Shown here: one piece after another, positions 1-64,000 of the stretch
Position numbering within the stretch: the stretch's first letter is position 1
Layout of the letters: the number at the start of each line of letters is the position of its first letter
DNA from: an uncultured Siphonobacter sp.
GTDB taxonomy: Bacteria > Bacteroidota > Bacteroidia > Cytophagales > Spirosomataceae
Assembly: GCA_913775095.1 (NCBI GenBank)
Contig: CAJYIW010000024.1
Coordinates: 248,001-312,000 of the forward strand
Direction: 5' to 3'
DNA length: 64,000 bases
Made by a program: the position numbers and the translations under genes
Notes under the pieces: model-generated
What the model was told of the DNA's origin: nothing
Database searches by the model: none
What the model saw: only the letters and a program-made list of their open reading frames with translations

Positions 1-982
1 CGTCGGCTGGAGTTCCCAGGAAGACAGCCCTACGTCCCTGCGGCAGCAAACATTTACGAATGAATTTCGTCACGCTCCCGGAGTCATGCACGTCGCCCCG
101 ATCATGGACGGCGATTGGTTAACCATTTCGAAAGCCAACGGGGTCGACCTGGATGTAGCTTATAAGCACATTGATGAGCATTTTCTGTCAACCATGCAGA
201 TTCCTTTGGTGGAAGGAAGAAACTTTTCACCCGCCTACCCTGCCGATTCCACCCAGTCGGTCATCGTGAACGAAGCTTTCGTAAAGAAAGCGGGCTGGAA
301 AGGCTCAGCCATCGGTCGAACCATAGATTTTTTGAATGGAAATGATACCAAACTTACCATCGTGGGAGTCATGAAAGATTACCATTATGGTTCGCTGAAA
401 CAAAAAATAGGCCCCGCGTTATTCAGTCCCAATCCTAGTTTACCCTTTGGTAGATTTCTCATCCGTATTCAGCCGGATCAACTGCCACAGGCCTTGGCTG
501 CCATTGAAGCGACCTATCGTAAACTGAATCCGTACCGGCCTTTTCAGTACGATTTTATGGATCAGCTGAACTACAAAAATTACGAAAGCGAGGCGAAATG
601 GAAACAAATCATTACCCTGGGGGCCAGCCTGACCATCTTCATTTCCTGCATTGGTCTATTTGGACTGGCCAGCCTTTCCATGCAGCAACGCACCAAAGAA
701 ATTGGCATCCGGAAAGTGATGGGAGCCTCGGTTCTTCAGCTTTCGCAGTTACTCACGCAAAACTTCCTGTCGCTGGTGGGAGTCGCCTTTCTCATGGCCA
801 TTCCGGCGGCCTGGTACGCAACGAACCGCTGGCTTGAAAACTTCGCGTATCGAATCGAAATCAGCTGGCCGGTTTTTGCGGTAGCCGCTCTGGCAACGAC
901 AGTCATTGCCCTGGTAACGATCAGCTTTAATACCATTCGAACGGCCCTGGCCGACCCGGTCAACTCCCTTCGATCTGAATAA
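1..982 (+). CDS. FtsX/MacB-like ABC transporter permease, C-terminal part (cut by window edge)
   Basis: The reading frame is open from base 2, so the gene starts upstream of the window and only about 326 C-terminal residues are seen. They hold the end of a periplasmic MacB-type core domain (VDEHFLSTMQIPLVEGRNF-like region and GVMKDYHYGSL) and the last FtsX domain: a membrane segment near ITLGASLTIFISCIGLFGL, the cytoplasmic coupling motif KEIGIRKVMGASV, two more membrane helices, and the terminal DPVNSLRSE. The same ending occurs in the five other permeases of the window. The family works in the inner membrane with a separate ATPase, usually in export or envelope functions; the substrate is unknown. 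The next gene starts 29 bp after the stop. Confidence 0.9.
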   Translation, partial: VGWSSQEDSPTSLRQQTFTNEFRHAPGVMHVAPIMDGDWLTISKANGVDLDVAYKHIDEHFLSTMQIPLVEGRNFSPAYPADSTQSVIVNEAFVKKAGWKGSAIGRTIDFLNGNDTKLTIVGVMKDYHYGSLKQKIGPALFSPNPSLPFGRFLIRIQPDQLPQALAAIEATYRKLNPYRPFQYDFMDQLNYKNYESEAKWKQIITLGASLTIFISCIGLFGLASLSMQQRTKEIGIRKVMGASVLQLSQLLTQNFLSLVGVAFLMAIPAAWYATNRWLENFAYRIEISWPVFAVAALATTVIALVTISFNTIRTALADPVNSLRSE

Positions 983-1011
983 ATGACGGACTCCCTAACG
1001 TTGATTATGCT

Positions 1012-1518
1012 ATGAAAAAAATCATCCTATTCGCAAGTTTGTTGAGCGTTCCGGCTCTGGCCCAGCAACGCATTCATTCGTCCATCCACGATGATGGTAA
1101 GAAAATGAGTATTGACATTCAGGGAAAAGTAGACGGCAAAGTGGTCGAGTTTCAGCATACCTATGATGTAACTAATCTCAGCAAGACCGAGCGTGATCAG
1201 CTGGTTACCGAGGCTTACCATTCCATTGGACTGGAGGCCCCCAACCCTCCGACCCCACCCACACCACCCACACCGCCAGTCCCGGTGTCGGGACCGGCCC
1301 TGCCACCCCTTCCTCCACCTACGCTTAACTATAAGATTCCTAAAGACGCTTCTTTAACGGTTGATGAAGATGGAAAAACTATGACGATTAAAGTGGAACG
1401 CGTAGAAAATGGAAAGCGAAAAGTGGTTCAGCAATCCATGAATACGGAAGGCAAGAGTGAGTCTGAAAAGCGGAAAATGGTGGATAAGGTTATCCGGGAG
1501 TTTGAGCAACCCCGCTAA
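1012..1518 (+). CDS. small secreted protein with two similar domains joined by a proline-rich hinge
   Basis: 168 residues of unknown function. It starts with a signal peptide (MKKIILFASLLSVPALAQ). Residues about 20-75 and 112-166 look like two diverged copies of one domain: both have an acidic D(D/E)DGK(K/T)M(S/T)I strand, a basic strand with GK and V, and a final stretch with S(K/E)(T/S)E(R/K) and an amphipathic helix. They are joined by a hinge of PTPP repeats and further prolines at about residues 78-103. The gene follows the partial permease by 29 bp on the same strand and may be co-transcribed. I do not recognise the family; a periplasmic protein is inferred. Confidence 0.75.
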   Translation: MKKIILFASLLSVPALAQQRIHSSIHDDGKKMSIDIQGKVDGKVVEFQHTYDVTNLSKTERDQLVTEAYHSIGLEAPNPPTPPTPPTPPVPVSGPALPPLPPPTLNYKIPKDASLTVDEDGKTMTIKVERVENGKRKVVQQSMNTEGKSESEKRKMVDKVIREFEQPR

Positions 1519-1542
1519 GGCTTCACCTGCTCAGTGAATTCA

Positions 1543-1573
1543 GCATCCCGGGCGGTTTGAACGTCCGGGATGC
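1543..1573. terminator. hairpin between convergent genes
   Basis: GCATCCCGG (1543-1551) pairs with CCGGGATGC (1565-1573) around a 13-nt loop. It lies between the stops of the plus-strand secreted protein gene and the minus-strand oxidoreductase gene, so it could end both transcripts. There is no clear T run on either side, hence moderate confidence. Confidence 0.5.
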
Positions 1574-1580
1574 CCGTTAA

Positions 1581-2627
1581 CTAAACCGCCTGCCTGTCGG
1601 CTATTTCCTTGCGAATCACCGGAGCTACTTCCGTCCCGAATAATTCGATGGCCCGCAACACTTTGGTATGGGGAATCAGGTGTCCTCCCACCAGTTGAGC
1701 CAGGTAACGGGTTTGCTGGAATAACTCGTAGAAATACATGATTTTATCAATGATCTGCTGCGGACTGCCCACCATCAGCGGACCGCTTTTCTGCATAAAT
1801 TCTACGTAATCCCGGCCAATGGGCGACCAGCCCCGTTCCTTCCCTACCCGATTCATAGTCCCCTCATAGGGTGGGAAAAACTCGTCCATGGCCTTTTCAT
1901 AAGTGTCAGACGCATAAAAGTGAGAGTTAATCGCCAGTGGTAATTTCGTTACATCGTGCCCGGCTTTCTCTGCCGACTGCCGAAAGAGCTGAATAAAGGG
2001 CACAAACCGTTCGGGCGTACCGCCAATGATGGCTACCGTCATGGGAATGTTCAGGGCTCCGGCCCGGGCTGCTGAGGCGGGCGTACCCCCCACGGCCAGC
2101 CAGATCGGTAATTTTCCCTGCAGGGGACGCGGATAGACCCCACGATTGTCAATGGAAGGACGGAAATGGCCCTGCCAGTTTATTTTCTCACTTTCGTTCA
2201 GTTTCAAAAGCAGCTCCAGTTTTTCTGAAAACAGAGCGTCGTAATCGTTCAGGTCATACCCGAAAAGCGGAAAGGATTCGATGAACGAACCCCGTCCGGC
2301 CATGATTTCGGCCCGCCCATTCGAGACCAGATCCAGCGTAGAAAAATTTTGAAACACCCGCACCGGGTCCGCCGAACTCAGCACCGTCACGGCACTCGAC
2401 AGCTTGATAGTTCTGGTCACCGCCGCCGCTGCCGACAGAATGACTTCCGGAGCGGAAACGACGTAGTCCGGACGGTGGTGTTCGCCCAAGGCAAACACGT
2501 CCAGACCCACTTCGTCGGCTAGTTTTATTTCTTCCAGCAGTTGTTGCACCCGCAGCTGAGCATTCTTCGCACCGCCGGAAACATGATCCGGATGTACTTC
2601 GCCAAAACTGGAAATTCCAAGTTCCAT
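1581..2627 (-). CDS. LLM-class flavin-dependent oxidoreductase (luciferase-like monooxygenase)
   Basis: 348 residues, the usual length for the bacterial luciferase-like TIM-barrel family. Typical features are the N-terminal MELGISSFGEVHPD strand, LADEVGLDVFALGEHHRPDYVVSAPEVILSAAAA, the TLDLVSNGRAEIMAGRGSF motif and GSPQQIIDKIMYFYE near the C-terminus. Members use reduced FMN/F420 and oxygen to oxidise small organic substrates, but the substrate cannot be read from sequence. It stands alone, convergent to the upstream gene and divergent from the next; no TAnnTTTG box was seen in its upstream gap. Cytoplasmic. Confidence 0.88.
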   Translation of the reverse strand: MELGISSFGEVHPDHVSGGAKNAQLRVQQLLEEIKLADEVGLDVFALGEHHRPDYVVSAPEVILSAAAAVTRTIKLSSAVTVLSSADPVRVFQNFSTLDLVSNGRAEIMAGRGSFIESFPLFGYDLNDYDALFSEKLELLLKLNESEKINWQGHFRPSIDNRGVYPRPLQGKLPIWLAVGGTPASAARAGALNIPMTVAIIGGTPERFVPFIQLFRQSAEKAGHDVTKLPLAINSHFYASDTYEKAMDEFFPPYEGTMNRVGKERGWSPIGRDYVEFMQKSGPLMVGSPQQIIDKIMYFYELFQQTRYLAQLVGGHLIPHTKVLRAIELFGTEVAPVIRKEIADRQAV

Positions 2628-2830
2628 AGATCTATGAGTTTATTAATGTATGTATCAACATATAATTAACAAAAGAAGGAAATTTAGCCTGAAATGATTC
2701 ACTAGGTCTCCATAATTTCCCAGACTCCGGCATTTGCTGCTTTAGTACTCCCTTTTTCTGGTTATGACTTTGACTGCATCCGTTTCCCTTTTACTTTTAG
2801 AGCCACCACCATTTACTATACCTGTCCTCC

Positions 2831-3361
2831 ATGAATTCTTTTCCTGTGAATCCTGAAAAAGAACCTTTCCCTTACCCCTCACGCGTAGAAGATCAGTATG
2901 CGATCAGCGTCGGAAAATTTGTCTTCTTAGGCGTCATCACTTTCGGCCTCTATCAGTTGTGGTGGTCTTACAGAGCCTGGCGTTTCTTTAAACAAAAACA
3001 GGATCTGGATATTACTCCCCCGTTAAGAGCTTTGTTCAGCCTGTTTTTTCAGTGGCCCTTATTTACCAGAATCAAAGATTTTTCAGAAGGAGAAGGCTAC
3101 ACGCCCGGATTCAATCCTTTTTTACTTTTTATGGCGTCCCTATTAGTGGACCTGTTTTCTCTCCTGCCAGAGCCTTTCTTTCTGGTGTCATTTCTGAGTG
3201 TTGTGTTCTTTATTCCGCCTTTTAAAGCGTTGAATTACGCCAAAAGGCAATGCCATGAATTTGTCACGATTGAACAGACATCTTTTAACACCCGACAACT
3301 AGTTCTGATCATCATAAGCTCCCTTCTATGGCTGGTGATGGTTGCAGAGTTACTTCTGTAA
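2831..3361 (+). CDS. membrane protein of unknown function (DUF4234-like appearance)
   Basis: 176 residues with a short soluble start and four or five hydrophobic segments (about residues 27-46, 93-112, 114-132 and 152-175). The stretch KFVFLGVITFGLYQLWWSY, then YRAWRFFKQKQDLDITPPLRA and PLFTRI, resembles a widespread small bacterial membrane family in which an aromatic helix is followed by a 'W..K' loop; this is memory-based, not a search result. Function is unknown. It sits alone between the oxidoreductase and the acetyltransferase genes. Confidence 0.65.
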   Translation: MNSFPVNPEKEPFPYPSRVEDQYAISVGKFVFLGVITFGLYQLWWSYRAWRFFKQKQDLDITPPLRALFSLFFQWPLFTRIKDFSEGEGYTPGFNPFLLFMASLLVDLFSLLPEPFFLVSFLSVVFFIPPFKALNYAKRQCHEFVTIEQTSFNTRQLVLIIISSLLWLVMVAELLL

Positions 3362-3483
3362 CCAGAGTTACGATCGTCACTGTCCTGTAATAGTCATTCT
3401 CATGCTGGTAAACCTATTTCCTTGCCGATCTGGTAAAATTTTGGTTAAGAAAGGTCCCTGAGTATCTGTGAAAAGCGGGTGCC

Positions 3484-3491
3484 TATATTTG
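3484..3491 (+). promoter_or_regulatory. Bacteroidota -7 box TATATTTG for the GNAT gene
   Basis: TATATTTG fits TAnnTTTG exactly. It lies 33 bp before the ATG at 3524 and would start transcription near 3497. It therefore argues against the in-frame GTG at 3479, which lies upstream of the expected transcript start. Confidence 0.6.
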
Positions 3492-3523
3492 CGTTACCGT
3501 TGAGTTACCTTTCGATTCCTACC

Positions 3524-4042
3524 ATGACTGCTCTTACTGTAACCCCAGTGACCATTAATGACCTGAGCCAACTTCAGCAGATTGGCAGGCAAACCTTCTA
3601 CGAAACGTTCGTGGATTCCAATTCGGAAGAAGACATGCAGGAGTACCTGGCTAAAAGTTTCAGTGACGAACAAGTAAGCCGTGAACTCCGCAATCCGGAG
3701 TCGGCCTTTTATTTTGCCGTTTCAGATAACCGCGTAATCGGATATTTAAAACTGAACTCCGGTCAGGCCCAGACGGAAGCCAAGGATCCGGATTCGCTTG
3801 AAATTGAGCGAATCTACGTATTGCAGGAATTTCAGGGCCGAAAAGCAGGTCAGCTGTTATATAACCAGGCCCTTACGGTTGCCCGCGAACGAAACTTTAA
3901 ATTCCTCTGGCTGGGCGTTTGGGAAAAGAATGAAAAGGCCATTCGCTTTTATCAGAAAAATGGGTTTGAAACGTTCGGACAGCACGTATTCGTTCTGGGA
4001 ACTGACGAGCAGATTGACCTGATGATGCGGCGGACGCTCTAA
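3524..4042 (+). CDS. GNAT-family N-acetyltransferase
   Basis: 172 residues from ATG 3524 (MTALTVTPVTINDLSQL). I chose this start because the TATATTTG promoter box lies between it and the upstream in-frame GTG 3479. The GNAT fold is clear: beta strands with GYLKLNSGQ, the acetyl-CoA loop ERIYVLQEFQGRKAGQLLYNQAL (Q/RxxGxG/A-like, here FQGRKAGQ), and the C-terminal W..NEKAIRFYQKNGFETFGQHVF. It is close in layout to spermidine/diamine- or RimI-like acetyltransferases; the acceptor is unknown. Single gene, cytoplasmic. Confidence 0.88.
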   Translation: MTALTVTPVTINDLSQLQQIGRQTFYETFVDSNSEEDMQEYLAKSFSDEQVSRELRNPESAFYFAVSDNRVIGYLKLNSGQAQTEAKDPDSLEIERIYVLQEFQGRKAGQLLYNQALTVARERNFKFLWLGVWEKNEKAIRFYQKNGFETFGQHVFVLGTDEQIDLMMRRTL

Positions 4043-4111
4043 GTCGGCCCGACTGGAATGGATTCCTGAGGAATTAAAGAAGATATTTCATTTTTCAAGG
4101 TACCAGTGCAA

Positions 4112-4149
4112 TGTCCGAAAGCGTACGAAATACTGTCCGTTTTCGGACA
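4112..4149 (+). promoter_or_regulatory. paired 16-bp palindromic operators upstream of the permease gene (putative sigma-54 enhancer site)
   Basis: TGTCCGAAAGCGTACG (4112-4127) and TGTCCGTTTTCGGACA (4134-4149) are both of the form TGTnCG-N4-CGnACA, with a 6-bp spacer, so their centres are 22 bp (two helical turns) apart. The second is a perfect dyad in its outer six bases. The same pair and spacing occur at 24990-25027 and 36947-36984. The pair is centred about 100 bp before the expected transcription start, the usual place for an enhancer-binding protein of sigma-54. Confidence 0.72.
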
Positions 4150-4204
4150 TTCCTTTTTTATTATTTTACTGAAAATCAGATACTTATCAAATACTCTTTT
4201 CCAA

Positions 4205-4220
4205 CGGCATAGCTTTGGAA
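4205..4220 (+). promoter_or_regulatory. putative sigma-54 (-24/-12) promoter of the permease gene at 4249
   Basis: CGGCATAGCTTTGGAA has GG at 4206-4207, ten bases, then GA at 4218-4219 (sigma-54 consensus GG-N10-GC). The GGCA(C/T)AGCTTT(G/A)GAA core is almost identical to the one at 37039-37054. Transcription would start near 4231, 18 bp before the ATG. No TAnnTTTG box was seen here. Confidence 0.6.
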
Positions 4221-4248
4221 TTAGCTTTCGTAACTGATCGCAGAACTT

Positions 4249-6660
4249 ATGCTTCGTAACTACTTTCTCGTTGCCTACCGCACCCTATTGCGTTACAAGG
4301 GTTATACCTTCATCAATGTCATCGGTCTGACCCTGGGGCTTACCTGTGGTATTCTGATTTTTCAGGTACTGAAATTTCAGACCAGTTTCGATAACTACCA
4401 CGCCAATAATGAGCGTATCTACCGGATTACAACGAAATTCAGCTCCGATGGGATTAGTTACTCCAGTGGTGTTCCCATGCCGCTGGGTGATGCTTTGCGG
4501 AACGACTTAAGTTTCTTCGAAAAAGTAGGCATGTCCTTTGAGACCTATAATACGCTGGTATCCATTCCTGATGCCGAAGGCAAACCGATCAAGAAATTCA
4601 GGGAAGAAAATAGCATTGCCTACGCCGACCCTTCCCATTTTGAAATTCTGAAAGCCCACTGGTTATCGGGCAATCCGCGTCAGTCGCTGAGTCAGCCGAA
4701 TACGGCCGTTCTAACGAAGAAAATGGCTAAAAAACTCTTCGGTGATGCCGATCCAATTGGCAAGATCGTTCGTATCAACAACGAACTGGACCTGAAGGTA
4801 ACGGGCTTACTGGAGGATCACCCCGAAAACACGGATTACAACCGCGATCTGTTTATTTCCTGGGAAACGCTTCGCAACTATAAAAATGCCGGAGGTTCAG
4901 GGTTCGAAAACTGGGGGGGAGTAAACTCCAGCGTTCGTTGCCTGGTCTTACTCAAAGCAAACGCTGACCTTAAAACGGTTGACAAAGCCATGCTCGGCCT
5001 TATTAAGAAATATCATAAGCAGGAAGCCAATGAATGGGGCCATCCGATGGTTCATCTCACTGACATTCACTTCGATACCAATTATGAAGCCAGCATGGGT
5101 AAAAGTCAATTATACGCCCTGGCGGTTATTGGACTATTTCTGGTTCTGACGGCCTGCATCAACTTCATTAACCTGGCCACGGCTCAGGCCCTGAAGCGTT
5201 CGAAAGAAGTAGGCGTCCGCAAGGTGATTGGCGGTACGAAAAGCCAGCTTTTCTGGCAGTTTATTTCCGAAACAGGATTAATTACTCTCGTGTCTGTCAT
5301 CTTTGCCATTCTGATGGTTGAACTAGCACTTCCATCCATCAATCACTGGGTTTATGAATCGGCAGGCCTCAATTTGTTTGGTAATTTCTCGCTGTTCTCT
5401 GACGCGTACATGGCCTTTTTCCTGCTGGGCTTGTTGTTGATCGTAACCTTATTTTCAGGTTTTTATCCGGGACTGGTTCTGGCGGGTTTTCAACCCGTGG
5501 CGGCTTTGAAGGGCAAAATCAGTACCCAGCAGGTCGGTGGACTTTCCGTGCGGAGAAGTCTGGTGGTCGTGCAATTCGTACTGACGCAGGTGCTCATCAT
5601 CGGGGCTATTGTGATTACCCAGCAAATGGAATTTTTCCGGGGAAAAGACATCGGCTACGATCCTTCGGCCATCGTCATGATTAACCTGCCCACCCGGGAT
5701 AAAGTAACTGAAGCCCTGCGTCACCGGCTCATGAAAGTGCCCGGCGTTGAGAAAGTTACCTTTGCCTCTTTTGCTCCGACCAGCAATTCCAATAACAATA
5801 CAAGTCACCGGTTTGACAATCGTCAGGAAAATGAGAAATGGTCGGTAAATACCAAACCCGCCGATCATCATTACCTCGAAACGTTCGGGCTGAAACTGGT
5901 GGCGGGAAAAAACATTCCTCAGGGCGACACCACGAGAGGTTTTCTGGTCAATGAAACGTTCGTCAAACGATTGGGTGGCAACCTTAAACCAGTCGACGTT
6001 GTGGGCCGTAACCTTGAGGTCTGGGGCCGTACGGCACCGATCTATGGGGTCATGAAAGACTGGAACAACCTTTCCTTACACAATGAAATTCAGCCCGTTG
6101 CTGTATTTGCCGATCATGATTCCTTCTACAGTGGAGCTTTGAAAGTGAATACGGCTCATTTACAGCAAACGCTGGCGGGCATCGAACGAATCTGGAATGA
6201 AATCTACCCCGACTATCTCTATAATCAGACCTTCCTCGACGAACGTATTGCCCAGTCCTATGAAACTGAAAACCTGATTCTTCAACTCATCCGCACCTTT
6301 TCTTTCATCGCCATTGTCATTGGCTGTCTGGGATTATACGGGCTGGTGAGTTTCATGGCGGCTCAGAAAACCAAGGAAATTGGCGTTCGGAAAGTACTCG
6401 GAGCCAGTGTAGGACAGATTTTAGGGCTATTCGGAATGGAGTTTGGCAAACTCGTGATTATTGCCTTCGTGGTAGCGGCTCCCCTAAGCTGGTGGGTAAT
6501 GACGCAGTGGCTGGAAGATTACAGCTACCGCATCAGCATTGGCTGGACGGTTTTCGTACTGGCCATTTTCATCACGGCCCTCATCGCCGTTTTCACCGTC
6601 GGCTATCAATCCTTCCGGGCCGCCACGGCTAATCCGGCCCGGAGCCTGAAAAGTGAATAG
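4249..6660 (+). CDS. FtsX/MacB-like ABC transporter permease
   Basis: 803 residues, a full two-module permease. It begins MLRNYFLVAYRTLL, has a first membrane helix at about 18-42, a periplasmic MacB core domain with VFGDADPIGK-like and VTGLLEDHPENTDY motifs, an FtsX domain (helices near 284-310, 340-360 and 385-415, with SKEVGVRKVIGGTKSQL between them), a second periplasmic domain, and a second FtsX domain with KEIGVRKVLGASVGQIL. It ends NPARSLKSE. It lacks an ATPase domain, so it must pair with a separate ATP-binding subunit such as the one at 37079. The paired operators and -24/-12 element upstream suggest sigma-54 control. Substrate unknown. Confidence 0.92.
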   Translation: MLRNYFLVAYRTLLRYKGYTFINVIGLTLGLTCGILIFQVLKFQTSFDNYHANNERIYRITTKFSSDGISYSSGVPMPLGDALRNDLSFFEKVGMSFETYNTLVSIPDAEGKPIKKFREENSIAYADPSHFEILKAHWLSGNPRQSLSQPNTAVLTKKMAKKLFGDADPIGKIVRINNELDLKVTGLLEDHPENTDYNRDLFISWETLRNYKNAGGSGFENWGGVNSSVRCLVLLKANADLKTVDKAMLGLIKKYHKQEANEWGHPMVHLTDIHFDTNYEASMGKSQLYALAVIGLFLVLTACINFINLATAQALKRSKEVGVRKVIGGTKSQLFWQFISETGLITLVSVIFAILMVELALPSINHWVYESAGLNLFGNFSLFSDAYMAFFLLGLLLIVTLFSGFYPGLVLAGFQPVAALKGKISTQQVGGLSVRRSLVVVQFVLTQVLIIGAIVITQQMEFFRGKDIGYDPSAIVMINLPTRDKVTEALRHRLMKVPGVEKVTFASFAPTSNSNNNTSHRFDNRQENEKWSVNTKPADHHYLETFGLKLVAGKNIPQGDTTRGFLVNETFVKRLGGNLKPVDVVGRNLEVWGRTAPIYGVMKDWNNLSLHNEIQPVAVFADHDSFYSGALKVNTAHLQQTLAGIERIWNEIYPDYLYNQTFLDERIAQSYETENLILQLIRTFSFIAIVIGCLGLYGLVSFMAAQKTKEIGVRKVLGASVGQILGLFGMEFGKLVIIAFVVAAPLSWWVMTQWLEDYSYRISIGWTVFVLAIFITALIAVFTVGYQSFRAATANPARSLKSE

Positions 6661-6890
6661 TTGCTGGTCTTGGGTTGTTCATTGCTGGTTATTAGTTGTT
6701 TTAAAAAGAAGCAGCGAGCCACTAAAAAAGCCATTCTGAGACGGGTTAACCAAAGGGCTGTCTTTAAAACCAACTTCCCGAGAAAACCAACCTTTGGTAA
6801 AGTTTAGTTTAAAGCAACCTTTTTAATTCCCATGCAACGAAAAATCCGGCTTTTTCATCTTTGACTCATACGCCGTTAAACCTTTACCCC

Positions 6891-9266
6891 ATGATACGTA
6901 ATTACTTCAAAGTTGCCATTCGGGCTTTACTCAAAAATAAGGTTTACTCCCTCATTAATATCCTCGGGCTAGCCCTGGGCATGGCCGTGACCATGCTGAT
7001 TGGCCTCTGGATTTGGGACGAACTCACCTACGATCGCTACCATCAGAATTACGATCGGATTGCTCAGGTGATGATTCACCAGACCTGGGACGGCCGGAAA
7101 GGGACTCAGACGGCCGTCCCGGTTCCGCTTCACCATGAGCTCAAGGAGAAATATTCAGATTTTAAATACGTGGTTCCCAGCTCCTGGACCTTCGGCCACA
7201 TCCTGGCTTATCAGGATACCAAACTGAACAAATCAGGCAACTACATGGGCGTAGACGGGCCCGATCTGTTCTCGCTTGACATGGTGAAAGGCACCAGAAA
7301 GGGATTGAAAGATCCGCATTCCATTCTCATCGACGAATCCCTGGCGAAAGCCCTGTTTCGGGGGGAAGATCCGATTAACAAAGTCGTTAAGCTCGATAAT
7401 AAATCAGAAGTAAAAGTAACCGGAGTTTACAAGGACTTTCCCAAGAATACGGAGCTTAATGAAGTACATTACCTCCTGCCCTGGGATCTGTATCTGATCG
7501 TAGAATCCTGGGTCAAGGAAAGTCGGGAGGAATGGGGGAATAACTCTTTCCAGGCCTACGTTCAGCTCCAGCCTACCGCTGATATGGACAAGGTTTCCGC
7601 TAAAATCAAGAATACCATTCTCAATCATGTGCCCAAAGATGCTGCGAAGCCGGAAGTCTTTCTCCATCCCATGTCGAAATGGCATTTATATTCTGAATTC
7701 AAAAACGGAGTCATTACCGGTGGCCGAATTGAGTTTGTCTGGTTGTTTGGCTGTATTGGGGCGTTCGTATTACTGCTGGCCTGTATCAATTTCATGAATC
7801 TCAGCACGGCCCGCAGCGAAAAGCGGGCCAAGGAAGTAGGCATTCGTAAAGCCATTGGTTCGGTTCGGACGCAGCTCATTGGTCAGTTTCTGAGTGAGTC
7901 GTTACTGGTTTCTGTTCTGGCTCTGGCCCTGAGTATTTTGCTGGTCGAAGCCTCTTTGCCTTTCTTTAATGATCTATCCAGCAAGCACCTGTCCCTGCCC
8001 TGGGACAATCCCCTGTTCTGGCTGGCAGCCATTGGCTTTACTTTATTTACCGGAGTAATTTCAGGCAGTTATCCAGCCTTCTACCTATCCTCCTTTGAAC
8101 CCGTTCAGGTACTGAAAGGCACCTTCCGCGTGGGCCGTTACGCGTCCTTACCCCGCAAAGTGCTGGTGGTCTTGCAATTCACCGTTTCAGTAACGCTGAT
8201 CATTGGCACAATTGCCGTGTTTCGTCAGGTACAGTTCGCCAAGGATCGGCCCGTTGGGTTTACCCGTGAAGGACTGATCTACCTGACGATGAATACCGAA
8301 GAGAGTTATAAAAACTACGCGGCCTTCCGGACGGAGCTGCTTTCCAGCGGAGTGGTTGCGAACGTGACCAAGTCGTCCAGTCCGATTACGCAACTCTATT
8401 CCAACCAGATTGGCTTCGACTGGAAAGGCAAGGATCCCAACAAACAGGCTCTATTCGGAACGGTTGCCGTGAGTGAAGATTTCGGCAAAACGGTGGGTTT
8501 ACAATTCGTAAACGGGCGTGATTTTTCCACGAAATTCGCTACTGACTCCACCGCTATGATTATGAACGAATCAGCGGCCAAATACACCGGAATGAAAAAT
8601 GTGGTCGGTGAAACCATCAAATGGAATGGCAAGGACTATACGGTCGTCGGGGTAGTGAAAGATGTCATCATGGATTCGCCCTACCGGCCCGCTATGGCGA
8701 CGGTCTTCACGTATAATCCCAGCTGGTCGGGTATCATTACCATCAAAATTGCTCCGCAAACGGGCGTAAGCCGGGCTCTGAGTCGCATTGAAGAAATCTA
8801 TCGCAAACACGATCCCGGAGCTCCGTTCGACTATAAGTTTTCCAGCGATGAATACGCTCAGAAATTCGCTTCGGAAGTTCGCGTGGGTAAACTCGCTACC
8901 TTCTTTGCCTGTCTCGCCATCTTCATTTCCTGTTTGGGACTGTTCGGACTGGCTTCTTTCGTCGCCGAACAACGCATCAAGGAAATTGGCGTACGGAAAG
9001 TGCTGGGAGCCTCCGTTTTCAACCTCTGGGGCTTACTATCGAAAGACTTTGTGGGACTGGTTCTTATTTCGTTCTGTATTTCTGTTCCCATTGCCTGGTA
9101 TTTCATGAATAACTGGCTCTCGCGTTACGAGTACCATTCCGATCTTAGCTGGTGGATTTTCGCCAGTGCGGGCATTGGAGCTCTGGTGGTGACCCTGGCC
9201 ACGGTTAGCTATCAGGCCATTTCGGCAGCATTAATGAACCCGGTAAAGAGTTTAAAAACCGAGTGA
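6891..9266 (+). CDS. FtsX/MacB-like ABC transporter permease
   Basis: 791 residues from ATG 6891 (MIRNYFKVAIRALLKN). A TTG at 6861 is in frame, but paralogues start with M(L/I)RNY(F/L), so the ATG is preferred. Order: N-terminal helix, periplasmic MacB domain, FtsX domain with KEVGIRKAIGSVRTQL, second periplasmic domain, FtsX domain with KEIGVRKVLGASVFNL, terminal NPVKSLKTE. It is most similar to the permease at 19969-22368 (shared KNKVYS, GLKDPHSIL, LACINFMNLSTARSEKRA), pointing to a duplication. It lies 230 bp after the permease at 4249; a weak CATCTTTG box at 6855-6862 may give it its own promoter. No ATPase domain. Confidence 0.92.
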   Translation: MIRNYFKVAIRALLKNKVYSLINILGLALGMAVTMLIGLWIWDELTYDRYHQNYDRIAQVMIHQTWDGRKGTQTAVPVPLHHELKEKYSDFKYVVPSSWTFGHILAYQDTKLNKSGNYMGVDGPDLFSLDMVKGTRKGLKDPHSILIDESLAKALFRGEDPINKVVKLDNKSEVKVTGVYKDFPKNTELNEVHYLLPWDLYLIVESWVKESREEWGNNSFQAYVQLQPTADMDKVSAKIKNTILNHVPKDAAKPEVFLHPMSKWHLYSEFKNGVITGGRIEFVWLFGCIGAFVLLLACINFMNLSTARSEKRAKEVGIRKAIGSVRTQLIGQFLSESLLVSVLALALSILLVEASLPFFNDLSSKHLSLPWDNPLFWLAAIGFTLFTGVISGSYPAFYLSSFEPVQVLKGTFRVGRYASLPRKVLVVLQFTVSVTLIIGTIAVFRQVQFAKDRPVGFTREGLIYLTMNTEESYKNYAAFRTELLSSGVVANVTKSSSPITQLYSNQIGFDWKGKDPNKQALFGTVAVSEDFGKTVGLQFVNGRDFSTKFATDSTAMIMNESAAKYTGMKNVVGETIKWNGKDYTVVGVVKDVIMDSPYRPAMATVFTYNPSWSGIITIKIAPQTGVSRALSRIEEIYRKHDPGAPFDYKFSSDEYAQKFASEVRVGKLATFFACLAIFISCLGLFGLASFVAEQRIKEIGVRKVLGASVFNLWGLLSKDFVGLVLISFCISVPIAWYFMNNWLSRYEYHSDLSWWIFASAGIGALVVTLATVSYQAISAALMNPVKSLKTE

Positions 9267-9271
9267 TGCTC

Positions 9272-9312
9272 TATTACCAGTGAACCGGCTTCCTGCCGGT
9301 TCACTGGTAATA
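9272..9312 (+). terminator. long perfect hairpin after the permease gene
   Basis: TATTACCAGTGAACCGGC (9272-9289) pairs perfectly with GCCGGTTCACTGGTAATA (9295-9312) around a 5-nt loop TTCCT. It begins 5 bp after the permease stop and ends 4 bp before the next start codon. There is no T run, so it may act as a processing or blocking hairpin rather than a classic terminator. Confidence 0.6.
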
Positions 9313-9316
9313 ACCG

Positions 9317-10432
9317 ATGCTTAACCGAAAAACCATGCGTACGTCAGAAACGAGTCCTATTCTCTTACAAACCAGGCAACACTTTGAAATTCTGGATGGC
9401 CTGCGTGGGGTGGCTGCCGTAGCGGTAGTCATTTTTCATTTCATGGAGCTCATCACGCCCGATTACCACGATAACTTCATTGCCCACGCCTACTTCGCCG
9501 TTGATTTTTTTTTCTGCCTGTCTGGATTCGTGATGGCCTATGCCTACGATGAGCGAATGCAGCGTATGGGCGTCCTTTCCTTTTTGAAACGGCGGCTTAT
9601 TCGCTTGCATCCTTTGGTGGTTATCGGTTCGGTGATTGGTTTACTTGCCTTTGTTTTTGATCCCTTCAGTAACCTGTACCAGAAATTCAGCGATCAGATC
9701 ATTCCCCTGTTTGTTACCTCTTGCCTGATGATTCCGTATCCGCTGGTAAAGGAACGTTACTTCAATCTGTTTCATTTGAATCCTCCTACCTGGTCCTTAT
9801 TCTGGGAATACCTTTCGAATATTCTTTATGCCCTTGTTCTGATTAAAATTTCCAATAAAATTCTCTGGTTGTTAACGGCGATTGCCGCCTTCGCCCTGGC
9901 TTTTGAAGCCCATCGTTCAACGTTTTTAGGCGTAGGTTTTGGTGGCGATAACGTCATGGGCGGCGGGTACCGAATGTTTTACTCTTTTTTGGCGGGCCTC
10001 CTGGTGTATCGTTCCCAATGGATTATTAAATCCAGACTGGGATTTGTATCCATGAGTCTTTTACTATTAGCCAGCTTTTTGATCCCTTTCGCCAAAGCGG
10101 TCAACTGGCTGGTGGATCCGCTGGTGGTTATCTTCTATCTACCCCTGCTGGTCGCTCTGGGAGCCGGGGCTACGCATCACCTGGCTTATCAGAAAATCTG
10201 CCGGTTTCTGGGTGATATCTCTTACCCGCTGTACATGACGCATTATCCCTTCATCTGGATCGTGCTGAGTTACATGGAAGTTAAAAAGCCCTCCACCAGC
10301 CACCTAGTGGTCGTCATGATCGTGGGCGTGATCCTCCTGACCCTTTTTGCCTATGGAATCATGGTAGTACTGGATATGCCTTTGAGAAAATACCTGACCA
10401 GTCGTCTGAAAAGACAGTCTGTTCAGATCTGA
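9317..10432 (+). CDS. acyltransferase family 3 (OafA/NolL type) membrane protein
   Basis: 371 residues with about ten membrane helices. The N-terminal motif EILDGLRGVAAVAVVIFHF and the following YFAVDFFFCLSGFVMAYAY are the classic acyltransferase-3 signature; the family histidine is in the IFHF stretch. A second hallmark, the WSLFWEYLSN segment, follows near residue 157. Such proteins transfer acetyl or other acyl groups to sugars of lipopolysaccharide, capsule or antibiotics at the inner membrane. The start at 9317 could also be the in-frame ATG at 9335. No sugar-biosynthesis genes lie nearby, so the target is unknown. Confidence 0.9.
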   Translation: MLNRKTMRTSETSPILLQTRQHFEILDGLRGVAAVAVVIFHFMELITPDYHDNFIAHAYFAVDFFFCLSGFVMAYAYDERMQRMGVLSFLKRRLIRLHPLVVIGSVIGLLAFVFDPFSNLYQKFSDQIIPLFVTSCLMIPYPLVKERYFNLFHLNPPTWSLFWEYLSNILYALVLIKISNKILWLLTAIAAFALAFEAHRSTFLGVGFGGDNVMGGGYRMFYSFLAGLLVYRSQWIIKSRLGFVSMSLLLLASFLIPFAKAVNWLVDPLVVIFYLPLLVALGAGATHHLAYQKICRFLGDISYPLYMTHYPFIWIVLSYMEVKKPSTSHLVVVMIVGVILLTLFAYGIMVVLDMPLRKYLTSRLKRQSVQI

Positions 10433-10494
10433 TTCTTGGTACCTGAAACGATCCACGTTGCCTCTGTTCTTATGCAGCGAACTTCACTGCCTGT

Positions 10495-10612
10495 AGCGTC
10501 TGAGACGCTTTCTTCGCAAATCCGCGTTGCAAACGCGGACTAACGGAGGTCATTGCCCCAATGTTCGTCCGCGACTGGGTCGCGGATGATGGAGAAAAGC
10601 GTCTGCGACGCT
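10495..10612. repeat. composite nested palindrome (REP-like) in an intergenic region
   Basis: Four short hairpins are arranged symmetrically: AGCGTCTGAGACGCT (10495-10509), TCCGCGTTGCAAACGCGGA (10521-10539), TCCGCGACTGGGTCGCGGA (10568-10586) and AGCGTCTGCGACGCT (10598-10612). The outer two are near-identical, as are the inner two, so the whole unit is also one large inverted repeat. It fills part of the 340-bp gap between the acyltransferase and the M16 peptidase genes. It resembles bacterial REP/BIME elements; the rest of the gap shows only a weak promoter-like TATCTTGG near 10733. Confidence 0.75.
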
Positions 10613-10772
10613 GAAACCGACAAACGCTTATTCATAAATCCGGGCCGGGAACTGGACGAAAAGGGTAGAATTTTTCGGGATATTTTGTTGGTATGAATGT
10701 GTCCGATACGAAACAGAATTCAGCTGATTTGACTATCTTGGTAATCCTAGTATCACTCCTTGATTTTACCAC

Positions 10773-13712
10773 ATGAAACAACTCTTATGGGGGGCATTCC
10801 TGCTCTTTGCCCTCATTCCTTCCACCACTCACGCCCAGAAAAAATACGAATGGAAAACCGCCTCCAGCGGTGGCTATTCCTACCGTTTCGTCACAAACGA
10901 TCCCATGAAAACCCGTTTTTATACCCTCAAAAACGGGTTGACGGTTATTCTGACGGTTAATAAAAAAGAGCCCCGCATTTTCTCGTTCATGCCTACCCGG
11001 GCGGGGTCCAATACCGATCCCCGTACGAATACCGGCCTTGCTCACTACCTGGAACACATGCTTTTCAAGGGTACGGACCAATACGGTACGCTCAACTGGG
11101 CGAAGGAAAAACCTTTGCTGGATGAGATCAATGCCCTCTACGAAAAATATCACAGCACCACGGATACGGTTCAGCGGAAAGCGATTTACCGCCAGATTGA
11201 CCAGAAATCAGGCGAAGCGGCGAAGTATGCCATTGCCAATGAATACGATAAAATGATTGCCAGCATGGGCGGTCAGAACTCGAACGCATTTACGAGTTAC
11301 GAAGTCACGGCTTACATGGAAGATATTCCATCCAATGCCCTGGACCGCTATCTGACTTTGCAGGCCGAGCGTTTCCGCAAACCCGTTTTCCGTATTTTCC
11401 ACACGGAACTGGAAGCCGTTTACGAAGAGAAAAATCGGAGCCTCGACAACGATCCCTGGAAAGTGGAAGAAACGCTGATGGCGGCTCTGTTTCCTACGCA
11501 TAATTACGGACAACAAACCACCATCGGTACGATTGAACACCTGAAAAACCCTTCGCTGGTCGAAATTCAGAAGTACTTCGATACCTATTACGTGCCGAAT
11601 AACATGGCCGTCATTATGGCCGGGGATTTCAATCCCGATCAACTGGTGAAAATGATTGACCAGAAATTCAGCTTCTGGAAACCCAAACCCGTGAGCCTGT
11701 ATAACCCGCCCAAAGAGGCTTCGCTGACGAGTATTCAAACCAGAGAAGTCTATGGCCCCACACCCGAATCGGTGAAAATTGGCTTCCGCTTACCCGGTGT
11801 ATTAGATGCGAAGGCGTCCATTCTGGCTACGCTGATGGATGAAGTCATGTCCAATTCGGCGGCGGGTCTGATTGACCTGAACCTGAACAAAGGTCAGAAA
11901 ATTCTGGGTGGCGGTTCAACGATTGAGAAACTGAAGGATTACTCGGTATGGTCAATGGCGGGTCGTCCGAAAAAAGGACAGTCGCTGGAAGAAGTGAAAG
12001 ATTTATTAATGGGTCAGGTAGCGAAGCTGAAGAAGGGCGAATTTGATGAAAAAATCCTGCGTTCCATTGTTAATAATTACAAGCTCAACGCCATTCGCGA
12101 GCTGGAAAACAACTACAGCCGCGTTTATCCGTTGCTGGAATCCTTCACGAATGACAAAGGCGAAAGTTGGCTGAATTATACGGATCGTCTGGACGCCATG
12201 TCGAAAATTACAAAAGCGGAAGTCGTTGCCTTTGCCAATGAATGGCTGAAGGACAATTACGTGATCGTGTACAAACGCAAGGGCGAAGACAAGAGCATTC
12301 AGAAAGTGGATAAGCCCGCCATCACGCCCGTTGCCACGAACACCGATAAAGAATCGCCTTTCCTGAAAAAGATCGATAACCTGCCGATGGCATCCATCAA
12401 ACCCGTATGGCTGGATTATCAGAAAGATGTTAAACAGGGAAAAGCCGGGATTGCCGACGTGTTGTACGCGGCGAATACCGAAAACGAGATTTTCCGCCTG
12501 GGGTATCGTCTGAAACTGGGAACGTATCACAGCAAGTTATTAGGTTTAGCCACGCAGTACATCGGTTTACTAAGCACTGACCGGATGACGGCCGATCAGA
12601 TCAGTACGGAGTTCTTTAACCTGGCTTGCAGTTATAGCATCCAGCCAGGTAATGAATACACCACCATCCGACTGACGGGATTGCAGGGTAACTTCAGCCC
12701 CGCTACCCAACTGCTTGAACAGTTGCTTCGTACCTGCAAACCCGATGAAAAAGCCCTGGAAGAACTAAAAGGCCGCCTGCTGAAGCAACGGGCGGATAAT
12801 AAGCTCAACAAGGGCAGCATCATGCAGGGGTTGATGCAATATGCTGAATACGGGGCAAAAAATCCATTCAATAATCAGTTGAGTAACGAAGAACTGGAAA
12901 AGGTAACGGCCGCTGAGCTGGTCAACTTCATTCACTCTCTGGTAACCATGCCTCAGCAAATTATCTATTACGGTCCGCTGACCTTACCGCAGTTTGAGCA
13001 GCAAATTGTTGGTCTGCACGCCTTGCCCGCTTCGTTTGCCTCCGTTCCGGCCAGGCAGGAATTCAGGCAATTGAAACAGTCGGCGAACGAAGTACTATTT
13101 GCCGACTATGATATGGTTCAGTCCGAGATTTCCTGGGTTCGCAATACGGAAACGTACAGCCCTGCGGAAACCCCAACCGTTGAGTTTTTCAATAACTATT
13201 TTGGTGGTGGCATGGCTTCAGTGGTGTTCCAGACGCTTCGGGAGTCGAAGGCTCTGGCTTACTCCACCTACGCGTTTTACAACACGCCCGCCAAGAAGAA
13301 CGAAGATTATACCCTGATTGCCTACATCGGCTGTCAGGCCGACAAGTTACCCGAAGCCATTGCGGGAATGAATGAGTTACTGAATCAGTTACCCGAATCG
13401 CCCGTAGCCCTGGAATCGGCGAAAAAAGGAATGAAGAAGTCCCTGGAAACGGAACGCATTCTTCAGGACGGCGTAATTTATAATTATCTCTCCGCTCAGG
13501 AAAAGGGTTTGAATTACGACGAGCGGGAAAAAACATACGCGGCATTAGACCAACTTACGTTCGCTGATCTGAAGAAATTCAGCGAAAAAGAATTAGCGAA
13601 CAAGCCCTATACCTACTGCATCGTAGCCTCGGAGAATAAGGTCCCGCTGGCTTCGCTGAATAAATACGGTAAAGTGAAGAAGGTATCGCTAGAAGAGATT
13701 TTCGGGTATTAA
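10773..13712 (+). CDS. secreted M16-family zinc metallopeptidase (two-module, pitrilysin/insulinase type)
   Basis: 979 residues with a signal peptide (MKQLLWGAFLLFALIPSTTHA). The N-terminal M16 domain carries the inverted zinc motif HYLEH inside GLAHYLEHMLFKGT (about residues 90-103), and the distal glutamate helix LEAVYEEKNRSLDND near 211-224. The C-terminal half (about 560-979) is an inactive M16 domain, with YFGGGMASVVFQTLRESKALAYSTYA as the typical binding region. The full length matches two-module periplasmic M16 proteases that degrade small peptides. A hairpin terminator follows directly, and a composite palindrome lies upstream. Single gene. Confidence 0.93.
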   Translation: MKQLLWGAFLLFALIPSTTHAQKKYEWKTASSGGYSYRFVTNDPMKTRFYTLKNGLTVILTVNKKEPRIFSFMPTRAGSNTDPRTNTGLAHYLEHMLFKGTDQYGTLNWAKEKPLLDEINALYEKYHSTTDTVQRKAIYRQIDQKSGEAAKYAIANEYDKMIASMGGQNSNAFTSYEVTAYMEDIPSNALDRYLTLQAERFRKPVFRIFHTELEAVYEEKNRSLDNDPWKVEETLMAALFPTHNYGQQTTIGTIEHLKNPSLVEIQKYFDTYYVPNNMAVIMAGDFNPDQLVKMIDQKFSFWKPKPVSLYNPPKEASLTSIQTREVYGPTPESVKIGFRLPGVLDAKASILATLMDEVMSNSAAGLIDLNLNKGQKILGGGSTIEKLKDYSVWSMAGRPKKGQSLEEVKDLLMGQVAKLKKGEFDEKILRSIVNNYKLNAIRELENNYSRVYPLLESFTNDKGESWLNYTDRLDAMSKITKAEVVAFANEWLKDNYVIVYKRKGEDKSIQKVDKPAITPVATNTDKESPFLKKIDNLPMASIKPVWLDYQKDVKQGKAGIADVLYAANTENEIFRLGYRLKLGTYHSKLLGLATQYIGLLSTDRMTADQISTEFFNLACSYSIQPGNEYTTIRLTGLQGNFSPATQLLEQLLRTCKPDEKALEELKGRLLKQRADNKLNKGSIMQGLMQYAEYGAKNPFNNQLSNEELEKVTAAELVNFIHSLVTMPQQIIYYGPLTLPQFEQQIVGLHALPASFASVPARQEFRQLKQSANEVLFADYDMVQSEISWVRNTETYSPAETPTVEFFNNYFGGGMASVVFQTLRESKALAYSTYAFYNTPAKKNEDYTLIAYIGCQADKLPEAIAGMNELLNQLPESPVALESAKKGMKKSLETERILQDGVIYNYLSAQEKGLNYDEREKTYAALDQLTFADLKKFSEKELANKPYTYCIVASENKVPLASLNKYGKVKKVSLEEIFGY

Positions 13713-13714
13713 TG

Positions 13715-13752
13715 AAAAGAAGGCCGGATGTGAAACCCGGCCTTCTTTTTTC
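13715..13752 (+). terminator. rho-independent terminator of the M16 peptidase gene
   Basis: AGAAGGCCGG pairs with CCGGCCTTCT around ATGTGAAAC and is followed by a T run (13746-13751). It begins right after the stop codon. Confidence 0.9.
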
Positions 13753-13776
13753 AATTCGAACTAAAAGATTCTTTTC

Positions 13777-13877
13777 CGTAGAGACGCGATTGATCGCGTC
13801 TGGGTAGAGGCAGTTTTCTGTTACCTTCCCAAGGTTCTCATTCTCCGACGGAGACGCCATCAATGGAAGTCTCTACG
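13777..13877. repeat. 101-bp dispersed repeat with short terminal inverted repeats, copy A
   Basis: The element begins CGTAGAGAC (13777-13785) and ends GTCTCTACG (13869-13877), a 9-bp perfect inverted repeat. Its interior matches 25218-25307 closely (GCGTCTGGGTAGAGGC, then TTTTC(T/A)GTTACCTT and TCATTC(T/C)CCG). It also has an inner ACGCGATTGATCGCGT palindrome. It has no coding capacity and lies between a terminator and the minus-strand VOC gene. A MITE-like or REP-like element is possible. Confidence 0.7.
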
Positions 13878-13916
13878 TTTCAAAGAAATTGACCGCTGTT
13901 TCGGATTTGTAGTCCC

Positions 13917-13994
13917 GCTGTTTCGGATTTATAATCCGAAACCCGTCTGTTGAGGATCTGTGATCCGTTACCGGGATTATAAATCCGAAACAGC
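13917..13994. repeat. 21-bp perfect inverted repeat (possible terminator of the VOC gene)
   Basis: GCTGTTTCGGATTTATAATC plus one base (13917-13937) is repeated exactly in reverse complement at 13974-13994. A direct partial copy (CCGCTGTTTCGGATTT) precedes it at 13893-13908. It lies 14 bp beyond the stop of the minus-strand VOC protein gene, so a folded RNA could end that transcript. Confidence 0.7.
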
Positions 13995-14008
13995 CCAGGG
14001 TATTATTC

Positions 14009-14848
14009 TCATGCATTTACCAACGTTTCAATATCCATTTTCTTCATTTTCATGAAGGCGGCTCCAACCCTCGGGGCCTTTTCCGGATCGGACATGAGTT
14101 GCCCCAGCATTGAAGGAACTACCTGCCAGGATACGCCAAAGGGATCTTTACACCAGCCACAAACGCCTTCCTGCCCCCGTTCAGTCAGGTGATGCCAGTA
14201 GTGATCAATTTCCTCCTGCGTATCGCAGCTAATCACCATCGAGATGGCTTCGTTGAACGTAAACGACTGAGGAACGGCACTATCCATCGCCATGAATAAC
14301 TGATCGTTAAGCCTGAAGCGGGCGTGAACCACGCGGGCGTCCAGCTTTACCTGACCGGGTTCGTAACGGGCCACGAATCCTTCCTCGGAATCGGGAAAAA
14401 CATTTATGTAGAACGAAATGGCATCCTCGGCTTTGCCCTGCTGGTCGCCGCAAAACATGAATAAAGGCACAATGCTCTGCCCTACTTCCGTAACGTTTCC
14501 CAGCGATAACTGCCAGGTAACGCCGTACCGGTCCTGCACCCAGCCGTACACCTCGCTCCAGTCGTAACTGCCCAGCGGGATGAACGCTTCGCCTTCCACC
14601 ATCAGCTCGTTCCAGATGTTTTCCAGCTCTTCGGGGTCCTCCAGCGTTACGTAAAACGAGAGGGATGCATTCGGCTGGTATTCCGGACCGCCGTTCAGGG
14701 CCATGAAAGAATTTCCGTCCAGTTCAAAATAAGTCACCATGGGATTACTTTCCCTGATCGATGAATTTCTGAACAGAGAGGTATATAACTCGGCCGCTTC
14801 CTGGGCCTTGCCGTCAAACCAGAGGCAAGGATATAGGCTTGGTTTCAT
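14009..14848 (-). CDS. two-domain VOC/PhnB-like protein
   Basis: 279 residues built of two consecutive PhnB-type glyoxalase/bleomycin-resistance-fold domains: about 1-135 (PCLWFDGKAQEAAELYTSLF ... WGWVQDRYGVTWQLS) and 140-270 (PLFMFCGDQQGKAEDAISFYINVF ... GWCKDPFGVSWQVVPSML). Both carry the typical QDRYGV/KDPFGVSWQ end motif. The family includes 'demethylubiquinone methyltransferase-like' VOC proteins of unknown reaction. It lies 6 bp after the SRPBCC gene on the same strand and probably shares its transcript. Confidence 0.85.
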   Translation of the reverse strand: MKPSLYPCLWFDGKAQEAAELYTSLFRNSSIRESNPMVTYFELDGNSFMALNGGPEYQPNASLSFYVTLEDPEELENIWNELMVEGEAFIPLGSYDWSEVYGWVQDRYGVTWQLSLGNVTEVGQSIVPLFMFCGDQQGKAEDAISFYINVFPDSEEGFVARYEPGQVKLDARVVHARFRLNDQLFMAMDSAVPQSFTFNEAISMVISCDTQEEIDHYWHHLTERGQEGVCGWCKDPFGVSWQVVPSMLGQLMSDPEKAPRVGAAFMKMKKMDIETLVNA

Positions 14849-14854
14849 TCGCTG

Positions 14855-15310
14855 TTAATTAGAGGCTTCACAAATGGCTTTGAGCTTTTTCAAAGCCCGG
14901 GGCCAGGTTTCATTGAAATAATCGAGGTACTTATCGTCAGTATCTACGTCTACGATCAAGGTCGTCACCCCGTCTTTTTCATCGAAGGTATAATTTTCCT
15001 GCGATCCGGCCCAGCTTTCTACCGTTGGTCCTTCCGTAATTTCCTCCCCATCCGACAACATTCCGTAGTGTTCAATGGAAACAAACTGAGCCGGAATGTT
15101 TTCTCTGATTCGGGCCAGCATGCCTTCTTTCTTTTCCCCCTCCGTCGTAAAGATAATTTTTGCCCCTTTCGCCCAGCTTCCTTCAAAGTCAGAGTTGGGG
15201 GCAAATTCTGTCGTCCAGAGTTTGTAAGTTTCCTGATGAAGCATTATATCGTACACCCGGGCGGCACTAGCGTTAATCTCAATGGTATACTGCTGCGTTT
15301 TCATGATCAT
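14855..15310 (-). CDS. SRPBCC/AHSA1-family protein
   Basis: 151 residues. The START-like fold is indicated by the first strand YTIEINASAARVYDIMLHQETYKLWTTEF, the middle FVSIEHYGMLSDGEEI and the final long helix YFNETWPRALKKLKAICEAS, the usual ending of the AHSA1 group. These proteins bind hydrophobic ligands; the ligand is unknown. The start may be MIM (15310) or the second Met (15304). It is upstream of and next to the two-domain VOC gene, a common pairing in Bacteroidota. Confidence 0.85.
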   Translation of the reverse strand: MIMKTQQYTIEINASAARVYDIMLHQETYKLWTTEFAPNSDFEGSWAKGAKIIFTTEGEKKEGMLARIRENIPAQFVSIEHYGMLSDGEEITEGPTVESWAGSQENYTFDEKDGVTTLIVDVDTDDKYLDYFNETWPRALKKLKAICEASN

Positions 15311-15328
15311 TCCTGTTTGAGGTTAATA

Positions 15329-15360
15329 CTCCTGCCGTGATCTTTGCATCACGGCAGGAG
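15329..15360 (-). terminator. perfect hairpin between VOC and SRPBCC genes
   Basis: CTCCTGCCGTGAT pairs perfectly with ATCACGGCAGGAG around a 6-nt loop. It lies 11 bp beyond the stop of the minus-strand VOC gene at 15371. There is no T run on the minus-strand side, so read-through into the next gene is possible. Confidence 0.6.
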
Positions 15361-15370
15361 ATGGTTTATT

Positions 15371-15760
15371 CTATTGCATGGAGAACAAGCCAAATGCATT
15401 GCCCTCGGAATCGGTACAAATGGAGCAGAACCCAAAATCACCAATGGAAAACTTCGGTCTGACGACGTATCCTCCGGCCTGCTGAACCCGGCTTTCTTCT
15501 TCCGTACATTCCTGCGTTGGGAAGTAGACCATGGTGTTCAGACTATGCCCATCCCCCTCCTTGGTTCCCGGCATTTCAATGAGGGCTCCGCTGACGCCCT
15601 GATTGTCCATGGACGAAAAGAAAGCCATTTTCATCTCGCCCGCATCGCCCGGAGCCGGAGCGTCCGTAAACTTCGTACCAATCACCTCGCTGTAAAATTT
15701 TTTGGCTCGCTCCAGGTCCTTTACGTAGATTTCGAACCAGCAAATGATGTTCTCGTTCAT
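15371..15760 (-). CDS. VOC-family (glyoxalase-fold) protein
   Basis: 129 residues, one VOC domain pair: ICWFEIYVKDLERAKKFYSEVIGTKF at the start and SIGDFGFCSICTDSEGNAFGLFSMQ at the end. Candidate metal or ligand residues are the early E of WFEI and the late E of SEGN. Similar proteins are annotated as glyoxalase/bleomycin-resistance proteins; the substrate is unknown. It is in a run of four small minus-strand genes of related folds. Confidence 0.85.
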   Translation of the reverse strand: MNENIICWFEIYVKDLERAKKFYSEVIGTKFTDAPAPGDAGEMKMAFFSSMDNQGVSGALIEMPGTKEGDGHSLNTMVYFPTQECTEEESRVQQAGGYVVRPKFSIGDFGFCSICTDSEGNAFGLFSMQ

Positions 15761-15796
15761 AGGAATTAAGAGGTGTAAACGGTTGTATATTTGATT

Positions 15797-16225
15797 TTAA
15801 ACTGAGGCGTTAGAAGCGTAATTAATGATCCAGCAGATCCCGTACTGGTCTTTGAAACTGCCGAAGTAATCTCCCCAGAACATGTCAGCCAGAGGCACTT
15901 CTATCTCTCCACCCGCAGCCAGAGCAGCGAACAATTGATCTGCTTCTGCTCTGCTTTCGGTATGCAGGGAAATGTAATGGTTAGTTCCCTGCGTAAACGA
16001 ATGACCGTACGATTTGATGATGTCAGATCCCATCAATGTTTGACCGTTACTCAGGGGAATGCTGGCGTGCATCACCAGGTTCTTTTCTTCTTCCGTGAAA
16101 TCCCCGGCTCCGGGAGCTTCCTGCATCTTCTGAATGCGTAAGTCACCGCCAAATACCGATTGATAAAACCGGAATGCCTCTTCCGTCTGACCGTCAAAGT
16201 TGAGATAAGGATTTAGTTGTAGCAT
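15797..16225 (-). CDS. PhnB-like VOC-family protein
   Basis: 142 residues. It has the PhnB-type start LNPYLNFDGQTEEAFRFYQSVFGGDL, the middle HASIPLSNGQTLMGSD, and the end FWGDYFGSFKDQYGICWIINY. PhnB-like proteins of this type have no proven enzyme activity. It is the first gene of the minus-strand VOC/SRPBCC group and is divergent from the AraC-type regulator at 16416, with a 190-bp gap in which I see no exact TAnnTTTG box for either side. Confidence 0.87.
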   Translation of the reverse strand: MLQLNPYLNFDGQTEEAFRFYQSVFGGDLRIQKMQEAPGAGDFTEEEKNLVMHASIPLSNGQTLMGSDIIKSYGHSFTQGTNHYISLHTESRAEADQLFAALAAGGEIEVPLADMFWGDYFGSFKDQYGICWIINYASNASV

Positions 16226-16415
16226 GGTCGATTGGTTTTGAATGAATGGGCAGGCCGTGCGTCAGGATTCGGCAAATTTTCTCCGACATTAGCGGCCTCG
16301 TCCTTTGTTATTAGACCTTACAAACGTACTTTGGCAGAAGGAAACCGAAGGGGCTACAATGGACAATTTGCAGGGGTATTTGTGACAATTTACGGATTCA
16401 GAAAAAACAGAATTT

Positions 16416-17417
16416 ATGAAATTATCCATATTACTGACCCAAAACCATCGTCTGCTGAGCGTAGCAGCCATTATTGATGTATTCGAGACGACCAATCGTT
16501 TTCTGGAAGAAGAAAATTTGGATAAACGTTTTGATATTCAACTCATTGGCCTTAATTCTGACTTAGCTTCCAGTTTCAGCAAGTATCCTTACCTCAGCCT
16601 TTCTGACGTTTCCGACAAAAGCGACCTGATCTTTATTCCCGCTTTCAGGTCAGGGGATATGGCTTTTACCATTCAGGAAAATATCGGGTTTATCGGATTT
16701 CTACATGAGCAGTTTCAAAGGGGGGCTCATCTCATTAGTCTTTGCACGGGTTCATTTCTGCTGGCTGCCGGAGGCTTACTCGACGGACGACAGGCCACCA
16801 CGCACATCGAAGCCGCTGACAAGTTCGCCCAGCTATTTCCGGCCGTGCAGTTGCAGCCCCATGCCATCATTACCCAAAGCGAGAATATCTACACCAGCGG
16901 CGGAGCCACGAGCAGCTTTCACATGAAGTTATTGCTCATCCAGCAGCATTGCGGTCGGGAAATGGCGGTTCGAGTTGCCAAAGCCTTTGCCATTGATATG
17001 GATCGGAACAATCAGTTATACTTCGAGCATTTCAAACCCACCATAACTAAAGAAGACGATCTGGTGCGGGCCGTTCAATTGACGATTACGAAACGTTTCG
17101 GTGAAATCAAGAACGTAGAGGAAGCCCTGGACGAAGTCCCTTCCAGTCGCCGCAACCTCATTCGTCGATTCAAACAGGCTACGGGTATGACGCCCATTCG
17201 TTACCTGCAGAAAACGAAAATCGAAGCGGCTAAAAGTATGCTCGAAACGACCAATAAAGACCTGATTGAGGTGATGGTCGCATCGGGGTATAATGATATG
17301 AAAAATTTCCGGCTGCTGTTCAAAACCCTGACCGGATTAACGCCGAAGGAATACCGTGATAAGTTTGGCACCGGCCCCGTGATGCATACCCGAACGATGC
17401 CGATCGTTCATGATTAA
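16416..17417 (+). CDS. GlxA-type AraC-family transcriptional regulator (DJ-1/PfpI + HTH)
   Basis: 333 residues. Residues about 1-190 form a DJ-1/PfpI-like domain with the nucleophile-elbow motif HLISLCTGSFLLAAGGLLDG and the following TTHIEAADKFAQ. Residues about 225-320 are the AraC double helix-turn-helix, with SSRRNLIRRFKQATGMTPIRYLQKTKIEAAKSML and VASGYNDMKNFRLLFKTLTGLTPKEYR. Such regulators often control neighbouring detoxification or catabolic genes, and the divergent VOC/SRPBCC set is the obvious candidate; this is inference. Confidence 0.92.
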   Translation: MKLSILLTQNHRLLSVAAIIDVFETTNRFLEEENLDKRFDIQLIGLNSDLASSFSKYPYLSLSDVSDKSDLIFIPAFRSGDMAFTIQENIGFIGFLHEQFQRGAHLISLCTGSFLLAAGGLLDGRQATTHIEAADKFAQLFPAVQLQPHAIITQSENIYTSGGATSSFHMKLLLIQQHCGREMAVRVAKAFAIDMDRNNQLYFEHFKPTITKEDDLVRAVQLTITKRFGEIKNVEEALDEVPSSRRNLIRRFKQATGMTPIRYLQKTKIEAAKSMLETTNKDLIEVMVASGYNDMKNFRLLFKTLTGLTPKEYRDKFGTGPVMHTRTMPIVHD

Positions 17418-17420
17418 CTA

Positions 17421-17451
17421 CGTAGAAACGTCCAGTTATGGCGTCTCTACG
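17421..17451. terminator. hairpin between convergent regulator and permease genes
   Basis: CGTAGA-A-ACG pairs with CGT-C-TCTACG around TCCAGTTATGG. It lies 3 bp after the regulator stop and 17 bp before the end of the minus-strand permease gene. The CGTAGA/TCTACG ends resemble the ends of the dispersed repeat at 13777-13877. Confidence 0.55.
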
Positions 17452-17468
17452 TTACAAAAATTGGGTTA

Positions 17469-19862
17469 TTATTCCGATTTCAAACTTTTCACCGGATCGG
17501 CACTGGCCGCCCGTATGGCCTGGCTACTGACCGTCAGCAACGCCAGGATCAGGGCGATGAGTCCTGCCAGGGCAAAGGCAAACCAGCCTATTTCAATGCG
17601 AACGGCATAGTCTTTCAGCCAATCCTGCATGAAATACCAGGCCAGCGGAAAGGCGATGGCACTGGCGATGACTACCAGCCTTAAAAATTCTTTCGACACC
17701 AGCAGGGTAATGCTGGCCATGCTCGCTCCCAGTACTTTTCTGATGCCAATTTCTTTCCGACGGGTTTCCACGGCAAACGTTGCCAGACCGAACAAGCCCA
17801 GACAGGCAATAAGAATGGCAATGCTCGTGAAGAAGGTAAGCATGGTTCCTAACTTGGACTCCGTTTTATAAAGGGCATCGTACGCTTCATCCAGAAAATA
17901 GAACGTGAAGGGATATTGGGTTTCGTATTTTCTGAAAATGTTCTCTACGTTTTTCAATTGCTTCTGAACATCCGTTCCGGCCGCCAGTTTCAAATACAGG
18001 CATCCCCCGTAATTCATTATTTCACTGCTGGTATCAGCCACTACCGTAATGCCTAAGCCGTCGGTTCCTTCCTTACTCGAAAACAGATTAAAATCCTCGA
18101 TAACCCCGGCGATTTCAGAAGCGGTGTTCCCTAATGTAATTTTTTCTCCTACGGGACTTTGAGTAAAACCAAACTCTTTCACAGCCGAGGCATTCAGGAT
18201 CAAAACCGAACGCTGATCCAGACGCTGTGGTTTTTTCTTCCAACGCACGTTCATGGTTTCGAAAAAAGCGACATCCACTGCCGTTACCTTGAAGGGTACT
18301 TCTTTCTTCGTTACCGGCGATTGGGTATAATACATATTGACCCCCGATTTATACAAAGGCCAGCTCGCCGCTGCCACCGACTGAATGCCACTTTGCCGCC
18401 TCAACTCCTGCTTGAAAGCTGCGTAATGAGTATTCATGTTTTGGGGAACTTCCAGTACGACGATTCCTTCTTTTTCCAGTCCCACGTTCTGCCTGCGAAG
18501 AAAATCCAGCTGGTTTTTAACGATTAGGCTACAGACAATCAGGCCTACCGAAATGGAGAACTGAAAAACGGTAAGCGTCCGGCGAAGGGTAACTCCGCCC
18601 AGTCTGGAAAGCTTTCCTTTCAATACTTCAGCCGGAGCAAAACTGGAGAGCAATAAGGCGGGGTAACTCCCGGCCAGCAGCGTACAAATGACCAGTAGCC
18701 CAAGTAATAGCCCTAAAAACAGCGGAGTGGTTAAAAAGGAGGCATTGATGTGTAGCTCCAGCAAGTTAAAGAAATAAGGCCTTAACCCTTCCACAAGTAA
18801 TAAACTCAGTCCGAAACCAATCAGGGTTACTAAAACTGATTCAGTATAAAACTGCAGGGCCAGATTACTCCGCAACCCTCCCAGCACCTTTCGAACGCCT
18901 ACTTCCCTGGCTCGCTGCGTAGCTCGGGCGGTGGTTAGATTCATGTAATTGATCAACGCCAGTGAAAGAATGGCAAGGGCAATTCCGGCAAACAGATTCT
19001 GATACTGCTGGGAATGGTTCACCATCAGTCCTTTCAGGTGTAAATCAGGGAAAGACTCCAGGACAAACTCTTCCGTGGGTTCTCCTTTTTTGACCGGAGC
19101 ATCTTTGGCGTGAAGTTGGGAGAGAAGTTTTTCAACGTTGCCCTTATTTTCTGCCTTCGTCAGCAAGAAATACGTGTTAAAGGCCCCCGCTCCCACGTGG
19201 CTATAGCCCAGCTGCATTTCCAGCCCTTTATCGTAGGGAGCTAAATTTTTCTGGGTGCTGAATGAAATCAATCCCTCGAACTGAAGCGTGCTATTGGATG
19301 GTAATTCTCCGAAAACTCCCGTTACTTCCAGATTAATCTTATTGTCATACGTCAGCGTTTTTCCGAGTGGATTTTCGGTACCAAAATATTTTAACGCCAG
19401 GGCTTGTGAGAGTACAATGGTATTAACCCGACTCAGAGCATTCGCTGGGTTACCTTTCTGTAAGGGATACGTAAAAACCTGAAAAAAGGAAGGATCGGCA
19501 AAATGCAGTTTATCTTCAAAGGAGTGAACGTTTGTCACTGTTTTCAGTACCGTCCGTCCGGCGGGACGCATCCGTACGTTCGCTTCGACCAGATCCGGGC
19601 GGGACGTCTGCGTTCGTGGACCCAGCTGAGCCGACATAGCCTGTACCTGCATCGTATTCCCACCGAACGGAATGCGGTCTAATACCTGAAAAATGCGGTT
19701 ACCCCTGCTCTGGAAGTTCTCATAACTGTATTCATGAACTACGTACACTAAGATCAGAATACTAATGGATAACCCGGCGGCCAGTCCACCGATATTCAGG
19801 AAACTGTATAACGGATTCCTTCTCAGGTTCCGAAGCGTGATTTGAATGTAGTTCTTGAGCAT
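17469..19862 (-). CDS. FtsX/MacB-like ABC transporter permease
   Basis: 797 residues, starting MLKNYIQITLRNLRRNPLYSFLNIGGLAAG and ending DPVKSLKSE. It has the usual order: first helix, periplasmic MacB domain (FGTENPLGKTL, VTGVFGELPSNS), FtsX domain with REVGVRKVLGGLRSNL, second periplasmic domain, final FtsX domain with KEIGIRKVLGASMASI. No ATPase domain. It is the last gene of a three-permease minus-strand run, 106 bp after the gene at 19969. The most diverged of the three, so it probably is not a recent duplicate. Confidence 0.92.
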   Translation of the reverse strand: MLKNYIQITLRNLRRNPLYSFLNIGGLAAGLSISILILVYVVHEYSYENFQSRGNRIFQVLDRIPFGGNTMQVQAMSAQLGPRTQTSRPDLVEANVRMRPAGRTVLKTVTNVHSFEDKLHFADPSFFQVFTYPLQKGNPANALSRVNTIVLSQALALKYFGTENPLGKTLTYDNKINLEVTGVFGELPSNSTLQFEGLISFSTQKNLAPYDKGLEMQLGYSHVGAGAFNTYFLLTKAENKGNVEKLLSQLHAKDAPVKKGEPTEEFVLESFPDLHLKGLMVNHSQQYQNLFAGIALAILSLALINYMNLTTARATQRAREVGVRKVLGGLRSNLALQFYTESVLVTLIGFGLSLLLVEGLRPYFFNLLELHINASFLTTPLFLGLLLGLLVICTLLAGSYPALLLSSFAPAEVLKGKLSRLGGVTLRRTLTVFQFSISVGLIVCSLIVKNQLDFLRRQNVGLEKEGIVVLEVPQNMNTHYAAFKQELRRQSGIQSVAAASWPLYKSGVNMYYTQSPVTKKEVPFKVTAVDVAFFETMNVRWKKKPQRLDQRSVLILNASAVKEFGFTQSPVGEKITLGNTASEIAGVIEDFNLFSSKEGTDGLGITVVADTSSEIMNYGGCLYLKLAAGTDVQKQLKNVENIFRKYETQYPFTFYFLDEAYDALYKTESKLGTMLTFFTSIAILIACLGLFGLATFAVETRRKEIGIRKVLGASMASITLLVSKEFLRLVVIASAIAFPLAWYFMQDWLKDYAVRIEIGWFAFALAGLIALILALLTVSSQAIRAASADPVKSLKSE

Positions 19863-19968
19863 ACGTTTAGAGGGTATTTCTTTGACTCATTCCGTTACCT
19901 GGATCAGCCATGATACACCCAGCGTTCTTCTGGCATGAATTACGCCGGGCGTATTAATTGGTAAAGTA

Positions 19969-22368
19969 TTACTCCGACTTCAAACTCTTCACCGGATTCA
20001 TCAGAGCCGCACTAATCGCCTGATAACTTACCGTGACTAAGGTAATGGACAAAGCTCCCAGACCGGAAACGATAAACACCCACCAGTGAATGGTCGTACG
20101 ATACTCATATTTTTCGAGCCAGCCCGCCATGAAGTAATACGCAATGGGAATGGCGATTCCGCAGGAAAGTAACACCAGCACGATAAAATCTTTGGATAAC
20201 AGCTGCCATAAACTCAGCACCGAAGCCCCCAGCACTTTTCTCACGCCGATTTCTTTGGTTCGCTGTTCGGCAACGAAGGAAGCAAGTCCGAATAATCCTA
20301 AACAGGAAATCAGAATGGCCAGCCCGGCAAACACGCCTGCAAGCGTTCCGATCTGCACTTCCGCCGCAAATTTGCGACCGTAACTGTCGTCTGCAAACTG
20401 GTAATCAAAGGGAGCCGAAGGGATGATTCGTTTGAAGACGGTCTCGAGTCTGGCCAGCGATTCGTGCGTACTGATTTTTGGATTGAGCCGGAACACCATC
20501 CAGCTAAAACTATCCACATGGGGCAGATAGACCGTAGGTTTTACGGGACCGTAAGGCGAGCCCATGATCATGTCTTTTACTACACCAATGATGGTATAAT
20601 CCCGTGATTCTCCCTTATTACCCCAGGTTATGACTTTACCAACCGGATCTTTAATGCCGGTAAACCGGGCAGCGGATTCATTCAGAATAATAGCGGAGGA
20701 ATCCGTAGCATGAGCAGACGATAAATCCCGCCCCTCGCGGAATTGCCAGCCTACGGTTTTGCCATAATCATAGGTGACGAAAATTGTACCGAAATCTACA
20801 TCCAGATTGGGATCTTTCCCCGCCCAGTTGAAGGACGAACTACTCGACCATATCTCCGTCAAAGGGCTGGAAGATTCCGTCATCTCTTCAATCGCTCCGA
20901 TACTTTTAAGCTCATTTCGCAAGACCTCATACTTACCAAAAAAATCGGGCGATTTCATCTGAATCATGACCAGTCCCTCCCGGTTAAAACCCGCCGGACG
21001 GTTCTTGGAATACTGAATTTGCTGGTAAACGATGACGGTTCCAATGATCAGGGTAATGGAAACCGTGAACTGCAAAACCACTAAAACCTTACGCGGTACT
21101 GCGGCCAGTGACCCGGCCATAAAGGTTCCCTTTAACACTTTCACGGGCTGAAACGAAGAGAGGTATAATGCAGGATAACTTCCTGCCAGCAGGCTGGTAC
21201 TGACTACAAAAGCCAGGCTGATCATCCAGAAGCAGGCATTATTCCAAAGAAACGTAATTTGCTTATTAGCAATCTGATTGAACCAGGGTAATGAAATCTC
21301 AACCAGCAGAATGGATAATGCAAAAGCCAGCAGAACGACCAGCAGGGATTCCGTGAAAAACTGAGCAATCAGCTGTTGACGAAGCGAGCCAATGGCTTTG
21401 CGAATGCCTACCTCCCGGGCTCGTTTTTCACTGCGGGCCGTACTGAGATTCATGAAGTTAATGCAGGCCAGCAAGATCACGAAAACGCCGATGATGCCAA
21501 ATAACCAGACGTATTCAATGGCTCCGCCGGTTTGATACCCATTTTTATCCCAGCTCGAATGCAGGTGCCACTCGGCCATGGGATGTACGAAAATCGCAGC
21601 TTTGTACTTTTGATCGGCCTTGCTTAATTTCTTGAGCTTAGCATTTACAATGGTCCGGTTTACGGTCTCAAAATCAGTGTTATCCGCAATCTGAGCAAAA
21701 AGCTGAAAGGAATTATTGCTCCACTGCGTTTTGGCTCGCTCAAACCAGCGTTCGGTTGTGATATATAAATCCCAGGGAGCAATGAAAGTAACTTGCTGAA
21801 AATGGGAGTTGGGGGGCAGGTTTTCATACACACCCGTTACCTTCACCTCCAGCTTGTTATCAATTCGCAGCACATGGTTAAGAGGATCGGTATCTCCAAA
21901 TAACGATTGAGCGGTGGATTCCGAAAGCAGGATCGAGTGCGGATCTTTCAGTCCTTCCTGCGAGCCCCGTTTCATCCGCAGGGACAGCATTTTCGGAGCG
22001 TCCGCTCCCATGTACAAACCCGGATAGGACATTTTTTTGTCACCGTAAGTCAGAATATGACTGCCTTCCCAGGAGGCCATTGCCAGGTATTTGAAATGTC
22101 CACCGTAGGTACTGGCCAGCTCATTTCCCAGCGGTAGCGGAACTGCCGGCTCCGTGCCTACCTCACCATTAACGGTTTGCTGCTGCATAACCTGCCCTAC
22201 CCGGTCATAGGATTCGTGATAGGTATCGTAGGAAAGCTCATCGTGAATCCAGAGTCCAATCAGTAGAGCTACCGCCATTCCGACGGCTAATCCACCAACG
22301 TTAATGAAGGAATACACCTTGTTTTTCAACAGGTTGCGAACAGCGATGAGGAGATAGTTACGCAGCAT
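19969..22368 (-). CDS. FtsX/MacB-like ABC transporter permease
   Basis: 799 residues, starting MLRNYLLIAVRNLLKNKVYSFINVGG and ending NPVKSLKSE. Both FtsX coupling motifs are present (REVGIRKAIGSLRQQL and KEIGVRKVLGASVLSL). It closely resembles the permease at 6891-9266 through its whole length, including the periplasmic GLKDPHSIL and APWDLYI stretches. Middle gene of the three-gene operon; 84 bp separate it from the upstream gene and a GC hairpin (22419-22447) lies in that gap. No ATPase domain. Confidence 0.92.
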   Translation of the reverse strand: MLRNYLLIAVRNLLKNKVYSFINVGGLAVGMAVALLIGLWIHDELSYDTYHESYDRVGQVMQQQTVNGEVGTEPAVPLPLGNELASTYGGHFKYLAMASWEGSHILTYGDKKMSYPGLYMGADAPKMLSLRMKRGSQEGLKDPHSILLSESTAQSLFGDTDPLNHVLRIDNKLEVKVTGVYENLPPNSHFQQVTFIAPWDLYITTERWFERAKTQWSNNSFQLFAQIADNTDFETVNRTIVNAKLKKLSKADQKYKAAIFVHPMAEWHLHSSWDKNGYQTGGAIEYVWLFGIIGVFVILLACINFMNLSTARSEKRAREVGIRKAIGSLRQQLIAQFFTESLLVVLLAFALSILLVEISLPWFNQIANKQITFLWNNACFWMISLAFVVSTSLLAGSYPALYLSSFQPVKVLKGTFMAGSLAAVPRKVLVVLQFTVSITLIIGTVIVYQQIQYSKNRPAGFNREGLVMIQMKSPDFFGKYEVLRNELKSIGAIEEMTESSSPLTEIWSSSSSFNWAGKDPNLDVDFGTIFVTYDYGKTVGWQFREGRDLSSAHATDSSAIILNESAARFTGIKDPVGKVITWGNKGESRDYTIIGVVKDMIMGSPYGPVKPTVYLPHVDSFSWMVFRLNPKISTHESLARLETVFKRIIPSAPFDYQFADDSYGRKFAAEVQIGTLAGVFAGLAILISCLGLFGLASFVAEQRTKEIGVRKVLGASVLSLWQLLSKDFIVLVLLSCGIAIPIAYYFMAGWLEKYEYRTTIHWWVFIVSGLGALSITLVTVSYQAISAALMNPVKSLKSE

Positions 22369-22418
22369 GATCGTTGATTTTTTAAACGCAGATGGACCTT
22401 AGGATCAGCCCGGAGTTA

Positions 22419-22447
22419 CCCCGGGAGAAAAGCTTCCTAACCCGGGG
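22419..22447 (-). terminator. GC-rich intercistronic hairpin in the permease operon
   Basis: CCCCGGG (22419-22425) pairs with CCCGGGG (22441-22447) around a 15-nt loop. It is 5 bp beyond the stop of the permease gene at 22453 and has no T run. It could trim transcript levels between the first and second operon genes rather than end the transcript. Confidence 0.4.
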
Positions 22448-22452
22448 GCTCA

Positions 22453-24882
22453 TCATTCTGATTTCAGACTTTTCACCGGGTTGACCAGGGCGGCTCTAAC
22501 GCTCTGAAAACTTACCGTAGCCAGGGCAATGGCAATAGCCAGTAAACCCGCCAGAGCAAACACCCACCATTCGAGTGACACGCGATAGGCAAAATCCTGT
22601 AGCCATTCGTTCATGGCGTACCAGGCCAGTGGAATGGCCATGAGAAAGGCCACACCCACCAGTTTCAGGAAATCCCGGGAGAGCAGAGCCAGAATGCTGC
22701 CCGTCGAAGCACCCAGGACTTTCCGAACGCCGATTTCCTTGGTTCGCTGCTGAGCCGTGAACGTTGCCAGTCCAAAGAGACCCAGACAGGCTACGAAGAT
22801 CGTTAATCCGGCAAAAACGCTCAGAATGGTTCCCGTTTTCTGCTCCTGTCTGTATGTATTAAAAAAACGATCATTCAGGAACGAGTAACTGAACGGCACC
22901 TCGGTAGGGTAACGGTTCCATTCGTTCTGCATGGTTTGCAGTAAGCCCGGCACGTCTTTGGTTTTTGTTTTGATAATCAGGTTTCCTCCCTGACTTTTCT
23001 GCGTCATGACCAGAGGGGTAATCAGCTCATGTAAAGACCGGAAATGGAAATCCTTCACTACCCCAATCACCCGATAGCTTTCAGCGATGCCGTTGTTTTC
23101 CCGTCTGATCAACGTACGGCCCAGCACCTGGCCCTTCCAGCCCAAAGAGCGAATGGCGGCTTCGTTCAGAATGATACCCGAGGAATCGGTAGCCATTTTT
23201 TCCGAGAAATTGCGTCCTTCAGCCATCTGAATTCCCAGCGTTGGAATATACTGGGGATCCACGTCATACCGCAGGGTTTTCACGAGCAGATCGGGGTTTT
23301 GATCGGGAGCTACAAAAAAGTTGTTACTGTTGCTCGGACCAGCGGGCACATAGTCAGACGAGCTGATGGACCGCACCCGGGAATCGCCCAGCAATCGCTG
23401 ACGAAAGGCCTGCTGATTCTGCTGCAAGGCCCAGGTTTCGGGCAAAACAATGACTTCTTCTTTCTGATAGCCCAGTTCTTTATTTTCGATAAACGAGAGC
23501 TGACGGTACACCACGGTGGTACAGATCATCAGAGCAATGGAAACGAAAAACTGAAACACGACCAGTCCGTTTCTGAAACTCAAACTTCCCTGTCCCATTT
23601 TAAAGGTACTGCTTCCGCCTTTCAGCACTGATAAGGGGTTGAAGGAAGACAGAAAAAAGGCGGGGTAACTTCCGGCTAACAAGCCAACCAGTCCGACGAG
23701 CGAAACCAACGTCAACAGCAACCCGGGACTCAGTAGCGAAGGCAAGCCTAACTGTTTACCGGAAAGCTGATTAAACGCCGGCAGGGCCAGATCAACCAGC
23801 CATAAGGCGAGGAATAAAGCAATGCCCGTCAATAAAATAGATTCAAACAAAAACTGACGCATCAGCTCCGACTGAGCCGAACCTAATACTTTACGAATAC
23901 CGACTTCCCGAGCCCGCCGGGATGCCCCCGCTGAGGACAGATTCATGAAATTAATGCAGGCAATCAGTAGCATTAACAGAGCGATGGCTCCGGCAATGTA
24001 GACCGTTTGTGCATTTCCGGGGGCGGAAAGGTCGTAGGTAAAATCGGAGTGCAGGTGAATGTCCGTGAGGGGTTGCAGAAACAGACCCAGGGAGTTACCC
24101 TTTTTCCAGAATTCCTGATAACTCATGCCAAAGGCTTTTTCCAGTTGTGGTCCGAGTTTTGAGGCCACGACTTGGGGTAACTTGGCTTCCAGCTTTTTAT
24201 AATCCGAGCCTTCGCGGAGGACGAGGTACGTAAAAAACTCAGAAGTCATCCAGGAGTCAGACTGGGCCTCTGCCAAACCCGACATGGAAGCCAGCATATC
24301 CAAATGAAAATGAGAATTCTGGGGGAGGTCTTTCATGACACCCGTCACCTGAAAAGAGCTCTTCCAGTCTCTGATCTCCAGAACTTTACCTATGGGATCC
24401 GTATCGCCAAAATACTTCTGAGCTACCGTCTCCGAGATTACGATGGACGAAGGATTCAGAAGAGCCGTTTTGGGATCACCCTTCAGCAGTGGCAAAGTGA
24501 ACACCTGAAAAATATTAGAGTCCGCATACGCCAGCACACTTTCCCGCAGGCTCTTGTTGCCGTAGCTCACAAAAGGGGTTCCGGCCATTCGGAGACGGAC
24601 GGCCTGTTCTACTTCAGGGAAGCTGCTCTTCAGCGTACGAGCCGTCGGTGGCATAACGTGAGCATCCTTAATGGCCCCGCCCTGCGTATACCCCCTGAAT
24701 ACCACCCGAACGATGCGGTCGGCTTTTTCGTGAAAGCGGTCATACCTCAGCTCATCCGTTACGAAAAGCATAATCAGCAGGCAGGTAGCCAGTCCTAAGG
24801 CCAGCCCCGTGATATTAATCAGCGTAAAGGCCCGATTGCGGACCAGGTTCCGCCAGGCAACGATGAAGTAGTTTCTAAGCAT
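22453..24882 (-). CDS. FtsX/MacB-like ABC transporter permease
   Basis: 809 residues, starting MLRNYFIVAWRNLVRNRAFTLINITGLALG and ending NPVKSLKSE. It has an N-terminal helix, periplasmic MacB domain (YFGDTDPIGKVLEI, VTGVMKDLPQNSHF), FtsX domain with REVGIRKVLGSAQSEL, second periplasmic domain, and final FtsX domain with KEIGVRKVLGASTGSI. First gene of the three-permease operon; its upstream region has paired palindromic operators and a GG-N10-GA element like those at 4112-4220 and 36947-37054, so sigma-54 control is inferred. No ATPase domain; substrate unknown. Confidence 0.92.
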   Translation of the reverse strand: MLRNYFIVAWRNLVRNRAFTLINITGLALGLATCLLIMLFVTDELRYDRFHEKADRIVRVVFRGYTQGGAIKDAHVMPPTARTLKSSFPEVEQAVRLRMAGTPFVSYGNKSLRESVLAYADSNIFQVFTLPLLKGDPKTALLNPSSIVISETVAQKYFGDTDPIGKVLEIRDWKSSFQVTGVMKDLPQNSHFHLDMLASMSGLAEAQSDSWMTSEFFTYLVLREGSDYKKLEAKLPQVVASKLGPQLEKAFGMSYQEFWKKGNSLGLFLQPLTDIHLHSDFTYDLSAPGNAQTVYIAGAIALLMLLIACINFMNLSSAGASRRAREVGIRKVLGSAQSELMRQFLFESILLTGIALFLALWLVDLALPAFNQLSGKQLGLPSLLSPGLLLTLVSLVGLVGLLAGSYPAFFLSSFNPLSVLKGGSSTFKMGQGSLSFRNGLVVFQFFVSIALMICTTVVYRQLSFIENKELGYQKEEVIVLPETWALQQNQQAFRQRLLGDSRVRSISSSDYVPAGPSNSNNFFVAPDQNPDLLVKTLRYDVDPQYIPTLGIQMAEGRNFSEKMATDSSGIILNEAAIRSLGWKGQVLGRTLIRRENNGIAESYRVIGVVKDFHFRSLHELITPLVMTQKSQGGNLIIKTKTKDVPGLLQTMQNEWNRYPTEVPFSYSFLNDRFFNTYRQEQKTGTILSVFAGLTIFVACLGLFGLATFTAQQRTKEIGVRKVLGASTGSILALLSRDFLKLVGVAFLMAIPLAWYAMNEWLQDFAYRVSLEWWVFALAGLLAIAIALATVSFQSVRAALVNPVKSLKSE

Positions 24883-24909
24883 AATTCGTGATCCATTTAC
24901 ACTGGCTGT

Positions 24910-24924
24910 TCAATTCTTATGCCG
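24910..24924 (-). promoter_or_regulatory. putative sigma-54 (-24/-12) promoter of the three-permease operon
   Basis: On the minus strand the sequence reads CGGCATAAGAATTGA, with GG at 24923-24922, ten bases, then GA at 24911-24910. It keeps the GGCAT start and the -12 TTGA of the sigma-54 class. Transcription would start near 24898, 16 bp before the ATG at 24882. Confidence 0.58.
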
Positions 24925-24989
24925 TAGCTAGATAAATTTATATAAGTCATTCATAATCAATAAATTAATATTTACAATATTCCATCAAT

Positions 24990-25027
24990 TGTTCAATAAT
25001 GAACAGTGAAGAGTACGATACCGGACA
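24990..25027 (-). promoter_or_regulatory. paired 16-bp palindromic operators of the three-permease operon
   Basis: Read on the minus strand, TGTCCGGTATCGTACT (25027-25012) is followed after 6 bp by TGTTCATTATTGAACA (25005-24990), a perfect dyad. Centre spacing is 22 bp, as at 4112-4149 and 36947-36984. The second site has TGTTCA/TGAACA in place of TGTnCG/CGnACA, so it is the weakest match. The gap to the -24 GG is 66 bp, one helical turn more than at the other two loci. Confidence 0.62.
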
Positions 25028-25039
25028 CGTTAACAGGTC

Positions 25040-25128
25040 GATTCGTCGATTGATGGCGTCTGGAAATCCCCCGCTGTGACTGGTGTCTTCACCAGCCACG
25101 GTGAAGAGACGCCATCAACCGACGAATC
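25040..25128. repeat. 22-bp imperfect inverted repeat with inner palindrome
   Basis: The left arm at 25040-25061 begins GATTCGTCG and ends GATGGCGTCT; the right arm at 25107-25128 is its reverse complement with one mismatch. The loop carries CTGGTGTCTTCACCAG (25080-25095), itself a palindrome. A direct copy of the loop part (CCCCCGC then GGTGTCTTCACCAGCCA) recurs at 25145-25175. The region has no coding capacity and lies between the permease operators and the J-protein gene. Confidence 0.7.
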
Positions 25129-25190
25129 TACAGCTTGGGAAAGTCCCCCGCCGTGGCTGGTGTCTTCACCAGCCATTTTCTTGCCATTGT

Positions 25191-25307
25191 CCGGTAGAGA
25201 CACCAGCTACGGCAAAAGATTGATTGCGTCTGGGTAGAGGCGATTTTCAGTTACCTTACCGTGTTTTTCATTCCCCGGCAGAAACGCGATCAATCGACGT
25301 ATCTACG
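25191..25307. repeat. dispersed repeat, copy B (related to 13777-13877)
   Basis: From 25218 to 25307 the sequence parallels copy A at about 13788-13877 through TTGCGTCTGGGTAGAGGC, the TTTTCAGTTACCTT block, TCATTCCCCGGCAG and the final ATCTACG. A GGTAGAGAC stretch at 25193-25201 may be its left end. It is more diverged at the ends than copy A. Confidence 0.65.
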
Positions 25308-25436
25308 ATTGGAAACTTCCTCGTATGAACCACGCAATTGGCATATATTTTTCGATAATTTTAACAATACTTTCCCGGTCCTTTTGACACCTGGTCTGAT
25401 GGACCGTCCTGTATTCAACCGAAAGAAAAAAGTACT

Positions 25437-26366
25437 ATGGCCTTCATTGATTATTATCAGATTTTGGGTCTGGATAAATCTGCTTCCGACGATGCGATTA
25501 AAAAAGCGTATCGGAAACTGGCCCGAAAATACCACCCTGACGTTAACCCCAACGACGCCGAAGCTACGCTCAAGTTCCAGCAGGTAAACGAAGCGAATGA
25601 AGTTTTGAGCGATCCGGAAAAGCGGAAAAAATACGATAAGTACGGCGAAAACTGGCAGCAGGCCGAGCAGTACGAAGCTTACGAACAGGCCCGACGGTCT
25701 CAGGGAGCCAACACCGGAGCGGGGGGCGGTTTTGGCGGAGGCGGCAGTAGCTGGTACAGTGGCGATGCCGGGGACGAGTTCACGGGGGATAATTTCTCGG
25801 ATTTCTTCCAGTCCATGTTTGGCAGTCAGGGCGGTGGCAGTCGCCGGACGCAGTCCCGTTTCCGGGGGCAGGATTACAACGCTGAACTTCAGCTGAACCT
25901 CCGGGATGTCTACGAAACGCACAAACAAACGCTGACCGTGAATGGCAAAAACATTCGCATTACCATTCCGGCGGGCGTTGCTCATGAACAGGTGATCAAG
26001 CTCAAAGGATACGGGGCTCCCGGACAAAATGGCGGCCCGGACGGCGATCTGTACATTACCTTTAAAATTGCCGAAGATCCCGTTTTCAAACGTCAGGGAA
26101 ATGACCTCTATGCTACGTTTGACCTCGACTTATACACTGTCATGCTGGGCGGTGACGTAACCGTTGATACGCTGAGTGGAAAGGTTAAAATTCCGGTAAA
26201 AGCAGAAACTCCTAACGGAACAAAAGTTCGGTTGCGGGGTAAAGGCTTTCCAGTCTATAAAAAAGACGGAGAGTTTGGTGATCTTTTCATTACCTGGACT
26301 ATTAAACTCCCGACCAACCTGACGGATCGACAAAAGGAATTGTTTAAAGAATTATCTCAATTGTAA
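25437..26366 (+). CDS. cbpA: CbpA-like J-domain co-chaperone (DnaJ class II)
   Basis: 309 residues. J domain at 1-70 with the HPD tripeptide in YHPDVNPND; then a Gly-rich linker at about 90-135 ([12 protein letters not shown] and SQGGGSRR); then two C-terminal substrate-binding domains (about 140-305). The four CxxCxGxG zinc repeats of true DnaJ are absent, so it belongs to the CbpA/DJLA-type class. It would stimulate DnaK (not in this window). The next gene, 1 bp after its stop, encodes a CbpM-like modulator, which supports this assignment. Cytoplasmic or nucleoid-associated. Confidence 0.92.
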
Positions 26367-26367
26367 G

Positions 26368-26682
26368 ATGGCAACAACAGAATGGATTACCCTCCGCGAC
26401 TGCTGCTCGCATTACGATATTGAAATCACTTTTGTGGAATCACTGCAGGAGTATGGCTTACTGGAGTTATCCAGCGTTCAGGAAGTTACCTACATTCACG
26501 AAGATACCATTCCCCGACTGGAGAAATTCATCCGGCTGCATTACGAGCTGAACATTAACCTTGAAGGACTGGACGTGATTGCCAATCTGATTGAAAAAAT
26601 AGAATCGCTTCAGCGGGAAGTTTCTTTGTTAAAAAATAACGTGTACGGCACTAGTCGGGCTTCAGGATCGTTCAGTATATAA
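26368..26682 (+). CDS. cbpM: CbpM-like chaperone modulator
   Basis: 104 residues. It has a MerR-like short HTH-like start (WITLRDCCSHYDIEITFVESLQEYGLLEL), then TYIHEDTIPRLEKFIRLHYELNINLEGLDVIANLIEKIESLQREV, matching the layout of CbpM, which binds the J domain of CbpA and blocks its action on DnaK. The start codon follows the J-protein stop by one base, so translation is likely coupled. A hairpin terminator begins at its stop codon. Confidence 0.88.
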   Translation: MATTEWITLRDCCSHYDIEITFVESLQEYGLLELSSVQEVTYIHEDTIPRLEKFIRLHYELNINLEGLDVIANLIEKIESLQREVSLLKNNVYGTSRASGSFSI

Positions 26683-26708
26683 GCACGCTTATTAAGTGCT
26701 GTTTTTTT
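26682..26708 (+). terminator. rho-independent terminator of the cbpA-cbpM operon
   Basis: AGCAC (26682-26686) pairs with GTGCT (26696-26700) and is followed by G and seven T. The hairpin starts on the last base of the cbpM stop codon. Confidence 0.85.
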
Positions 26709-26727
26709 ATATACTTTACTTCATACC

Positions 26728-27480
26728 ATGAAAACGTTAGAAAACAAAGTCGCTTTAGTGACGGGTGCTGGTTCTGGCATTGGCCGGGCCATTGCTCTTT
26801 CTTACGCGAAAGAAGGAGCAATGCTAGTCGTTTCAGATATCAATGAAACAGCTGGCACCGCAACCGTTTCACTCATTCAACAGGCCGGTGGCGATGCCTT
26901 TTTTGTGAAAGCCGATACATCCAGTGCGGAAGAAAATGAAGCTCTGGTCAAGCAGACGCTGGATCACTACGGTGCTCTGCACATCAGCTGTAATAACGCT
27001 GGAATTGGTGGTCCCTCGGCTCCCGTGGGTGAATACGATGTTGCGGCCTGGGACCAGGTCATCAGCATTAACCTGTCAGGTGTTTTTTATGGCATGCGGT
27101 ATCAGATCCCGGCTATTCTTCAGTCAGGGGGCGGTTCAGTGGTAAACATTGCTTCGATTTTAGGACAGGTAGGCTTTGCCAACGCACCGGCCTACGTGGC
27201 AGCCAAACACGGCGTGGTGGGTCTGACTAAAAATGCGGGTCTGGAATACGGCACCAAAGGCGTTCGGGTGAATGCCGTAGGTCCGGCTTTTATTAATACT
27301 CCGCTGATTTCCCAGAATATGAATCAGGAAGCCATTGATGCTTTATCGGCCAAACACGCCATGAATCGGCTGGGTACGCCCGAAGAAGTAGCCGAGATGG
27401 TTCTCTGGCTCAGCTCGGATAAGGCTTCCTTTGTGACCGGTGCTTATTATGCCGTAGACGGTGGTTATCTGGCTCAATAA
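26728..27480 (+). CDS. SDR-family NAD(P)-dependent oxidoreductase
   Basis: 250 residues, classical short-chain dehydrogenase size. Nucleotide-binding motif TGAGSGIGRAI at about 12-22, D of VVSDINE near 37 (favouring NAD), NNAG near 90, catalytic Ser in NIASILG near 140, YVAAK near 155 (Y and K), and the C-terminal FVTGAYYAVDGGYLAQ. Similar enzymes are FabG-like or glucose/sugar-alcohol dehydrogenases; the substrate is not clear. It follows the CbpM terminator and has its own terminator, so it is probably a single-gene unit. Confidence 0.9.
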   Translation: MKTLENKVALVTGAGSGIGRAIALSYAKEGAMLVVSDINETAGTATVSLIQQAGGDAFFVKADTSSAEENEALVKQTLDHYGALHISCNNAGIGGPSAPVGEYDVAAWDQVISINLSGVFYGMRYQIPAILQSGGGSVVNIASILGQVGFANAPAYVAAKHGVVGLTKNAGLEYGTKGVRVNAVGPAFINTPLISQNMNQEAIDALSAKHAMNRLGTPEEVAEMVLWLSSDKASFVTGAYYAVDGGYLAQ

Positions 27481-27506
27481 GGTTTGAATAACCTGAATAA
27501 GTTATA

Positions 27507-27545
27507 AAAGCGGTTAGTAAGCTTGATTTGCTTATTAACCGCTTT
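27507..27545 (+). terminator. terminator hairpin of the SDR gene
   Basis: AAAGCGGTTA pairs with TAACCGCTTT, with an inner TAAGC/GCTTA stem, then CTGGTTTTT. It lies 26 bp after the SDR stop. Confidence 0.8.
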
Positions 27546-27556
27546 CTGGTTTTTAT

Positions 27557-27650
27557 GCTGCCAGCTTTTCCGCTGGCAGCAACGGCTTGGGTCTCTGGCT
27601 AATTCTATAAATCCTGACTCGTGCTGCCAGCGAAAAGCTGGCAACGGCTA
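27557..27650. repeat. two copies of a GCTGCCAGC hairpin element
   Basis: GCTGCCAGC-TTTTCC-GCTGGCAGC (27557-27580) is followed by AACGGCTTGG; the second copy GCTGCCAGC-GAAAA-GCTGGCA (27623-27643) is followed by AACGGCTAC. The two copies are 66 bp apart, in the 319-bp gap between the SDR terminator and the RND pump terminator. They look like a small REP-type palindrome pair. Nothing else is visible in this gap. Confidence 0.7.
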
Positions 27651-27739
27651 CTGTGACAGGGCCTTGAGTAAAGAGATTTCTGTATTGAAGTCTATTCCCC
27701 AGCGGTCCTACTAAACCTCTGGTTTTCAGGCTTGAGTAT

Positions 27740-27781
27740 AAAAAAAATCTGGGTGGCGGAATTAGTCCGGCCACCCAGATT
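27740..27781 (-). terminator. rho-independent terminator of the heavy-metal efflux operon
   Basis: On the minus strand AATCTGGGTGGC pairs with GCCACCCAGATT, followed by an eight-T run. It lies 18 bp after the stop of the RND pump gene. Confidence 0.92.
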
Positions 27782-27799
27782 ATAAAACCACTCTTCTAC

Positions 27800-30700
27800 T
27801 TAATCATCTGCGACGCCGCGTTTCCGGAGTCCGGGGCGGTAGGCCAGGTAGAAAACCTGCGGTAATACGATGAGTGAAAGAATCATACAGATGATTAATC
27901 CTCCGACAATCATAATGGCCAGAGGTTTCTGAATTTCAGAACCCATTCCGCTGGACATGGCGGCGGGTAATAAGCCCGCTGAACCCATGACCGCAATCAT
28001 AAAGACGGGACGAATCCGCGAGAAAACCCCTTCTTTGATGGCCTTTTTCAGGGTATAGCCCCTTCGCAGTAAGTCTTTCATCACCCCAATCAGAATGATT
28101 CCGTCGATGGTTCCTACGCCAAAGAGGATGATGAATCCAATACCCGCCGAAATGCCAAAAATGGTATTCGTCAGATACAGCGAGAGGAATCCGCCCACGA
28201 AGGCAAAGGGAATGGTTACCAGCGAAATCATCGTATCCTTGAGATTTCCGAAGTTGATGTACAACAGGAAGAAAATCATCAATAACGAAATCGGAACGAT
28301 GACCGCCAGACGGCCGGTAGCCCGTTGCTGACTTTCAAATTCACCCGCCCAGCTCATCTGATACGAATCGGGCAGGGTAACCTTTTCTTTTACTTTCTGC
28401 TGAGCTTCGGCAATGGTACTGCCTAAGTCACGTCCGCGAACGGAGAACCCAATGGCAATGTATCGGCTGCTGCCTTCGCGGTAAATAAAAGCAGGTCCGG
28501 TGTGGAAGGATATATCCGCGATTTCATACAGCGGCACCTTCGACGTCCCATTGGCCGGAACCAGAATGTTGGCAATTTCTTTTTCCGACTGCCGGAACGA
28601 CTCGGCATATCGAATCCGGATGTCAAACAAACGCTCGTTTTCGTAGAAATGAGAGGCTCCTTTTCCGCCAATGGCCATTTCGATTACCGACTGGGCATCC
28701 GCCATGCTTACCCCGTAACGGCCCATTCGTTTTTCATCGAATTTGACCCGTAATTCGGGCGAACCGATGTTACGGAATACGTTCAGGTCCTGTACACCGG
28801 GTACATCTTTAATCGCTGCGGCAATCTGATCGGCCGTTTTCTCAAGCTGGAATAAATCTTCTCCGAATACTTTCACGACCAGCGAACTCTTCACGCCCGC
28901 CACGTATTCCTCGACGTTGTCCATAATCGGCTGACTGAAACTGAAAATCGTTCCGGGATAAACGCTGAGGGATTTTTCCATTTCCTCCAGTAACTCTTCC
29001 TTCGAAATTTTCCGTTTCCAGTCGTCTTTGGGATGCAGCTGCACGTGGAATTCGACGTTAAAAAATCCGGTTGGATCGGTTCCGTCATTGGGTCTTCCCG
29101 TCTGCGTTAATACGAAGCGAACTTCTTCAAACGAGCGGAATTTTGCCTTCATTTCTTTCGTCAGTTTCACCGACTCCTGAAGGCTGACACTATTGGGTAA
29201 CGTCGCCCGGATGTATAACGCTCCTTCGTTGAGTTTCGGAATAAATTCAGAACCTAACCGCCCAAAGCTTAACACGCAAATCGCAAACGCTCCAATGAAA
29301 ATCGCGATGGTGGTCTTCGGCATTTTAAACGCTCCCGCGAAGAGTTTGTAAATACCATTGCGGAAGAAATTGGTAATCGGGTTTTCAGGATCTTTGATGT
29401 TCTTCGTTAACAATACCTTACACATCGCAGGCACGTAGGTCAAACTCAGAATGGCCGAACCAATCAGAGCATACCCCAGCGTGAAAGCCAGCGGCGTGAA
29501 CATCTTCCCTTCCACTTTCTGAAACGTGAAAATGGGCAGCAGAGCTACGATCAGGATGATCTGAGCGAAGAAAATGGACTTGGCTACCGTGCGGGCACTT
29601 TGCTTGATAATCCCCAGTTTGGAGATTTTATTAAACCGCTCCATGCCCAGTTCATGAGCCCGTCGGTCCAGCCCCACAAAGACGGTTTCCACAATCACCA
29701 TCGTTCCTTCCAGCAAGAGGCCAAAATCCACGGCCCCGATGGAAATCAGGTTGGCCGGAATGCCCTGCACGCGTAACATGATGATGGCAAAAAGGAAGGC
29801 CAGCGGAATAACCGAAGCCACGATCACGGTGGTCCGCCAGTTCACCAGGAAGATAAACACGAACACCGAAACCAGCACAATACCCTCAACAAGGTTATGT
29901 GTCACGGTATCCACCGTCGTATTGACCAGTTCGGAACGGTCGTGGAAAGGCTGGATTTTTACGCCTTTCGGTAAAATCCGGGTATTGAGATCCTCAATTT
30001 TCAGCTTCAGGTTTTCGATGACCTTGCTGGGGTTTTCGCCGCGTAACATAATGACGACGCCTTCCACCAGATCATCCTCGTCCTGTAAGCCCACCTGCCC
30101 CAGACGCGGCTTGGCATTGATGGAGACTTTAGCAACGTTCCCCACCGTTACGGGCGTCCCGTTTACGTTTTCGATCAGGATGTTTTCAATGTCCGCCGTA
30201 CTTTCCAGCAAACCTACTCCCCGAACCGCGTACGCCTGGCTGCCTTTGGTGATGACATCCCCGCCGACGTTGATATTACTCTTGGAAACGGCCTCGAAAA
30301 CGTCCAGCGAAGTCAGGTTATAGTTAGCCAGTTCAACGGGATCGACCTGAATTTCATAGATCTTCTCTTCCCCGCCAAAACTCACCACCTGAGCGACGCC
30401 GGGCACGCCCACCAGTTCCCGTTCCACGACCCATTCCTGCAAAGCGGATAACTCCCGGATGGGTAAGTCACCTTTCAGGACATACCGGAAAATTTCGCCC
30501 GTCGCACCCGAGGGAGGTTCAATACCCGCGTCGGCACCTTCGGGCAAATTGACGTTATTAATGCGATTGGAAGCGTATTGCTGGGCGTAGAAATCATCGA
30601 CCTTTTCATCAAACAATACGGTAACCACCGATAGTCCGAACAGCGAAACGGAACGGACTTCGGTCTTTTTCGGAATCGTGTTCATTTCCCGGGTAATGGG

Positions 30701-30910
30701 CAAAGTCACGAATTTCTCTACCTCCTCCGCACTACGTCCGGACCATTGGGTAATGATCCGCACACGGGTATTGGTGACGTCGGGAAAGGCTTCAATGGGA
30801 GTATTCATGTAGCTGATTACCCCCGCTCCCACCAGCAAAAAGGTCATAAAAAAGACCAGAATGTGGTTTTTGAGGGAAAAGGCTACAATCTTTTCGACAA
30901 ATTTGGACAT
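27800..30910 (-). CDS. CusA/CzcA-family heavy-metal efflux RND pump
   Basis: 1036 residues, full length for the HME-RND family, with 12 membrane helices. Start FSLKNHILVFFMTFLLVGAGVISY is helix 1; two large periplasmic loops carry PDVTNTRVRIITQWSGRSAEEVE and AGIEPPSGATGEI. Helix 4 has LISIGAVDFGLLLEGTMVIVE: the Asp and the last Glu match the CzcA proton/cation-relay residues, whereas the middle CzcA Asp is Glu here. The pump would drive metal ions out with proton antiport. Last gene of the outer-membrane channel, adaptor, pump operon, 13 bp after the adaptor. Metal specificity is uncertain (Cu/Ag versus Co/Zn/Cd). Confidence 0.93.
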   Translation of the reverse strand: MSKFVEKIVAFSLKNHILVFFMTFLLVGAGVISYMNTPIEAFPDVTNTRVRIITQWSGRSAEEVEKFVTLPITREMNTIPKKTEVRSVSLFGLSVVTVLFDEKVDDFYAQQYASNRINNVNLPEGADAGIEPPSGATGEIFRYVLKGDLPIRELSALQEWVVERELVGVPGVAQVVSFGGEEKIYEIQVDPVELANYNLTSLDVFEAVSKSNINVGGDVITKGSQAYAVRGVGLLESTADIENILIENVNGTPVTVGNVAKVSINAKPRLGQVGLQDEDDLVEGVVIMLRGENPSKVIENLKLKIEDLNTRILPKGVKIQPFHDRSELVNTTVDTVTHNLVEGIVLVSVFVFIFLVNWRTTVIVASVIPLAFLFAIIMLRVQGIPANLISIGAVDFGLLLEGTMVIVETVFVGLDRRAHELGMERFNKISKLGIIKQSARTVAKSIFFAQIILIVALLPIFTFQKVEGKMFTPLAFTLGYALIGSAILSLTYVPAMCKVLLTKNIKDPENPITNFFRNGIYKLFAGAFKMPKTTIAIFIGAFAICVLSFGRLGSEFIPKLNEGALYIRATLPNSVSLQESVKLTKEMKAKFRSFEEVRFVLTQTGRPNDGTDPTGFFNVEFHVQLHPKDDWKRKISKEELLEEMEKSLSVYPGTIFSFSQPIMDNVEEYVAGVKSSLVVKVFGEDLFQLEKTADQIAAAIKDVPGVQDLNVFRNIGSPELRVKFDEKRMGRYGVSMADAQSVIEMAIGGKGASHFYENERLFDIRIRYAESFRQSEKEIANILVPANGTSKVPLYEIADISFHTGPAFIYREGSSRYIAIGFSVRGRDLGSTIAEAQQKVKEKVTLPDSYQMSWAGEFESQQRATGRLAVIVPISLLMIFFLLYINFGNLKDTMISLVTIPFAFVGGFLSLYLTNTIFGISAGIGFIILFGVGTIDGIILIGVMKDLLRRGYTLKKAIKEGVFSRIRPVFMIAVMGSAGLLPAAMSSGMGSEIQKPLAIMIVGGLIICMILSLIVLPQVFYLAYRPGLRKRGVADD

Positions 30911-30923
30911 AACGCTACGAGCC

Positions 30924-32048
30924 TCAATTTGCGGCTTTAGTTTGCTTCAATTGGTTATACACCAGCAGTTGATTCTTTACCAGGATTTTTTCGCCCACCT
31001 GAATGCCTCCGTGGAAATAGGTGGAATCGGCATTCTGGAACAGTGGCGTCAGATTGACGAGCTTCAGGTGGCATTCATCCTGATACTGCACCACAAAGTA
31101 GCGATCATCGTCAAACACCACGGCCCTGGTCGGCACCGCCAGCGTTGTCTCTTTACCCGTTTTCTGCACGCGAATGATGACGAACATTTCGGGTTTGAGT
31201 AACAGACCGGGGTTATCCAGGAAAATCTGAGCTTTCAATACGCGTTCATTTGGGTCGAACACATTCGCGAAACGGCTGATTTTTCCGTGAAAAACCGTGT
31301 TGGGATAGGCCGTCGTCGTGATTTCTACGGGCATTCCTTCCTTCACCTGATCGAGTTGACCAGCGTAAATATTGGCCGTTACCCACACCTGTTTCAGATC
31401 AGAAATGGTGAATAAAGCTTCGGTTCCGGCTTCCACCTGCTGGCCGACAACGATGTTCTTTTCAACGATATATCCATTACTCGCCGCCCGAACCACGAGT
31501 ACCCCCTTCTCCAGACTTCCGCCGTAGAGATTCAGGGTTTCCTGGGCTTTGATGATGCTTTGTTTGGCTACGTCCACTTCACTTTCGGCCTGCACGAGTT
31601 CTTTCTCGGTAGCCAGCTTGTCTTCGTACATTTCCCTGACCGAAGACAAATTTTTATCGGCAATTCGTAACGTAGCCTGAGCCGTTTTCAGCTCTGAACT
31701 CAGGTTGGTTAATTCCGAACTTCGCAGTTCCAGTAATACCTGACCCTTCTTGACGTAATCGCCCAGGGCAAAATTCACCTTGCTTACGACACCGTCGAGC
31801 AAAGGCACAAACTTGACAACCCGGTCGGGATTATAGTTGACTTTACCCGTGAGTGAAATCTTCTGAATCGGCGTTGACTCTTTGACTTCCGTGGTCTGTG
31901 AGGTTACCTCCCGGGCAAAACAGTTCGTAGAGTCCGCTTTCGAAGCCGCCGTTTGGGTCTGTGGTTCTGGTTTTTGGTTACAACTCAGAACCAGCCCGCC
32001 TAACAGAGCTACCATCAGGCCATTTAGTGTAGAATGCATTAGCTTCAT
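30924..32048 (-). CDS. efflux RND periplasmic adaptor subunit (CusB/CzcB type), lipoprotein
   Basis: 374 residues. A lipobox is seen in LVLSCNQ near residue 23, so it is probably anchored to the inner membrane by lipid. Then a barrel-sandwich half (VKFVPLLDGVVSKVNFALGDYVKKGQVLLEL), an alpha-hairpin (about 105-170), and beta-barrel domains with KQVWVTANIYAGQLDQVKEG. It joins the pump (27800) and the outer-membrane channel (32048). Its start overlaps the last base of the channel gene, so translation is coupled. Confidence 0.92.
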   Translation of the reverse strand: MKLMHSTLNGLMVALLGGLVLSCNQKPEPQTQTAASKADSTNCFAREVTSQTTEVKESTPIQKISLTGKVNYNPDRVVKFVPLLDGVVSKVNFALGDYVKKGQVLLELRSSELTNLSSELKTAQATLRIADKNLSSVREMYEDKLATEKELVQAESEVDVAKQSIIKAQETLNLYGGSLEKGVLVVRAASNGYIVEKNIVVGQQVEAGTEALFTISDLKQVWVTANIYAGQLDQVKEGMPVEITTTAYPNTVFHGKISRFANVFDPNERVLKAQIFLDNPGLLLKPEMFVIIRVQKTGKETTLAVPTRAVVFDDDRYFVVQYQDECHLKLVNLTPLFQNADSTYFHGGIQVGEKILVKNQLLVYNQLKQTKAAN

Positions 32049-33349
32049 TATAGGTCAGTTCCAGCTAAATAATTAAGTTCTTCCAGTGAGTTTCGTACAT
32101 TTTTATTCGCCTTCAGCAGCGTTTCCCGGTTGGCCCGGAAGGCTTCGAAGTAGTTGAGGAATTCCAGCAGACTAATGTTTTTCTTCTGGAAATTCCGGCT
32201 GATGGATTCGCTCAGGTCATTCAGTTCAGTGGCATACCGGGCATCCAGCCGCTCGTAAAAATCACTCGAGGCCAGAAAGTTGGCGTAAGCTTTGAAGAGC
32301 TGGTTCTGCCACTCATTGCGGGCGTCCTGCAATTGATGGTTTGTCTTTTCGATTTCAATTTTGCTGGAAAGAATATTTCCCTTATTCCGGTCAAACACGG
32401 GAATGTCCGCCGATACGCCAAAGCCGACAAAATCCACCATTGTATTGCCATTCCGGTCATACCCAGCCTTTAAAGTCAGGTCCGGCGTTTTTTTGGCTTG
32501 TTCGTAGCGATGCTGAGCTTTCGCGTATTCAACTTCGCTCTGAGCCGCCCGCAATCGTGGGGGATCTTCACTTACTTTCTGTTTAAACAGCTGAAATCCA
32601 CCCTGCTTTAAAGCGGTGTAATTGGGCAGCGAAGAGCCATCATTAATAATCAGATACGTTTCTGCGGGTAAGGCCATCAGCGTTTTGAGCTGTTGCTGAG
32701 ACTCCTGGATTTCATTTTCTTTCTCCCGCAAATCATCCATCAATTCCAGCTCTAAAGACTTGATTCTGAAGTATTCAGCCTTGGATAAGTTTCCAATCTG
32801 ATATTGCCGCTCCTGAGCCCGTAGCACTTCGGAAAGAATGGTAAGCTGATCGTTAATCAGTTGTTTTTCCTGCTGATCGGACGTGAGTTCCGTTAACAGG
32901 TTACGGAATTCCGCTTTCAGCGAAACCAGCAAATCCAGAAAATACTGCTCGGAACGATCCCGGTTCACTTTTTCAATGGCAACCATTTTGCGGCGTTTGC
33001 CCGCCGTCAGAATGAGCTGTTCCAGATCAAAAGCAAACTGCTGATTTCGCCCGAAGTTTTTTCCCAGGGCCAGGGGTGGAGATACTTCTTCCCCCCGCGT
33101 TTGTCGCTGCGTAGCCCAGAGGTTAACCTGATCAATTCCAAAATTGGGGTTAGGCCAGGCTTTGGCCTGTAAGATCTGAGCTTCGGCCTGCGATATCGTC
33201 AGCTTCTCGGCAATGAGCCGCAGGTTTTTCGTCAGGAAAAGCTCCTCGGCCTGACTCCTGGACACCCGCATGGTATCCACGGGAACCGTCTGAGCCCAGC
33301 TGCTGCTGCCTAACGTAAGTATGAAAAAGAGAATGAAGAAGAAACGCAT
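32048..33349 (-). CDS. TolC/CusC-type outer-membrane efflux protein
   Basis: 433 residues with signal peptide (MRFFFILFFILTLGSSSWA). Two long coiled-coil stretches (about 30-230 and 245-430) are typical of outer-membrane efflux proteins, with ILQAKAWPNPNFGIDQVNLW near the first barrel hairpin and FGVSADIPVFDRNKGN near the second. First gene of the efflux operon; the promoter at 33374-33403 lies just upstream. It forms the outer-membrane exit of the pump at 27800. Confidence 0.92.
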   Translation of the reverse strand: MRFFFILFFILTLGSSSWAQTVPVDTMRVSRSQAEELFLTKNLRLIAEKLTISQAEAQILQAKAWPNPNFGIDQVNLWATQRQTRGEEVSPPLALGKNFGRNQQFAFDLEQLILTAGKRRKMVAIEKVNRDRSEQYFLDLLVSLKAEFRNLLTELTSDQQEKQLINDQLTILSEVLRAQERQYQIGNLSKAEYFRIKSLELELMDDLREKENEIQESQQQLKTLMALPAETYLIINDGSSLPNYTALKQGGFQLFKQKVSEDPPRLRAAQSEVEYAKAQHRYEQAKKTPDLTLKAGYDRNGNTMVDFVGFGVSADIPVFDRNKGNILSSKIEIEKTNHQLQDARNEWQNQLFKAYANFLASSDFYERLDARYATELNDLSESISRNFQKKNISLLEFLNYFEAFRANRETLLKANKNVRNSLEELNYLAGTDL

Positions 33350-33373
33350 GTTGTACCGATTACAATTTCATTA

Positions 33374-33403
33374 CAAAATTGCATTGGCAACATTAAGGCC
33401 AAA
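33374..33403 (-). promoter_or_regulatory. promoter of the heavy-metal efflux operon
   Basis: On the minus strand TTTG (33403-33400), 18 bp, then CAATTTTG (33381-33374), one mismatch from TAnnTTTG. Two direct ATTACAA copies 11 bp apart overlap and follow it (33359-33365 and 33370-33376 on the plus strand), a spacing seen at OmpR-family response-regulator sites, so they may bind the regulator at 35028. Confidence 0.5.
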
Positions 33404-33538
33404 TTAACGGGCTTATTAGAAGTGGATTGGAAGTAGATTAGAGTTCTTTAATGTAGTCTGAAGGGGTTTGATTTAGGTTTGAGAAGTTTGAACTCCGCTC
33501 CTGCTGTTCTATCACCTCGACCCCGGGAAAGGTCTTGC

Positions 33539-33587
33539 CCTGAAATACAGCCCAAGGCATTACAACTCAGCTTGCTGTAATTTCAGG
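33539..33587. repeat. hairpin in the gap beyond the histidine kinase gene
   Basis: CCTGAAATACAGC (33539-33551) pairs with GCTGTAATTTCAGG (33574-33587) with one bulged base. It lies 42 bp beyond the kinase stop (minus strand) and may act in ending or stabilising that transcript. Next to it, 33427-33495 is rich in GTTTGA(G/T) and TTAGA runs like those near 63150. Confidence 0.55.
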
Positions 33588-33628
33588 ATGAAAAGACAGA
33601 AGATTCAAACCCGATTCATCCCAGTAAA

Positions 33629-34987
33629 CTAAGGGAAGTCAATGACAAAAGTGGACCCTTCATTCACGACGGATTGGTAGCTTAACTGGAAGCCGTGTAA
33701 GTCCAGAATACGCTTGGTTAAATGAAGTCCCATGCCATGCCCTGCAACAGAGTTAACATTACCTCCCCGATAAAACAGATCAAAGATTCGTTCCTTGTCT
33801 TCCGTTTCAATCCCCCGGCCCTGATCCATTATCTTAATTTGCAGGTGTTCGCTGTAATCGAGGGCTACGATAACGGGTTTTGAATCAGAAAATTTAATGG
33901 CATTTTCAATCAGGTTGGTTAAGACCATGGAAAGTAATACTTCATTTCCTTCCACCAGTAACCAATCCGTGTTTTCCTGTTCCGCCAATACCTCTACGTT
34001 AATACTGGCCCTGGGGTGCGTTATTTTTATTTTACCCAGGACGTCCCATAAGACGTCATCAATCTGAATATTATGAACCGAAAAATTCCGGCTTGCTCCC
34101 AATCCTGACAGGGTTAACAGGCCTTCCATGATGGCTTTTAAATGCTGGGCATCTTCCAGTAAATTAACCAATAAGTGCTGATATTCCTCCTGCGTCCGTT
34201 TTTCCTGAAGATTCACTTCCAGTTCACCAATTAAAGCGGCCAGCGGCGTTTTTAATTCGTGCGAAGCGTGTCTTAAAAAGTGTTTCTGACTTTTCACGCT
34301 TACTTCCAGACGTTCCAGAAAATAGTTAAACGTGCCGATTACTTTCTGCAATTCATCATCTTTGGAACCCCTCTGCTGGGGTAATCTCGAATGTAAATTA
34401 TCCGCCGAAATACTGTTGACCTGATCGATCACCTCCGTAAAGGGCCGGAACGTTCGTTTGGAGAGCCAGGCATTCAAAATCAGGTTAATAGCGATTCCTC
34501 CGAAGAAAAAGCAGATCATGGTGATACCCAGGTTGTTCAGACGTTCCTGCCCGGTGGCATTGACTCCCGAACAAACAATTACGAAATCGCCCTGATTATC
34601 CTGGTAATAGATGCCCGCACACTGCCGGTCGTTCTGGTAAAAATCTACTTCTTTTTTTTTCAGTATTTCCCTGATCCGCTTATCACTGATGGGTAACTCG
34701 GGGCCGCGTTCCACGAAAATCAGTTTACCCGTCGTGTCGTACACCTGAACGATTTCATCCACCAGCGGCACGCGATAAATAGACTCCTGCTTGCTATAGT
34801 TTAGTTTAGTCGCTTCGTCCTTTTCAAAATAGACAAACCCGGCAATCAAAGCCCGATCCGTAAGCTTATTAAAAAAGATGTTAGTCGTATGTTGTTTAAC
34901 GATTACGTACGTCCCGACAAAGACAATCGCCAGTGTGAGGGCGAAGATCAGAGTAGATTGCAGGGTAAGTTTAAAACGAAGTCTCAT
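33629..34987 (-). CDS. sensor histidine kinase (CusS-like)
   Basis: 452 residues. Helix 1 at about 8-30 and helix 2 at about 152-172 bracket a periplasmic sensor domain of roughly 120 residues. A HAMP linker follows (KRTFRPFTEVIDQVNSI), then the H box FLRHASHELKTPLAAL, N box LTNLIENAIKFS, G1 DQGRGIETED, F box FDLFYRGG and G2 GHGMGLHLTKRIL. The start of the adjacent response regulator and the metal efflux operon ahead of it on the same strand suggest metal sensing, but the ligand is inferred only from context. 40 bp after the regulator gene. Confidence 0.92.
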   Translation of the reverse strand: MRLRFKLTLQSTLIFALTLAIVFVGTYVIVKQHTTNIFFNKLTDRALIAGFVYFEKDEATKLNYSKQESIYRVPLVDEIVQVYDTTGKLIFVERGPELPISDKRIREILKKKEVDFYQNDRQCAGIYYQDNQGDFVIVCSGVNATGQERLNNLGITMICFFFGGIAINLILNAWLSKRTFRPFTEVIDQVNSISADNLHSRLPQQRGSKDDELQKVIGTFNYFLERLEVSVKSQKHFLRHASHELKTPLAALIGELEVNLQEKRTQEEYQHLLVNLLEDAQHLKAIMEGLLTLSGLGASRNFSVHNIQIDDVLWDVLGKIKITHPRASINVEVLAEQENTDWLLVEGNEVLLSMVLTNLIENAIKFSDSKPVIVALDYSEHLQIKIMDQGRGIETEDKERIFDLFYRGGNVNSVAGHGMGLHLTKRILDLHGFQLSYQSVVNEGSTFVIDFP

Positions 34988-35027
34988 GGGTACTAAAACC
35001 AGATCACTACAGGCTTGCTTTTAATTT

Positions 35028-35723
35028 TTACAGGGCTGATTCGCTGTGTTTTTCAAACAAATATCCGCGGCCTTTAATCGTCTGAATAAACTTGGTTTCA
35101 TACCCTTTATCCAGCTTATTTCTCAGGTAATTGATGTACACATCGACGACGTTGGTATTCGTATCAAAATTCAGGTCCCAGGCTGCTTCGGCTATTTCTG
35201 CCCGCGTAACCACGCGTTCTTTATTTTGCATGAAGAATAAAAGTAACTTGAATTCGCGGGGCGATAAGGTAATTTCCGTATCGCCGCGTTTCACGATGTG
35301 CCGATCCAGATTAATGGTCAAATCATGATACACATACTGATCAAAATTTCCTTTTTCGAACGACTTCCGGCGTAACTGAGCATTGATTCGGGCGATCAGC
35401 TCCAGAAAGTTGAAGGGTTTTCCTAAGTAATCATCCGCACCTGCTTCCAGTCCCTGAATTTTTTCTTCGGGGGTATTCAACGCACTCAGCATGATCACGG
35501 GAACGTTGATTTCGCGGCGGCGAATGGTCCGGCACACATCAAAACCATCCAGATCCGGTAGCATAATGTCCAGAATGATGGCATCATACTCCTGATGCAT
35601 ACATTCTTCAATGGCCTCATATCCCTTCTCCACGTGCTTAACCTGAAACAGCTTTTCCCGAAGCCCCTTTTCCACAAACGAAGCTACCCGGCTGTCATCC
35701 TCTACCAACAGAATTTTAGACAT
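35028..35723 (-). CDS. OmpR/CusR-type response regulator
   Basis: 231 residues. Receiver domain 1-115 with phospho-acceptor Asp in YDAIILDIMLPDLDGF, acidic pair near LVEDDSR, the switch Ser in VIMLSALNTPEEK and Lys in ADDYLGKPFNF. The winged-helix domain (about 130-228) ends IQTIKGRGYLFEKH. It pairs with the kinase at 33629 and probably controls the efflux operon at 33349-27800. A TACATTTG promoter box lies 41 bp upstream. Confidence 0.95.
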   Translation of the reverse strand: MSKILLVEDDSRVASFVEKGLREKLFQVKHVEKGYEAIEECMHQEYDAIILDIMLPDLDGFDVCRTIRRREINVPVIMLSALNTPEEKIQGLEAGADDYLGKPFNFLELIARINAQLRRKSFEKGNFDQYVYHDLTINLDRHIVKRGDTEITLSPREFKLLLFFMQNKERVVTRAEIAEAAWDLNFDTNTNVVDVYINYLRNKLDKGYETKFIQTIKGRGYLFEKHSESAL

Positions 35724-35764
35724 ATGAATTGAATATTTTCTTCCGATGACGGATGCTTGAAAGA

Positions 35765-35772
35765 CAAATGTA
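35765..35772 (-). promoter_or_regulatory. Bacteroidota -7 box TACATTTG of the two-component system
   Basis: The minus-strand TACATTTG is an exact TAnnTTTG match 41 bp before the response-regulator ATG. No -33 TTTG at the usual spacing. Confidence 0.6.
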
Positions 35773-35902
35773 GGTTTCTATTGTTCAAATCAGGGCATAC
35801 ACGTTCACGGCCTGACCCTCCTCTTCATCCTTTAACGAATTTTCGGCATGCAACGTTTGAGAAAAGGCTTACGTCTTTTACCTAAACGTAAAAATCTTTA
35901 CC

Positions 35903-36928
35903 ATGAAACGTTATCTACCCCTTCCATTATTTCTGCTTATGGCTGGTTCGCTGGCCGCTCAGTCCAGTCAGGATGAGCCTTATCAAACGAAGACCTTCAC
36001 GGGTAATCTTTCCGACATTCGGGTGGATGTTTCCGGGGGCAGTATTCAGGTACATGGAGGTAAGGACCGGGACGTAAAAGTGGAAATGTACGTCACTCTT
36101 AATAACTGGCCTGCCAACAAAATTGATAAAGCAGAAATCGAAAAACGTCTGAATGACTATGAATTAGTAATGAAAACAGAAGGCTCTTCTGTTATTCTAT
36201 CGTCACGCCGTAAAGCAGAGGTAAACTGGGACTCCAAACGTTCCGTCAATGTTTCGTTCAAGGTTTTCACTCCGCAGAATTTCACTACCAATCTAAAAAC
36301 CAGCGGCGGTAGCATTCGTTTGGCGAATCTGAACGGTTCCCAGCAGTTTCAAACCAGCGGCGGTAGCCTGCACATGACCGAGGTTTCCGGAAAAATTCAG
36401 GGACGCACCAGCGGCGGTAGCATTCACCTGGAAAAATGCCGGGACGAAATGGATCTGCAAACGTCGGGAGGCAGTATTCACGCCGAAGAACTGGTGGGAA
36501 AAATCAGTCTTAAAACGTCCGGCGGAAGTCTGCGTTTAAACCACCTCGACGGTATTATCGAAGCAACCACCAGTGGAGGCAGTATTAACGGCGAAGACAT
36601 TGCGGGTGAGTTACACACGCGAACCTCCGGCGGCAGTATCCGACTGTCGGAAATGACGGCTGCACTGGACGCGGAAAGCAGTGCGGGTAGTGTGGATGTA
36701 GAAGTCAAAAAACTGAATAAGTATCTGAAGTTACGGTCTTCGTCGGGTAGCGTCAGGGTTCGGCTGTCCGAAAAACCCGGCGTTGATCTGGCGATCCGGG
36801 GCAATCGGGTGAAGTTTCCTCTGGCCGGGTTTCGCGGGGAAGCCGATGAATATCACGTCAATGGATCGCTCAACGGGGGTGGCGTCCCGGTAACCATCAC
36901 GGCTACGAACAACGTTTCGATTCAGTAA
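35903..36928 (+). CDS. secreted DUF4097-like beta-helix protein with TSGGS repeats
   Basis: 341 residues with signal peptide (MKRYLPLPLFLLMAGSLAAQ). From residue 133 the motif T-S-G-G-S-(I/L) recurs at residues 133, 151, 169, 187, 205, 223 and 241, followed by ESSAGSV at 259 and RSSSGSV at 279; the first eight are exactly 18 residues (54 bp) apart. A further VSGGSIQV is near residue 44. This fits a right-handed parallel beta-helix, as in DUF4097 proteins (a family linked to anti-sigma/envelope functions and adhesins). The exact role is unknown. It is transcribed away from the two-component system; the operators at 36947 lie after its stop. Confidence 0.85.
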   Translation: MKRYLPLPLFLLMAGSLAAQSSQDEPYQTKTFTGNLSDIRVDVSGGSIQVHGGKDRDVKVEMYVTLNNWPANKIDKAEIEKRLNDYELVMKTEGSSVILSSRRKAEVNWDSKRSVNVSFKVFTPQNFTTNLKTSGGSIRLANLNGSQQFQTSGGSLHMTEVSGKIQGRTSGGSIHLEKCRDEMDLQTSGGSIHAEELVGKISLKTSGGSLRLNHLDGIIEATTSGGSINGEDIAGELHTRTSGGSIRLSEMTAALDAESSAGSVDVEVKKLNKYLKLRSSSGSVRVRLSEKPGVDLAIRGNRVKFPLAGFRGEADEYHVNGSLNGGGVPVTITATNNVSIQ

Positions 36929-36946
36929 GAATTCTGCTTTATTTGA

Positions 36947-36984
36947 TGTCCGAAAGCGTACACTAAGTTGTACGTTTTCGGACA
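36947..36984 (+). promoter_or_regulatory. paired 16-bp palindromic operators upstream of the ATPase-TolC operon
   Basis: TGTCCGAAAGCGTACA (36947-36962) and TGTACGTTTTCGGACA (36969-36984) are inverted near-copies with a 6-bp spacer, again 22 bp centre to centre. The first site matches the one at 4112-4127 in 15 of 16 bases. They lie 54 bp before the -24 GG. Confidence 0.75.
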
Positions 36985-37037
36985 TATTTATTTCATAACT
37001 AGTTGATTATTAATCAATTTTACAATAAATGAACGTT

Positions 37038-37054
37038 TGGCACAGCTTTAGAAA
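37038..37054 (+). promoter_or_regulatory. putative sigma-54 (-24/-12) promoter of the ATPase-TolC operon
   Basis: TGGCACAGCTTTAGAAA has TGGCAC (a full -24 box) with GG at 37039-37040, ten bases, then GA at 37051-37052. Transcription would start near 37064, 15 bp before the ATG. The core matches the element at 4206-4220. Confidence 0.66.
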
Positions 37055-37078
37055 TTAAAGAAACCAAACAGCTTTATC

Positions 37079-37765
37079 ATGATTGTACTGAACGACATTG
37101 AACGATATTTTCAGAACGGTTTTACCAAGACCTATATTCTTCGCCACGTTTCTACGGAAATCAAAGCCGGTGAATTTGTGAGTATCATGGGGCCTTCCGG
37201 AGCCGGAAAATCTACCTTACTCAACATCATTGGCCTGCTGGACCAGCCTACTTCCGGCGAATATTTATTCCTGGATCAACCCGTTCAGAAATTAAGCGAG
37301 AAAAAACGCTCGGAGTTATATAAAGCCTACATCGGTTTCGTATTTCAGGCCTACCATTTAATTGACGAGCTAACCGTTTACGAAAACCTGGAGACCCCTC
37401 TGCTTTACAAAAACGTACCCAGTTCTGAACGCAAAAGTCGCATTGCTGACATTCTGGATCGCTTCAACATGGTGGCCAAGAAAGACCTTTTCCCCAATCA
37501 GCTTTCCGGCGGACAGCAGCAACTGGTCGGCATTGCCCGAGCTCTGATCGGTCAGCCTAAAATCATTCTTGCCGATGAACCCACGGGTAACCTCCAGTCG
37601 GCTCAGGCGGAAGAAATCATGCAGATTTTCAAGCAGTTGAATCAGGAAGGCATCACGATCATTCAGGTAACGCACTCCGAAAAAAATGCTTCTTACGGCA
37701 ATCGGATTCTTCACCTAAACGATGGCAAAATCGTTGAAGACGTTCGGGTTGAATCTGTAGTGTAA
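37079..37765 (+). CDS. ABC transporter ATP-binding protein (MacB/LolD type)
   Basis: 228 residues. Walker A GPSGAGKST near 42-50, Q loop with FQAYHL, signature LSGGQQQ, Walker B IILADEPTGNL, and H loop QVTHSE. The length and layout match the LolD/MacB-type ATPase subunits that pair with FtsX-fold permeases. No permease follows; instead a TolC-like gene starts 38 bp later. The six ATPase-less permeases in the window are likely partners, an inference strengthened by the shared operators and -24/-12 element. Confidence 0.94.
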   Translation: MIVLNDIERYFQNGFTKTYILRHVSTEIKAGEFVSIMGPSGAGKSTLLNIIGLLDQPTSGEYLFLDQPVQKLSEKKRSELYKAYIGFVFQAYHLIDELTVYENLETPLLYKNVPSSERKSRIADILDRFNMVAKKDLFPNQLSGGQQQLVGIARALIGQPKIILADEPTGNLQSAQAEEIMQIFKQLNQEGITIIQVTHSEKNASYGNRILHLNDGKIVEDVRVESVV

Positions 37766-37803
37766 CCTAACCTTTCCCCGTTTACCGAAAGCCAGTCAAA
37801 CGT

Positions 37804-39114
37804 ATGAAAAAGCTTATTCTCGGAGGTTTTCTGCTCCTTAGCGGTATGCTACAGGCTCAGACTCCTATGACTCTCAAAGAAGCCGTCGGCACGGCAATCC
37901 GTAATAACCTCAACGTTCGTCAGAATGAATTGAGCCTTGAAACGAGCCATAACAACCTGACTCAGTCGAAGTTAGCACTTCTTCCATCCGCTCAGGCCAA
38001 TGCCTCGCAATCGCTCAACTATGGTCGAAGCATTGACCCTTATACGAACGTATACGTCAATCAGCAACTCAATGCCTCTAACTTTAGTATGTCAGCGGGC
38101 CTGGTTCTTTACAACGGACTCTTCTATCGCAATACCATTCGTCAGAACAATTTGTTGTTAAAAGCAAGCGAGCAGGACGTTCAGCAGGCTAAGGATGTTA
38201 TTACCATCAATACCATTCTGGCCTACCTGCAGGTGCTGAGCAGTGAAGATCAGGTTAATCTGGCCACCCAGCAACTGGACGCTTCCAAAATGCAACTGGA
38301 ACGTACCGCTGAGTTGGTAAAGGCCGGAAACCTGGCTCCCGCCGACGAATATACCCTGGCCTCTCAGGTCGCTACCGATCAATTGAATCTGGTCACGGCT
38401 CAGGGACAACTGAAACTGAACCGCCTCACCTTCTGGCAAACGCTCAATAGTCCACAAACGCCGCTGGATTTCAAGCTGGAACGCTTAACCCCTGAAGGCG
38501 AAATGGGCTACGAAACGTCAGCGTCTAAAATTTATGAAGCAGCCGATCAGAACCTGGCCATGATTAAAGCGGCTAAATACCGGGTTTTGAGTTTCGATCA
38601 GGCCATCCGGGCTCAGAAGGGACTGCTGGTACCTCAGCTTTCTCTGAATTCGTTCATCAGTACACGTTATTCCTCCACGGCTGCCATCAATTATGGCGAG
38701 CAGTTGGGTAATAACTTCAACCGAAACTTTTCACTGGATTTGTCCATTCCCATTTTCCGAAGCTGGATTTATAAAAACCGGATTCAGAATGCTATTGTGG
38801 ATAAGAAAAAAGCGGAGGTTCAGGTACAAAGTGTGCAGGTACAGGTAAAGCAGGGCATTGAGCAGGCGTACGCCAATCTGGAAGTAGCCAAGATGCGGTA
38901 CGATGCCCTGGAGGGACAGGTAGTCAGTTTTTCCGAAACTCTGGCTTCCGCAGAAAGTCGTTTTCAGGCCGGTACGCTGAACGTAGTTGAATACAACATC
39001 GCTAAAACCAACCTCGACCGGGCTCGCTTAAATCAGGTTCAGGCTCGTTACGATTACCTGTTCCGGGTAAAGATTCTGGATTACTACCAGGGCAAGAACC
39101 TGTTTATTGATTAA
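37804..39114 (+). CDS. TolC-family outer-membrane channel protein
   Basis: 436 residues with signal peptide (MKKLILGGFLLLSGMLQAQ). The two-repeat coiled-coil layout (about 25-215 and 225-430) with PSAQANASQSLNYGRSIDPYTN near the first beta hairpin and FNRNFSLDLSIPIFRSW near the second marks an outer-membrane efflux protein. It is 38 bp after the ATPase gene and probably co-transcribed. A membrane-fusion protein is missing from the cluster. Convergent to the PspC-domain gene. Confidence 0.92.
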   Translation: MKKLILGGFLLLSGMLQAQTPMTLKEAVGTAIRNNLNVRQNELSLETSHNNLTQSKLALLPSAQANASQSLNYGRSIDPYTNVYVNQQLNASNFSMSAGLVLYNGLFYRNTIRQNNLLLKASEQDVQQAKDVITINTILAYLQVLSSEDQVNLATQQLDASKMQLERTAELVKAGNLAPADEYTLASQVATDQLNLVTAQGQLKLNRLTFWQTLNSPQTPLDFKLERLTPEGEMGYETSASKIYEAADQNLAMIKAAKYRVLSFDQAIRAQKGLLVPQLSLNSFISTRYSSTAAINYGEQLGNNFNRNFSLDLSIPIFRSWIYKNRIQNAIVDKKKAEVQVQSVQVQVKQGIEQAYANLEVAKMRYDALEGQVVSFSETLASAESRFQAGTLNVVEYNIAKTNLDRARLNQVQARYDYLFRVKILDYYQGKNLFID

Positions 39115-39121
39115 TGGGGTC

Positions 39122-39343
39122 CTATAATTCCCAAACCGTTGGATTCTGATGACGACGCAGGTGTTTGCTGAAGTTCATCCAGAAAGCCATGATCAGATAA
39201 AGAACCAGCGGGGAGCCCATAGTCAGGCAGGAAGTGTAGATAAAATAAATTCGAATGCTGCTCGCAGAAATCCCTAAACGTTCTCCCACTAGCGAGCAAA
39301 CTCCAAATGCCTGATTTTCAAGAATATATCGAAAGCGATTCAT
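39122..39343 (-). CDS. PspC-domain membrane protein
   Basis: 73 residues. FRYILENQAFGVCSLVGERLGISASSIRIYFIYTSCLTMGSPLVLYLIMAFWMN matches the PspC layout: a short amphipathic DNA/protein-binding-like start, then one hydrophobic helix with YLIMAFW. PspC proteins sense envelope stress. The window has no pspA. Its stop lies 7 bp from the convergent TolC-type gene. Confidence 0.8.
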   Translation of the reverse strand: MNRFRYILENQAFGVCSLVGERLGISASSIRIYFIYTSCLTMGSPLVLYLIMAFWMNFSKHLRRHQNPTVWEL

Positions 39344-39501
39344 GGTTGGACGGTTGTTTTGCGTTCGAAATTAGCGATCTGAAATGATTCCGAAAAATTC
39401 ATTCCAGCATTTAACAAAAAATTTTTTTGACCAAACTGTATAAACCCTAAAAATTTCTTTTTTATTTCGGGTAAATCTTCCGTTTCAATATTTAATTTGT
39501 T

Positions 39502-39699
39502 ATGAACACAGGTACAGTTAAGTTTTACAACGAAAGCAAAGGCTTCGGTTTCATCGTTGACGATGCCACGGGACAGGACATCTTCGTTCACGTCACTGGA
39601 TTGAATGGTTTGCAGATCCGTCAGGACGATCGCGTTTCTTACGAAACGATCAGCGGCAAAAAAGGCGTGAACGCAGTGAACGTTCAGAAATTATCTTAA
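39502..39699 (+). CDS. cold-shock domain protein (CspA family)
   Basis: 65 residues, a single CSD. RNP1-like motif KGFGFIVDD and RNP2-like DIFVHVTGL are both present, starting MNTGTVKFYNESKGFGF. It binds single-stranded nucleic acid and may act as an RNA chaperone. A terminator hairpin follows. The upstream A/T-rich leader lacks an exact TAnnTTTG box. Confidence 0.95.
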   Translation: MNTGTVKFYNESKGFGFIVDDATGQDIFVHVTGLNGLQIRQDDRVSYETISGKKGVNAVNVQKLS

Positions 39700-39725
39700 T
39701 CCCTTAAGTTTTTTCTAAACTCCGG

Positions 39726-39755
39726 TCCCGGACTCTTCTGAGTTCGGGATTTCCT
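39726..39755 (+). terminator. terminator hairpin of the cold-shock gene
   Basis: TCCCGGACTC pairs with GAGTTCGGGA (one mismatch) around TTCT and is followed by TTTCCTTTTC. Confidence 0.78.
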
Positions 39756-39760
39756 TTTCA

Positions 39761-39937
39761 GGACTTTCTCTACAGTCAGTCGAGTTAGGATAAAGCAAAG
39801 GTTACCATTAAAAACCTGAATTCTTTCCCCTTTTGGTTAATTAATTGTGAAGGTTAGGAATGCGTCCCTGCCGGGGCTCTATTTTTTCCGGATTAAGTTT
39901 ACTGTGCAACCGTACCAAAACCCTGGAGATCAGGCCT
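39761..39937. other. intergenic stretch with no gene seen
   Basis: Between the terminators of the cold-shock gene and lysS I find no ORF, tRNA or promoter box. It is part of the 315-bp gap between the two genes. Confidence 0.5.
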
Positions 39938-39976
39938 AAAAAAAGCGGAGAACCTAGAACGCCGGTCCCCGCTTCG
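39938..39976 (-). terminator. terminator of lysS
   Basis: On the minus strand AAGCGGGGACC can pair with GGTTCTCCGCTT with mismatches in the middle, followed by a seven-T run. It is 38 bp beyond the lysS stop. Confidence 0.78.
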
Positions 39977-40014
39977 TTTATCTGACAGGTTAGCTGAATA
40001 AACAGCCCAATGGA

Positions 40015-41727
40015 CTAAACCCAGCTTTTCACTTCGTCCAGACTTGGCATTTTCGCTTCAATTTTCAGCTTTTTACGCAAGCCCCCTAAATCATTAAATA
40101 CCTTATTGGGGTTAGCTCCTTTTAAGGCTTCTACCGTCAGGAAACCCATTTTCTGGATCGCAGGTACCCATTCAGCCGGGATACCAGCCGCCACGTAATC
40201 AGCTTCGGTAGCAACTTCCACTTTTTTCTCAGCCCGCATCTGGGGGAAAAATAATACTTCCTGAATGCTGGCGTTGTTGGTCATCATCATCGTCAGACGG
40301 TCAATACCAAAGCCGATCCCTGCGGTTGGAGGCATACCGTATTCCAGCGAACGAATGAAATCTTCATCCAGTGCCATCGCTTCTTCGTCTCCGCGTTCAG
40401 CCAGACGTAACTGATCTTCAAAACGCTCCCGCTGATCAATGGGATCATTCAGCTCCGAATACGCATTGGCTATTTCTTTTCCATTGACATAGATCTCAAA
40501 ACGTTCTACCAGACCGGGTTTCGAGCGGTGTTTCTTGGTCAGAGGAGACATTTCCAGCGGATAATCCGTAATGAACGTAGGCTGAATCAGATTGCTTTCT
40601 ACAGTCTCGCCGAAGATTTCGTCAATCAGTTTACCTTTACCCATCGAAGCATCCACTTCAATGCCTAACTTCTTGGCTTCTTCCAGTAATTCTGCTTCAT
40701 TGAGAGCATCTACATCGATACCCGTCTGTTTCTGAATCGCTTCAGAGATGGTCATTCGCGTATAAGGCCCCTGGAAATCAACCACGTTATCACCAATCTG
40801 AACTTTCGTCTGTCCATTAGTAGCTAGGGCTACTTTCTCCAGAATTTCTTCGGTGATATCCATCATCCAGTCGTAGTCTTTGTACGCTACGTAGAATTCC
40901 AGCGAGGTGTACTCGGGATTGTGAGTGCGGTCCATCCCCTCGTTACGGAACATTTTACCGAACTCGTATACGCCTTCAAACCCACCCACAATCAGGCGTT
41001 TCAGGTATAACTCATTGGCAATCCGCAGATACAGGGGCATATCCAGCGTATTGTGGTGCGTCTTAAACGGACGGGCCGCGGCTCCACCGTGAATGGGTTG
41101 CAATACGGGCGTTTCTACTTCCAGCCAGCCGCGATCATCAAAAATCCGACGCATGGTTGAAATGATTTTAGCCCGCTTTACGAATATATCTTTTACCTCG
41201 GGGTTCACAATCAGATCCACGTACCGTTGCCGATACCGTAACTCCGGGTCCGTAAAGCCATCGTAAGTGTTTCCTTCTTCGTCCCGTTTTACAATGGGTA
41301 GAGGCCGGAGTGATTTCGTTAGAATGGTAAATTCCTGAACGTGGATGGAAACCTCCCCCGTCTGGGTCGTGAAGACATATCCTTTCACGCCCACGATGTC
41401 TCCAATATCCAGTAATTTCTTGAATACGGTGTTATACAGCGTCTTATCTTCACCGGGACACAAATCGTCGCGACGGAAGTAGAGCTGAATACGCCCGGTA
41501 GAATCCTGAAGTTCAGCAAAGCTGGCTGAACCCATAATCCGGAAACTCATCAGACGCCCGGCGATGGACACCGTTTTATAATCAGTCTTGTTGCGGTCGT
41601 AGTTCTGATGGATATCGGCTGCGGTTACATTTACTTCGTAACCATCAGCGGGATAGGGGTCAATGCCCAATCGGTATAGTTCTTCCCGTTTCTGCCGACG
41701 GAGTAATTCTTGTTCAGAAAGTTGCAT
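40015..41727 (-). CDS. lysS: lysyl-tRNA synthetase (class II)
   Basis: 570 residues from [18 protein letters not shown]. An upstream in-frame Met at 41820 would add 31 residues that do not fit the family, and the promoter box at 41787-41794 lies between the two, so 41727 is chosen. OB-fold anticodon-binding domain at about 50-160; class II motif 2 in [26 protein letters not shown]-like sequence and motif 3 [11 protein letters not shown]. About 75 residues after motif 3, [20 protein letters not shown] and [12 protein letters not shown], form a helical C-terminal extension beyond the usual bacterial end. Charges tRNA-Lys; cytoplasm. Confidence 0.97.
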
Positions 41728-41786
41728 GTTCTCTAATTGCCCCACACGGAGGCCGTTAACAATGTGCTCATCGCATGGATGAAATG

Positions 41787-41794
41787 CAAAAATA
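41787..41794 (-). promoter_or_regulatory. Bacteroidota -7 box TATTTTTG of lysS
   Basis: The minus-strand TATTTTTG fits TAnnTTTG exactly. It places the transcript start near 41780, about 53 bp before the chosen ATG. Confidence 0.62.
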
Positions 41795-41874
41795 ACTATT
41801 GACCGCTGGTCTATCGACATAACCTTTGGCTCAATTTTAAGGTTTTATTGTTTCCATTGCGTTTAACTATCCAT

Positions 41875-41882
41875 TAGATTTG
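41875..41882 (+). promoter_or_regulatory. Bacteroidota -7 box TAGATTTG of rpoN
   Basis: TAGATTTG fits TAnnTTTG exactly and lies 63 bp before the rpoN ATG. TTG triplets lie 15 and 24 bp before it, neither at the ideal spacing. Confidence 0.55.
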
Positions 41883-41945
41883 TAATAAGACCTTCCTGAA
41901 ACGTCATTTGGACGCAATCTGGGAATTTTTACATAAGGACGAGAC

Positions 41946-43388
41946 ATGCAGCGACTGACCCAAACGCAACGACAGACTCTGAAATTTTCACCCCTCCAGA
42001 TTCAGATGTTGAATTTGTTGGGATTAAATACACTTGAGCTGGAACAAAAGATCAAGGATGAGCTGGAAGAAAACCCGGTTTTAGAAGAGGGGGCGGAAGC
42101 TTCGGAAACCGCTGAAGAAGGGGCCGATGCTTCCGATGAGTTCCAGACGGATGCCAATGATCTTCCTACCGATGACTTCCGGGATTGGGATGAATTCGCC
42201 GATGATGATATTCCTGAATATAAAACCCGTTCGGATAATTTTGCGGCCGATGAAGATTACTACACCTCCCCTATTGTGCAGCAGAATACCTGGCGGGATG
42301 AACTGAAAGAACAGGTAGGAACCTTGGATTTAACGGAACGCCAGCGGTTAATCGCCGATTTCATTGTGGATTCACTCGATGACGATGGTTTTCTGAAATA
42401 CGATGCCTATAACCTGGCCGATGATATCAGTTTTACTAACAATTTGTGGGTAGAAGAGGCAGAAATCGAGGAAATTCTTCCCCTGATCCGGGCTTTGGAA
42501 CCCGCCGGAATTGCCGCCCGTGATCTTCAGGACTGCCTGCTTCTTCAACTGGAACGTAAACCGCACACGCTCGAAAATCAGTTAAGCATGGATGTGGTTC
42601 GCAAGCACATGCACGAACTGGCCGGGCGTAACTATGAGAAGATCATGCGGATCATGGATCTGGATAACGATCAGTTAAAAGAAGTTCTGTCTATCATTGC
42701 CCACCTGAACCCAAAACCCATTGTAGGCGGTCAGAACAGCAGCATGGTGGTTAACGAAAATATTCTCCCGGAGTATTTTGTCACTAATGACGGCGGACAT
42801 TTTGAAGTAAATCTCAACGGAAGAGATTTGCCGAGCATCCGGTTGAATAAATCAGTCATTGAAATGGCTGAGTCCCGTAATAAAAGCGACCGGGCGACCT
42901 CGCAGTTTGTTAAAAGTAAATTAGCTTCTGCCCGCTGGTTTATTGATGCTCTGAAGCAACGGGAGCAAACGATGCTCAATACGATGCGTGCCATTATTGA
43001 GTTTCAGAAAGATTACTTTCTGACGGGAGACGTTCGCCAGCTAAAACCCATGATTCTTAAGGACATTGCCGATCGGATCGGAATGGACATTTCAACCATT
43101 TCCCGGGTTACCTCAGGAAAGTACGCTCAAACGCCCTTTGGTATCATTCACCTCAAAGATCTATTTACCGAAGGGGTGAAAAACGAGGAAGGCGAAGAAG
43201 TCTCTAATCGGGAAATTCAACAGGCTATCGTAGAGATTATCGAGAAAGAGGACAAGCAATCACCTTACACTGATCAGCAGATTCAGGAAGTTCTGGCGGA
43301 AAAAGGGTATCCGGTGGCTCGACGTACGGTTGCCAAATACCGAGAGCAACTGAACATTCCGATTGCAAAAATTCGCAGAGAATTATAG
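41946..43388 (+). CDS. rpoN: RNA polymerase sigma-54 factor
   Basis: 480 residues with all three regions. Region I: MQRLTQTQRQTLKFSPLQIQMLNLLGLNTLELEQKIKDELEENP. Acidic region II at about 50-110 (EEGAEASETAEEGADASDE). Region III has the core-binding part, a helix-turn-helix near KDIADRIGMDISTISRVTSGKY, and the RpoN box near the C-terminus (ARRTVAKYRE), which recognises the -24 GG element. It is the likely partner of the -24/-12 elements at 4205, 24910 and 37038. A strong terminator follows. Transcribed divergently from lysS. Confidence 0.97.
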   Translation: MQRLTQTQRQTLKFSPLQIQMLNLLGLNTLELEQKIKDELEENPVLEEGAEASETAEEGADASDEFQTDANDLPTDDFRDWDEFADDDIPEYKTRSDNFAADEDYYTSPIVQQNTWRDELKEQVGTLDLTERQRLIADFIVDSLDDDGFLKYDAYNLADDISFTNNLWVEEAEIEEILPLIRALEPAGIAARDLQDCLLLQLERKPHTLENQLSMDVVRKHMHELAGRNYEKIMRIMDLDNDQLKEVLSIIAHLNPKPIVGGQNSSMVVNENILPEYFVTNDGGHFEVNLNGRDLPSIRLNKSVIEMAESRNKSDRATSQFVKSKLASARWFIDALKQREQTMLNTMRAIIEFQKDYFLTGDVRQLKPMILKDIADRIGMDISTISRVTSGKYAQTPFGIIHLKDLFTEGVKNEEGEEVSNREIQQAIVEIIEKEDKQSPYTDQQIQEVLAEKGYPVARRTVAKYREQLNIPIAKIRREL

Positions 43389-43424
43389 GCAATGTTGAAT
43401 GAGTGAAGGACAGAATGAATGAAT

Positions 43425-43468
43425 AAAAAGCGAGGAACTGGCTGGTAACCAGTTCCTCGCTTTTTTTA
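43425..43468 (+). terminator. rho-independent terminator of rpoN
   Basis: AAGCGAGGAACTGG pairs perfectly with CCAGTTCCTCGCTT around CTGGTAA, followed by a T run. Confidence 0.93.
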
Positions 43469-43604
43469 GGATAGATCAAAGTAGGTTCAGTCGTACACTA
43501 GGCATAGATAGTATCACTCATCTGCGTATTTGAAATATCCAGCTTAGATGATTAATCAATTTCTAACCCTATTCATTCATTCTATCCTTCACCCATCCAA
43601 CATT

Positions 43605-43639
43605 AAAAAAGGCCCTGCTATTGCTAGCAGAGCCTTTTT
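43605..43639 (-). terminator. terminator of the envelope protein gene at 43658
   Basis: AAAAAGGC and GCCTTTTT flank an inner CTGCTATTGCTAGCAG stem (one C/A mismatch between). It lies 18 bp beyond the minus-strand stop, with a T run on the minus strand. Confidence 0.85.
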
Positions 43640-43657
43640 GTTAGGTATCGAATAAGA

Positions 43658-45463
43658 CTAGTTTCTTCTTCTAGGCTTACCTTTTTTAGCCTTACGGCCT
43701 TCTTGTTCGATGATACGTTGTTTCTCTTCTTCCGTAATCTGACGAATACTGGTTTTAGAGATGATGTATTTACCTTTCGAACGAGTGATGTTTACCTGGT
43801 AATCACCTAAGTGACGAACCACTTCACCTTTCGAGTTCACCTCGTCGATTTCGTAGATAGCTTTGAAGTATTTAGGACGCTTCATCTCAGCTACCAGTGC
43901 ATCGAATTGAGATGGTACTGCGATTTCGATATCGTCTTTCATTTCTTCGAAAGCGTTCAGTTTCGCTTGTTCCAGCTCAGCTGTGTACGTTCCGTAAAGA
44001 GTACGTTTGCGATACGTTCCGCTTGCTTGACGAGTTCCGTCACAGTAGCAGTAGCATTGTACGGAATCACGTCCAACTACTGTAGAGTAGTAAGCAGAAA
44101 CTTCAACTAAACGGTGACGGAAACGAGTTTTCTCAGCAACAGGAGCTACTACTGGTTTCTCGAAACCGAAGCTAGCCGTAGCTACTTCAGAGATACAACG
44201 ACCGCATTTGTTATCACGCTCCGAGTGAACGGTTACGTAATACATTGTCGTTTCGCCTAACATGTTGTTAGCCCATTTCAGATCTTCTGGCCAGTCGAAG
44301 CTTCTTTCAGATGTGTTTTTCAGCGTGTAAACGATTTCATCTGCGTTAGGAGACTTCTTGTGAACGTTAACAGTGTACGTTTCACCAGGCTGAGAACTTC
44401 CGCTTTCCCAAGAGATTTTAGGATATACGGTGAAAGGAACCGTTGAATCAACCATAGTGGTTAAACCGTTGATCTTCTGGTCACCCAACATAACGGTAGG
44501 ATTCGTAGGAGCTACGCAAGTAGGACACTCCGCTGGAGCAACTTTAACCAGTTCCGTACGGTTGAAGGATTTCTTCAGAGATAACTGAAGTGCCCAGCCA
44601 CCATGCTTACGCTGGAATTCGTAAATACGAGCTACGTTTCCGCTGTAGTCACCACGAGTGAAGTAATCTACTTTCGTATAGAAACCGCTGATCTGACCGC
44701 CGCCATACCAGTTGTTACCTAAGGGGAAGTACGCACCAATGTGGCCTCTGATACCTGGGTGAACCAGGTTGTCAGTTGGGTGGAACATCGTTAACAGGCT
44801 GTTCGTTCTAGTGTCAATTGCACCAATAACGGCAGATTCTGTACGGAATACACCTACGCGAGCAGCAGCCTCAATGAAGCTACTTTGTGGTTTTTTGGTC
44901 AGATCGTAAGAGATCACAGGACCTACTACTAAGAAGTAATCTTCAGAACGACGCTTTCTCAGATCCATCGCGTCGCGAGGAACATCTGGGTGTGCATTGT
45001 AAAGAAAATCCTTGTAAGTACCACGAACGAAGAAGGTCTGCCATCCTAATTCAGCACCTAAACCGAATTTGAAACGGTTTTCAGGTTTGAAGAAGTAATC
45101 AGCTCCAACAGCTACATTTAAGCCAAAACCGTTGAAGAGTGATTTGTCACGAGGATCATTGAAGGTTCCATCCCAAGTTCCGCAGTACGCAATACCAGGT
45201 CCGAACGGAAGAGATATACGCCAGGGTGATTTGCTTAAAACAGGAAAGTAAGTTACGGTATCACAGGCACTCAGGGTGTCTGCGTTTACCATAGTGATTG
45301 TAGACTGATTTTTAAGAGCCTGTTTTCTCCACTCACGCAAGCTGATACGATCATTCTTGGTAGTAGTAGGATTCGACTGAGCTGTGGCTTTGAATTGGGT
45401 TGAACAAAATAAGATTGCTAAAATTCCCCACCCCATGCACAACGAGCGGTAGATACTTCTCAT
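43658..45463 (-). CDS. secreted/outer-membrane protein of unknown function
   Basis: 601 residues from MRSIYRSLCMGWGILAILFCSTQFKATAQ, a signal peptide; an in-frame Met at 45505 would add 14 residues before it, so 45463 is chosen. About 60-300 is rich in alternating beta strands (GLNVAVGADYFF, FKFGLGAELGWQTFF, GIRGHIGAYFPLG), suggesting a beta barrel. After CPTCVAPTNP comes a soluble part with an Ig-like beta domain, then a Cys cluster CYCYCDG and a basic tail KAKKGKPRRR. It may be a strongly expressed outer-membrane protein; I do not recognise the family. Confidence 0.78.
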   Translation of the reverse strand: MRSIYRSLCMGWGILAILFCSTQFKATAQSNPTTTKNDRISLREWRKQALKNQSTITMVNADTLSACDTVTYFPVLSKSPWRISLPFGPGIAYCGTWDGTFNDPRDKSLFNGFGLNVAVGADYFFKPENRFKFGLGAELGWQTFFVRGTYKDFLYNAHPDVPRDAMDLRKRRSEDYFLVVGPVISYDLTKKPQSSFIEAAARVGVFRTESAVIGAIDTRTNSLLTMFHPTDNLVHPGIRGHIGAYFPLGNNWYGGGQISGFYTKVDYFTRGDYSGNVARIYEFQRKHGGWALQLSLKKSFNRTELVKVAPAECPTCVAPTNPTVMLGDQKINGLTTMVDSTVPFTVYPKISWESGSSQPGETYTVNVHKKSPNADEIVYTLKNTSERSFDWPEDLKWANNMLGETTMYYVTVHSERDNKCGRCISEVATASFGFEKPVVAPVAEKTRFRHRLVEVSAYYSTVVGRDSVQCYCYCDGTRQASGTYRKRTLYGTYTAELEQAKLNAFEEMKDDIEIAVPSQFDALVAEMKRPKYFKAIYEIDEVNSKGEVVRHLGDYQVNITRSKGKYIISKTSIRQITEEEKQRIIEQEGRKAKKGKPRRRN

Positions 45464-45518
45464 AGTTTGTGTGTTTTTGTTTGATAAGTCGCTAAACAAC
45501 AGCAATGAAGTACTTTCT

Positions 45519-45526
45519 CAAATATA
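45519..45526 (-). promoter_or_regulatory. Bacteroidota -7 box TATATTTG of the envelope protein gene
   Basis: The minus-strand TATATTTG fits TAnnTTTG exactly, 56 bp before the chosen ATG at 45463. Confidence 0.58.
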
Positions 45527-45708
45527 CGGAGAAATTTCACATTCAGTTCCACAAAGTAAACTAAGGAAAACCGACAATGTTTAATTAAATACAATATTTC
45601 TCTGAGAAAAATCTTCAGACTATTTTCTATAATAACCGTGCCAGTATTATAAGTAATTCAGGATGAGCTATTTTTTTAGTTGAATTGTATTAGGCACCTA
45701 TTAAATTA

Positions 45709-45749
45709 AAAACCAGTACTTAAGCGAGTTAATGCTAAAGTACTGGTTT
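45709..45749 (-). terminator. terminator hairpin of the succinate dehydrogenase operon
   Basis: AAACCAGTACTT (45710-45721) pairs perfectly with AAGTACTGGTTT (45738-45749) around a 16-nt loop. It starts 13 bp beyond the sdhB stop. Followed by TTTAATTTAA on the minus strand. Confidence 0.82.
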
Positions 45750-45762
45750 AATATTCGGTGAA

Positions 45763-46524
45763 TTATTCTTTTGTACCCATCTCAGCCGCAAAATATTCCC
45801 GGTTCATGCGGGCAATATTTTCCATACTGATTCCTTTGGGACACTCCGCCGCACAGGCACCCGTGTTGGTACAGGCCCCAAATCCTTCCTCATCCATTTG
45901 GGCAATCATCTTCTTAGCACGGGCCGCACTCTCTGCCTGTCCCTGCGGTAATAACGCCAGCTGAGAAATTTTAGCTGATGTAAATAACATCGCTGAGGCA
46001 TTTTTACAAGCAGCTACGCAGGCTCCACAACCGATACACGCTGCGGCCATGAAAGAGGCATCCGCATTTTCCTTCGGTACAGGAATGGAGTTGGCATCCT
46101 GGGCATTCCCCGTATTTACGGAAATAAAGCCACCCGCTGAGATGATCCGGTCAAACGAGCCACGATCCGTTACTAAGTCTTTAATAACGGGGAACGCCTG
46201 TGCCCGCCAGGGTTCTACCACGATGGTGTCTCCATCTTTGAAGCTACGCATGTGCAGCTGACAGGTGGTTACGCCTTGCAGGGGTCCATGAGGACGGCCA
46301 TTGATGTACATGGAGCAGGCTCCACAAATTCCCTCACGGCAATCGTGATCAAAGGCTACTGGTTCTTTTCCTTCAACAATTAACTGTTCATTCAATACGT
46401 CGAACATTTCAAGGAACGACATATCTTCTGAAATACCAGAAAGCTTGTATGATTCCATACGGCCTTCTGTTCTGCTATTTTTTTGACGCCACACCTGGAG
46501 CGTCAGATTCATGTTACCTTCCAT
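45763..46524 (-). CDS. sdhB: succinate dehydrogenase/fumarate reductase iron-sulfur subunit
   Basis: 253 residues. [2Fe-2S] ligands in [22 protein letters not shown]; [4Fe-4S] motif [11 protein letters not shown]; and the last cluster [15 protein letters not shown]. It passes electrons from the flavoprotein (46552) to the diheme cytochrome b (48620). The in-frame Met 4 codons later (MNLTLQ) is an alternative start. Third gene of the sdhCAB operon, 27 bp after sdhA. Confidence 0.97.
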
Positions 46525-46551
46525 TGTTTCGTTAACTTTCTGTTAACCAGA

Positions 46552-48540
46552 TTATTTGTAGGAACGCTGAGCAATCTTAATGTTTTCGTAGTTGAGTTCT
46601 TCTCTGTGAAGTTCCCACGCCGATTCTCCCTGATATTCCCAGGCGGATACGTACATATATCCTTCGTCGTCACGTTTGGCTTCGCCTTCTTCCGTTTGAT
46701 ACTCTTCGCGGAAGTGGCCACCACAGGATTCGTTACGATCCAGAGCATCCAGACACATTAGCTCTCCTAATTCAATGAAATCAGCTACACGGTTGGCTTT
46801 ATCCAGTTCAGGATTAAACTCGTCCGCGTCGCCCATTACTTTCACATTCGACCAGAATTCTTTCTTCAGAGCTCTGATTTCCTGGATAGCTTCTTTCAAA
46901 CCCTGCTCATTACGAGCCATTCCGCACTTGTCCCACATGATCTTACCTAACTCTTTGTGGTAAGCTTCAGGTGACTTCGTGCCCTTGATGGTCAGCAGTT
47001 TAGTAATCCGGTCTTTTACTTCTTTCTCTGCCTGTACGAAAGCGGGGTGATCCGTAGAGATCGCCTTCGTCCGGATTTCGTTGGCCAGGTAAGCACCGAT
47101 CGTGTAAGGAATAACGAAGTAACCATCCGCCAGTCCCTGCATCAGAGCAGAAGCTCCCAGGCGGTTGGCACCGTGGTCAGAGAAGTTAGCTTCGCCCAGG
47201 GCGTACAAACCAGGAACGGTTGTCATCAGGTTATAATCTACCCAAAGGCCACCCATGGTATAGTGAACGGCAGGATAGATACGCATAGGCACGACGTAGG
47301 GATCTTCGCCCGTAATCTGCTTATACATATCGAAAAGGTTACCGTATTTTTCTTTAACAACGGCTTTTCCCAATTCCAGAATCTGATCATGGGAAGCATT
47401 GTGAATACCTCTTTTGTTGACCTCTCCTTTACCATAACGCTCGTAAGCAGCGTAGTAATCCAGGTAAACGGCCATTTTGGAAGTACCTACCCCGTAGCCC
47501 GCATCGCAACGCTCTTTCGCTGCCCGGCTCGCGATGTCGCGGGGAACCAGGTTACCAAACGCAGGATAACGACGCTCCAGGTAATAATCACGCTCGTCTT
47601 CAGGAATCTGATCGGCGGGACGATTGTCATTCTGCTTTTTAGGAACCCAGATCCGACCATCGTTACGCAGGGATTCTGACATCAGCGTCAGTTTCGACTG
47701 GTGATCGCCGGATACGGGAATACAGGTGGGGTGAATTTGGGTAAAACAGGGGTTACCAAAGAAAGCACCTTTGCGGTGAGCTTTCCAGGCAGCCGTCACG
47801 TTAGAGCCCATGGCATTCGTCGACAGATAGAATACGTTCCCGTATCCTCCCGTACAAAGTAAGACCGCGTGACCGAAATGACGCTCCAGTTCTCCGGTTA
47901 CCAGGTTACGGGCAATAATACCGCGACATTTGTCATCAATCATAACAATGTCGAGCATTTCATGACGCGTGTACATTTCAACCGTACCCGCCCCTACCTG
48001 ACGCTGTAAGCCAGAGTAAGCACCCAGCAATAATTGCTGACCCGTTTGACCAGCGGCGTAGAAGGTCCGCTGTACCTGCGTTCCACCGAAGGAACGGTTT
48101 GATAATAATCCACCGTATTCACGGGCGAAAGGCACGCCAGCGGCTACGCACTGGTCAATGATATTACCGGAAACTTCAGCCAGACGATATACGTTAGCTT
48201 CGCGGGCCCGGTAATCCCCTCCTTTAATGGTATCGTAGAACAAACGGTACACCGAGTCACCATCGTTCTGATAGTTTTTAGCAGCGTTGATCCCACCCTG
48301 AGCCGCAATTGAGTGAGCCCGGCGGGCAGAGTCCTGGAAGCAGAACGCTTTTACTTTATAACCTAGTTCGGCTAATGTTGAAGCAGCCGAAGCTCCGGCT
48401 AAGCCCGTACCAATGATGATAACTTCAATGTTACGTTTGTTGGCAGGGTTAACGAGCGGTACAGTCGAGCGGTATTTCGTCCACTTCGATTCCAACGGCC
48501 CGTCGGGTATTTTGGCATCCAATTTAGGTGATGTTGCCAT
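46552..48540 (-). CDS. sdhA: succinate dehydrogenase/fumarate reductase flavoprotein subunit
   Basis: 662 residues, the size of the type B enzyme. FAD Rossmann motif [15 protein letters not shown], the flavin-attachment region [22 protein letters not shown], substrate region [14 protein letters not shown] and [19 protein letters not shown]. It oxidises succinate to fumarate or runs in reverse. Operon order is cytochrome b (48620), flavoprotein, iron-sulfur subunit; 79 bp separate it from the cytochrome gene. Confidence 0.97.
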
Positions 48541-48619
48541 GGAATTAGTTCAGTTTATATACTCCGGAAAAACGCTCCGGTCTGAGTTCTAAAGGAATCG
48601 ATGTTCAGCAGCTAAAAAA

Positions 48620-49408
48620 TTAAGCTCCTAAACTCTTAATGTAGAAATAAACAGGCATGGCGGCAAATGCCAGAGGAATCCCGATACCAAACACCCAGAC
48701 ACCCACGAAACGGATGAGAGGATTGTATTTGGGGTGATTCCAGCCCAGGGTTTGGAACGCACTCTGGAAACCGTGCACCAGGTGATACGCCAACGCCCAC
48801 ATGCCTAACAGGTAAAAGGCTACCAGCAAAGGATTTGCAAAAGCGGCTTTGGTTTCGGCGTAAAGATCTTTTACAATCGTCACACGCGTTTGCGTGTCTT
48901 CCCGTACGAACTCTTCCATTTTACCTTGAATGGCTGGTCCGTTGTAGGCCGAAGAAGTGACCGTACCCGTTGCCAGACTTTGCTCGTATTGACGGTAAGG
49001 TACTTCGCCAAACTTGTACTGCCACCAGAAATCGTGCATGTGCACGACAATGTAAAGCAGCAGAACCGTTCCGAGAATAGCCATGTTACGGCTAGCCCAG
49101 GAGCTCTGGTTACGTACCACTACGTAACGCTGAGGACCGCGGGCTTTACGGTTCTTGGCCGCCAGCAACAATCCATCAATGGCGTGCAGGAGAATAAACG
49201 CGTAGAGACCGTAGGATACGACTTTAATCGGAGGGAATGTCGTCATGAAAACGGCATACTTGTTAAAGCCTAATCCTTCATCGCTATGGAACAATTGAAA
49301 GTTACCGCTCACGTGTACAATGAGGAAGACGCTTAAGAAAAGCCCCGTCAAAGACATGATAAGCTTGCGGCCCAGCGTACTAGAAAAAGTTTGTGTGACC
49401 CAGGACAT
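48620..49408 (-). CDS. sdhC: succinate dehydrogenase/fumarate reductase cytochrome b subunit (type B, diheme)
   Basis: 262 residues with five membrane helices and a single subunit anchoring both domains, as in Bacteroidota and epsilon-proteobacterial fumarate reductases. Candidate heme histidines are in LIVHVSGNF, ILLHAIDGL, VVHMHDFWW and AYHLVHGF. A menaquinone partner is known for this class. First gene of the operon; a TTTG-N20-TAGTTTTG promoter lies upstream. Confidence 0.95.
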   Translation of the reverse strand: MSWVTQTFSSTLGRKLIMSLTGLFLSVFLIVHVSGNFQLFHSDEGLGFNKYAVFMTTFPPIKVVSYGLYAFILLHAIDGLLLAAKNRKARGPQRYVVVRNQSSWASRNMAILGTVLLLYIVVHMHDFWWQYKFGEVPYRQYEQSLATGTVTSSAYNGPAIQGKMEEFVREDTQTRVTIVKDLYAETKAAFANPLLVAFYLLGMWALAYHLVHGFQSAFQTLGWNHPKYNPLIRFVGVWVFGIGIPLAFAAMPVYFYIKSLGA

Positions 49409-49465
49409 CGTTTTTTTGACTCGAAGAACAGTTAAAAATGCAGGGAACTATCCCTAATTAGCCCT

Positions 49466-49497
49466 CAAAACTACGGCACAAACGGTGGCCTGCCAAA
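49466..49497 (-). promoter_or_regulatory. promoter of the sdhCAB operon
   Basis: On the minus strand TTTG (49497-49494), 20 bp, then TAGTTTTG (49473-49466): a full match to TTTG-N19-21-TAnnTTTG. The -7 box is 57 bp before the ATG. Confidence 0.75.
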
Positions 49498-49729
49498 GTG
49501 CAATATTGATTTTTTGCTAATTAAAAATACCTTTTGCCTCTGAAAAGCGTTCAGATGATGAAATTGACACGTAACCTCTCCACATCATGCCTTATTTTTC
49601 TATGCTTTCCTCAGGGATAATTTGCCCATTCAGAAAACCTATATGTACTTGAAAAAGTTTGTATAATGGGAGCCAGAATAAGAATAAAGCTCTTCTTTCT
49701 TTAAGTCTTTATTAGCTCGCCGGAAGCTT
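49498..49729. other. intergenic stretch with no gene seen
   Basis: Part of the 411-bp gap between the divergent sdhC and T9SS-protein genes. No ORF, RNA gene or clear palindrome was found. Confidence 0.5.
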
Positions 49730-49737
49730 TACCTTTG
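49730..49737 (+). promoter_or_regulatory. Bacteroidota -7 box TACCTTTG of the T9SS type B protein gene
   Basis: TACCTTTG fits TAnnTTTG exactly, 82 bp before the ATG, which implies a leader of about 75 nt. Confidence 0.6.
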
Positions 49738-49819
49738 TCCCGACTTGTTGCTGAAGTCTTTTCCAGTTTGTACCCCTTTATCCTAGTATCCGTATCGATC
49801 GTGATTATACCTGCGTAGT

Positions 49820-52654
49820 ATGAGAACCCTTTACCGTCTATTTGTATTACTGGCCTTTATCATGTGTGGTCTTGCTCACTCGGCCTGGGCAACGCACGTG
49901 CGGGCCGGTGAAATTACTTCCCGCCGTACGTCCGCTAATTCCCTCACGTACGAGTTAACCTTAACTATTTATTGCGACTGGGAAAGGGGTCAGGATGCTA
50001 CCGTTGGTACGGCTGGCTCCGGCGTTAATTTCTGTTTTGGAGATGGCACTCCCGTTCAGAACGCTCCCCTGTTTACGCAGGGTCTACCTAATGGAGGTAT
50101 TGTGGACGTAGGAAACGGCACCCGCCGACTCATTTTCAAAACCATTCACACCTTTAATGCCCCTAATACTTATACCGTCTCCGTAGGGATTGATAACCGG
50201 AATGCGGGGACGATTAATATTACCAATAATCTTTCGGATCGGTATCCTTTCTACGTTGAGTCCACACTCGCCATTAACTCTTTTCTGGGTCTGAACAGCA
50301 CGCCTGTCATGCTGAACCCTCCGGTGGACTTCAATGCCTGCGTGGGTCAGCGTTACATTCACAATCCTAATGCAGTAGATGCCGACGGAGACAGCTTAGC
50401 CTACCGCGTGACCCAGAACAAATCGGCCAACGTAGGAGAATCCTGCCGCGGCTTTGTTATTCCCAGTATCGTTTATCCGCATTTGGTACCGGGCTGTAAT
50501 GCCCAGAACGAAGCGGGTACCGGAGCAGCTACCTATTCCATTAACGCCACTACGGGTGATTTAATCTGGGATGCTCCCCGGTGCGTGGGACAATATAACC
50601 TGGCTTTTATTATCGAAGAATGGCGGAATGGCGTAAAAATCGGTGAAATCACCCGGGATATGCAGATTACCGTTCGGGATTGTCAGAATAAGCGTCCGAC
50701 CATCGAAGTTCCGGAAGAAATCTGCGTGGAAGCGGGCAAGCCCGTTAACTTCACGGTTCGTGCTACCGATCCTGATAATAACCGCGTGGTGATCTCCTCA
50801 ACGGGTCCTGTGTATCAGCAGAATCCTGCTCTCATCGCGGCTCCCTTTGCTACATTCGCCGTTCCTTCGGCCAGTCAGGCTTCTCCCGGTACGGGCACCT
50901 TTAGCTGGCAAACCAGCTGCGACCACATCCGGGGTTTGCCTTACGAAGTCTTATTTAAAGTAGCCGATCAGCCAGGGTCCGTACAGCCTTATCTGGTGGA
51001 TAGTAAAACCGTCAAGATTCGGGTGGTAGCTCCCGCTCCTACCAATCTACAGGCGGTGGCCAATGGTAACAGCTATAACCTAACCTGGAACAGCTACCCC
51101 TGCCAGCTTCCCGGTGCTCAGATCGTCATTTACCGAAAAGTGGGATGCAGTAACCTCACGCCTAACCTCTGTAGCCCCGGAGCCCCTCCGGGATATACTG
51201 AAGTCGCCCGCGTTCCGGTTACACAAACCTCTTATACGGACAACTCGTCGACTTTGCGTCCTAACACCACGTACAGTTACCGAATCGGCGTTTCGTTTCC
51301 CGGAGCTAATAACCTGACTCGTTTCAGCAGTACGTTCTCGAACGAATCCTGCCAGGCATTACCGAAACAGGCCTTATACATCACCAACGTAACGGTGGAT
51401 CAGACCAGCACCACTACTGGTCAGATTACCGTGAAGTGGACACGTCCCGAAGTGGCAGGCGTCCGTGAATACCGTGTGTTCCGGGCTACGGGTTTGAATG
51501 GAACCAACTTCTCAGAGGTTCGCAGAATTCAGACCAACCTTTCCGCTCCTAAAACAAACGATACCATATACGTGGATCAAAACCTGAATACGGAGGCGAA
51601 TGCCTATCGGTATCGGGTTGACTTATACACGACGGCGGGGGTGCGTTCGGATTCTTCTCAGGCGGCCAGCAGTGTACGCCTCAGTGGTACGGGTCAGTCC
51701 CGCTCGGTTCAGCTCAGCTGGCAGGCTAATGTTCCCTGGAGCAATAACAATCAGACGCACCGCATTTATAGAGAAGGAAGAAACGGTGTGTTTAACCTCA
51801 TTCAGCAGGTGGCCGTGACTTCCGGTCCTTATACCTATACCGATAACGGCCGGGATAATGTGACTTCGGATGGGGATATCAGCACCACACTTTCGGCGGA
51901 TTCTGCGTATTGCTATCGCGTAGAAACGGTGGGCAGTTACAATGACAATGCCATTCATCCGGGTTTGTTGTATAATTTCTCTCAACGGATCTGCGTTACG
52001 CCTACGGATACGACCCGCCCCTGCCCGCCCACGCTCTCGCTCGATCAGCTGGACTGCTCGGCTTACGTGCAGGGAGCCTGTGAATCGGGACCTTATACCA
52101 ACCGCCTGACCTGGACTGACGGTACTGGTACGAACGGACAAGTTTGCGATCCGAATATTGTCTCTTATAATATCTACTACAAACGTTACGGTGATACGGG
52201 CGATTTCGAAAAGGTTGGCGAAACCCGATCCCCCGTCCGGTCCTTTATCCACGATAAATTACCCAGCTACGCGGGATGTTATTACGTAACGGCCGTGAAC
52301 CGATTCGGCATTGAGTCTCTGCCGAGCAATACGGCATGTAAAGACAACTGTCCGGATTATTCACTGCCCAACGTCATCACGCCAAACAACGACGGTAAGA
52401 ACGATACCTTTGAGCCCATTCGCTGCCCCCGGTTTGTGAAAGAAGTTCGTTTCCGGGTATTCAATCGCTGGGGCGTAAAAGTGTACGAAGGAAATGACAA
52501 CCCGCTGATTCAGTGGGATGGCCGCAGCAATTCCGGTAAAGAACTTTCCGTCGGAACGTACTATTACGAAGCTCTGATTACCTACGAACGTCTGAATAAA
52601 GCGGACGAAGACCGTCCGGTTGTTCTGAAAAGCTGGGTTCAGATTATGCGTTAA
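49820..52654 (+). CDS. T9SS type B sorting (CHU_C) secreted protein with fibronectin type III domains
   Basis: 944 residues with signal peptide (up to AHSAWA). N-terminal THVRAGEITSRR is common in gliding-motility-associated large proteins. Middle part: PKD/Ig-like strands (TYTVSVGIDNRN; VEAGKPVNFTVRATDPDNN), then several FN3-like repeats (APTNLQAVANGNSYNLTWNSY; YITNVTVDQTSTTTGQITVKW; SRSVQLSWQANVPW). C-terminal PNVITPNNDGKNDTF with FNRWGVKVYEGN and WDG is the CHU_C domain that directs Type IX secretion. It would be exported to the surface or medium. Many Cys pairs suggest disulfides. Single gene with its own promoter and terminator. Confidence 0.93.
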   Translation: MRTLYRLFVLLAFIMCGLAHSAWATHVRAGEITSRRTSANSLTYELTLTIYCDWERGQDATVGTAGSGVNFCFGDGTPVQNAPLFTQGLPNGGIVDVGNGTRRLIFKTIHTFNAPNTYTVSVGIDNRNAGTINITNNLSDRYPFYVESTLAINSFLGLNSTPVMLNPPVDFNACVGQRYIHNPNAVDADGDSLAYRVTQNKSANVGESCRGFVIPSIVYPHLVPGCNAQNEAGTGAATYSINATTGDLIWDAPRCVGQYNLAFIIEEWRNGVKIGEITRDMQITVRDCQNKRPTIEVPEEICVEAGKPVNFTVRATDPDNNRVVISSTGPVYQQNPALIAAPFATFAVPSASQASPGTGTFSWQTSCDHIRGLPYEVLFKVADQPGSVQPYLVDSKTVKIRVVAPAPTNLQAVANGNSYNLTWNSYPCQLPGAQIVIYRKVGCSNLTPNLCSPGAPPGYTEVARVPVTQTSYTDNSSTLRPNTTYSYRIGVSFPGANNLTRFSSTFSNESCQALPKQALYITNVTVDQTSTTTGQITVKWTRPEVAGVREYRVFRATGLNGTNFSEVRRIQTNLSAPKTNDTIYVDQNLNTEANAYRYRVDLYTTAGVRSDSSQAASSVRLSGTGQSRSVQLSWQANVPWSNNNQTHRIYREGRNGVFNLIQQVAVTSGPYTYTDNGRDNVTSDGDISTTLSADSAYCYRVETVGSYNDNAIHPGLLYNFSQRICVTPTDTTRPCPPTLSLDQLDCSAYVQGACESGPYTNRLTWTDGTGTNGQVCDPNIVSYNIYYKRYGDTGDFEKVGETRSPVRSFIHDKLPSYAGCYYVTAVNRFGIESLPSNTACKDNCPDYSLPNVITPNNDGKNDTFEPIRCPRFVKEVRFRVFNRWGVKVYEGNDNPLIQWDGRSNSGKELSVGTYYYEALITYERLNKADEDRPVVLKSWVQIMR

Positions 52655-52674
52655 TGACAGACTTCTCTTATCAG

Positions 52675-52705
52675 AAAAGGAACTGCTCCGGCGGTTCCTT
52701 TTTTT
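52675..52705 (+). terminator. rho-independent terminator of the T9SS type B protein gene
   Basis: AAAAGGAAC pairs with GTTCCTTTT around TGCTCCGGCG, with a run of seven T. Confidence 0.9.
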
Positions 52706-52759
52706 GTTAACGAACTATTCTTCTGAAGGGAATGTCTATTCTCAAAACTCTGCCCGACG

Positions 52760-53146
52760 ATGACGGTGATTCTTTTTGACGGCGTTTGTAACTTTTGTAA
52801 TTCTACTATCAATTACGTCCTTGATCACGATGGCGGCCGTCACCAGTTTGCCTCCTTACAGTCGGCCTTTGGCCAGCAGCTATTACTAAAACACCATCGC
52901 TCGCCAAACGATTTTGATACTGTGCTCCTGTACGAAGAAGGTCGTCTGTACGAAAAATCAGACGCCGTCCTGCGGATTGCCCGTCACGTGAAGGGCTGGC
53001 AATGGCTGTGGTTTTTCCGCTTCCTGCCGCTTTTTATTCGAAATGGCATCTATCAGGTGATGGCTCGAAACCGCTACTCCTGGTTCGGTAAACGCGAAAG
53101 CTGCCGACTTCCCAGCCCCGAAGAACGCTGCCGTTTTGTTGAATAA
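52760..53146 (+). CDS. DCC-family thiol-disulfide oxidoreductase (DUF393)
   Basis: 128 residues. The N-terminal DGVCNFCN gives the family DxxCxxC motif, followed by a C-terminal RNRYSWFGKRESCRLP with a further Cys. The proteins are thought to be thiol-disulfide oxidoreductases, though substrates are unknown. It overlaps the region that provides the fabD promoter (the -33 TTTG lies in its last codons). Confidence 0.9.
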   Translation: MTVILFDGVCNFCNSTINYVLDHDGGRHQFASLQSAFGQQLLLKHHRSPNDFDTVLLYEEGRLYEKSDAVLRIARHVKGWQWLWFFRFLPLFIRNGIYQVMARNRYSWFGKRESCRLPSPEERCRFVE

Positions 53147-53167
53147 GCCCAGTTCCTCCTATTTTTG
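53135..53167 (+). promoter_or_regulatory. promoter of fabD
   Basis: TTTG (53135-53138), 21 bp, TATTTTTG (53160-53167): a good match to the Bacteroidota promoter. The -33 box is inside the upstream coding sequence. It shows that the in-frame ATG at 53136 is not the fabD start. Confidence 0.72.
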
Positions 53168-53189
53168 CGTTCAGAACAAACTTGTCAGT

Positions 53190-54080
53190 ATGAAAGCTTA
53201 CGTTTTCCCGGGTCAGGGATCGCAATTTTCGGGAATGGGGAAAGACCTCTATGAATCTTCTGAAGAAGCCCGTATCTTATTCGAAAAAGCAAACGATATT
53301 TTAGGTTTCCGCATAACGGATATCATGTTCAGTGGTACCGATGAGGAATTGAAGCAAACGAAAGTAACCCAACCGGCCATCTTCCTGCATTCGGTTATTC
53401 TGGCGTCCATTACACCGGATTTAAACCCTGATATGGTGGCGGGACACTCGCTGGGCGAATTCTCTGCTCTGGTTACTGCGGGCGTATTATCTTTCGAAGA
53501 TGGCGTTTCGCTGGTTTCCAAACGAGCTCTGGCCATGCAGAAAGCCTGCGAAAAGACGGCATCCTCAACGATGGCCGCCGTTTTAAGCTCGCTCCCCGAT
53601 GAACAGGTAGCGGGTATTTGTGAGCAGGTGATGCAGGAAACGGGTGAAATTGTAGTAGCGGCTAACTACAATTGCCCTGGTCAGCTGGTTATTTCCGGTT
53701 CTCAGGAAGGCGTTCGTCTGGCCGGAGAAAAACTGAAGGAAGCCGGAGCCAAACGAGTCTTACCTCTGCCCGTGGGAGGTGCCTTCCACTCGCCGATTAT
53801 GGAACCCGCCCGTGAGGAATTGGCTGCCGCCATTGAGGTGACTCCTTTCCACACCGCAAAATTCCCCATTTATCAAAACGTAAATGCTCGACCCGCTACT
53901 CAGATTGACGCCATCAAAGCGAACCTGATTGCCCAATTAACAGCTCCGGTTCGATGGACGCAATCGGTTCAGGCGATGCGGGCGGATGGGGCTACCCTAT
54001 TTGTCGAATGCGGCCCGGGCAAAGTTTTGCAGGGTTTGGTGAAAAAAATCGACGCTACTGCGGAAACCGCTGGCGTATAA
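53190..54080 (+). CDS. fabD: malonyl-CoA-[acyl-carrier-protein] transacylase
   Basis: 296 residues from MKAYVFPGQGSQFSGMG. An upstream in-frame Met at 53136 is rejected because the promoter lies after it. Catalytic Ser in AGHSLGEFSALV, active His in GGAFHSPIM, glutamine of the FPGQGSQ oxyanion region, and NYNCPGQLVISG. It loads malonyl groups onto ACP for fatty-acid synthesis. Cytoplasmic; no other fab gene is adjacent. Confidence 0.96.
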   Translation: MKAYVFPGQGSQFSGMGKDLYESSEEARILFEKANDILGFRITDIMFSGTDEELKQTKVTQPAIFLHSVILASITPDLNPDMVAGHSLGEFSALVTAGVLSFEDGVSLVSKRALAMQKACEKTASSTMAAVLSSLPDEQVAGICEQVMQETGEIVVAANYNCPGQLVISGSQEGVRLAGEKLKEAGAKRVLPLPVGGAFHSPIMEPAREELAAAIEVTPFHTAKFPIYQNVNARPATQIDAIKANLIAQLTAPVRWTQSVQAMRADGATLFVECGPGKVLQGLVKKIDATAETAGV

Positions 54081-54162
54081 AAAATTTCAAATGAAAATAT
54101 CTTCGTATTCAGTGAGTTATCTGAAATGATGATTTGAATAAGAAATTATTTTCAGTAAGGAC

Positions 54163-54194
54163 TTGACAAGGGTAAAAAAATGCCCTTATCTTTG
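54163..54194 (+). promoter_or_regulatory. promoter of the tRNA-Gln gene
   Basis: TTG (54163-54165), 21 bp, TATCTTTG (54187-54194): an excellent Bacteroidota promoter. The transcript would start near 54201, 11 bp before the tRNA. Confidence 0.85.
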
Positions 54195-54211
54195 CACCAC
54201 CAAAACGGAAT

Positions 54212-54282
54212 TGACCGATGGTGTAATGGTAACACAGGAGATTTTGGTTCTCTTATTCAGGGTTCGAATCCTTGTCGGTCAA
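54212..54282 (+). tRNA. tRNA-Gln (anticodon TTG)
   Basis: Acceptor TGACCGA pairs with TCGGTCA; D stem GTGT/ACAC; anticodon stem GGAGA/TCTCT with loop TTTTGGT giving anticodon TTG; T stem CAGGG/CCTTG with loop TTCGAAT. The 3' CCA is not encoded. A promoter precedes it and a strong terminator follows at 54289-54322. Confidence 0.96.
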
Positions 54283-54288
54283 CACCAG

Positions 54289-54322
54289 AAAAGCCCCTCA
54301 GATTATTTCTGAGGGGCTTTTC
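54289..54322 (+). terminator. rho-independent terminator of tRNA-Gln
   Basis: AAAAGCCCCTCAGA pairs with TCTGAGGGGCTTTT around TTATT. Confidence 0.93.
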
Positions 54323-54410
54323 ATTGTTATTCTTCTTATTCCAGTTTTGGTTTTAGTCACAAAATGATATTGTTAAACGGAATTTTTTTCCTGATTTTTG
54401 AAAACTTCCG

Positions 54411-54454
54411 TTTAACAGAAAAGCCCTTCCAGATGGAAGAGCTTTTCTGTTAAA
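54411..54454. terminator. long hairpin, probable terminator of the small minus-strand gene
   Basis: TTTAACAGAAAAGC-C-CTTCC pairs with GGAAG-A-GCTTTTCTGTTAAA around AGAT, one mismatch in a 20-bp stem. It lies 42 bp beyond the stop of the small gene at 54496. Confidence 0.75.
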
Positions 54455-54495
54455 CTTTTCTGTATGCTCCGGAAATTAATCCGGAGTAGTACCTC

Positions 54496-54633
54496 TTATC
54501 TGGTTACCCGTGGCGTAGTCGATACGGGTTTGAGACGAGGAGTCGTTTCTTTCCGGAGATACTTGTTCCAGCTATAAATCAGGGCACCGGAGAGGGCTAC
54601 TACAACCCCTGCGGTTACGGGTAAGATTTTCAT
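54496..54633 (-). CDS. small membrane protein (45 residues)
   Basis: A 45-codon reading frame from ATG 54633 to TAA: it starts MKILPVTAGVVVALSG, has one hydrophobic helix (residues 4-20), and a basic threonine/proline-rich tail (YLRKETTPRLKPV). It is bounded by a terminator hairpin at 54411-54454 and, upstream, by the 103-bp gap after the Nudix gene, so it appears to be a real single-gene unit. A TGGCACG sequence near 54710 on the minus strand resembles a sigma-54 -24 box but lacks a proper -12. Function unknown. Confidence 0.6.
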   Translation of the reverse strand: MKILPVTAGVVVALSGALIYSWNKYLRKETTPRLKPVSTTPRVTR

Positions 54634-54736
54634 GACTATTTGTTTTAAAGGGTGAAGCAACGTCCTGAAACGTTGTTGATTGATACACTCTCTAAAATTC
54701 GCGTGCCAAAATTCCCTTGTGCCTTTTTATATCAAA

Positions 54737-55177
54737 CTATCCAAACCATTGCTGACTGATCTTTCCCAGGTAGGGTGAAGTTCTGAGGCCATTTACCAGT
54801 TCCAGCAGTTCAGTTCCTACATTGGGATAAAGATTTAATCCGGAAATTTCCCGCAGCGGCTTCCAGACCACTTCCTGAGCGGTGGTTTCAGCAGGGTTTA
54901 TAATTGGGATGCCTCCTACGAGCGTACCGGCAAAAACGCAGTGCAGGACGCCCTGCTTCAGTTGAGGCAAGAGTACTTCGCCCATTACCAGTAAGCCCTG
55001 CACTTCCGTTTCAATGCCCAGTTCTTCCCTTAACTCCCGAACAAGCGTCTGAGGCATCGTTTCACCGGGATCCGGATTTCCACCGGGTAACTGGAAAACA
55101 TCTTCATTTCCGTATCGGTAACGGGTTAACAACACGTGTTCATTTTCAACGATCACAATCGCAGGACGTACTTTCAT
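54737..55177 (-). CDS. Nudix hydrolase
   Basis: 146 residues. The Nudix box GGNPDPGETMPQTLVRELREELGIE follows the G-x5-E-x7-REUxEExGU pattern exactly. Such enzymes hydrolyse nucleoside diphosphates linked to other groups (X). The substrate cannot be told. It stands alone; downstream on the same strand is the small membrane protein gene. Confidence 0.92.
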   Translation of the reverse strand: MKVRPAIVIVENEHVLLTRYRYGNEDVFQLPGGNPDPGETMPQTLVRELREELGIETEVQGLLVMGEVLLPQLKQGVLHCVFAGTLVGGIPIINPAETTAQEVVWKPLREISGLNLYPNVGTELLELVNGLRTSPYLGKISQQWFG

Positions 55178-55438
55178 TTTACTGTTTTATAAGGGCAGGG
55201 ACTGAACCGCATCCGTTCTTTTCAGTCCTCATTAAATACCTGAACCTATTTTCAATAGTCTAAAGTAATAAACCTTTTGGCTTAAAATCCGATTTTCCTA
55301 CTAACGAACCTAAGCCCACGGCAGATTCGGCAAAAAATCCTGTGATTTTCCGTAAACTTGTATCCCAATAGAAGCCCTTTTATTCGTTACTAGCTCATCC
55401 GGCTGTCCGATTCATGCTTCAACACGCTTATACATTCT

Positions 55439-56254
55439 ATGGCCATTTACATTAATACCCGCTCCCGAAAAGACCTGATTACGCACATCTTGCTGGTGAT
55501 TGGTATTGTACTGATTTTATTCCTCGGATTCTTTTTTGTCTACCTGCCCTGGTCTACGAATCACGGGCAGAGCATTACCGTTCCTGATTTGCGTAAGGCT
55601 AATCTGGAAGACGTTAAAAACACGCTCAACGAACGAAAGCTCGACTACATCGTTTCAGACTGTACGTTTGTCCCCGGGGTGCCCCCTTTTACGGTTCTTT
55701 CCCAATATCCTTTCCCTAATTCGCTGGTCAAGGAAGGCCGCAATATTTACCTCACCGTCACCATGGCGACGGCTCCCATGATCCGGATGCCGGATCTGGT
55801 TTCGTCCAATACCAGTCTACGCAGTGCCTTGTCCCTCCTTCGCAGCGAAGGTTTGCAGGAAGGGAATATTCGTTACATTCCTGACATTGCCGAAAATGCC
55901 GTTCTGGAGCAACGCTACAATGGTCAGAAGATCGAACCCGGCACGCTGATTCCGAAAGGCTCTAAAATTGAACTGGTGGTGGGCAATGGCATTGGTAATA
56001 CGGAACTTGATGTGCCCAACCTGATCGGTATTTCGCTGGATGAAGCCGAACTCATCATTAAAGGATCTGACCTTCGGGTAGGAACAGTACTCTACAAAGA
56101 CGTTCCGGGAGCGGCTCGGGGTACGGTAGTAGAACAGCGTCCGGCACCCGGCATTGGTGGAAAAATTCACGTGGGTGAAATTATTGACCTCTGGATTGCG
56201 GGTAAGCCCGATATGGACACGGGTGAAGGCCCTACGGCCCCTGAAAATCCCTAG
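55439..56254 (+). CDS. PASTA-domain membrane protein
   Basis: 271 residues. Short cytoplasmic start, one membrane helix at about 15-36 (ITHILLVIGIVLILFLGFFFVYL), then three PASTA domains (about 45-115, 116-183 and 190-255) with VPDLRKANLEDVKNTL, MPDLVSSNTSLRSALSLL and VPNLIGISLDEAELII. PASTA domains bind peptidoglycan or its fragments; here no kinase or transpeptidase domain is attached. The next gene begins 43 bp after its stop. A near-match TAAACTTG box lies upstream. Confidence 0.9.
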   Translation: MAIYINTRSRKDLITHILLVIGIVLILFLGFFFVYLPWSTNHGQSITVPDLRKANLEDVKNTLNERKLDYIVSDCTFVPGVPPFTVLSQYPFPNSLVKEGRNIYLTVTMATAPMIRMPDLVSSNTSLRSALSLLRSEGLQEGNIRYIPDIAENAVLEQRYNGQKIEPGTLIPKGSKIELVVGNGIGNTELDVPNLIGISLDEAELIIKGSDLRVGTVLYKDVPGAARGTVVEQRPAPGIGGKIHVGEIIDLWIAGKPDMDTGEGPTAPENP

Positions 56255-56297
56255 TTTTACCTCTGGCTCTGCCTCGACCCGGCAGTACATTTACTCT

Positions 56298-58139
56298 ATG
56301 CGGATTTTACTGAAAGTAAGCTGTTTTATACTGCTTCTGCCGGGCTTTTTCTACGGCGGCAGCACGCTGGCTCAAACCCCGTTTGAGGTAGTACCCCTGA
56401 CGAAAACTCAGGAAATTCCCCGCAGTTCCGGAGCCCGGACGCAGGCCCTTATGCTGCCCTTTTTCGATGATTTTTCAATCACCCGAACCGGCATTCCGGA
56501 TCCGGCTTTGTGGATGCCGGGAGGGGGAACCGTGGTGAACAACACCATGACTACGACCCACCCCTCCCTGAACATCGTTACGTTTGATGGCACCCGACGT
56601 GATGGCATTCCTTATGATTTTCGCAACCAGTATGCTCAGGGCGAGGTGGACTCCCTAACTTCGCAGCCCATCAGTCTGGCTGCGTTTTCTCCCCGGGATT
56701 CCCTTTACCTCAGTTTTCAATGGTTAAGCAAGGGCCTGGGTGATCAGCCCGATTCCAATGATTCCCTGCGGGTGCAGTTTCTGAGCAATACCAATCAATG
56801 GCAAACGGTGTGGGTGGTCAGCGGCGGAGTGCGAAGGGATGACTTTTCCATGGCCATGATTCCCGTTAAAAACGCCCGTCATTTTCACGCGGGCTTTCAG
56901 TTCCGGATTCAGGCATTCGGGCGTAAGTCGGGTCCGTATGACATGTGGCACGTGGACTACGTCTATCTGAATCGCGGCAGGTTAAACCAGGATCGATACA
57001 TCAAGGATGTTTCCATTCGCCGTTCCATCAGTTCGTATCTGAAGTATTACCGGGCCATGCCCCTGGCTCACTACCTGATCAATCCAGCGGCCGAAACAGC
57101 CGATACTATTTCCACGGACATCACCAATCTTTTCGATAATAACAATTTTACTACCTTACGTTTCCGGGCTCAGGAGATGACGACGAATCAGCCGATTCAG
57201 AATTATACCCAAACCATTTCGGAAAACATTCCTCAGTTGCAGTCCCAGGAAAAATTCGTTCGGCCCATGCCCCTGCCGGCTTTTGCCGGCAAAAAGGCAG
57301 TCGTCCGAACTACCTTTGATATTCTCACGACTGATGACCAGAATCCCAGTATTTCCGGCGTAGACTTACGCCGGAATGATACCCTTTCTTCCACAACCGA
57401 ACTCGCCGATTATTTCGCCTATGATGACGGTACAGCGGAATACATCGCTCGACTCAATCAGAAATTCGGATACGTTGCCGTACGGTTTGTTCTAAGGAAA
57501 AACGATGTGGTCTCGGGTATTCGCATTCAGCCCGTTCGCTACGATAAGGATATTTCCTCCCAGTCGGTGGCCGTTTATATCTTCGACAATCAGCGGGATA
57601 TTCCCGGAAGAACTCTTGCCCGGCAATCTTTCGTCATTAACTATCCTTCAAGTCCTAACGGGTTTATTGACATGAAATTTCAATATCCACCCGCCGTACG
57701 AGACACGTTCTGGGTGGCTTACCAGCAACTTTCGGATGATGCACTAGGCGTAGGCCTTGATAAAAACAGCAGTAAATTTTCTGATCAGATTTATTTCAAC
57801 CTGGGGAATGCCTGGGTTAAAAATACCGGTCTGGAAGGGACGCTGATGATTCGGCCGGTGATGGGGGGCGAGGCCAGCGAACTGGTTACCGGCGTTGAGG
57901 AGATTCGCGAAGATCAGTTAACGATTTACCCTAACCCTACTTCCGGGCTCATCCGGTGGAATCTGAATTCATTCCGTTCGATCGAAGTGCTGGACGTTTC
58001 CGGTCGGAAATTATGGTCAAATCCCAACGCACCGGATGCTTCAGCCGATCTTTCCGGCCTTCGCAAAGGTCTTTACCTGATTCGTTTATCGAACGGCCGC
58101 CAGTCATTCGTAAAAAAATTAGTGCTTGAAAATCAGTAG
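56298..58139 (+). CDS. T9SS type A sorting-domain secreted protein
   Basis: 613 residues from ATG 56298 (MRILLKVSCFILLLPGFFYGGSTLAQ, a signal peptide). An upstream in-frame Met at 56154 lies inside the PASTA gene and is rejected. The middle is a jelly-roll-like beta-rich domain with no recognised family (FFDDFSITRTGIPDPALW; WHVDYVYLNRGRL). The C-terminal 75 residues, from LTIYPNPTSGLIRW to RQSFVKKLVLENQ, form a Por secretion (T9SS type A) tail. It would be secreted and perhaps surface-attached. Possibly co-transcribed with the PASTA gene. Confidence 0.9.
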   Translation: MRILLKVSCFILLLPGFFYGGSTLAQTPFEVVPLTKTQEIPRSSGARTQALMLPFFDDFSITRTGIPDPALWMPGGGTVVNNTMTTTHPSLNIVTFDGTRRDGIPYDFRNQYAQGEVDSLTSQPISLAAFSPRDSLYLSFQWLSKGLGDQPDSNDSLRVQFLSNTNQWQTVWVVSGGVRRDDFSMAMIPVKNARHFHAGFQFRIQAFGRKSGPYDMWHVDYVYLNRGRLNQDRYIKDVSIRRSISSYLKYYRAMPLAHYLINPAAETADTISTDITNLFDNNNFTTLRFRAQEMTTNQPIQNYTQTISENIPQLQSQEKFVRPMPLPAFAGKKAVVRTTFDILTTDDQNPSISGVDLRRNDTLSSTTELADYFAYDDGTAEYIARLNQKFGYVAVRFVLRKNDVVSGIRIQPVRYDKDISSQSVAVYIFDNQRDIPGRTLARQSFVINYPSSPNGFIDMKFQYPPAVRDTFWVAYQQLSDDALGVGLDKNSSKFSDQIYFNLGNAWVKNTGLEGTLMIRPVMGGEASELVTGVEEIREDQLTIYPNPTSGLIRWNLNSFRSIEVLDVSGRKLWSNPNAPDASADLSGLRKGLYLIRLSNGRQSFVKKLVLENQ

Positions 58140-58299
58140 TATTGATGATACTTCACTACTCAGACTAAAGCTTTCGCCCGGTAATTTCTGCTTTATCAAA
58201 CATTTTGCTTGCTTTGCACTTTATACCTCTCACAGCTGTTTTGAATTTGGATCAGCCTTTTGACCGCTGATCTGATTCAACCATTAACTGACGAACAAC

Positions 58300-58599
58300 A
58301 TGGATATTTCAGTGCAGGAGCTCAAGGAACGTCTTGACAAAGGAGAAAAAATCAATCTCATCGACGTCCGCAATCCCGACGAATACGAAGAGCAAAACTT
58401 AGGTGGCCAGCTCATTCCACTGGGCGATTTACCCGATCATCTGAATGAGCTTGAGCCTTTGAAAAATGAAGAAATCATTATTCATTGCCGTTCCGGGGCC
58501 CGTTCCGGCCGTGCTCAGCAGTTTCTGGAAAGCCAGGGCTTTACTAACGTTCGTAACGTATTAGGTGGTATTCTGGCCTATAACGAACTTGAATCATAA
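58300..58599 (+). CDS. rhodanese-like domain protein
   Basis: 99 residues, a single rhodanese domain. INLIDVRNPDEYEEQNLGG and the active loop IIHCRSGARSGRA, with catalytic Cys of HCRSGARS, are typical. The length fits GlpE/PspE-like sulfur carriers. Followed 20 bp later by a terminator hairpin, then a second rhodanese gene. Confidence 0.92.
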   Translation: MDISVQELKERLDKGEKINLIDVRNPDEYEEQNLGGQLIPLGDLPDHLNELEPLKNEEIIIHCRSGARSGRAQQFLESQGFTNVRNVLGGILAYNELES

Positions 58600-58619
58600 G
58601 TCATTCTACATGAACACCC

Positions 58620-58653
58620 AAACACCTCTTTAGGAATGACTAAAGAGGTGTTT
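58620..58653 (+). terminator. terminator hairpin between the two rhodanese genes
   Basis: AAACACCTCTTTAG pairs perfectly with CTAAAGAGGTGTTT around GAATGA, followed by CCTTTC. An in-frame ATG of the second gene (58636) lies in the loop, so this ATG is unlikely to be the start. Confidence 0.8.
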
Positions 58654-58668
58654 CCTTTCACTAATCCT

Positions 58669-58968
58669 ATGGAACCGATCGATGCTTCAACCCTGAAACG
58701 CCGTTTGCAGGCGGGTGAACCCATTCAGATTCTGGACATTCGTACGCCGTATGAACGGGAAGATTTCTCCATCGGTGGCTTACACATCCCGCTGGATGAG
58801 TTATTACTCCGGGTTCATGATATTCCGGACAGCTGGAAGGATCAGGAAATTGTGGTCGTCTGCGGTACGGGTTTGCAAAGTGCCATTGCGGTGCGGGTCT
58901 TAACCAAGCAGGGATTTATACACATCCATAACCTGGAGGGTGGGTTGCAGGCGTATGCCGTAGCCTGA
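58669..58968 (+). CDS. rhodanese-like domain protein
   Basis: 99 residues from ATG 58669 (MEPIDASTLKRRLQAGEPIQILDIRTPYERED), which lines up with the start of the first rhodanese (MDISVQELKERL). The in-frame ATG at 58636 lies in a terminator loop. Active loop VVVCGTGLQSAIA keeps the catalytic Cys but differs from the usual HCRSG. Probably a diverged paralogue of the upstream gene. Convergent to the GH130-like gene, whose stop is 4 bp away. Confidence 0.85.
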   Translation: MEPIDASTLKRRLQAGEPIQILDIRTPYEREDFSIGGLHIPLDELLLRVHDIPDSWKDQEIVVVCGTGLQSAIAVRVLTKQGFIHIHNLEGGLQAYAVA

Positions 58969-58972
58969 TTCA

Positions 58973-60079
58973 TTATTCGTGAACTGCCACGGCAATTTTG
59001 GAATCAGCCGTTCCGTAGTATAAAAACCACTTCTTCTTAAAGTAAACCAGCCCTTCCAGAAAGACAACGTTATTGACCTGACCGGTTAGCTCGTAAGGCT
59101 TGTCGGGAACGAAAAAGGGTTCATCCATTCGGGCTACTACCTGCGTAGGATCCTGACCATTCATGAGTACCTGACCTGCCGTATATACCAGAGCATTTTT
59201 CTTTTCTGGCATCGGACGGGCTGAGTTATAAATCAGTAAAATCCCTTTTTCGGTAATCAGAGCATAAGGCCCCGGCTCCACCAGCTGGCCGTCGAAGCGA
59301 TCAGGCCTAGGACGTACAATAGGCTTGAGGGACCCATCTGCTTCCAGCAAAGGCTCCCAGTGAATTAAATCATCCGATTGGGCCAGAAACAGGTTGGTAT
59401 CTCCAAAATACATCCAGAATTTACCATTCACCTTCTCGGCTACCACCTGATCCCCTTTCTGCCGGGCCACGATGGCTCCCGATTTTGACCAGGTATTCAA
59501 CTGCTTGCCTTCGCCCAGAACCGGGCCGTGTTTCGTCCATTTTCTCAGGTCCGGAGAAGTGGCCAGCATCATTCGGGCCGTTTTGCCATCGTATGCCGTA
59601 TAGGTCATGATGTAACCTCCCAGCGGACTTTCTACGATGCGGGGATCCTCCGTGCCGCCCTCCCATTCATACTTCTTCTGAGCATCGTTATCCGGATAAA
59701 AAACAGGCTTCGGTTCTTTCCTGAAATGCAATCCGTCGTCACTGATGGCTAATCCCAGTCTTGAAACCCCCGCGTATTTACCCAGTTTGTCTTCTGCCCG
59801 ATAAATCAGGTAAACCTTCCCATCCCGAACCACAGCCGCTGGATTAAATACGTCTTTTTCTTCCCATTTCACTGGCTTTTTCCAGATCGGATCCATAAAC
59901 AGTTCATCCGGCGAAGGGATCAATATGGGGTTAAGGCTGTCCACCTTTTGAAAAGGAAGTAGTGCCCAGTCATTAGTGCTTAACGAATCCTGTGCAATAG
60001 ACTCATTTTTGGGGCTGGAATTCCGGCAGGACTGTACTAATAATCCGGCCAGCAGAACAAGATACAGTGGTTGATGCAT
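58973..60079 (-). CDS. GH130-like glycosidase/phosphorylase lipoprotein
   Basis: 368 residues. A lipobox LLVQSC near residue 18 suggests lipid anchoring. The five-bladed beta-propeller pattern of GH130 (or related GH43/62/117) is seen in EKDVFNPAAVVRDGKVYLIYRAED, LGLAISDDGLHF, GGTEDPRIVESP and WMYFGDTNLFLAQSDDLIHW. The Asp-Pro of the EDPR motif is usual in GH130. GH130 members cleave or phosphorolyse beta-mannosides; the substrate here is uncertain. The cobC-cobS-cobT operon lies upstream on the same strand, but no functional link is expected. Confidence 0.75.
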   Translation of the reverse strand: MHQPLYLVLLAGLLVQSCRNSSPKNESIAQDSLSTNDWALLPFQKVDSLNPILIPSPDELFMDPIWKKPVKWEEKDVFNPAAVVRDGKVYLIYRAEDKLGKYAGVSRLGLAISDDGLHFRKEPKPVFYPDNDAQKKYEWEGGTEDPRIVESPLGGYIMTYTAYDGKTARMMLATSPDLRKWTKHGPVLGEGKQLNTWSKSGAIVARQKGDQVVAEKVNGKFWMYFGDTNLFLAQSDDLIHWEPLLEADGSLKPIVRPRPDRFDGQLVEPGPYALITEKGILLIYNSARPMPEKKNALVYTAGQVLMNGQDPTQVVARMDEPFFVPDKPYELTGQVNNVVFLEGLVYFKKKWFLYYGTADSKIAVAVHE

Positions 60080-60144
60080 GGGCTTTAAGTATAAAAATCC
60101 ATTTGCAATAACACCAATAAATGCAATTTATCATTAACTTAATT

Positions 60145-60711
60145 CTACAAAATTCTGGTTATCCATTGGTCTAACGCTGAATTTTCCTGTAGAGTAAACT
60201 GATCTATCTGTCCGTAATCGACTTTAACTTTGAAGATATTGGCTAAGGGTATGCCCACCAAATGAGCCCAGACGCACCGCATGACTCCAGCGTGGGTAAC
60301 GACTGCAATTCGCCGGTGAGACTTCAGTCTTATTTCTTCGAGAAAATCACTTACCCGACGATATACCGTTTCCAGACTTTCTCCTCCGGGGGGCTGGACT
60401 TTCACAAAATCGCTCATCCAGGCCTCTACGTGAGGGTCTGTTAAATCCTGCCACAACTGGCCTTCCCATTGGCCAAAATTGATTTCCAGTAAACGCTCGT
60501 CCGACAGGATCTCCGCACCGGGCAACTGTTCGGCCAGAATCGTGCATCTTTTTAACGGACTCGTATACACGACATCGAAAGGTTCGGAAAGCTTATCCCT
60601 GATCAGCTGGATTTGTTTTTCGTGCGTTACTTCTAACTCTACTTCCAACTGACCGTAACACAGACCTTTCGCCTGATGTACGGAAGTATGGCGAATTACA
60701 AACAAATCCAT
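60145..60711 (-). CDS. cobC: alpha-ribazole phosphatase (histidine phosphatase family)
   Basis: 188 residues. The N-terminal LFVIRHTSVHQAKGLCYGQLEVEL gives the RH(G/T) phosphate-binding motif with the catalytic His; the second His is in AVVTHAGVMRCVW. The RHT variant and GLCYGQ stretch are usual for CobC. It removes the 5' phosphate of alpha-ribazole-phosphate in assembly of the cobalamin lower ligand. Its start overlaps the end of cobS by 16 bp. Last gene of the cobTSC operon. Confidence 0.9.
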   Translation of the reverse strand: MDLFVIRHTSVHQAKGLCYGQLEVELEVTHEKQIQLIRDKLSEPFDVVYTSPLKRCTILAEQLPGAEILSDERLLEINFGQWEGQLWQDLTDPHVEAWMSDFVKVQPPGGESLETVYRRVSDFLEEIRLKSHRRIAVVTHAGVMRCVWAHLVGIPLANIFKVKVDYGQIDQFTLQENSALDQWITRIL

Positions 60712-61469
60712 ATGGCGTACAATCCCAGATAAAAGACCACTTCACTAACCTGCTGGATAGCTCCGAGGCAATCCCCGGTGTACCCTCCAATCCATTTGTT
60801 GAAAAACCAGCTCATTAAAATTTTCGTCAGATAGGTGGGCAGCACAGCCAGGATAAGCCAGTAGCTGGGTAAAAAGCAGAAGATGAGGATAGTAAACACA
60901 ATGCCCGGTATTAGTCCAGCCCAGCCAATCCGGCTACTGCTGGCAGCTCCGGCTTTACTACTGGCTTCATCCCGCACATATACCTGCGTCTCCGCTGCCA
61001 TCGAGGCGAGGAGCCGGCTTATGACCTGACCACTCAAAAGGGCACTCCAGATCAGGGATTGGGAGAGCGTCGAAATTTCCAGCAGAATCATGTATTTAAG
61101 ACTCAAAAGCAGCCCGATTCCGACGACGCCAAACGTACCTACCCGACTATCTTTCATGATCGTCAGAATCTGTTCCCTGGTCCAGCCGCCGCCGAAGCCG
61201 TCGCACACGTCTGCAAATCCGTCTTCGTGAAAAGCTCCGGTAGTGATGATTCCGGCGGCCATACTTAAAATCAGACTGATGTTCCTGGGAAAAACCAGGG
61301 TACTACTGAAATATACCGCCAGAATGATTGCCCCCACCAATCCCCCAATCATCGGAAAGTACTTACGGGATTGCCTCATTTGTTCGGTCCCGTGCCCTAC
61401 CCAGGCAGGACACGGAATCCGGGTATAAAATAGAACTGCGGTCAGAAATAAGCGTAACTCATGTATCAT
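60696..61469 (-). CDS. cobS: adenosylcobinamide-GDP ribazoletransferase
   Basis: 257 residues, membrane protein with about six helices. ITTGAFHEDGFADVCDGFGGGWT and IMKDSRVGTFGVVGIGLLLSLKYM are the CobS signature. It joins alpha-ribazole to adenosylcobinamide-GDP in the last step of cobalamin synthesis. Its start overlaps the cobT end by 11 bp. Confidence 0.95.
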   Translation of the reverse strand: MIHELRLFLTAVLFYTRIPCPAWVGHGTEQMRQSRKYFPMIGGLVGAIILAVYFSSTLVFPRNISLILSMAAGIITTGAFHEDGFADVCDGFGGGWTREQILTIMKDSRVGTFGVVGIGLLLSLKYMILLEISTLSQSLIWSALLSGQVISRLLASMAAETQVYVRDEASSKAGAASSSRIGWAGLIPGIVFTILIFCFLPSYWLILAVLPTYLTKILMSWFFNKWIGGYTGDCLGAIQQVSEVVFYLGLYAIWICL

Positions 61470-62475
61470 TCTTGTGCGGAGAAATGCCTGCTTCGTTAAA
61501 GGTGGACATTTGATTGAGAAAGGCTACAGCACTCTTCAACAAAGGATATGCCAGGGCACAACCCGTCCCCTCTCCCAATCGTAAGTTCATGCGAAGAAGC
61601 GGCTCAGCCCCTAGAAAGTCAAGCAAAAGTGCATGTCCCTGCTCGGCCGACTGATGACAGTATACGGCGTTATCCAGCACATTAGGCTGCATACGGCTGG
61701 CAATCAGCAAGGCAACGGTAGAAATAAAACCATCTATTAAAATGATCATTCCCAGGGAGCGGGCGGCCCGAATAGCTCCCACCATCTGGGCAATTTCAAA
61801 CCCGCCGTAGATTTGAAGCATCTCATAGGGATCCTTCGGTGTTCCATTTTTCTGGATGGCCTGCTTCAGAACGGCCGTTTTCCGCTGAAATTGTTCGGGG
61901 TTTACGCCAGTACCTTTTCCTACGCAACTTTCAATGGCGAGGCCCGTGGCCAAACTCATCAGTACGCTTGAAGAGGAAGTATTACCAATGCCCATTTCCC
62001 CAAAACCAATCACATTACAGCCCTTCTTCTGCAACTGTTCGACGATGATTCCTCCTTTTTCCAGACAAAACTGTAGTTGCTCTGAACTCATAGCGGGACC
62101 CGTCAGGTAACTGGCGGTGCCATAGCCCGCTTTAGCATGAATAAGACCGGATTCACCGGAAAAATCAGCATTGACGCCTGCATCCACTACGTATAACTCC
62201 AGTTCGTTCTGCCGGCAGAATACGTTAATTGCGGCTCCGCCACACAGAAAGTTCAACACCATCTGATACGTTACTTCTGCCGGATAAGCACTGACGCCTT
62301 CCTGAGCGATCCCATGATCAGCCGCGAAGACTACCATGGACGGCTTTTTTAATTCCGGGCTTTCCGTTTGCTGAATGCTGGCAATCCGGAGAGCCAGATT
62401 TTCCAGCTGACCTAAAGCTCCCAAAGGCTTGGTTTTGTGGTCAATTTTATGTTGTATTTGTTTTTCGAGAGACAT
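61459..62475 (-). CDS. cobT: nicotinate-nucleotide--dimethylbenzimidazole phosphoribosyltransferase
   Basis: 338 residues. HKTKPLGALGQLENLALRIASIQ, VVFAADHGIAQEGVSAYPAEVT, the GFGEMGIGNTSSSSVLMSL stretch and the C-terminal LGEGTGCALAYPLL (with the catalytic Glu) are typical of CobT. It makes alpha-ribazole-5-phosphate from dimethylbenzimidazole and nicotinate mononucleotide. First gene of the cobT-cobS-cobC operon, with a cobalamin riboswitch about 310 bp upstream. No corrin-ring genes in the window, so salvage or remodelling is possible. Confidence 0.97.
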   Translation of the reverse strand: MSLEKQIQHKIDHKTKPLGALGQLENLALRIASIQQTESPELKKPSMVVFAADHGIAQEGVSAYPAEVTYQMVLNFLCGGAAINVFCRQNELELYVVDAGVNADFSGESGLIHAKAGYGTASYLTGPAMSSEQLQFCLEKGGIIVEQLQKKGCNVIGFGEMGIGNTSSSSVLMSLATGLAIESCVGKGTGVNPEQFQRKTAVLKQAIQKNGTPKDPYEMLQIYGGFEIAQMVGAIRAARSLGMIILIDGFISTVALLIASRMQPNVLDNAVYCHQSAEQGHALLLDFLGAEPLLRMNLRLGEGTGCALAYPLLKSAVAFLNQMSTFNEAGISPHKNDT

Positions 62476-62538
62476 AAAGATCTGTTAACGCTTGGACTGA
62501 CCATCACACTTTACACGGAACCTCTGATGTAGAGAACC

Positions 62539-62733
62539 CTAATGATTGATATAGAAACAGGGTTCAGGGCTGACCAGATGATTATTTTCGAAGAACAGAA
62601 CAACCCCAGGGCTTTCGGATTCAGCCCGCTGGAAGGAAAAAATTACGCTGATAAGAGTATTCATGACTCCGCTAGTGATTGAATGGGGAGCCTTTCGCAG
62701 AAAAGTGAATAGAAGTCGTGCCGGATGAAACAT
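62539..62733 (-). CDS. possible small ORF between the riboswitch and cobT
   Basis: 64 residues, starting MFHPARLLFTFLRKAP, with a moderately hydrophobic middle (GVMNTLISVIFSF). It lies between the cobalamin riboswitch and cobT on the same strand. No recognised family; the composition is not clearly protein-like, so it may be spurious or a remnant. Its main value is that it would be the first reading frame behind the riboswitch. Confidence 0.25.
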   Translation of the reverse strand: MFHPARLLFTFLRKAPHSITSGVMNTLISVIFSFQRAESESPGVVLFFENNHLVSPEPCFYINH

Positions 62734-62784
62734 CCAGTCGATCGAAATTCATTCACGGCTTTTCACCCGAAAGCTCGAAACGTA

Positions 62785-63042
62785 TATCCGTTCAGGCAGG
62801 TCTTCTGGCTCGCTTCCTTCCCACCTCCACCTTCCCATACCTGCGTACAGTGGCTTTTGAAGATTGGTTTTGAGTTTGGAGTTTAAGGTTTTGAGTTATT
62901 TAGGCTTCCATCTGATTCCTAATAACACTAAACTCAAAACCTCCAACGCTAAACTCATCGAAACTTACAGCTACGGGGATAGCCCCGGATTTGCACCGGT
63001 GTTCCCTTTTCATTCGACGACTAGTTTTGCCGAAACCTGAAA
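62785..63042 (-). ncRNA. cobalamin riboswitch with a long internal arm
   Basis: Read on the minus strand, the conserved elements of the cobalamin (RF00174-type) riboswitch occur in order: GGTTTCGG, then AAGGGAACACCGGTGCAAAT, CCGGGGCTATCCCCGTAGCTG, GCCACTG (62854-62848), GGGAAGG, and GCGAGCCAGAAGACCTGCC near 62812-62794. Between CTGTAAG and GCCACTG there are 109 nt (62963-62855) containing GGTTTTGAGTT/AACTCAAAACC arms that pair (62887-62897 with 62931-62941), so this variable arm is unusually long. It should shut off cobT-cobS-cobC expression when cobalamin is plentiful. Confidence 0.93.
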
Positions 63043-63048
63043 CGTGGG

Positions 63049-63056
63049 CAAAAGTA
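63049..63056 (-). promoter_or_regulatory. Bacteroidota -7 box TACTTTTG before the cobalamin riboswitch
   Basis: The minus-strand TACTTTTG fits TAnnTTTG exactly and would start transcription near 63042, right at the riboswitch 5' end. Confidence 0.72.
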
Positions 63057-63065
63057 CAGAAAATA

Positions 63066-63102
63066 CTAATGCTGACCCGGCTTTACACCGAATCAGCATT
63101 AG
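63066..63102 (-). terminator. hairpin upstream of the riboswitch promoter
   Basis: CTAATGCTGA (63066-63075) pairs perfectly with TCAGCATTAG (63093-63102). It lies between the gene at 63264 and the riboswitch promoter, both on the minus strand, and probably ends the former transcript; TATTTTCTG follows on the minus strand. Confidence 0.7.
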
Positions 63103-63142
63103 GTATACCTTCGTTTGACTACGTTTGAGGAAGTGAGAAATA

Positions 63143-63259
63143 GTTTGAAAGGTTTGAGAAGTAAGATAGATGCGTAGGTTCTATCATTTTCAACTACTAT
63201 CAAACCCCGAACGCTAACCTCTTCTAACTACATCAAACAATACTCAAACCATTTCAAAC
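63143..63259. repeat. large GTTTGAG-type inverted repeat
   Basis: GTTTGAAAGGTTTGAG (63143-63158) faces CTCAAACCATTTCAAAC (63243-63259), complementary with one bulged base. The interior contains further TCAAAC and CTAAC runs. It lies just beyond the minus-strand stop at 63264. GTTTGAG/GTTTTGAG runs also occur inside the riboswitch arm, at 33427-33495 and at 63883-63915. Confidence 0.65.
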
Positions 63260-63263
63260 CTCA

Positions 63264-63875
63264 TTACTCGTAACTCAGCCCATACTGCTTGAGTACTTCT
63301 TCCGGAACACCCTCCCAGTTGTTGGGCGTGTTACCTACGTAACCCAGGTCTGTGAAACCCATGCGGGTGGTATAGAAGCCCGTCAGGGTCATATCCCGCA
63401 TTTTATTAAAGAACGCAACGCCCTGCGAGAACTGAGGTTTCGCTTGTTCAGGATAGGCGATGTCATCCACAATTTCAATTTGCTGGGCTTTGGTAATCTC
63501 CACAAATTTTTTGCTGAAGCGTTTGCGGCTTTCGTTATCCAGCCAGGCCAGTCCTCCGCGAAGAGGAATCTGATGAACGGGCTGATCTTTCACCATGAAT
63601 TCGATGAAAGCCGGAACGCCCGCCTGCGAAGCACTCCCCGACTTCTCGTCCGCCGGCAGAATAATATCGCAGAGAACGGTCATGGTTTTCAATTCATGGG
63701 GCGTGAAAAACTTCTCCGCCATGAGCTTGGCATCCCGAATGGCTTCGGTCTTCTGTCGTCCACCGGGCACCACCAGCGGCTTTTCGGGCGGAGCCGCTAT
63801 CAGATCCGTAGAAGGAACCGTAGCCATGCCCAACGATCCCAAGGCAATCGATTTAAGTGTATCGCGACGTTTCAT
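63264..63875 (-). CDS. gluconate 2-dehydrogenase subunit 3 family protein (Tat-exported)
   Basis: 203 residues. Twin-arginine signal MKRRDTLKSIALGSLGMATVP, then the family domain FFTPHELKTMTVLCDIILPADEKSGSASQAGVPAFIEFMVKD and GFYTTRMGFTDLGYVGN. Subunit 3 is a small periplasmic partner of a GMC-type flavoprotein dehydrogenase and a cytochrome subunit. The large flavoprotein gene would normally lie downstream; here the next downstream region is the inverted repeat and cobalamin riboswitch, so a partner gene must be elsewhere or upstream outside the window. Confidence 0.9.
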   Translation of the reverse strand: MKRRDTLKSIALGSLGMATVPSTDLIAAPPEKPLVVPGGRQKTEAIRDAKLMAEKFFTPHELKTMTVLCDIILPADEKSGSASQAGVPAFIEFMVKDQPVHQIPLRGGLAWLDNESRKRFSKKFVEITKAQQIEIVDDIAYPEQAKPQFSQGVAFFNKMRDMTLTGFYTTRMGFTDLGYVGNTPNNWEGVPEEVLKQYGLSYE

Positions 63876-64000
63876 TTTGTTAACGTTTGGGGTTTTGTGT
63901 TTAGGGTTTTGAGTCAGTATTCGCCTATGGCTAATAGTTACGCATAGTTAACCAAATCTTCTTCCAGGGTTGATGACTTACTAGACGATTGGTATCGACT

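Follow-up and report, generated by a model that had tools for sequence, protein, structure and literature searches.

The window, a stretch of 64,000 nt from an uncultured Siphonobacter sp. that corresponds to C24:248001-312000, carries on its plus strand an operon composed of an ABC ATPase gene (ATP2, 37079..37765) and a gene encoding a TolC-family outer-membrane channel (OEP/TolC, 37804..39114). Walker A and LSGGQ are intact in ATP2 and the D-loop Asp is absent. The operon is preceded by two near-palindromes, here referred to as the putative operator sites A (TGTCCGAAAGCGTACA, 36947..36962) and B (TGTACGTTTTCGGACA, 36969..36984), with the start of B situated 22 bp past the start of A. A -24/-12-like element of the sigma-54 type (TGGCACAGCTTTAGA, 37038..37052, plus strand) begins 54 bp past the last base of the pair. 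Re-reading of the coordinates confirmed this arrangement, which had been described in the original prediction. The assignment of site A is based on its sequence and on the fact that the pair is kept at the TolC loci of relatives. Upstream of the pair lies a gene for a DUF4097/LiaG-like exported protein (35903..36928, plus strand), which adjoins ATP2 in several relatives and genera and in S. aquaeclarae has its own pair and a promoter-like element (L205:7789); in the window it is regarded as a candidate member of the regulon only.

Similar promoter regions precede two permease loci. At locus 1, an operator pair with a spacer of 6 (4112..4149) is followed by the -24/-12-like element CGGCATAGCTTTGGA (4205..4219, plus strand) and by two genes for duplicated MacB/FtsX permeases, at 4249..6660 (803 aa, with 4+4 hydrophobic segments according to hydropathy) and at 6861..9266 (start codon uncertain), both on the plus strand. 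Locus 2 is located on the minus strand, with a pair of the same spacer and 3 mismatches (24990..25027; minus-strand reading 25027-24990, TGTCCGGTATCGTACT-N6-TGTTCATTATTGAACA), the -24/-12-like element CGGCATAAGAATTGA (24910..24924), which with 66 bp past the pair is an outlier in distance, and the duplicated MacB/FtsX permease genes 22453..24882 (809 aa), 19969..22368 (799 aa), and 17469..19862 (797 aa). All of these permeases contain two MacB_PCD and two FtsX stretches. Repeated stretches resembling GTGGCTGGTGAAGACACCAG were observed upstream of the locus 2 pair (25030-25240). As claimed before, 15 of 16 bases are identical between 36947-36962 and 4112-4127, and the -24/-12 stretch at 37038-37052 resembles that of locus 1 (12 of 15 bases, at 4205-4219). 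Domain matches likewise agree with the earlier reading that the loci at 4249 and 24882-17469 encode only permeases, and 37079 and 37804 an ABC ATPase and an OEP/TolC channel.

Considering the whole genome of 5.65 Mb, operator pairs with at most 3 mismatches were detected at three places with spacer 6 and at four places with spacer 5, and the reversed pattern at none with either spacer; the scan covered these two spacers, so that spacer 4, seen in relatives, was outside of it. Six of the seven pairs occur within 61 kb (C24:224-285 kb). This stretch also holds all eleven MacB/FtsX permeases of approximately 800 aa, a membrane-fusion protein (MFP) gene with a second ATPase gene (ATP1), and a divergently oriented activator of the sigma-54 type (EBP). 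Frames of approximately 800 aa with PF12704 are situated exclusively at C24:227-273 kb and represent the eleven permeases, and the remaining PF12704 matches fall in frames of approximately 400 aa. One pair (C24:224159) is located between the EBP gene and an operon of ECF sigma factor, MFP, ATP1, and permease genes; it has 0 mismatches and is accompanied by the promoter element TGGCACAGCTTTGGA. A second pair (C24:234744, 3 mismatches) lies ahead of permease 235203 at a distance of 423 bp, and the search with the -24/-12 pattern gave no match for it. Permeases 244174, C24:252249 (window 4249), and C24:272882 (window 24882, minus strand) and the ATP2-TolC operon (window 36947) each have their own pair ahead. 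The seventh pair, outside of this island (C25:75012; L076:1501-1537), precedes a gene for a protein of 212 aa, S212 (L076:1669-2304), which has a signal-peptide-like start, is not a transporter, had no match in the NCBIfam scan, and may be a candidate accessory member of the regulon. In its own genome, the operator-pair signal is nearly confined to this gene set.

The original prediction had called for a missing membrane-fusion protein with the same promoter. Exactly such a gene is given by the MFP gene at C24:224986-226251 (PF13437; RND_mfp above its cut-off), whose operon follows the pair with 0 mismatches and TGGCACAGCTTTGGA. This operon carries its own ATPase gene, ATP1, and then three permease genes before the next pair. 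The earlier idea of an exporter split under one regulator is thus retained with respect to shared control and to loci that complete each other, in agreement with the pairs and the MFP gene, and has to be given up with respect to ATP2 as the sole engine; due to ATP1 in the MFP operon, a single-ATPase system is rejected. The proposed dispersal holds in the sense of separate operons and not in the sense of genes scattered over the genome, since all of them occur within C24:224-287 kb; dispersal over the genome does apply to some relatives. A plasmid-borne origin was discarded as well: blastn of the ATP2-TolC operon against plasmids returned 61 records, no single place in any of them accounted for 80% of the query, and the matches listed (20) cover 5-6% of it. 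The closest named relatives belong to Siphonobacter, with TolC identities of 97, 78, and 69%.

An ECF sigma factor gene (L061:9346-9876, i.e., C24:224346-224876) heads the MFP operon in Siphonobacter (G000 and G018) and possibly forms a second regulatory layer. No match to it was found in the other eight mapped genomes; an ECF-like gene is situated near a kinase gene in L273. A second, compact MacB-type set (L201; C20:150-8692) comprises a kinase, an EBP, two permeases of approximately 400 aa, an ATPase, and an MFP, and no operator pairs of this type were detected in the 20 kb scanned around it.

ATP1 and ATP2 share 54% identity. In a tree of 102 ATPases, ATP1 (22, including the distant C20 paralogue on a long branch) and ATP2 (80) form two groups with a support of 100/100. 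Walker A and LSGGQ are intact in 102 of 102 sequences; the pattern used for Walker B was ill-fitted (0 of 102), and ADEP was read instead. A D-loop Asp is present in 22 of 22 ATP1 sequences and in 0 of the 79 ATP2 sequences read (Asn in 65, His in 8, Gln in 5, and Ser in 1; one of the 80 was not read), and 79 of 80 ATP2 sequences have a Leu after LSGGQQQ. Due to the absence of this Asp from ATP2 and its retention in ATP1, the sequences suggest two different engines per pump. The two halves of the permeases differ as well. Among 108 permeases, the pattern of the coupling motif matched 77 N halves and 105 C halves (departing sequences uncounted). Position 3 is Ala in 93% of the N halves and Phe or Tyr in 86% of the C halves, and position 12 is Val in 88% and Ile in 95%, respectively. 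This difference fits a predicted docking of one ATPase per half.

Co-occurrence was analysed in 61 genomes of the family with a completeness of at least 90%. The MFP is present in 53 of them, with one of this kind in each (53 of 53), ATP1 (at least 69% identity) in 53 and ATP2 (at least 66% identity) in 54, each with one copy per genome, and the EBP (E of at most 1e-140) in 52; G001 is without only the EBP at that threshold. Both MFP and ATP1 are absent from G009, G011, G012, G026, G031, G035, G047, and G051. Except for G012, ATP2 is also absent from all genomes without MFP and ATP1, so that the parts are lost together but for this one genome; G012 retains ATP2-TolC and a pair, and the search for MFP, ATP1, and EBP gave none there. 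The losses are spread over five genera, with g2 divided evenly (two genomes on each side). In a wider sample of 118 genomes drawn across the phylum, own genome counted, ATP2 (E of at most 1e-85) was identified in 24. For the 53 genomes with both ATPases, ATP1 and ATP2 are located on the same contig in 32 (8 within 25 kb, 19 at 25-111 kb, and 5 at more than 400 kb) and on different contigs in 21, for which draft assemblies are compatible with short as well as long distances. The split is thus common and variable, with one copy of each ATPase kept.

That shared regulation is real and nevertheless serves no single machine, i.e., that MFP-ATP1 and the downstream permeases constitute one exporter and ATP2-TolC is co-induced for another, is the alternative that survives best. 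It gains from the MFP operon, where ATP1 and three permeases already precede the next pair, from the separate tree groups of the two ATPases, and from the RND operon of the same 61-kb stretch (window 27800-33349), which encodes an adaptor and an OEP protein of its own. At L238, L239, L258, and L281, moreover, MFP loci with ATP1 and TolC are without ATP2 in the stretch fetched. However, these are four of eleven named loci showing an MFP. In the other 7, MFP, ATP1, permease(s), ATP2, and TolC occur together, which places the two ATPases alongside a single MFP and a single TolC: L212, L248, L263, L266, and L268 show MFP-ATP1-permeases-ATP2-TolC as one run, L210 has this run too, its permease frames being broken, and in L273 the parts are ordered differently. 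(L268 is labelled Williamsia, yet its ATPases group with those of Bacteroidota.) In the family, G039 has a single run of MFP-ATP1-seven permeases-DUF4097-ATP2-TolC, and ATP2 is situated beside permeases of the same family in G019 and G042. Together with the single MFP in 53 of 53 genomes, each with one ATP1 and one ATP2, these gene orders make two co-induced machines unlikely. The RND operon is taken as separate, and a reading with a shared chassis must exclude it as a partner; since RND pumps are not known to use an ATPase, it was set aside as a partner of ATP2. Gene order and joint loss in relatives point to products that would assemble into one machine, and very probably the parts function together under common regulation, with numerous membrane units that can be exchanged for one another.

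The regulator of these loci is probably the divergent EBP (C24:222662-224053; L061:7662-9053), which is composed of a receiver (PF00072), a sigma-54 AAA+ (PF00158), and a Fis-type HTH domain (PF02954). It adjoins the pair with 0 mismatches, and in its cluster it is accompanied by genes for a phosphotransferase-fold protein (PF01636, APH) and a histidine kinase. In Siphonobacter (G000 and G018), the APH-fold gene (L061:6630-7628) is situated between EBP and kinase. The genes are ordered ATP2-TolC-EBP in G055, G041, and G020, and a kinase gene follows farther on. The predicted partner, sigma-54, is encoded in the window by rpoN (41946..43388, plus strand), with AID, CBD, and DBD domains and the RpoN box ARRTVAKYR. 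NtrC-family activators are expected to have a GAFTGA loop; the loop reads GAFTDA in 10 of 10 aligned activators, the C20 paralogue included. The two-component pair at 33629-35723 was also considered as the sigma-54 activator and rejected, since 35031-35723 consists of a receiver and Trans_reg_C and is without an AAA+ domain.

Binding by the island EBP is a matter of inference, and five strong EBP matches, the island EBP among them, occur in the genome. The pairs could therefore be the sites of another regulator, be it a repressor or any of the other four strong EBPs. We consider this quite improbable, because the pair with 0 mismatches lies within the divergent promoter region of the EBP in both G000 and G018, and pairs were likewise found between EBP and MFP in G056, G019, G039, G042, and G029. 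Furthermore, one pair only lies outside of the island genome-wide (spacers 5 and 6), and none was found in 20 kb around the C20 EBP, which shares 43-44% identity with the island EBP.

The switch is also conserved in relatives. Across 102 regions (2.09 Mb), taken from the own genome, from nine relatives, and from 80 named TolC loci, 61 pairs with at most 3 mismatches were identified, compared to 1 in the reversed sequences. For 60 of the 61, a gene of the system other than the EBP is located within 700 bp, and the first gene after these 60 pairs is ATP2 in 22 cases, a permease in 29, MFP in 5, ECF in 2, and S212 and DUF4097 in 1 each. Due to the fact that the regions were chosen for holding these genes and that close relatives (e.g., G018 and L204) were counted apart, the association of pairs and genes arises partly by choice. 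This choice leaves unexplained a fixed offset: [ACT]GGCA is present in the zone of 48-60 bp after the pair in 54 of 60 cases, all of them at 51-56 bp, compared to a background of 1040 of 20400 random windows (5.1%). The GG at -24 of a sigma-54 promoter is thereby found at 54 of 60 pairs. The textbook -12 of such promoters is GC, ten bases on from the GG at -24; -12 was searched as GA, which differs from this consensus, and was present in 29 of 67 strand-oriented windows. The sites are arranged in tandem approximately two helical turns apart, with spacers of 4-6 and centres 20-22 bp apart (only spacers 4-6 were sought).

At most 4 mismatches allowed, a pair was observed at 23 of 30 TolC loci of the family and directly ahead of ATP2-TolC in 8 of 10 mapped genomes, the exceptions being G039 and G042. 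Among the 80 named TolC loci, at most 3 mismatches allowed, a pair was found in 24 and none in 56, some of which are short contigs. Some of these pairless loci have a related operator between EBP and MFP, consisting of two variants of TGTATCAAAACCGAACA with a spacer of 4-5 followed by TGGCA; the variants occur in L273 and L238 (mixed in L266 and L268) and were read by eye, as were the TGGCA words, and the promoter pattern gave no forward match on the EBP-MFP gaps of compact loci. Because of these related operators, the sequence of the operator appears to have diverged along with the lineages.

Lone 16-mers are weak evidence for regulation. In the window, the single 16-mer has 9 matches with at most 2 mismatches (3.4 on average after shuffling, with at least 9 in 3 of 100 shuffles), and genome-wide 51 rows were obtained with at most 1 mismatch compared to 45 for the reversed pattern. 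That the repeats are chance or an artefact of mobile repeats without a regulatory role has a negligible probability, since such abundance of single 16-mers contrasts with pairs of fixed spacing, for which the reversed-pattern and reversed-sequence controls gave zero or one match and ruled chance or a mobile repeat out, and with the 51-56 bp offset to GGCA in own and related genomes; the pair is not chance.

Among known systems, MacAB-TolC, the type VII ABC tripartite exporter, is the closest in composition. The permeases are of the MacB_PCD/FtsX type with MacB as the best solved relative, the NBD is MacB-like, MacA is among the solved relatives of the adaptor, and TolC is a solved relative of the channel; adaptor, FtsX/MacB permease, NBD, and TolC were all found present and linked. 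Unlike in MacAB-TolC, the NBD is separate from the permease, the permease is a fused 4+4 double, two NBD types occur, many permeases fall to one adaptor, and control is of the sigma-54 type. In the available parts of the sources, members with the MacB fold are described with one NBD type working as a homodimer (PMC8277102, PMC11466899), and in those of a review, fused MacB-type permeases have separate NBDs (PMC5985334). In the system described here, two NBD types are conserved side by side.

The models of the darobactin exporter DarBCD (NCBIfam NF038007/8/10) are the best curated ones for ATP1, ATP2, and MFP and the second-best for the two permeases scanned, but all scores are below the curated cut-offs (ATP1 288/375, ATP2 249/375, MFP 212/450, permeases 170 and 133/700), and membership in DarBCD was rejected. 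With the ADOP duplicated orphan permeases (TIGR03434), the permeases share the fused duplication and the occurrence of paralogues in operons without an ATPase. Full-length matches of the two permeases scanned reached 294.1 and 303.4 bits, below the cut-off of 622.3, and assignment to ADOP proper was rejected as well; in contrast to ADOP, ATPases, an adaptor, and a channel can be put forward as candidates here. A study of 2025 predicted sigma-54 promoters ahead of FtsX-like permeases (COG0577), with an enrichment in Bacteroidia and other groups; its accessible portion calls this first evidence and gives no activator, operator, adaptor/channel/ATPase regulon, or split system (PMC12316311). Among the literature matches listed (titles and starts of abstracts, non-subscription papers), none deals with this operator, regulon, or split exporter, and PMC12316311 is the only overlap. 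The observation is real and the original interpretation largely right, with a probable MacAB-TolC-like exporter split over several operons of the sigma-54 type, with one chassis and many permeases.

As a whole, it is likely that a sigma-54 upstream activating pair and its EBP drive this split exporter of one chassis and many permeases. The ATP2-TolC operon would be transcribed from a sigma-54 promoter, for which the pair at 36947-36984 would serve as the upstream activating site. An NtrC-type response regulator, most likely the divergent EBP, would be activated through phosphorylation by the histidine kinase of its gene cluster, presumably in response to an envelope-related signal. Two dimers of this regulator would then occupy one palindrome each, at a distance of two helical turns, and reach the RNA polymerase-sigma-54 poised at the GGCA 51-56 bp downstream to start transcription. 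The same switch would control the operon with MFP, ATP1, and permeases as well as another four permease units, so that one signal would yield the adaptor, the outer-membrane channel, two kinds of ATPases, and up to eleven alternative 8-TM permeases. Their products would form MacAB-TolC-like tripartite exporters, in which each permease may confer another cargo specificity on a shared chassis. Considering the MacB family and the LiaG-like neighbour, one may guess at a role in the export or efflux of envelope-active compounds.

A more specific proposal, which is conceivable and put forward tentatively, is that ATP1 and ATP2, as an obligate and asymmetric pair with and without the D-loop Asp, together with a single adaptor and a single TolC power at least eleven interchangeable fused permeases, with each half docking its own ATPase, and that one sigma-54 activator keeps chassis and fleet together even when the pieces have been moved megabases apart by rearrangement of the genome. 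If true, this would name the engine of the "orphan" duplicated permeases and represent a hetero-NBD form of the type VII fold.

Large sets of duplicated "orphan" permeases have so far been listed without an assigned function; in the excerpt available for Dyadobacter, two genomes have 28 and 33 copies of such duplicated permeases (PMC11573002). With one regulator, an adaptor, a channel, and two ATPases now tied to such a set, the power source of such permeases can be tested directly. Since one of the two ATPases that occur together is without the D-loop Asp, an asymmetric use of ATP is predicted in the MacB fold, and the operator can be used to map the regulon in related Bacteroidota.
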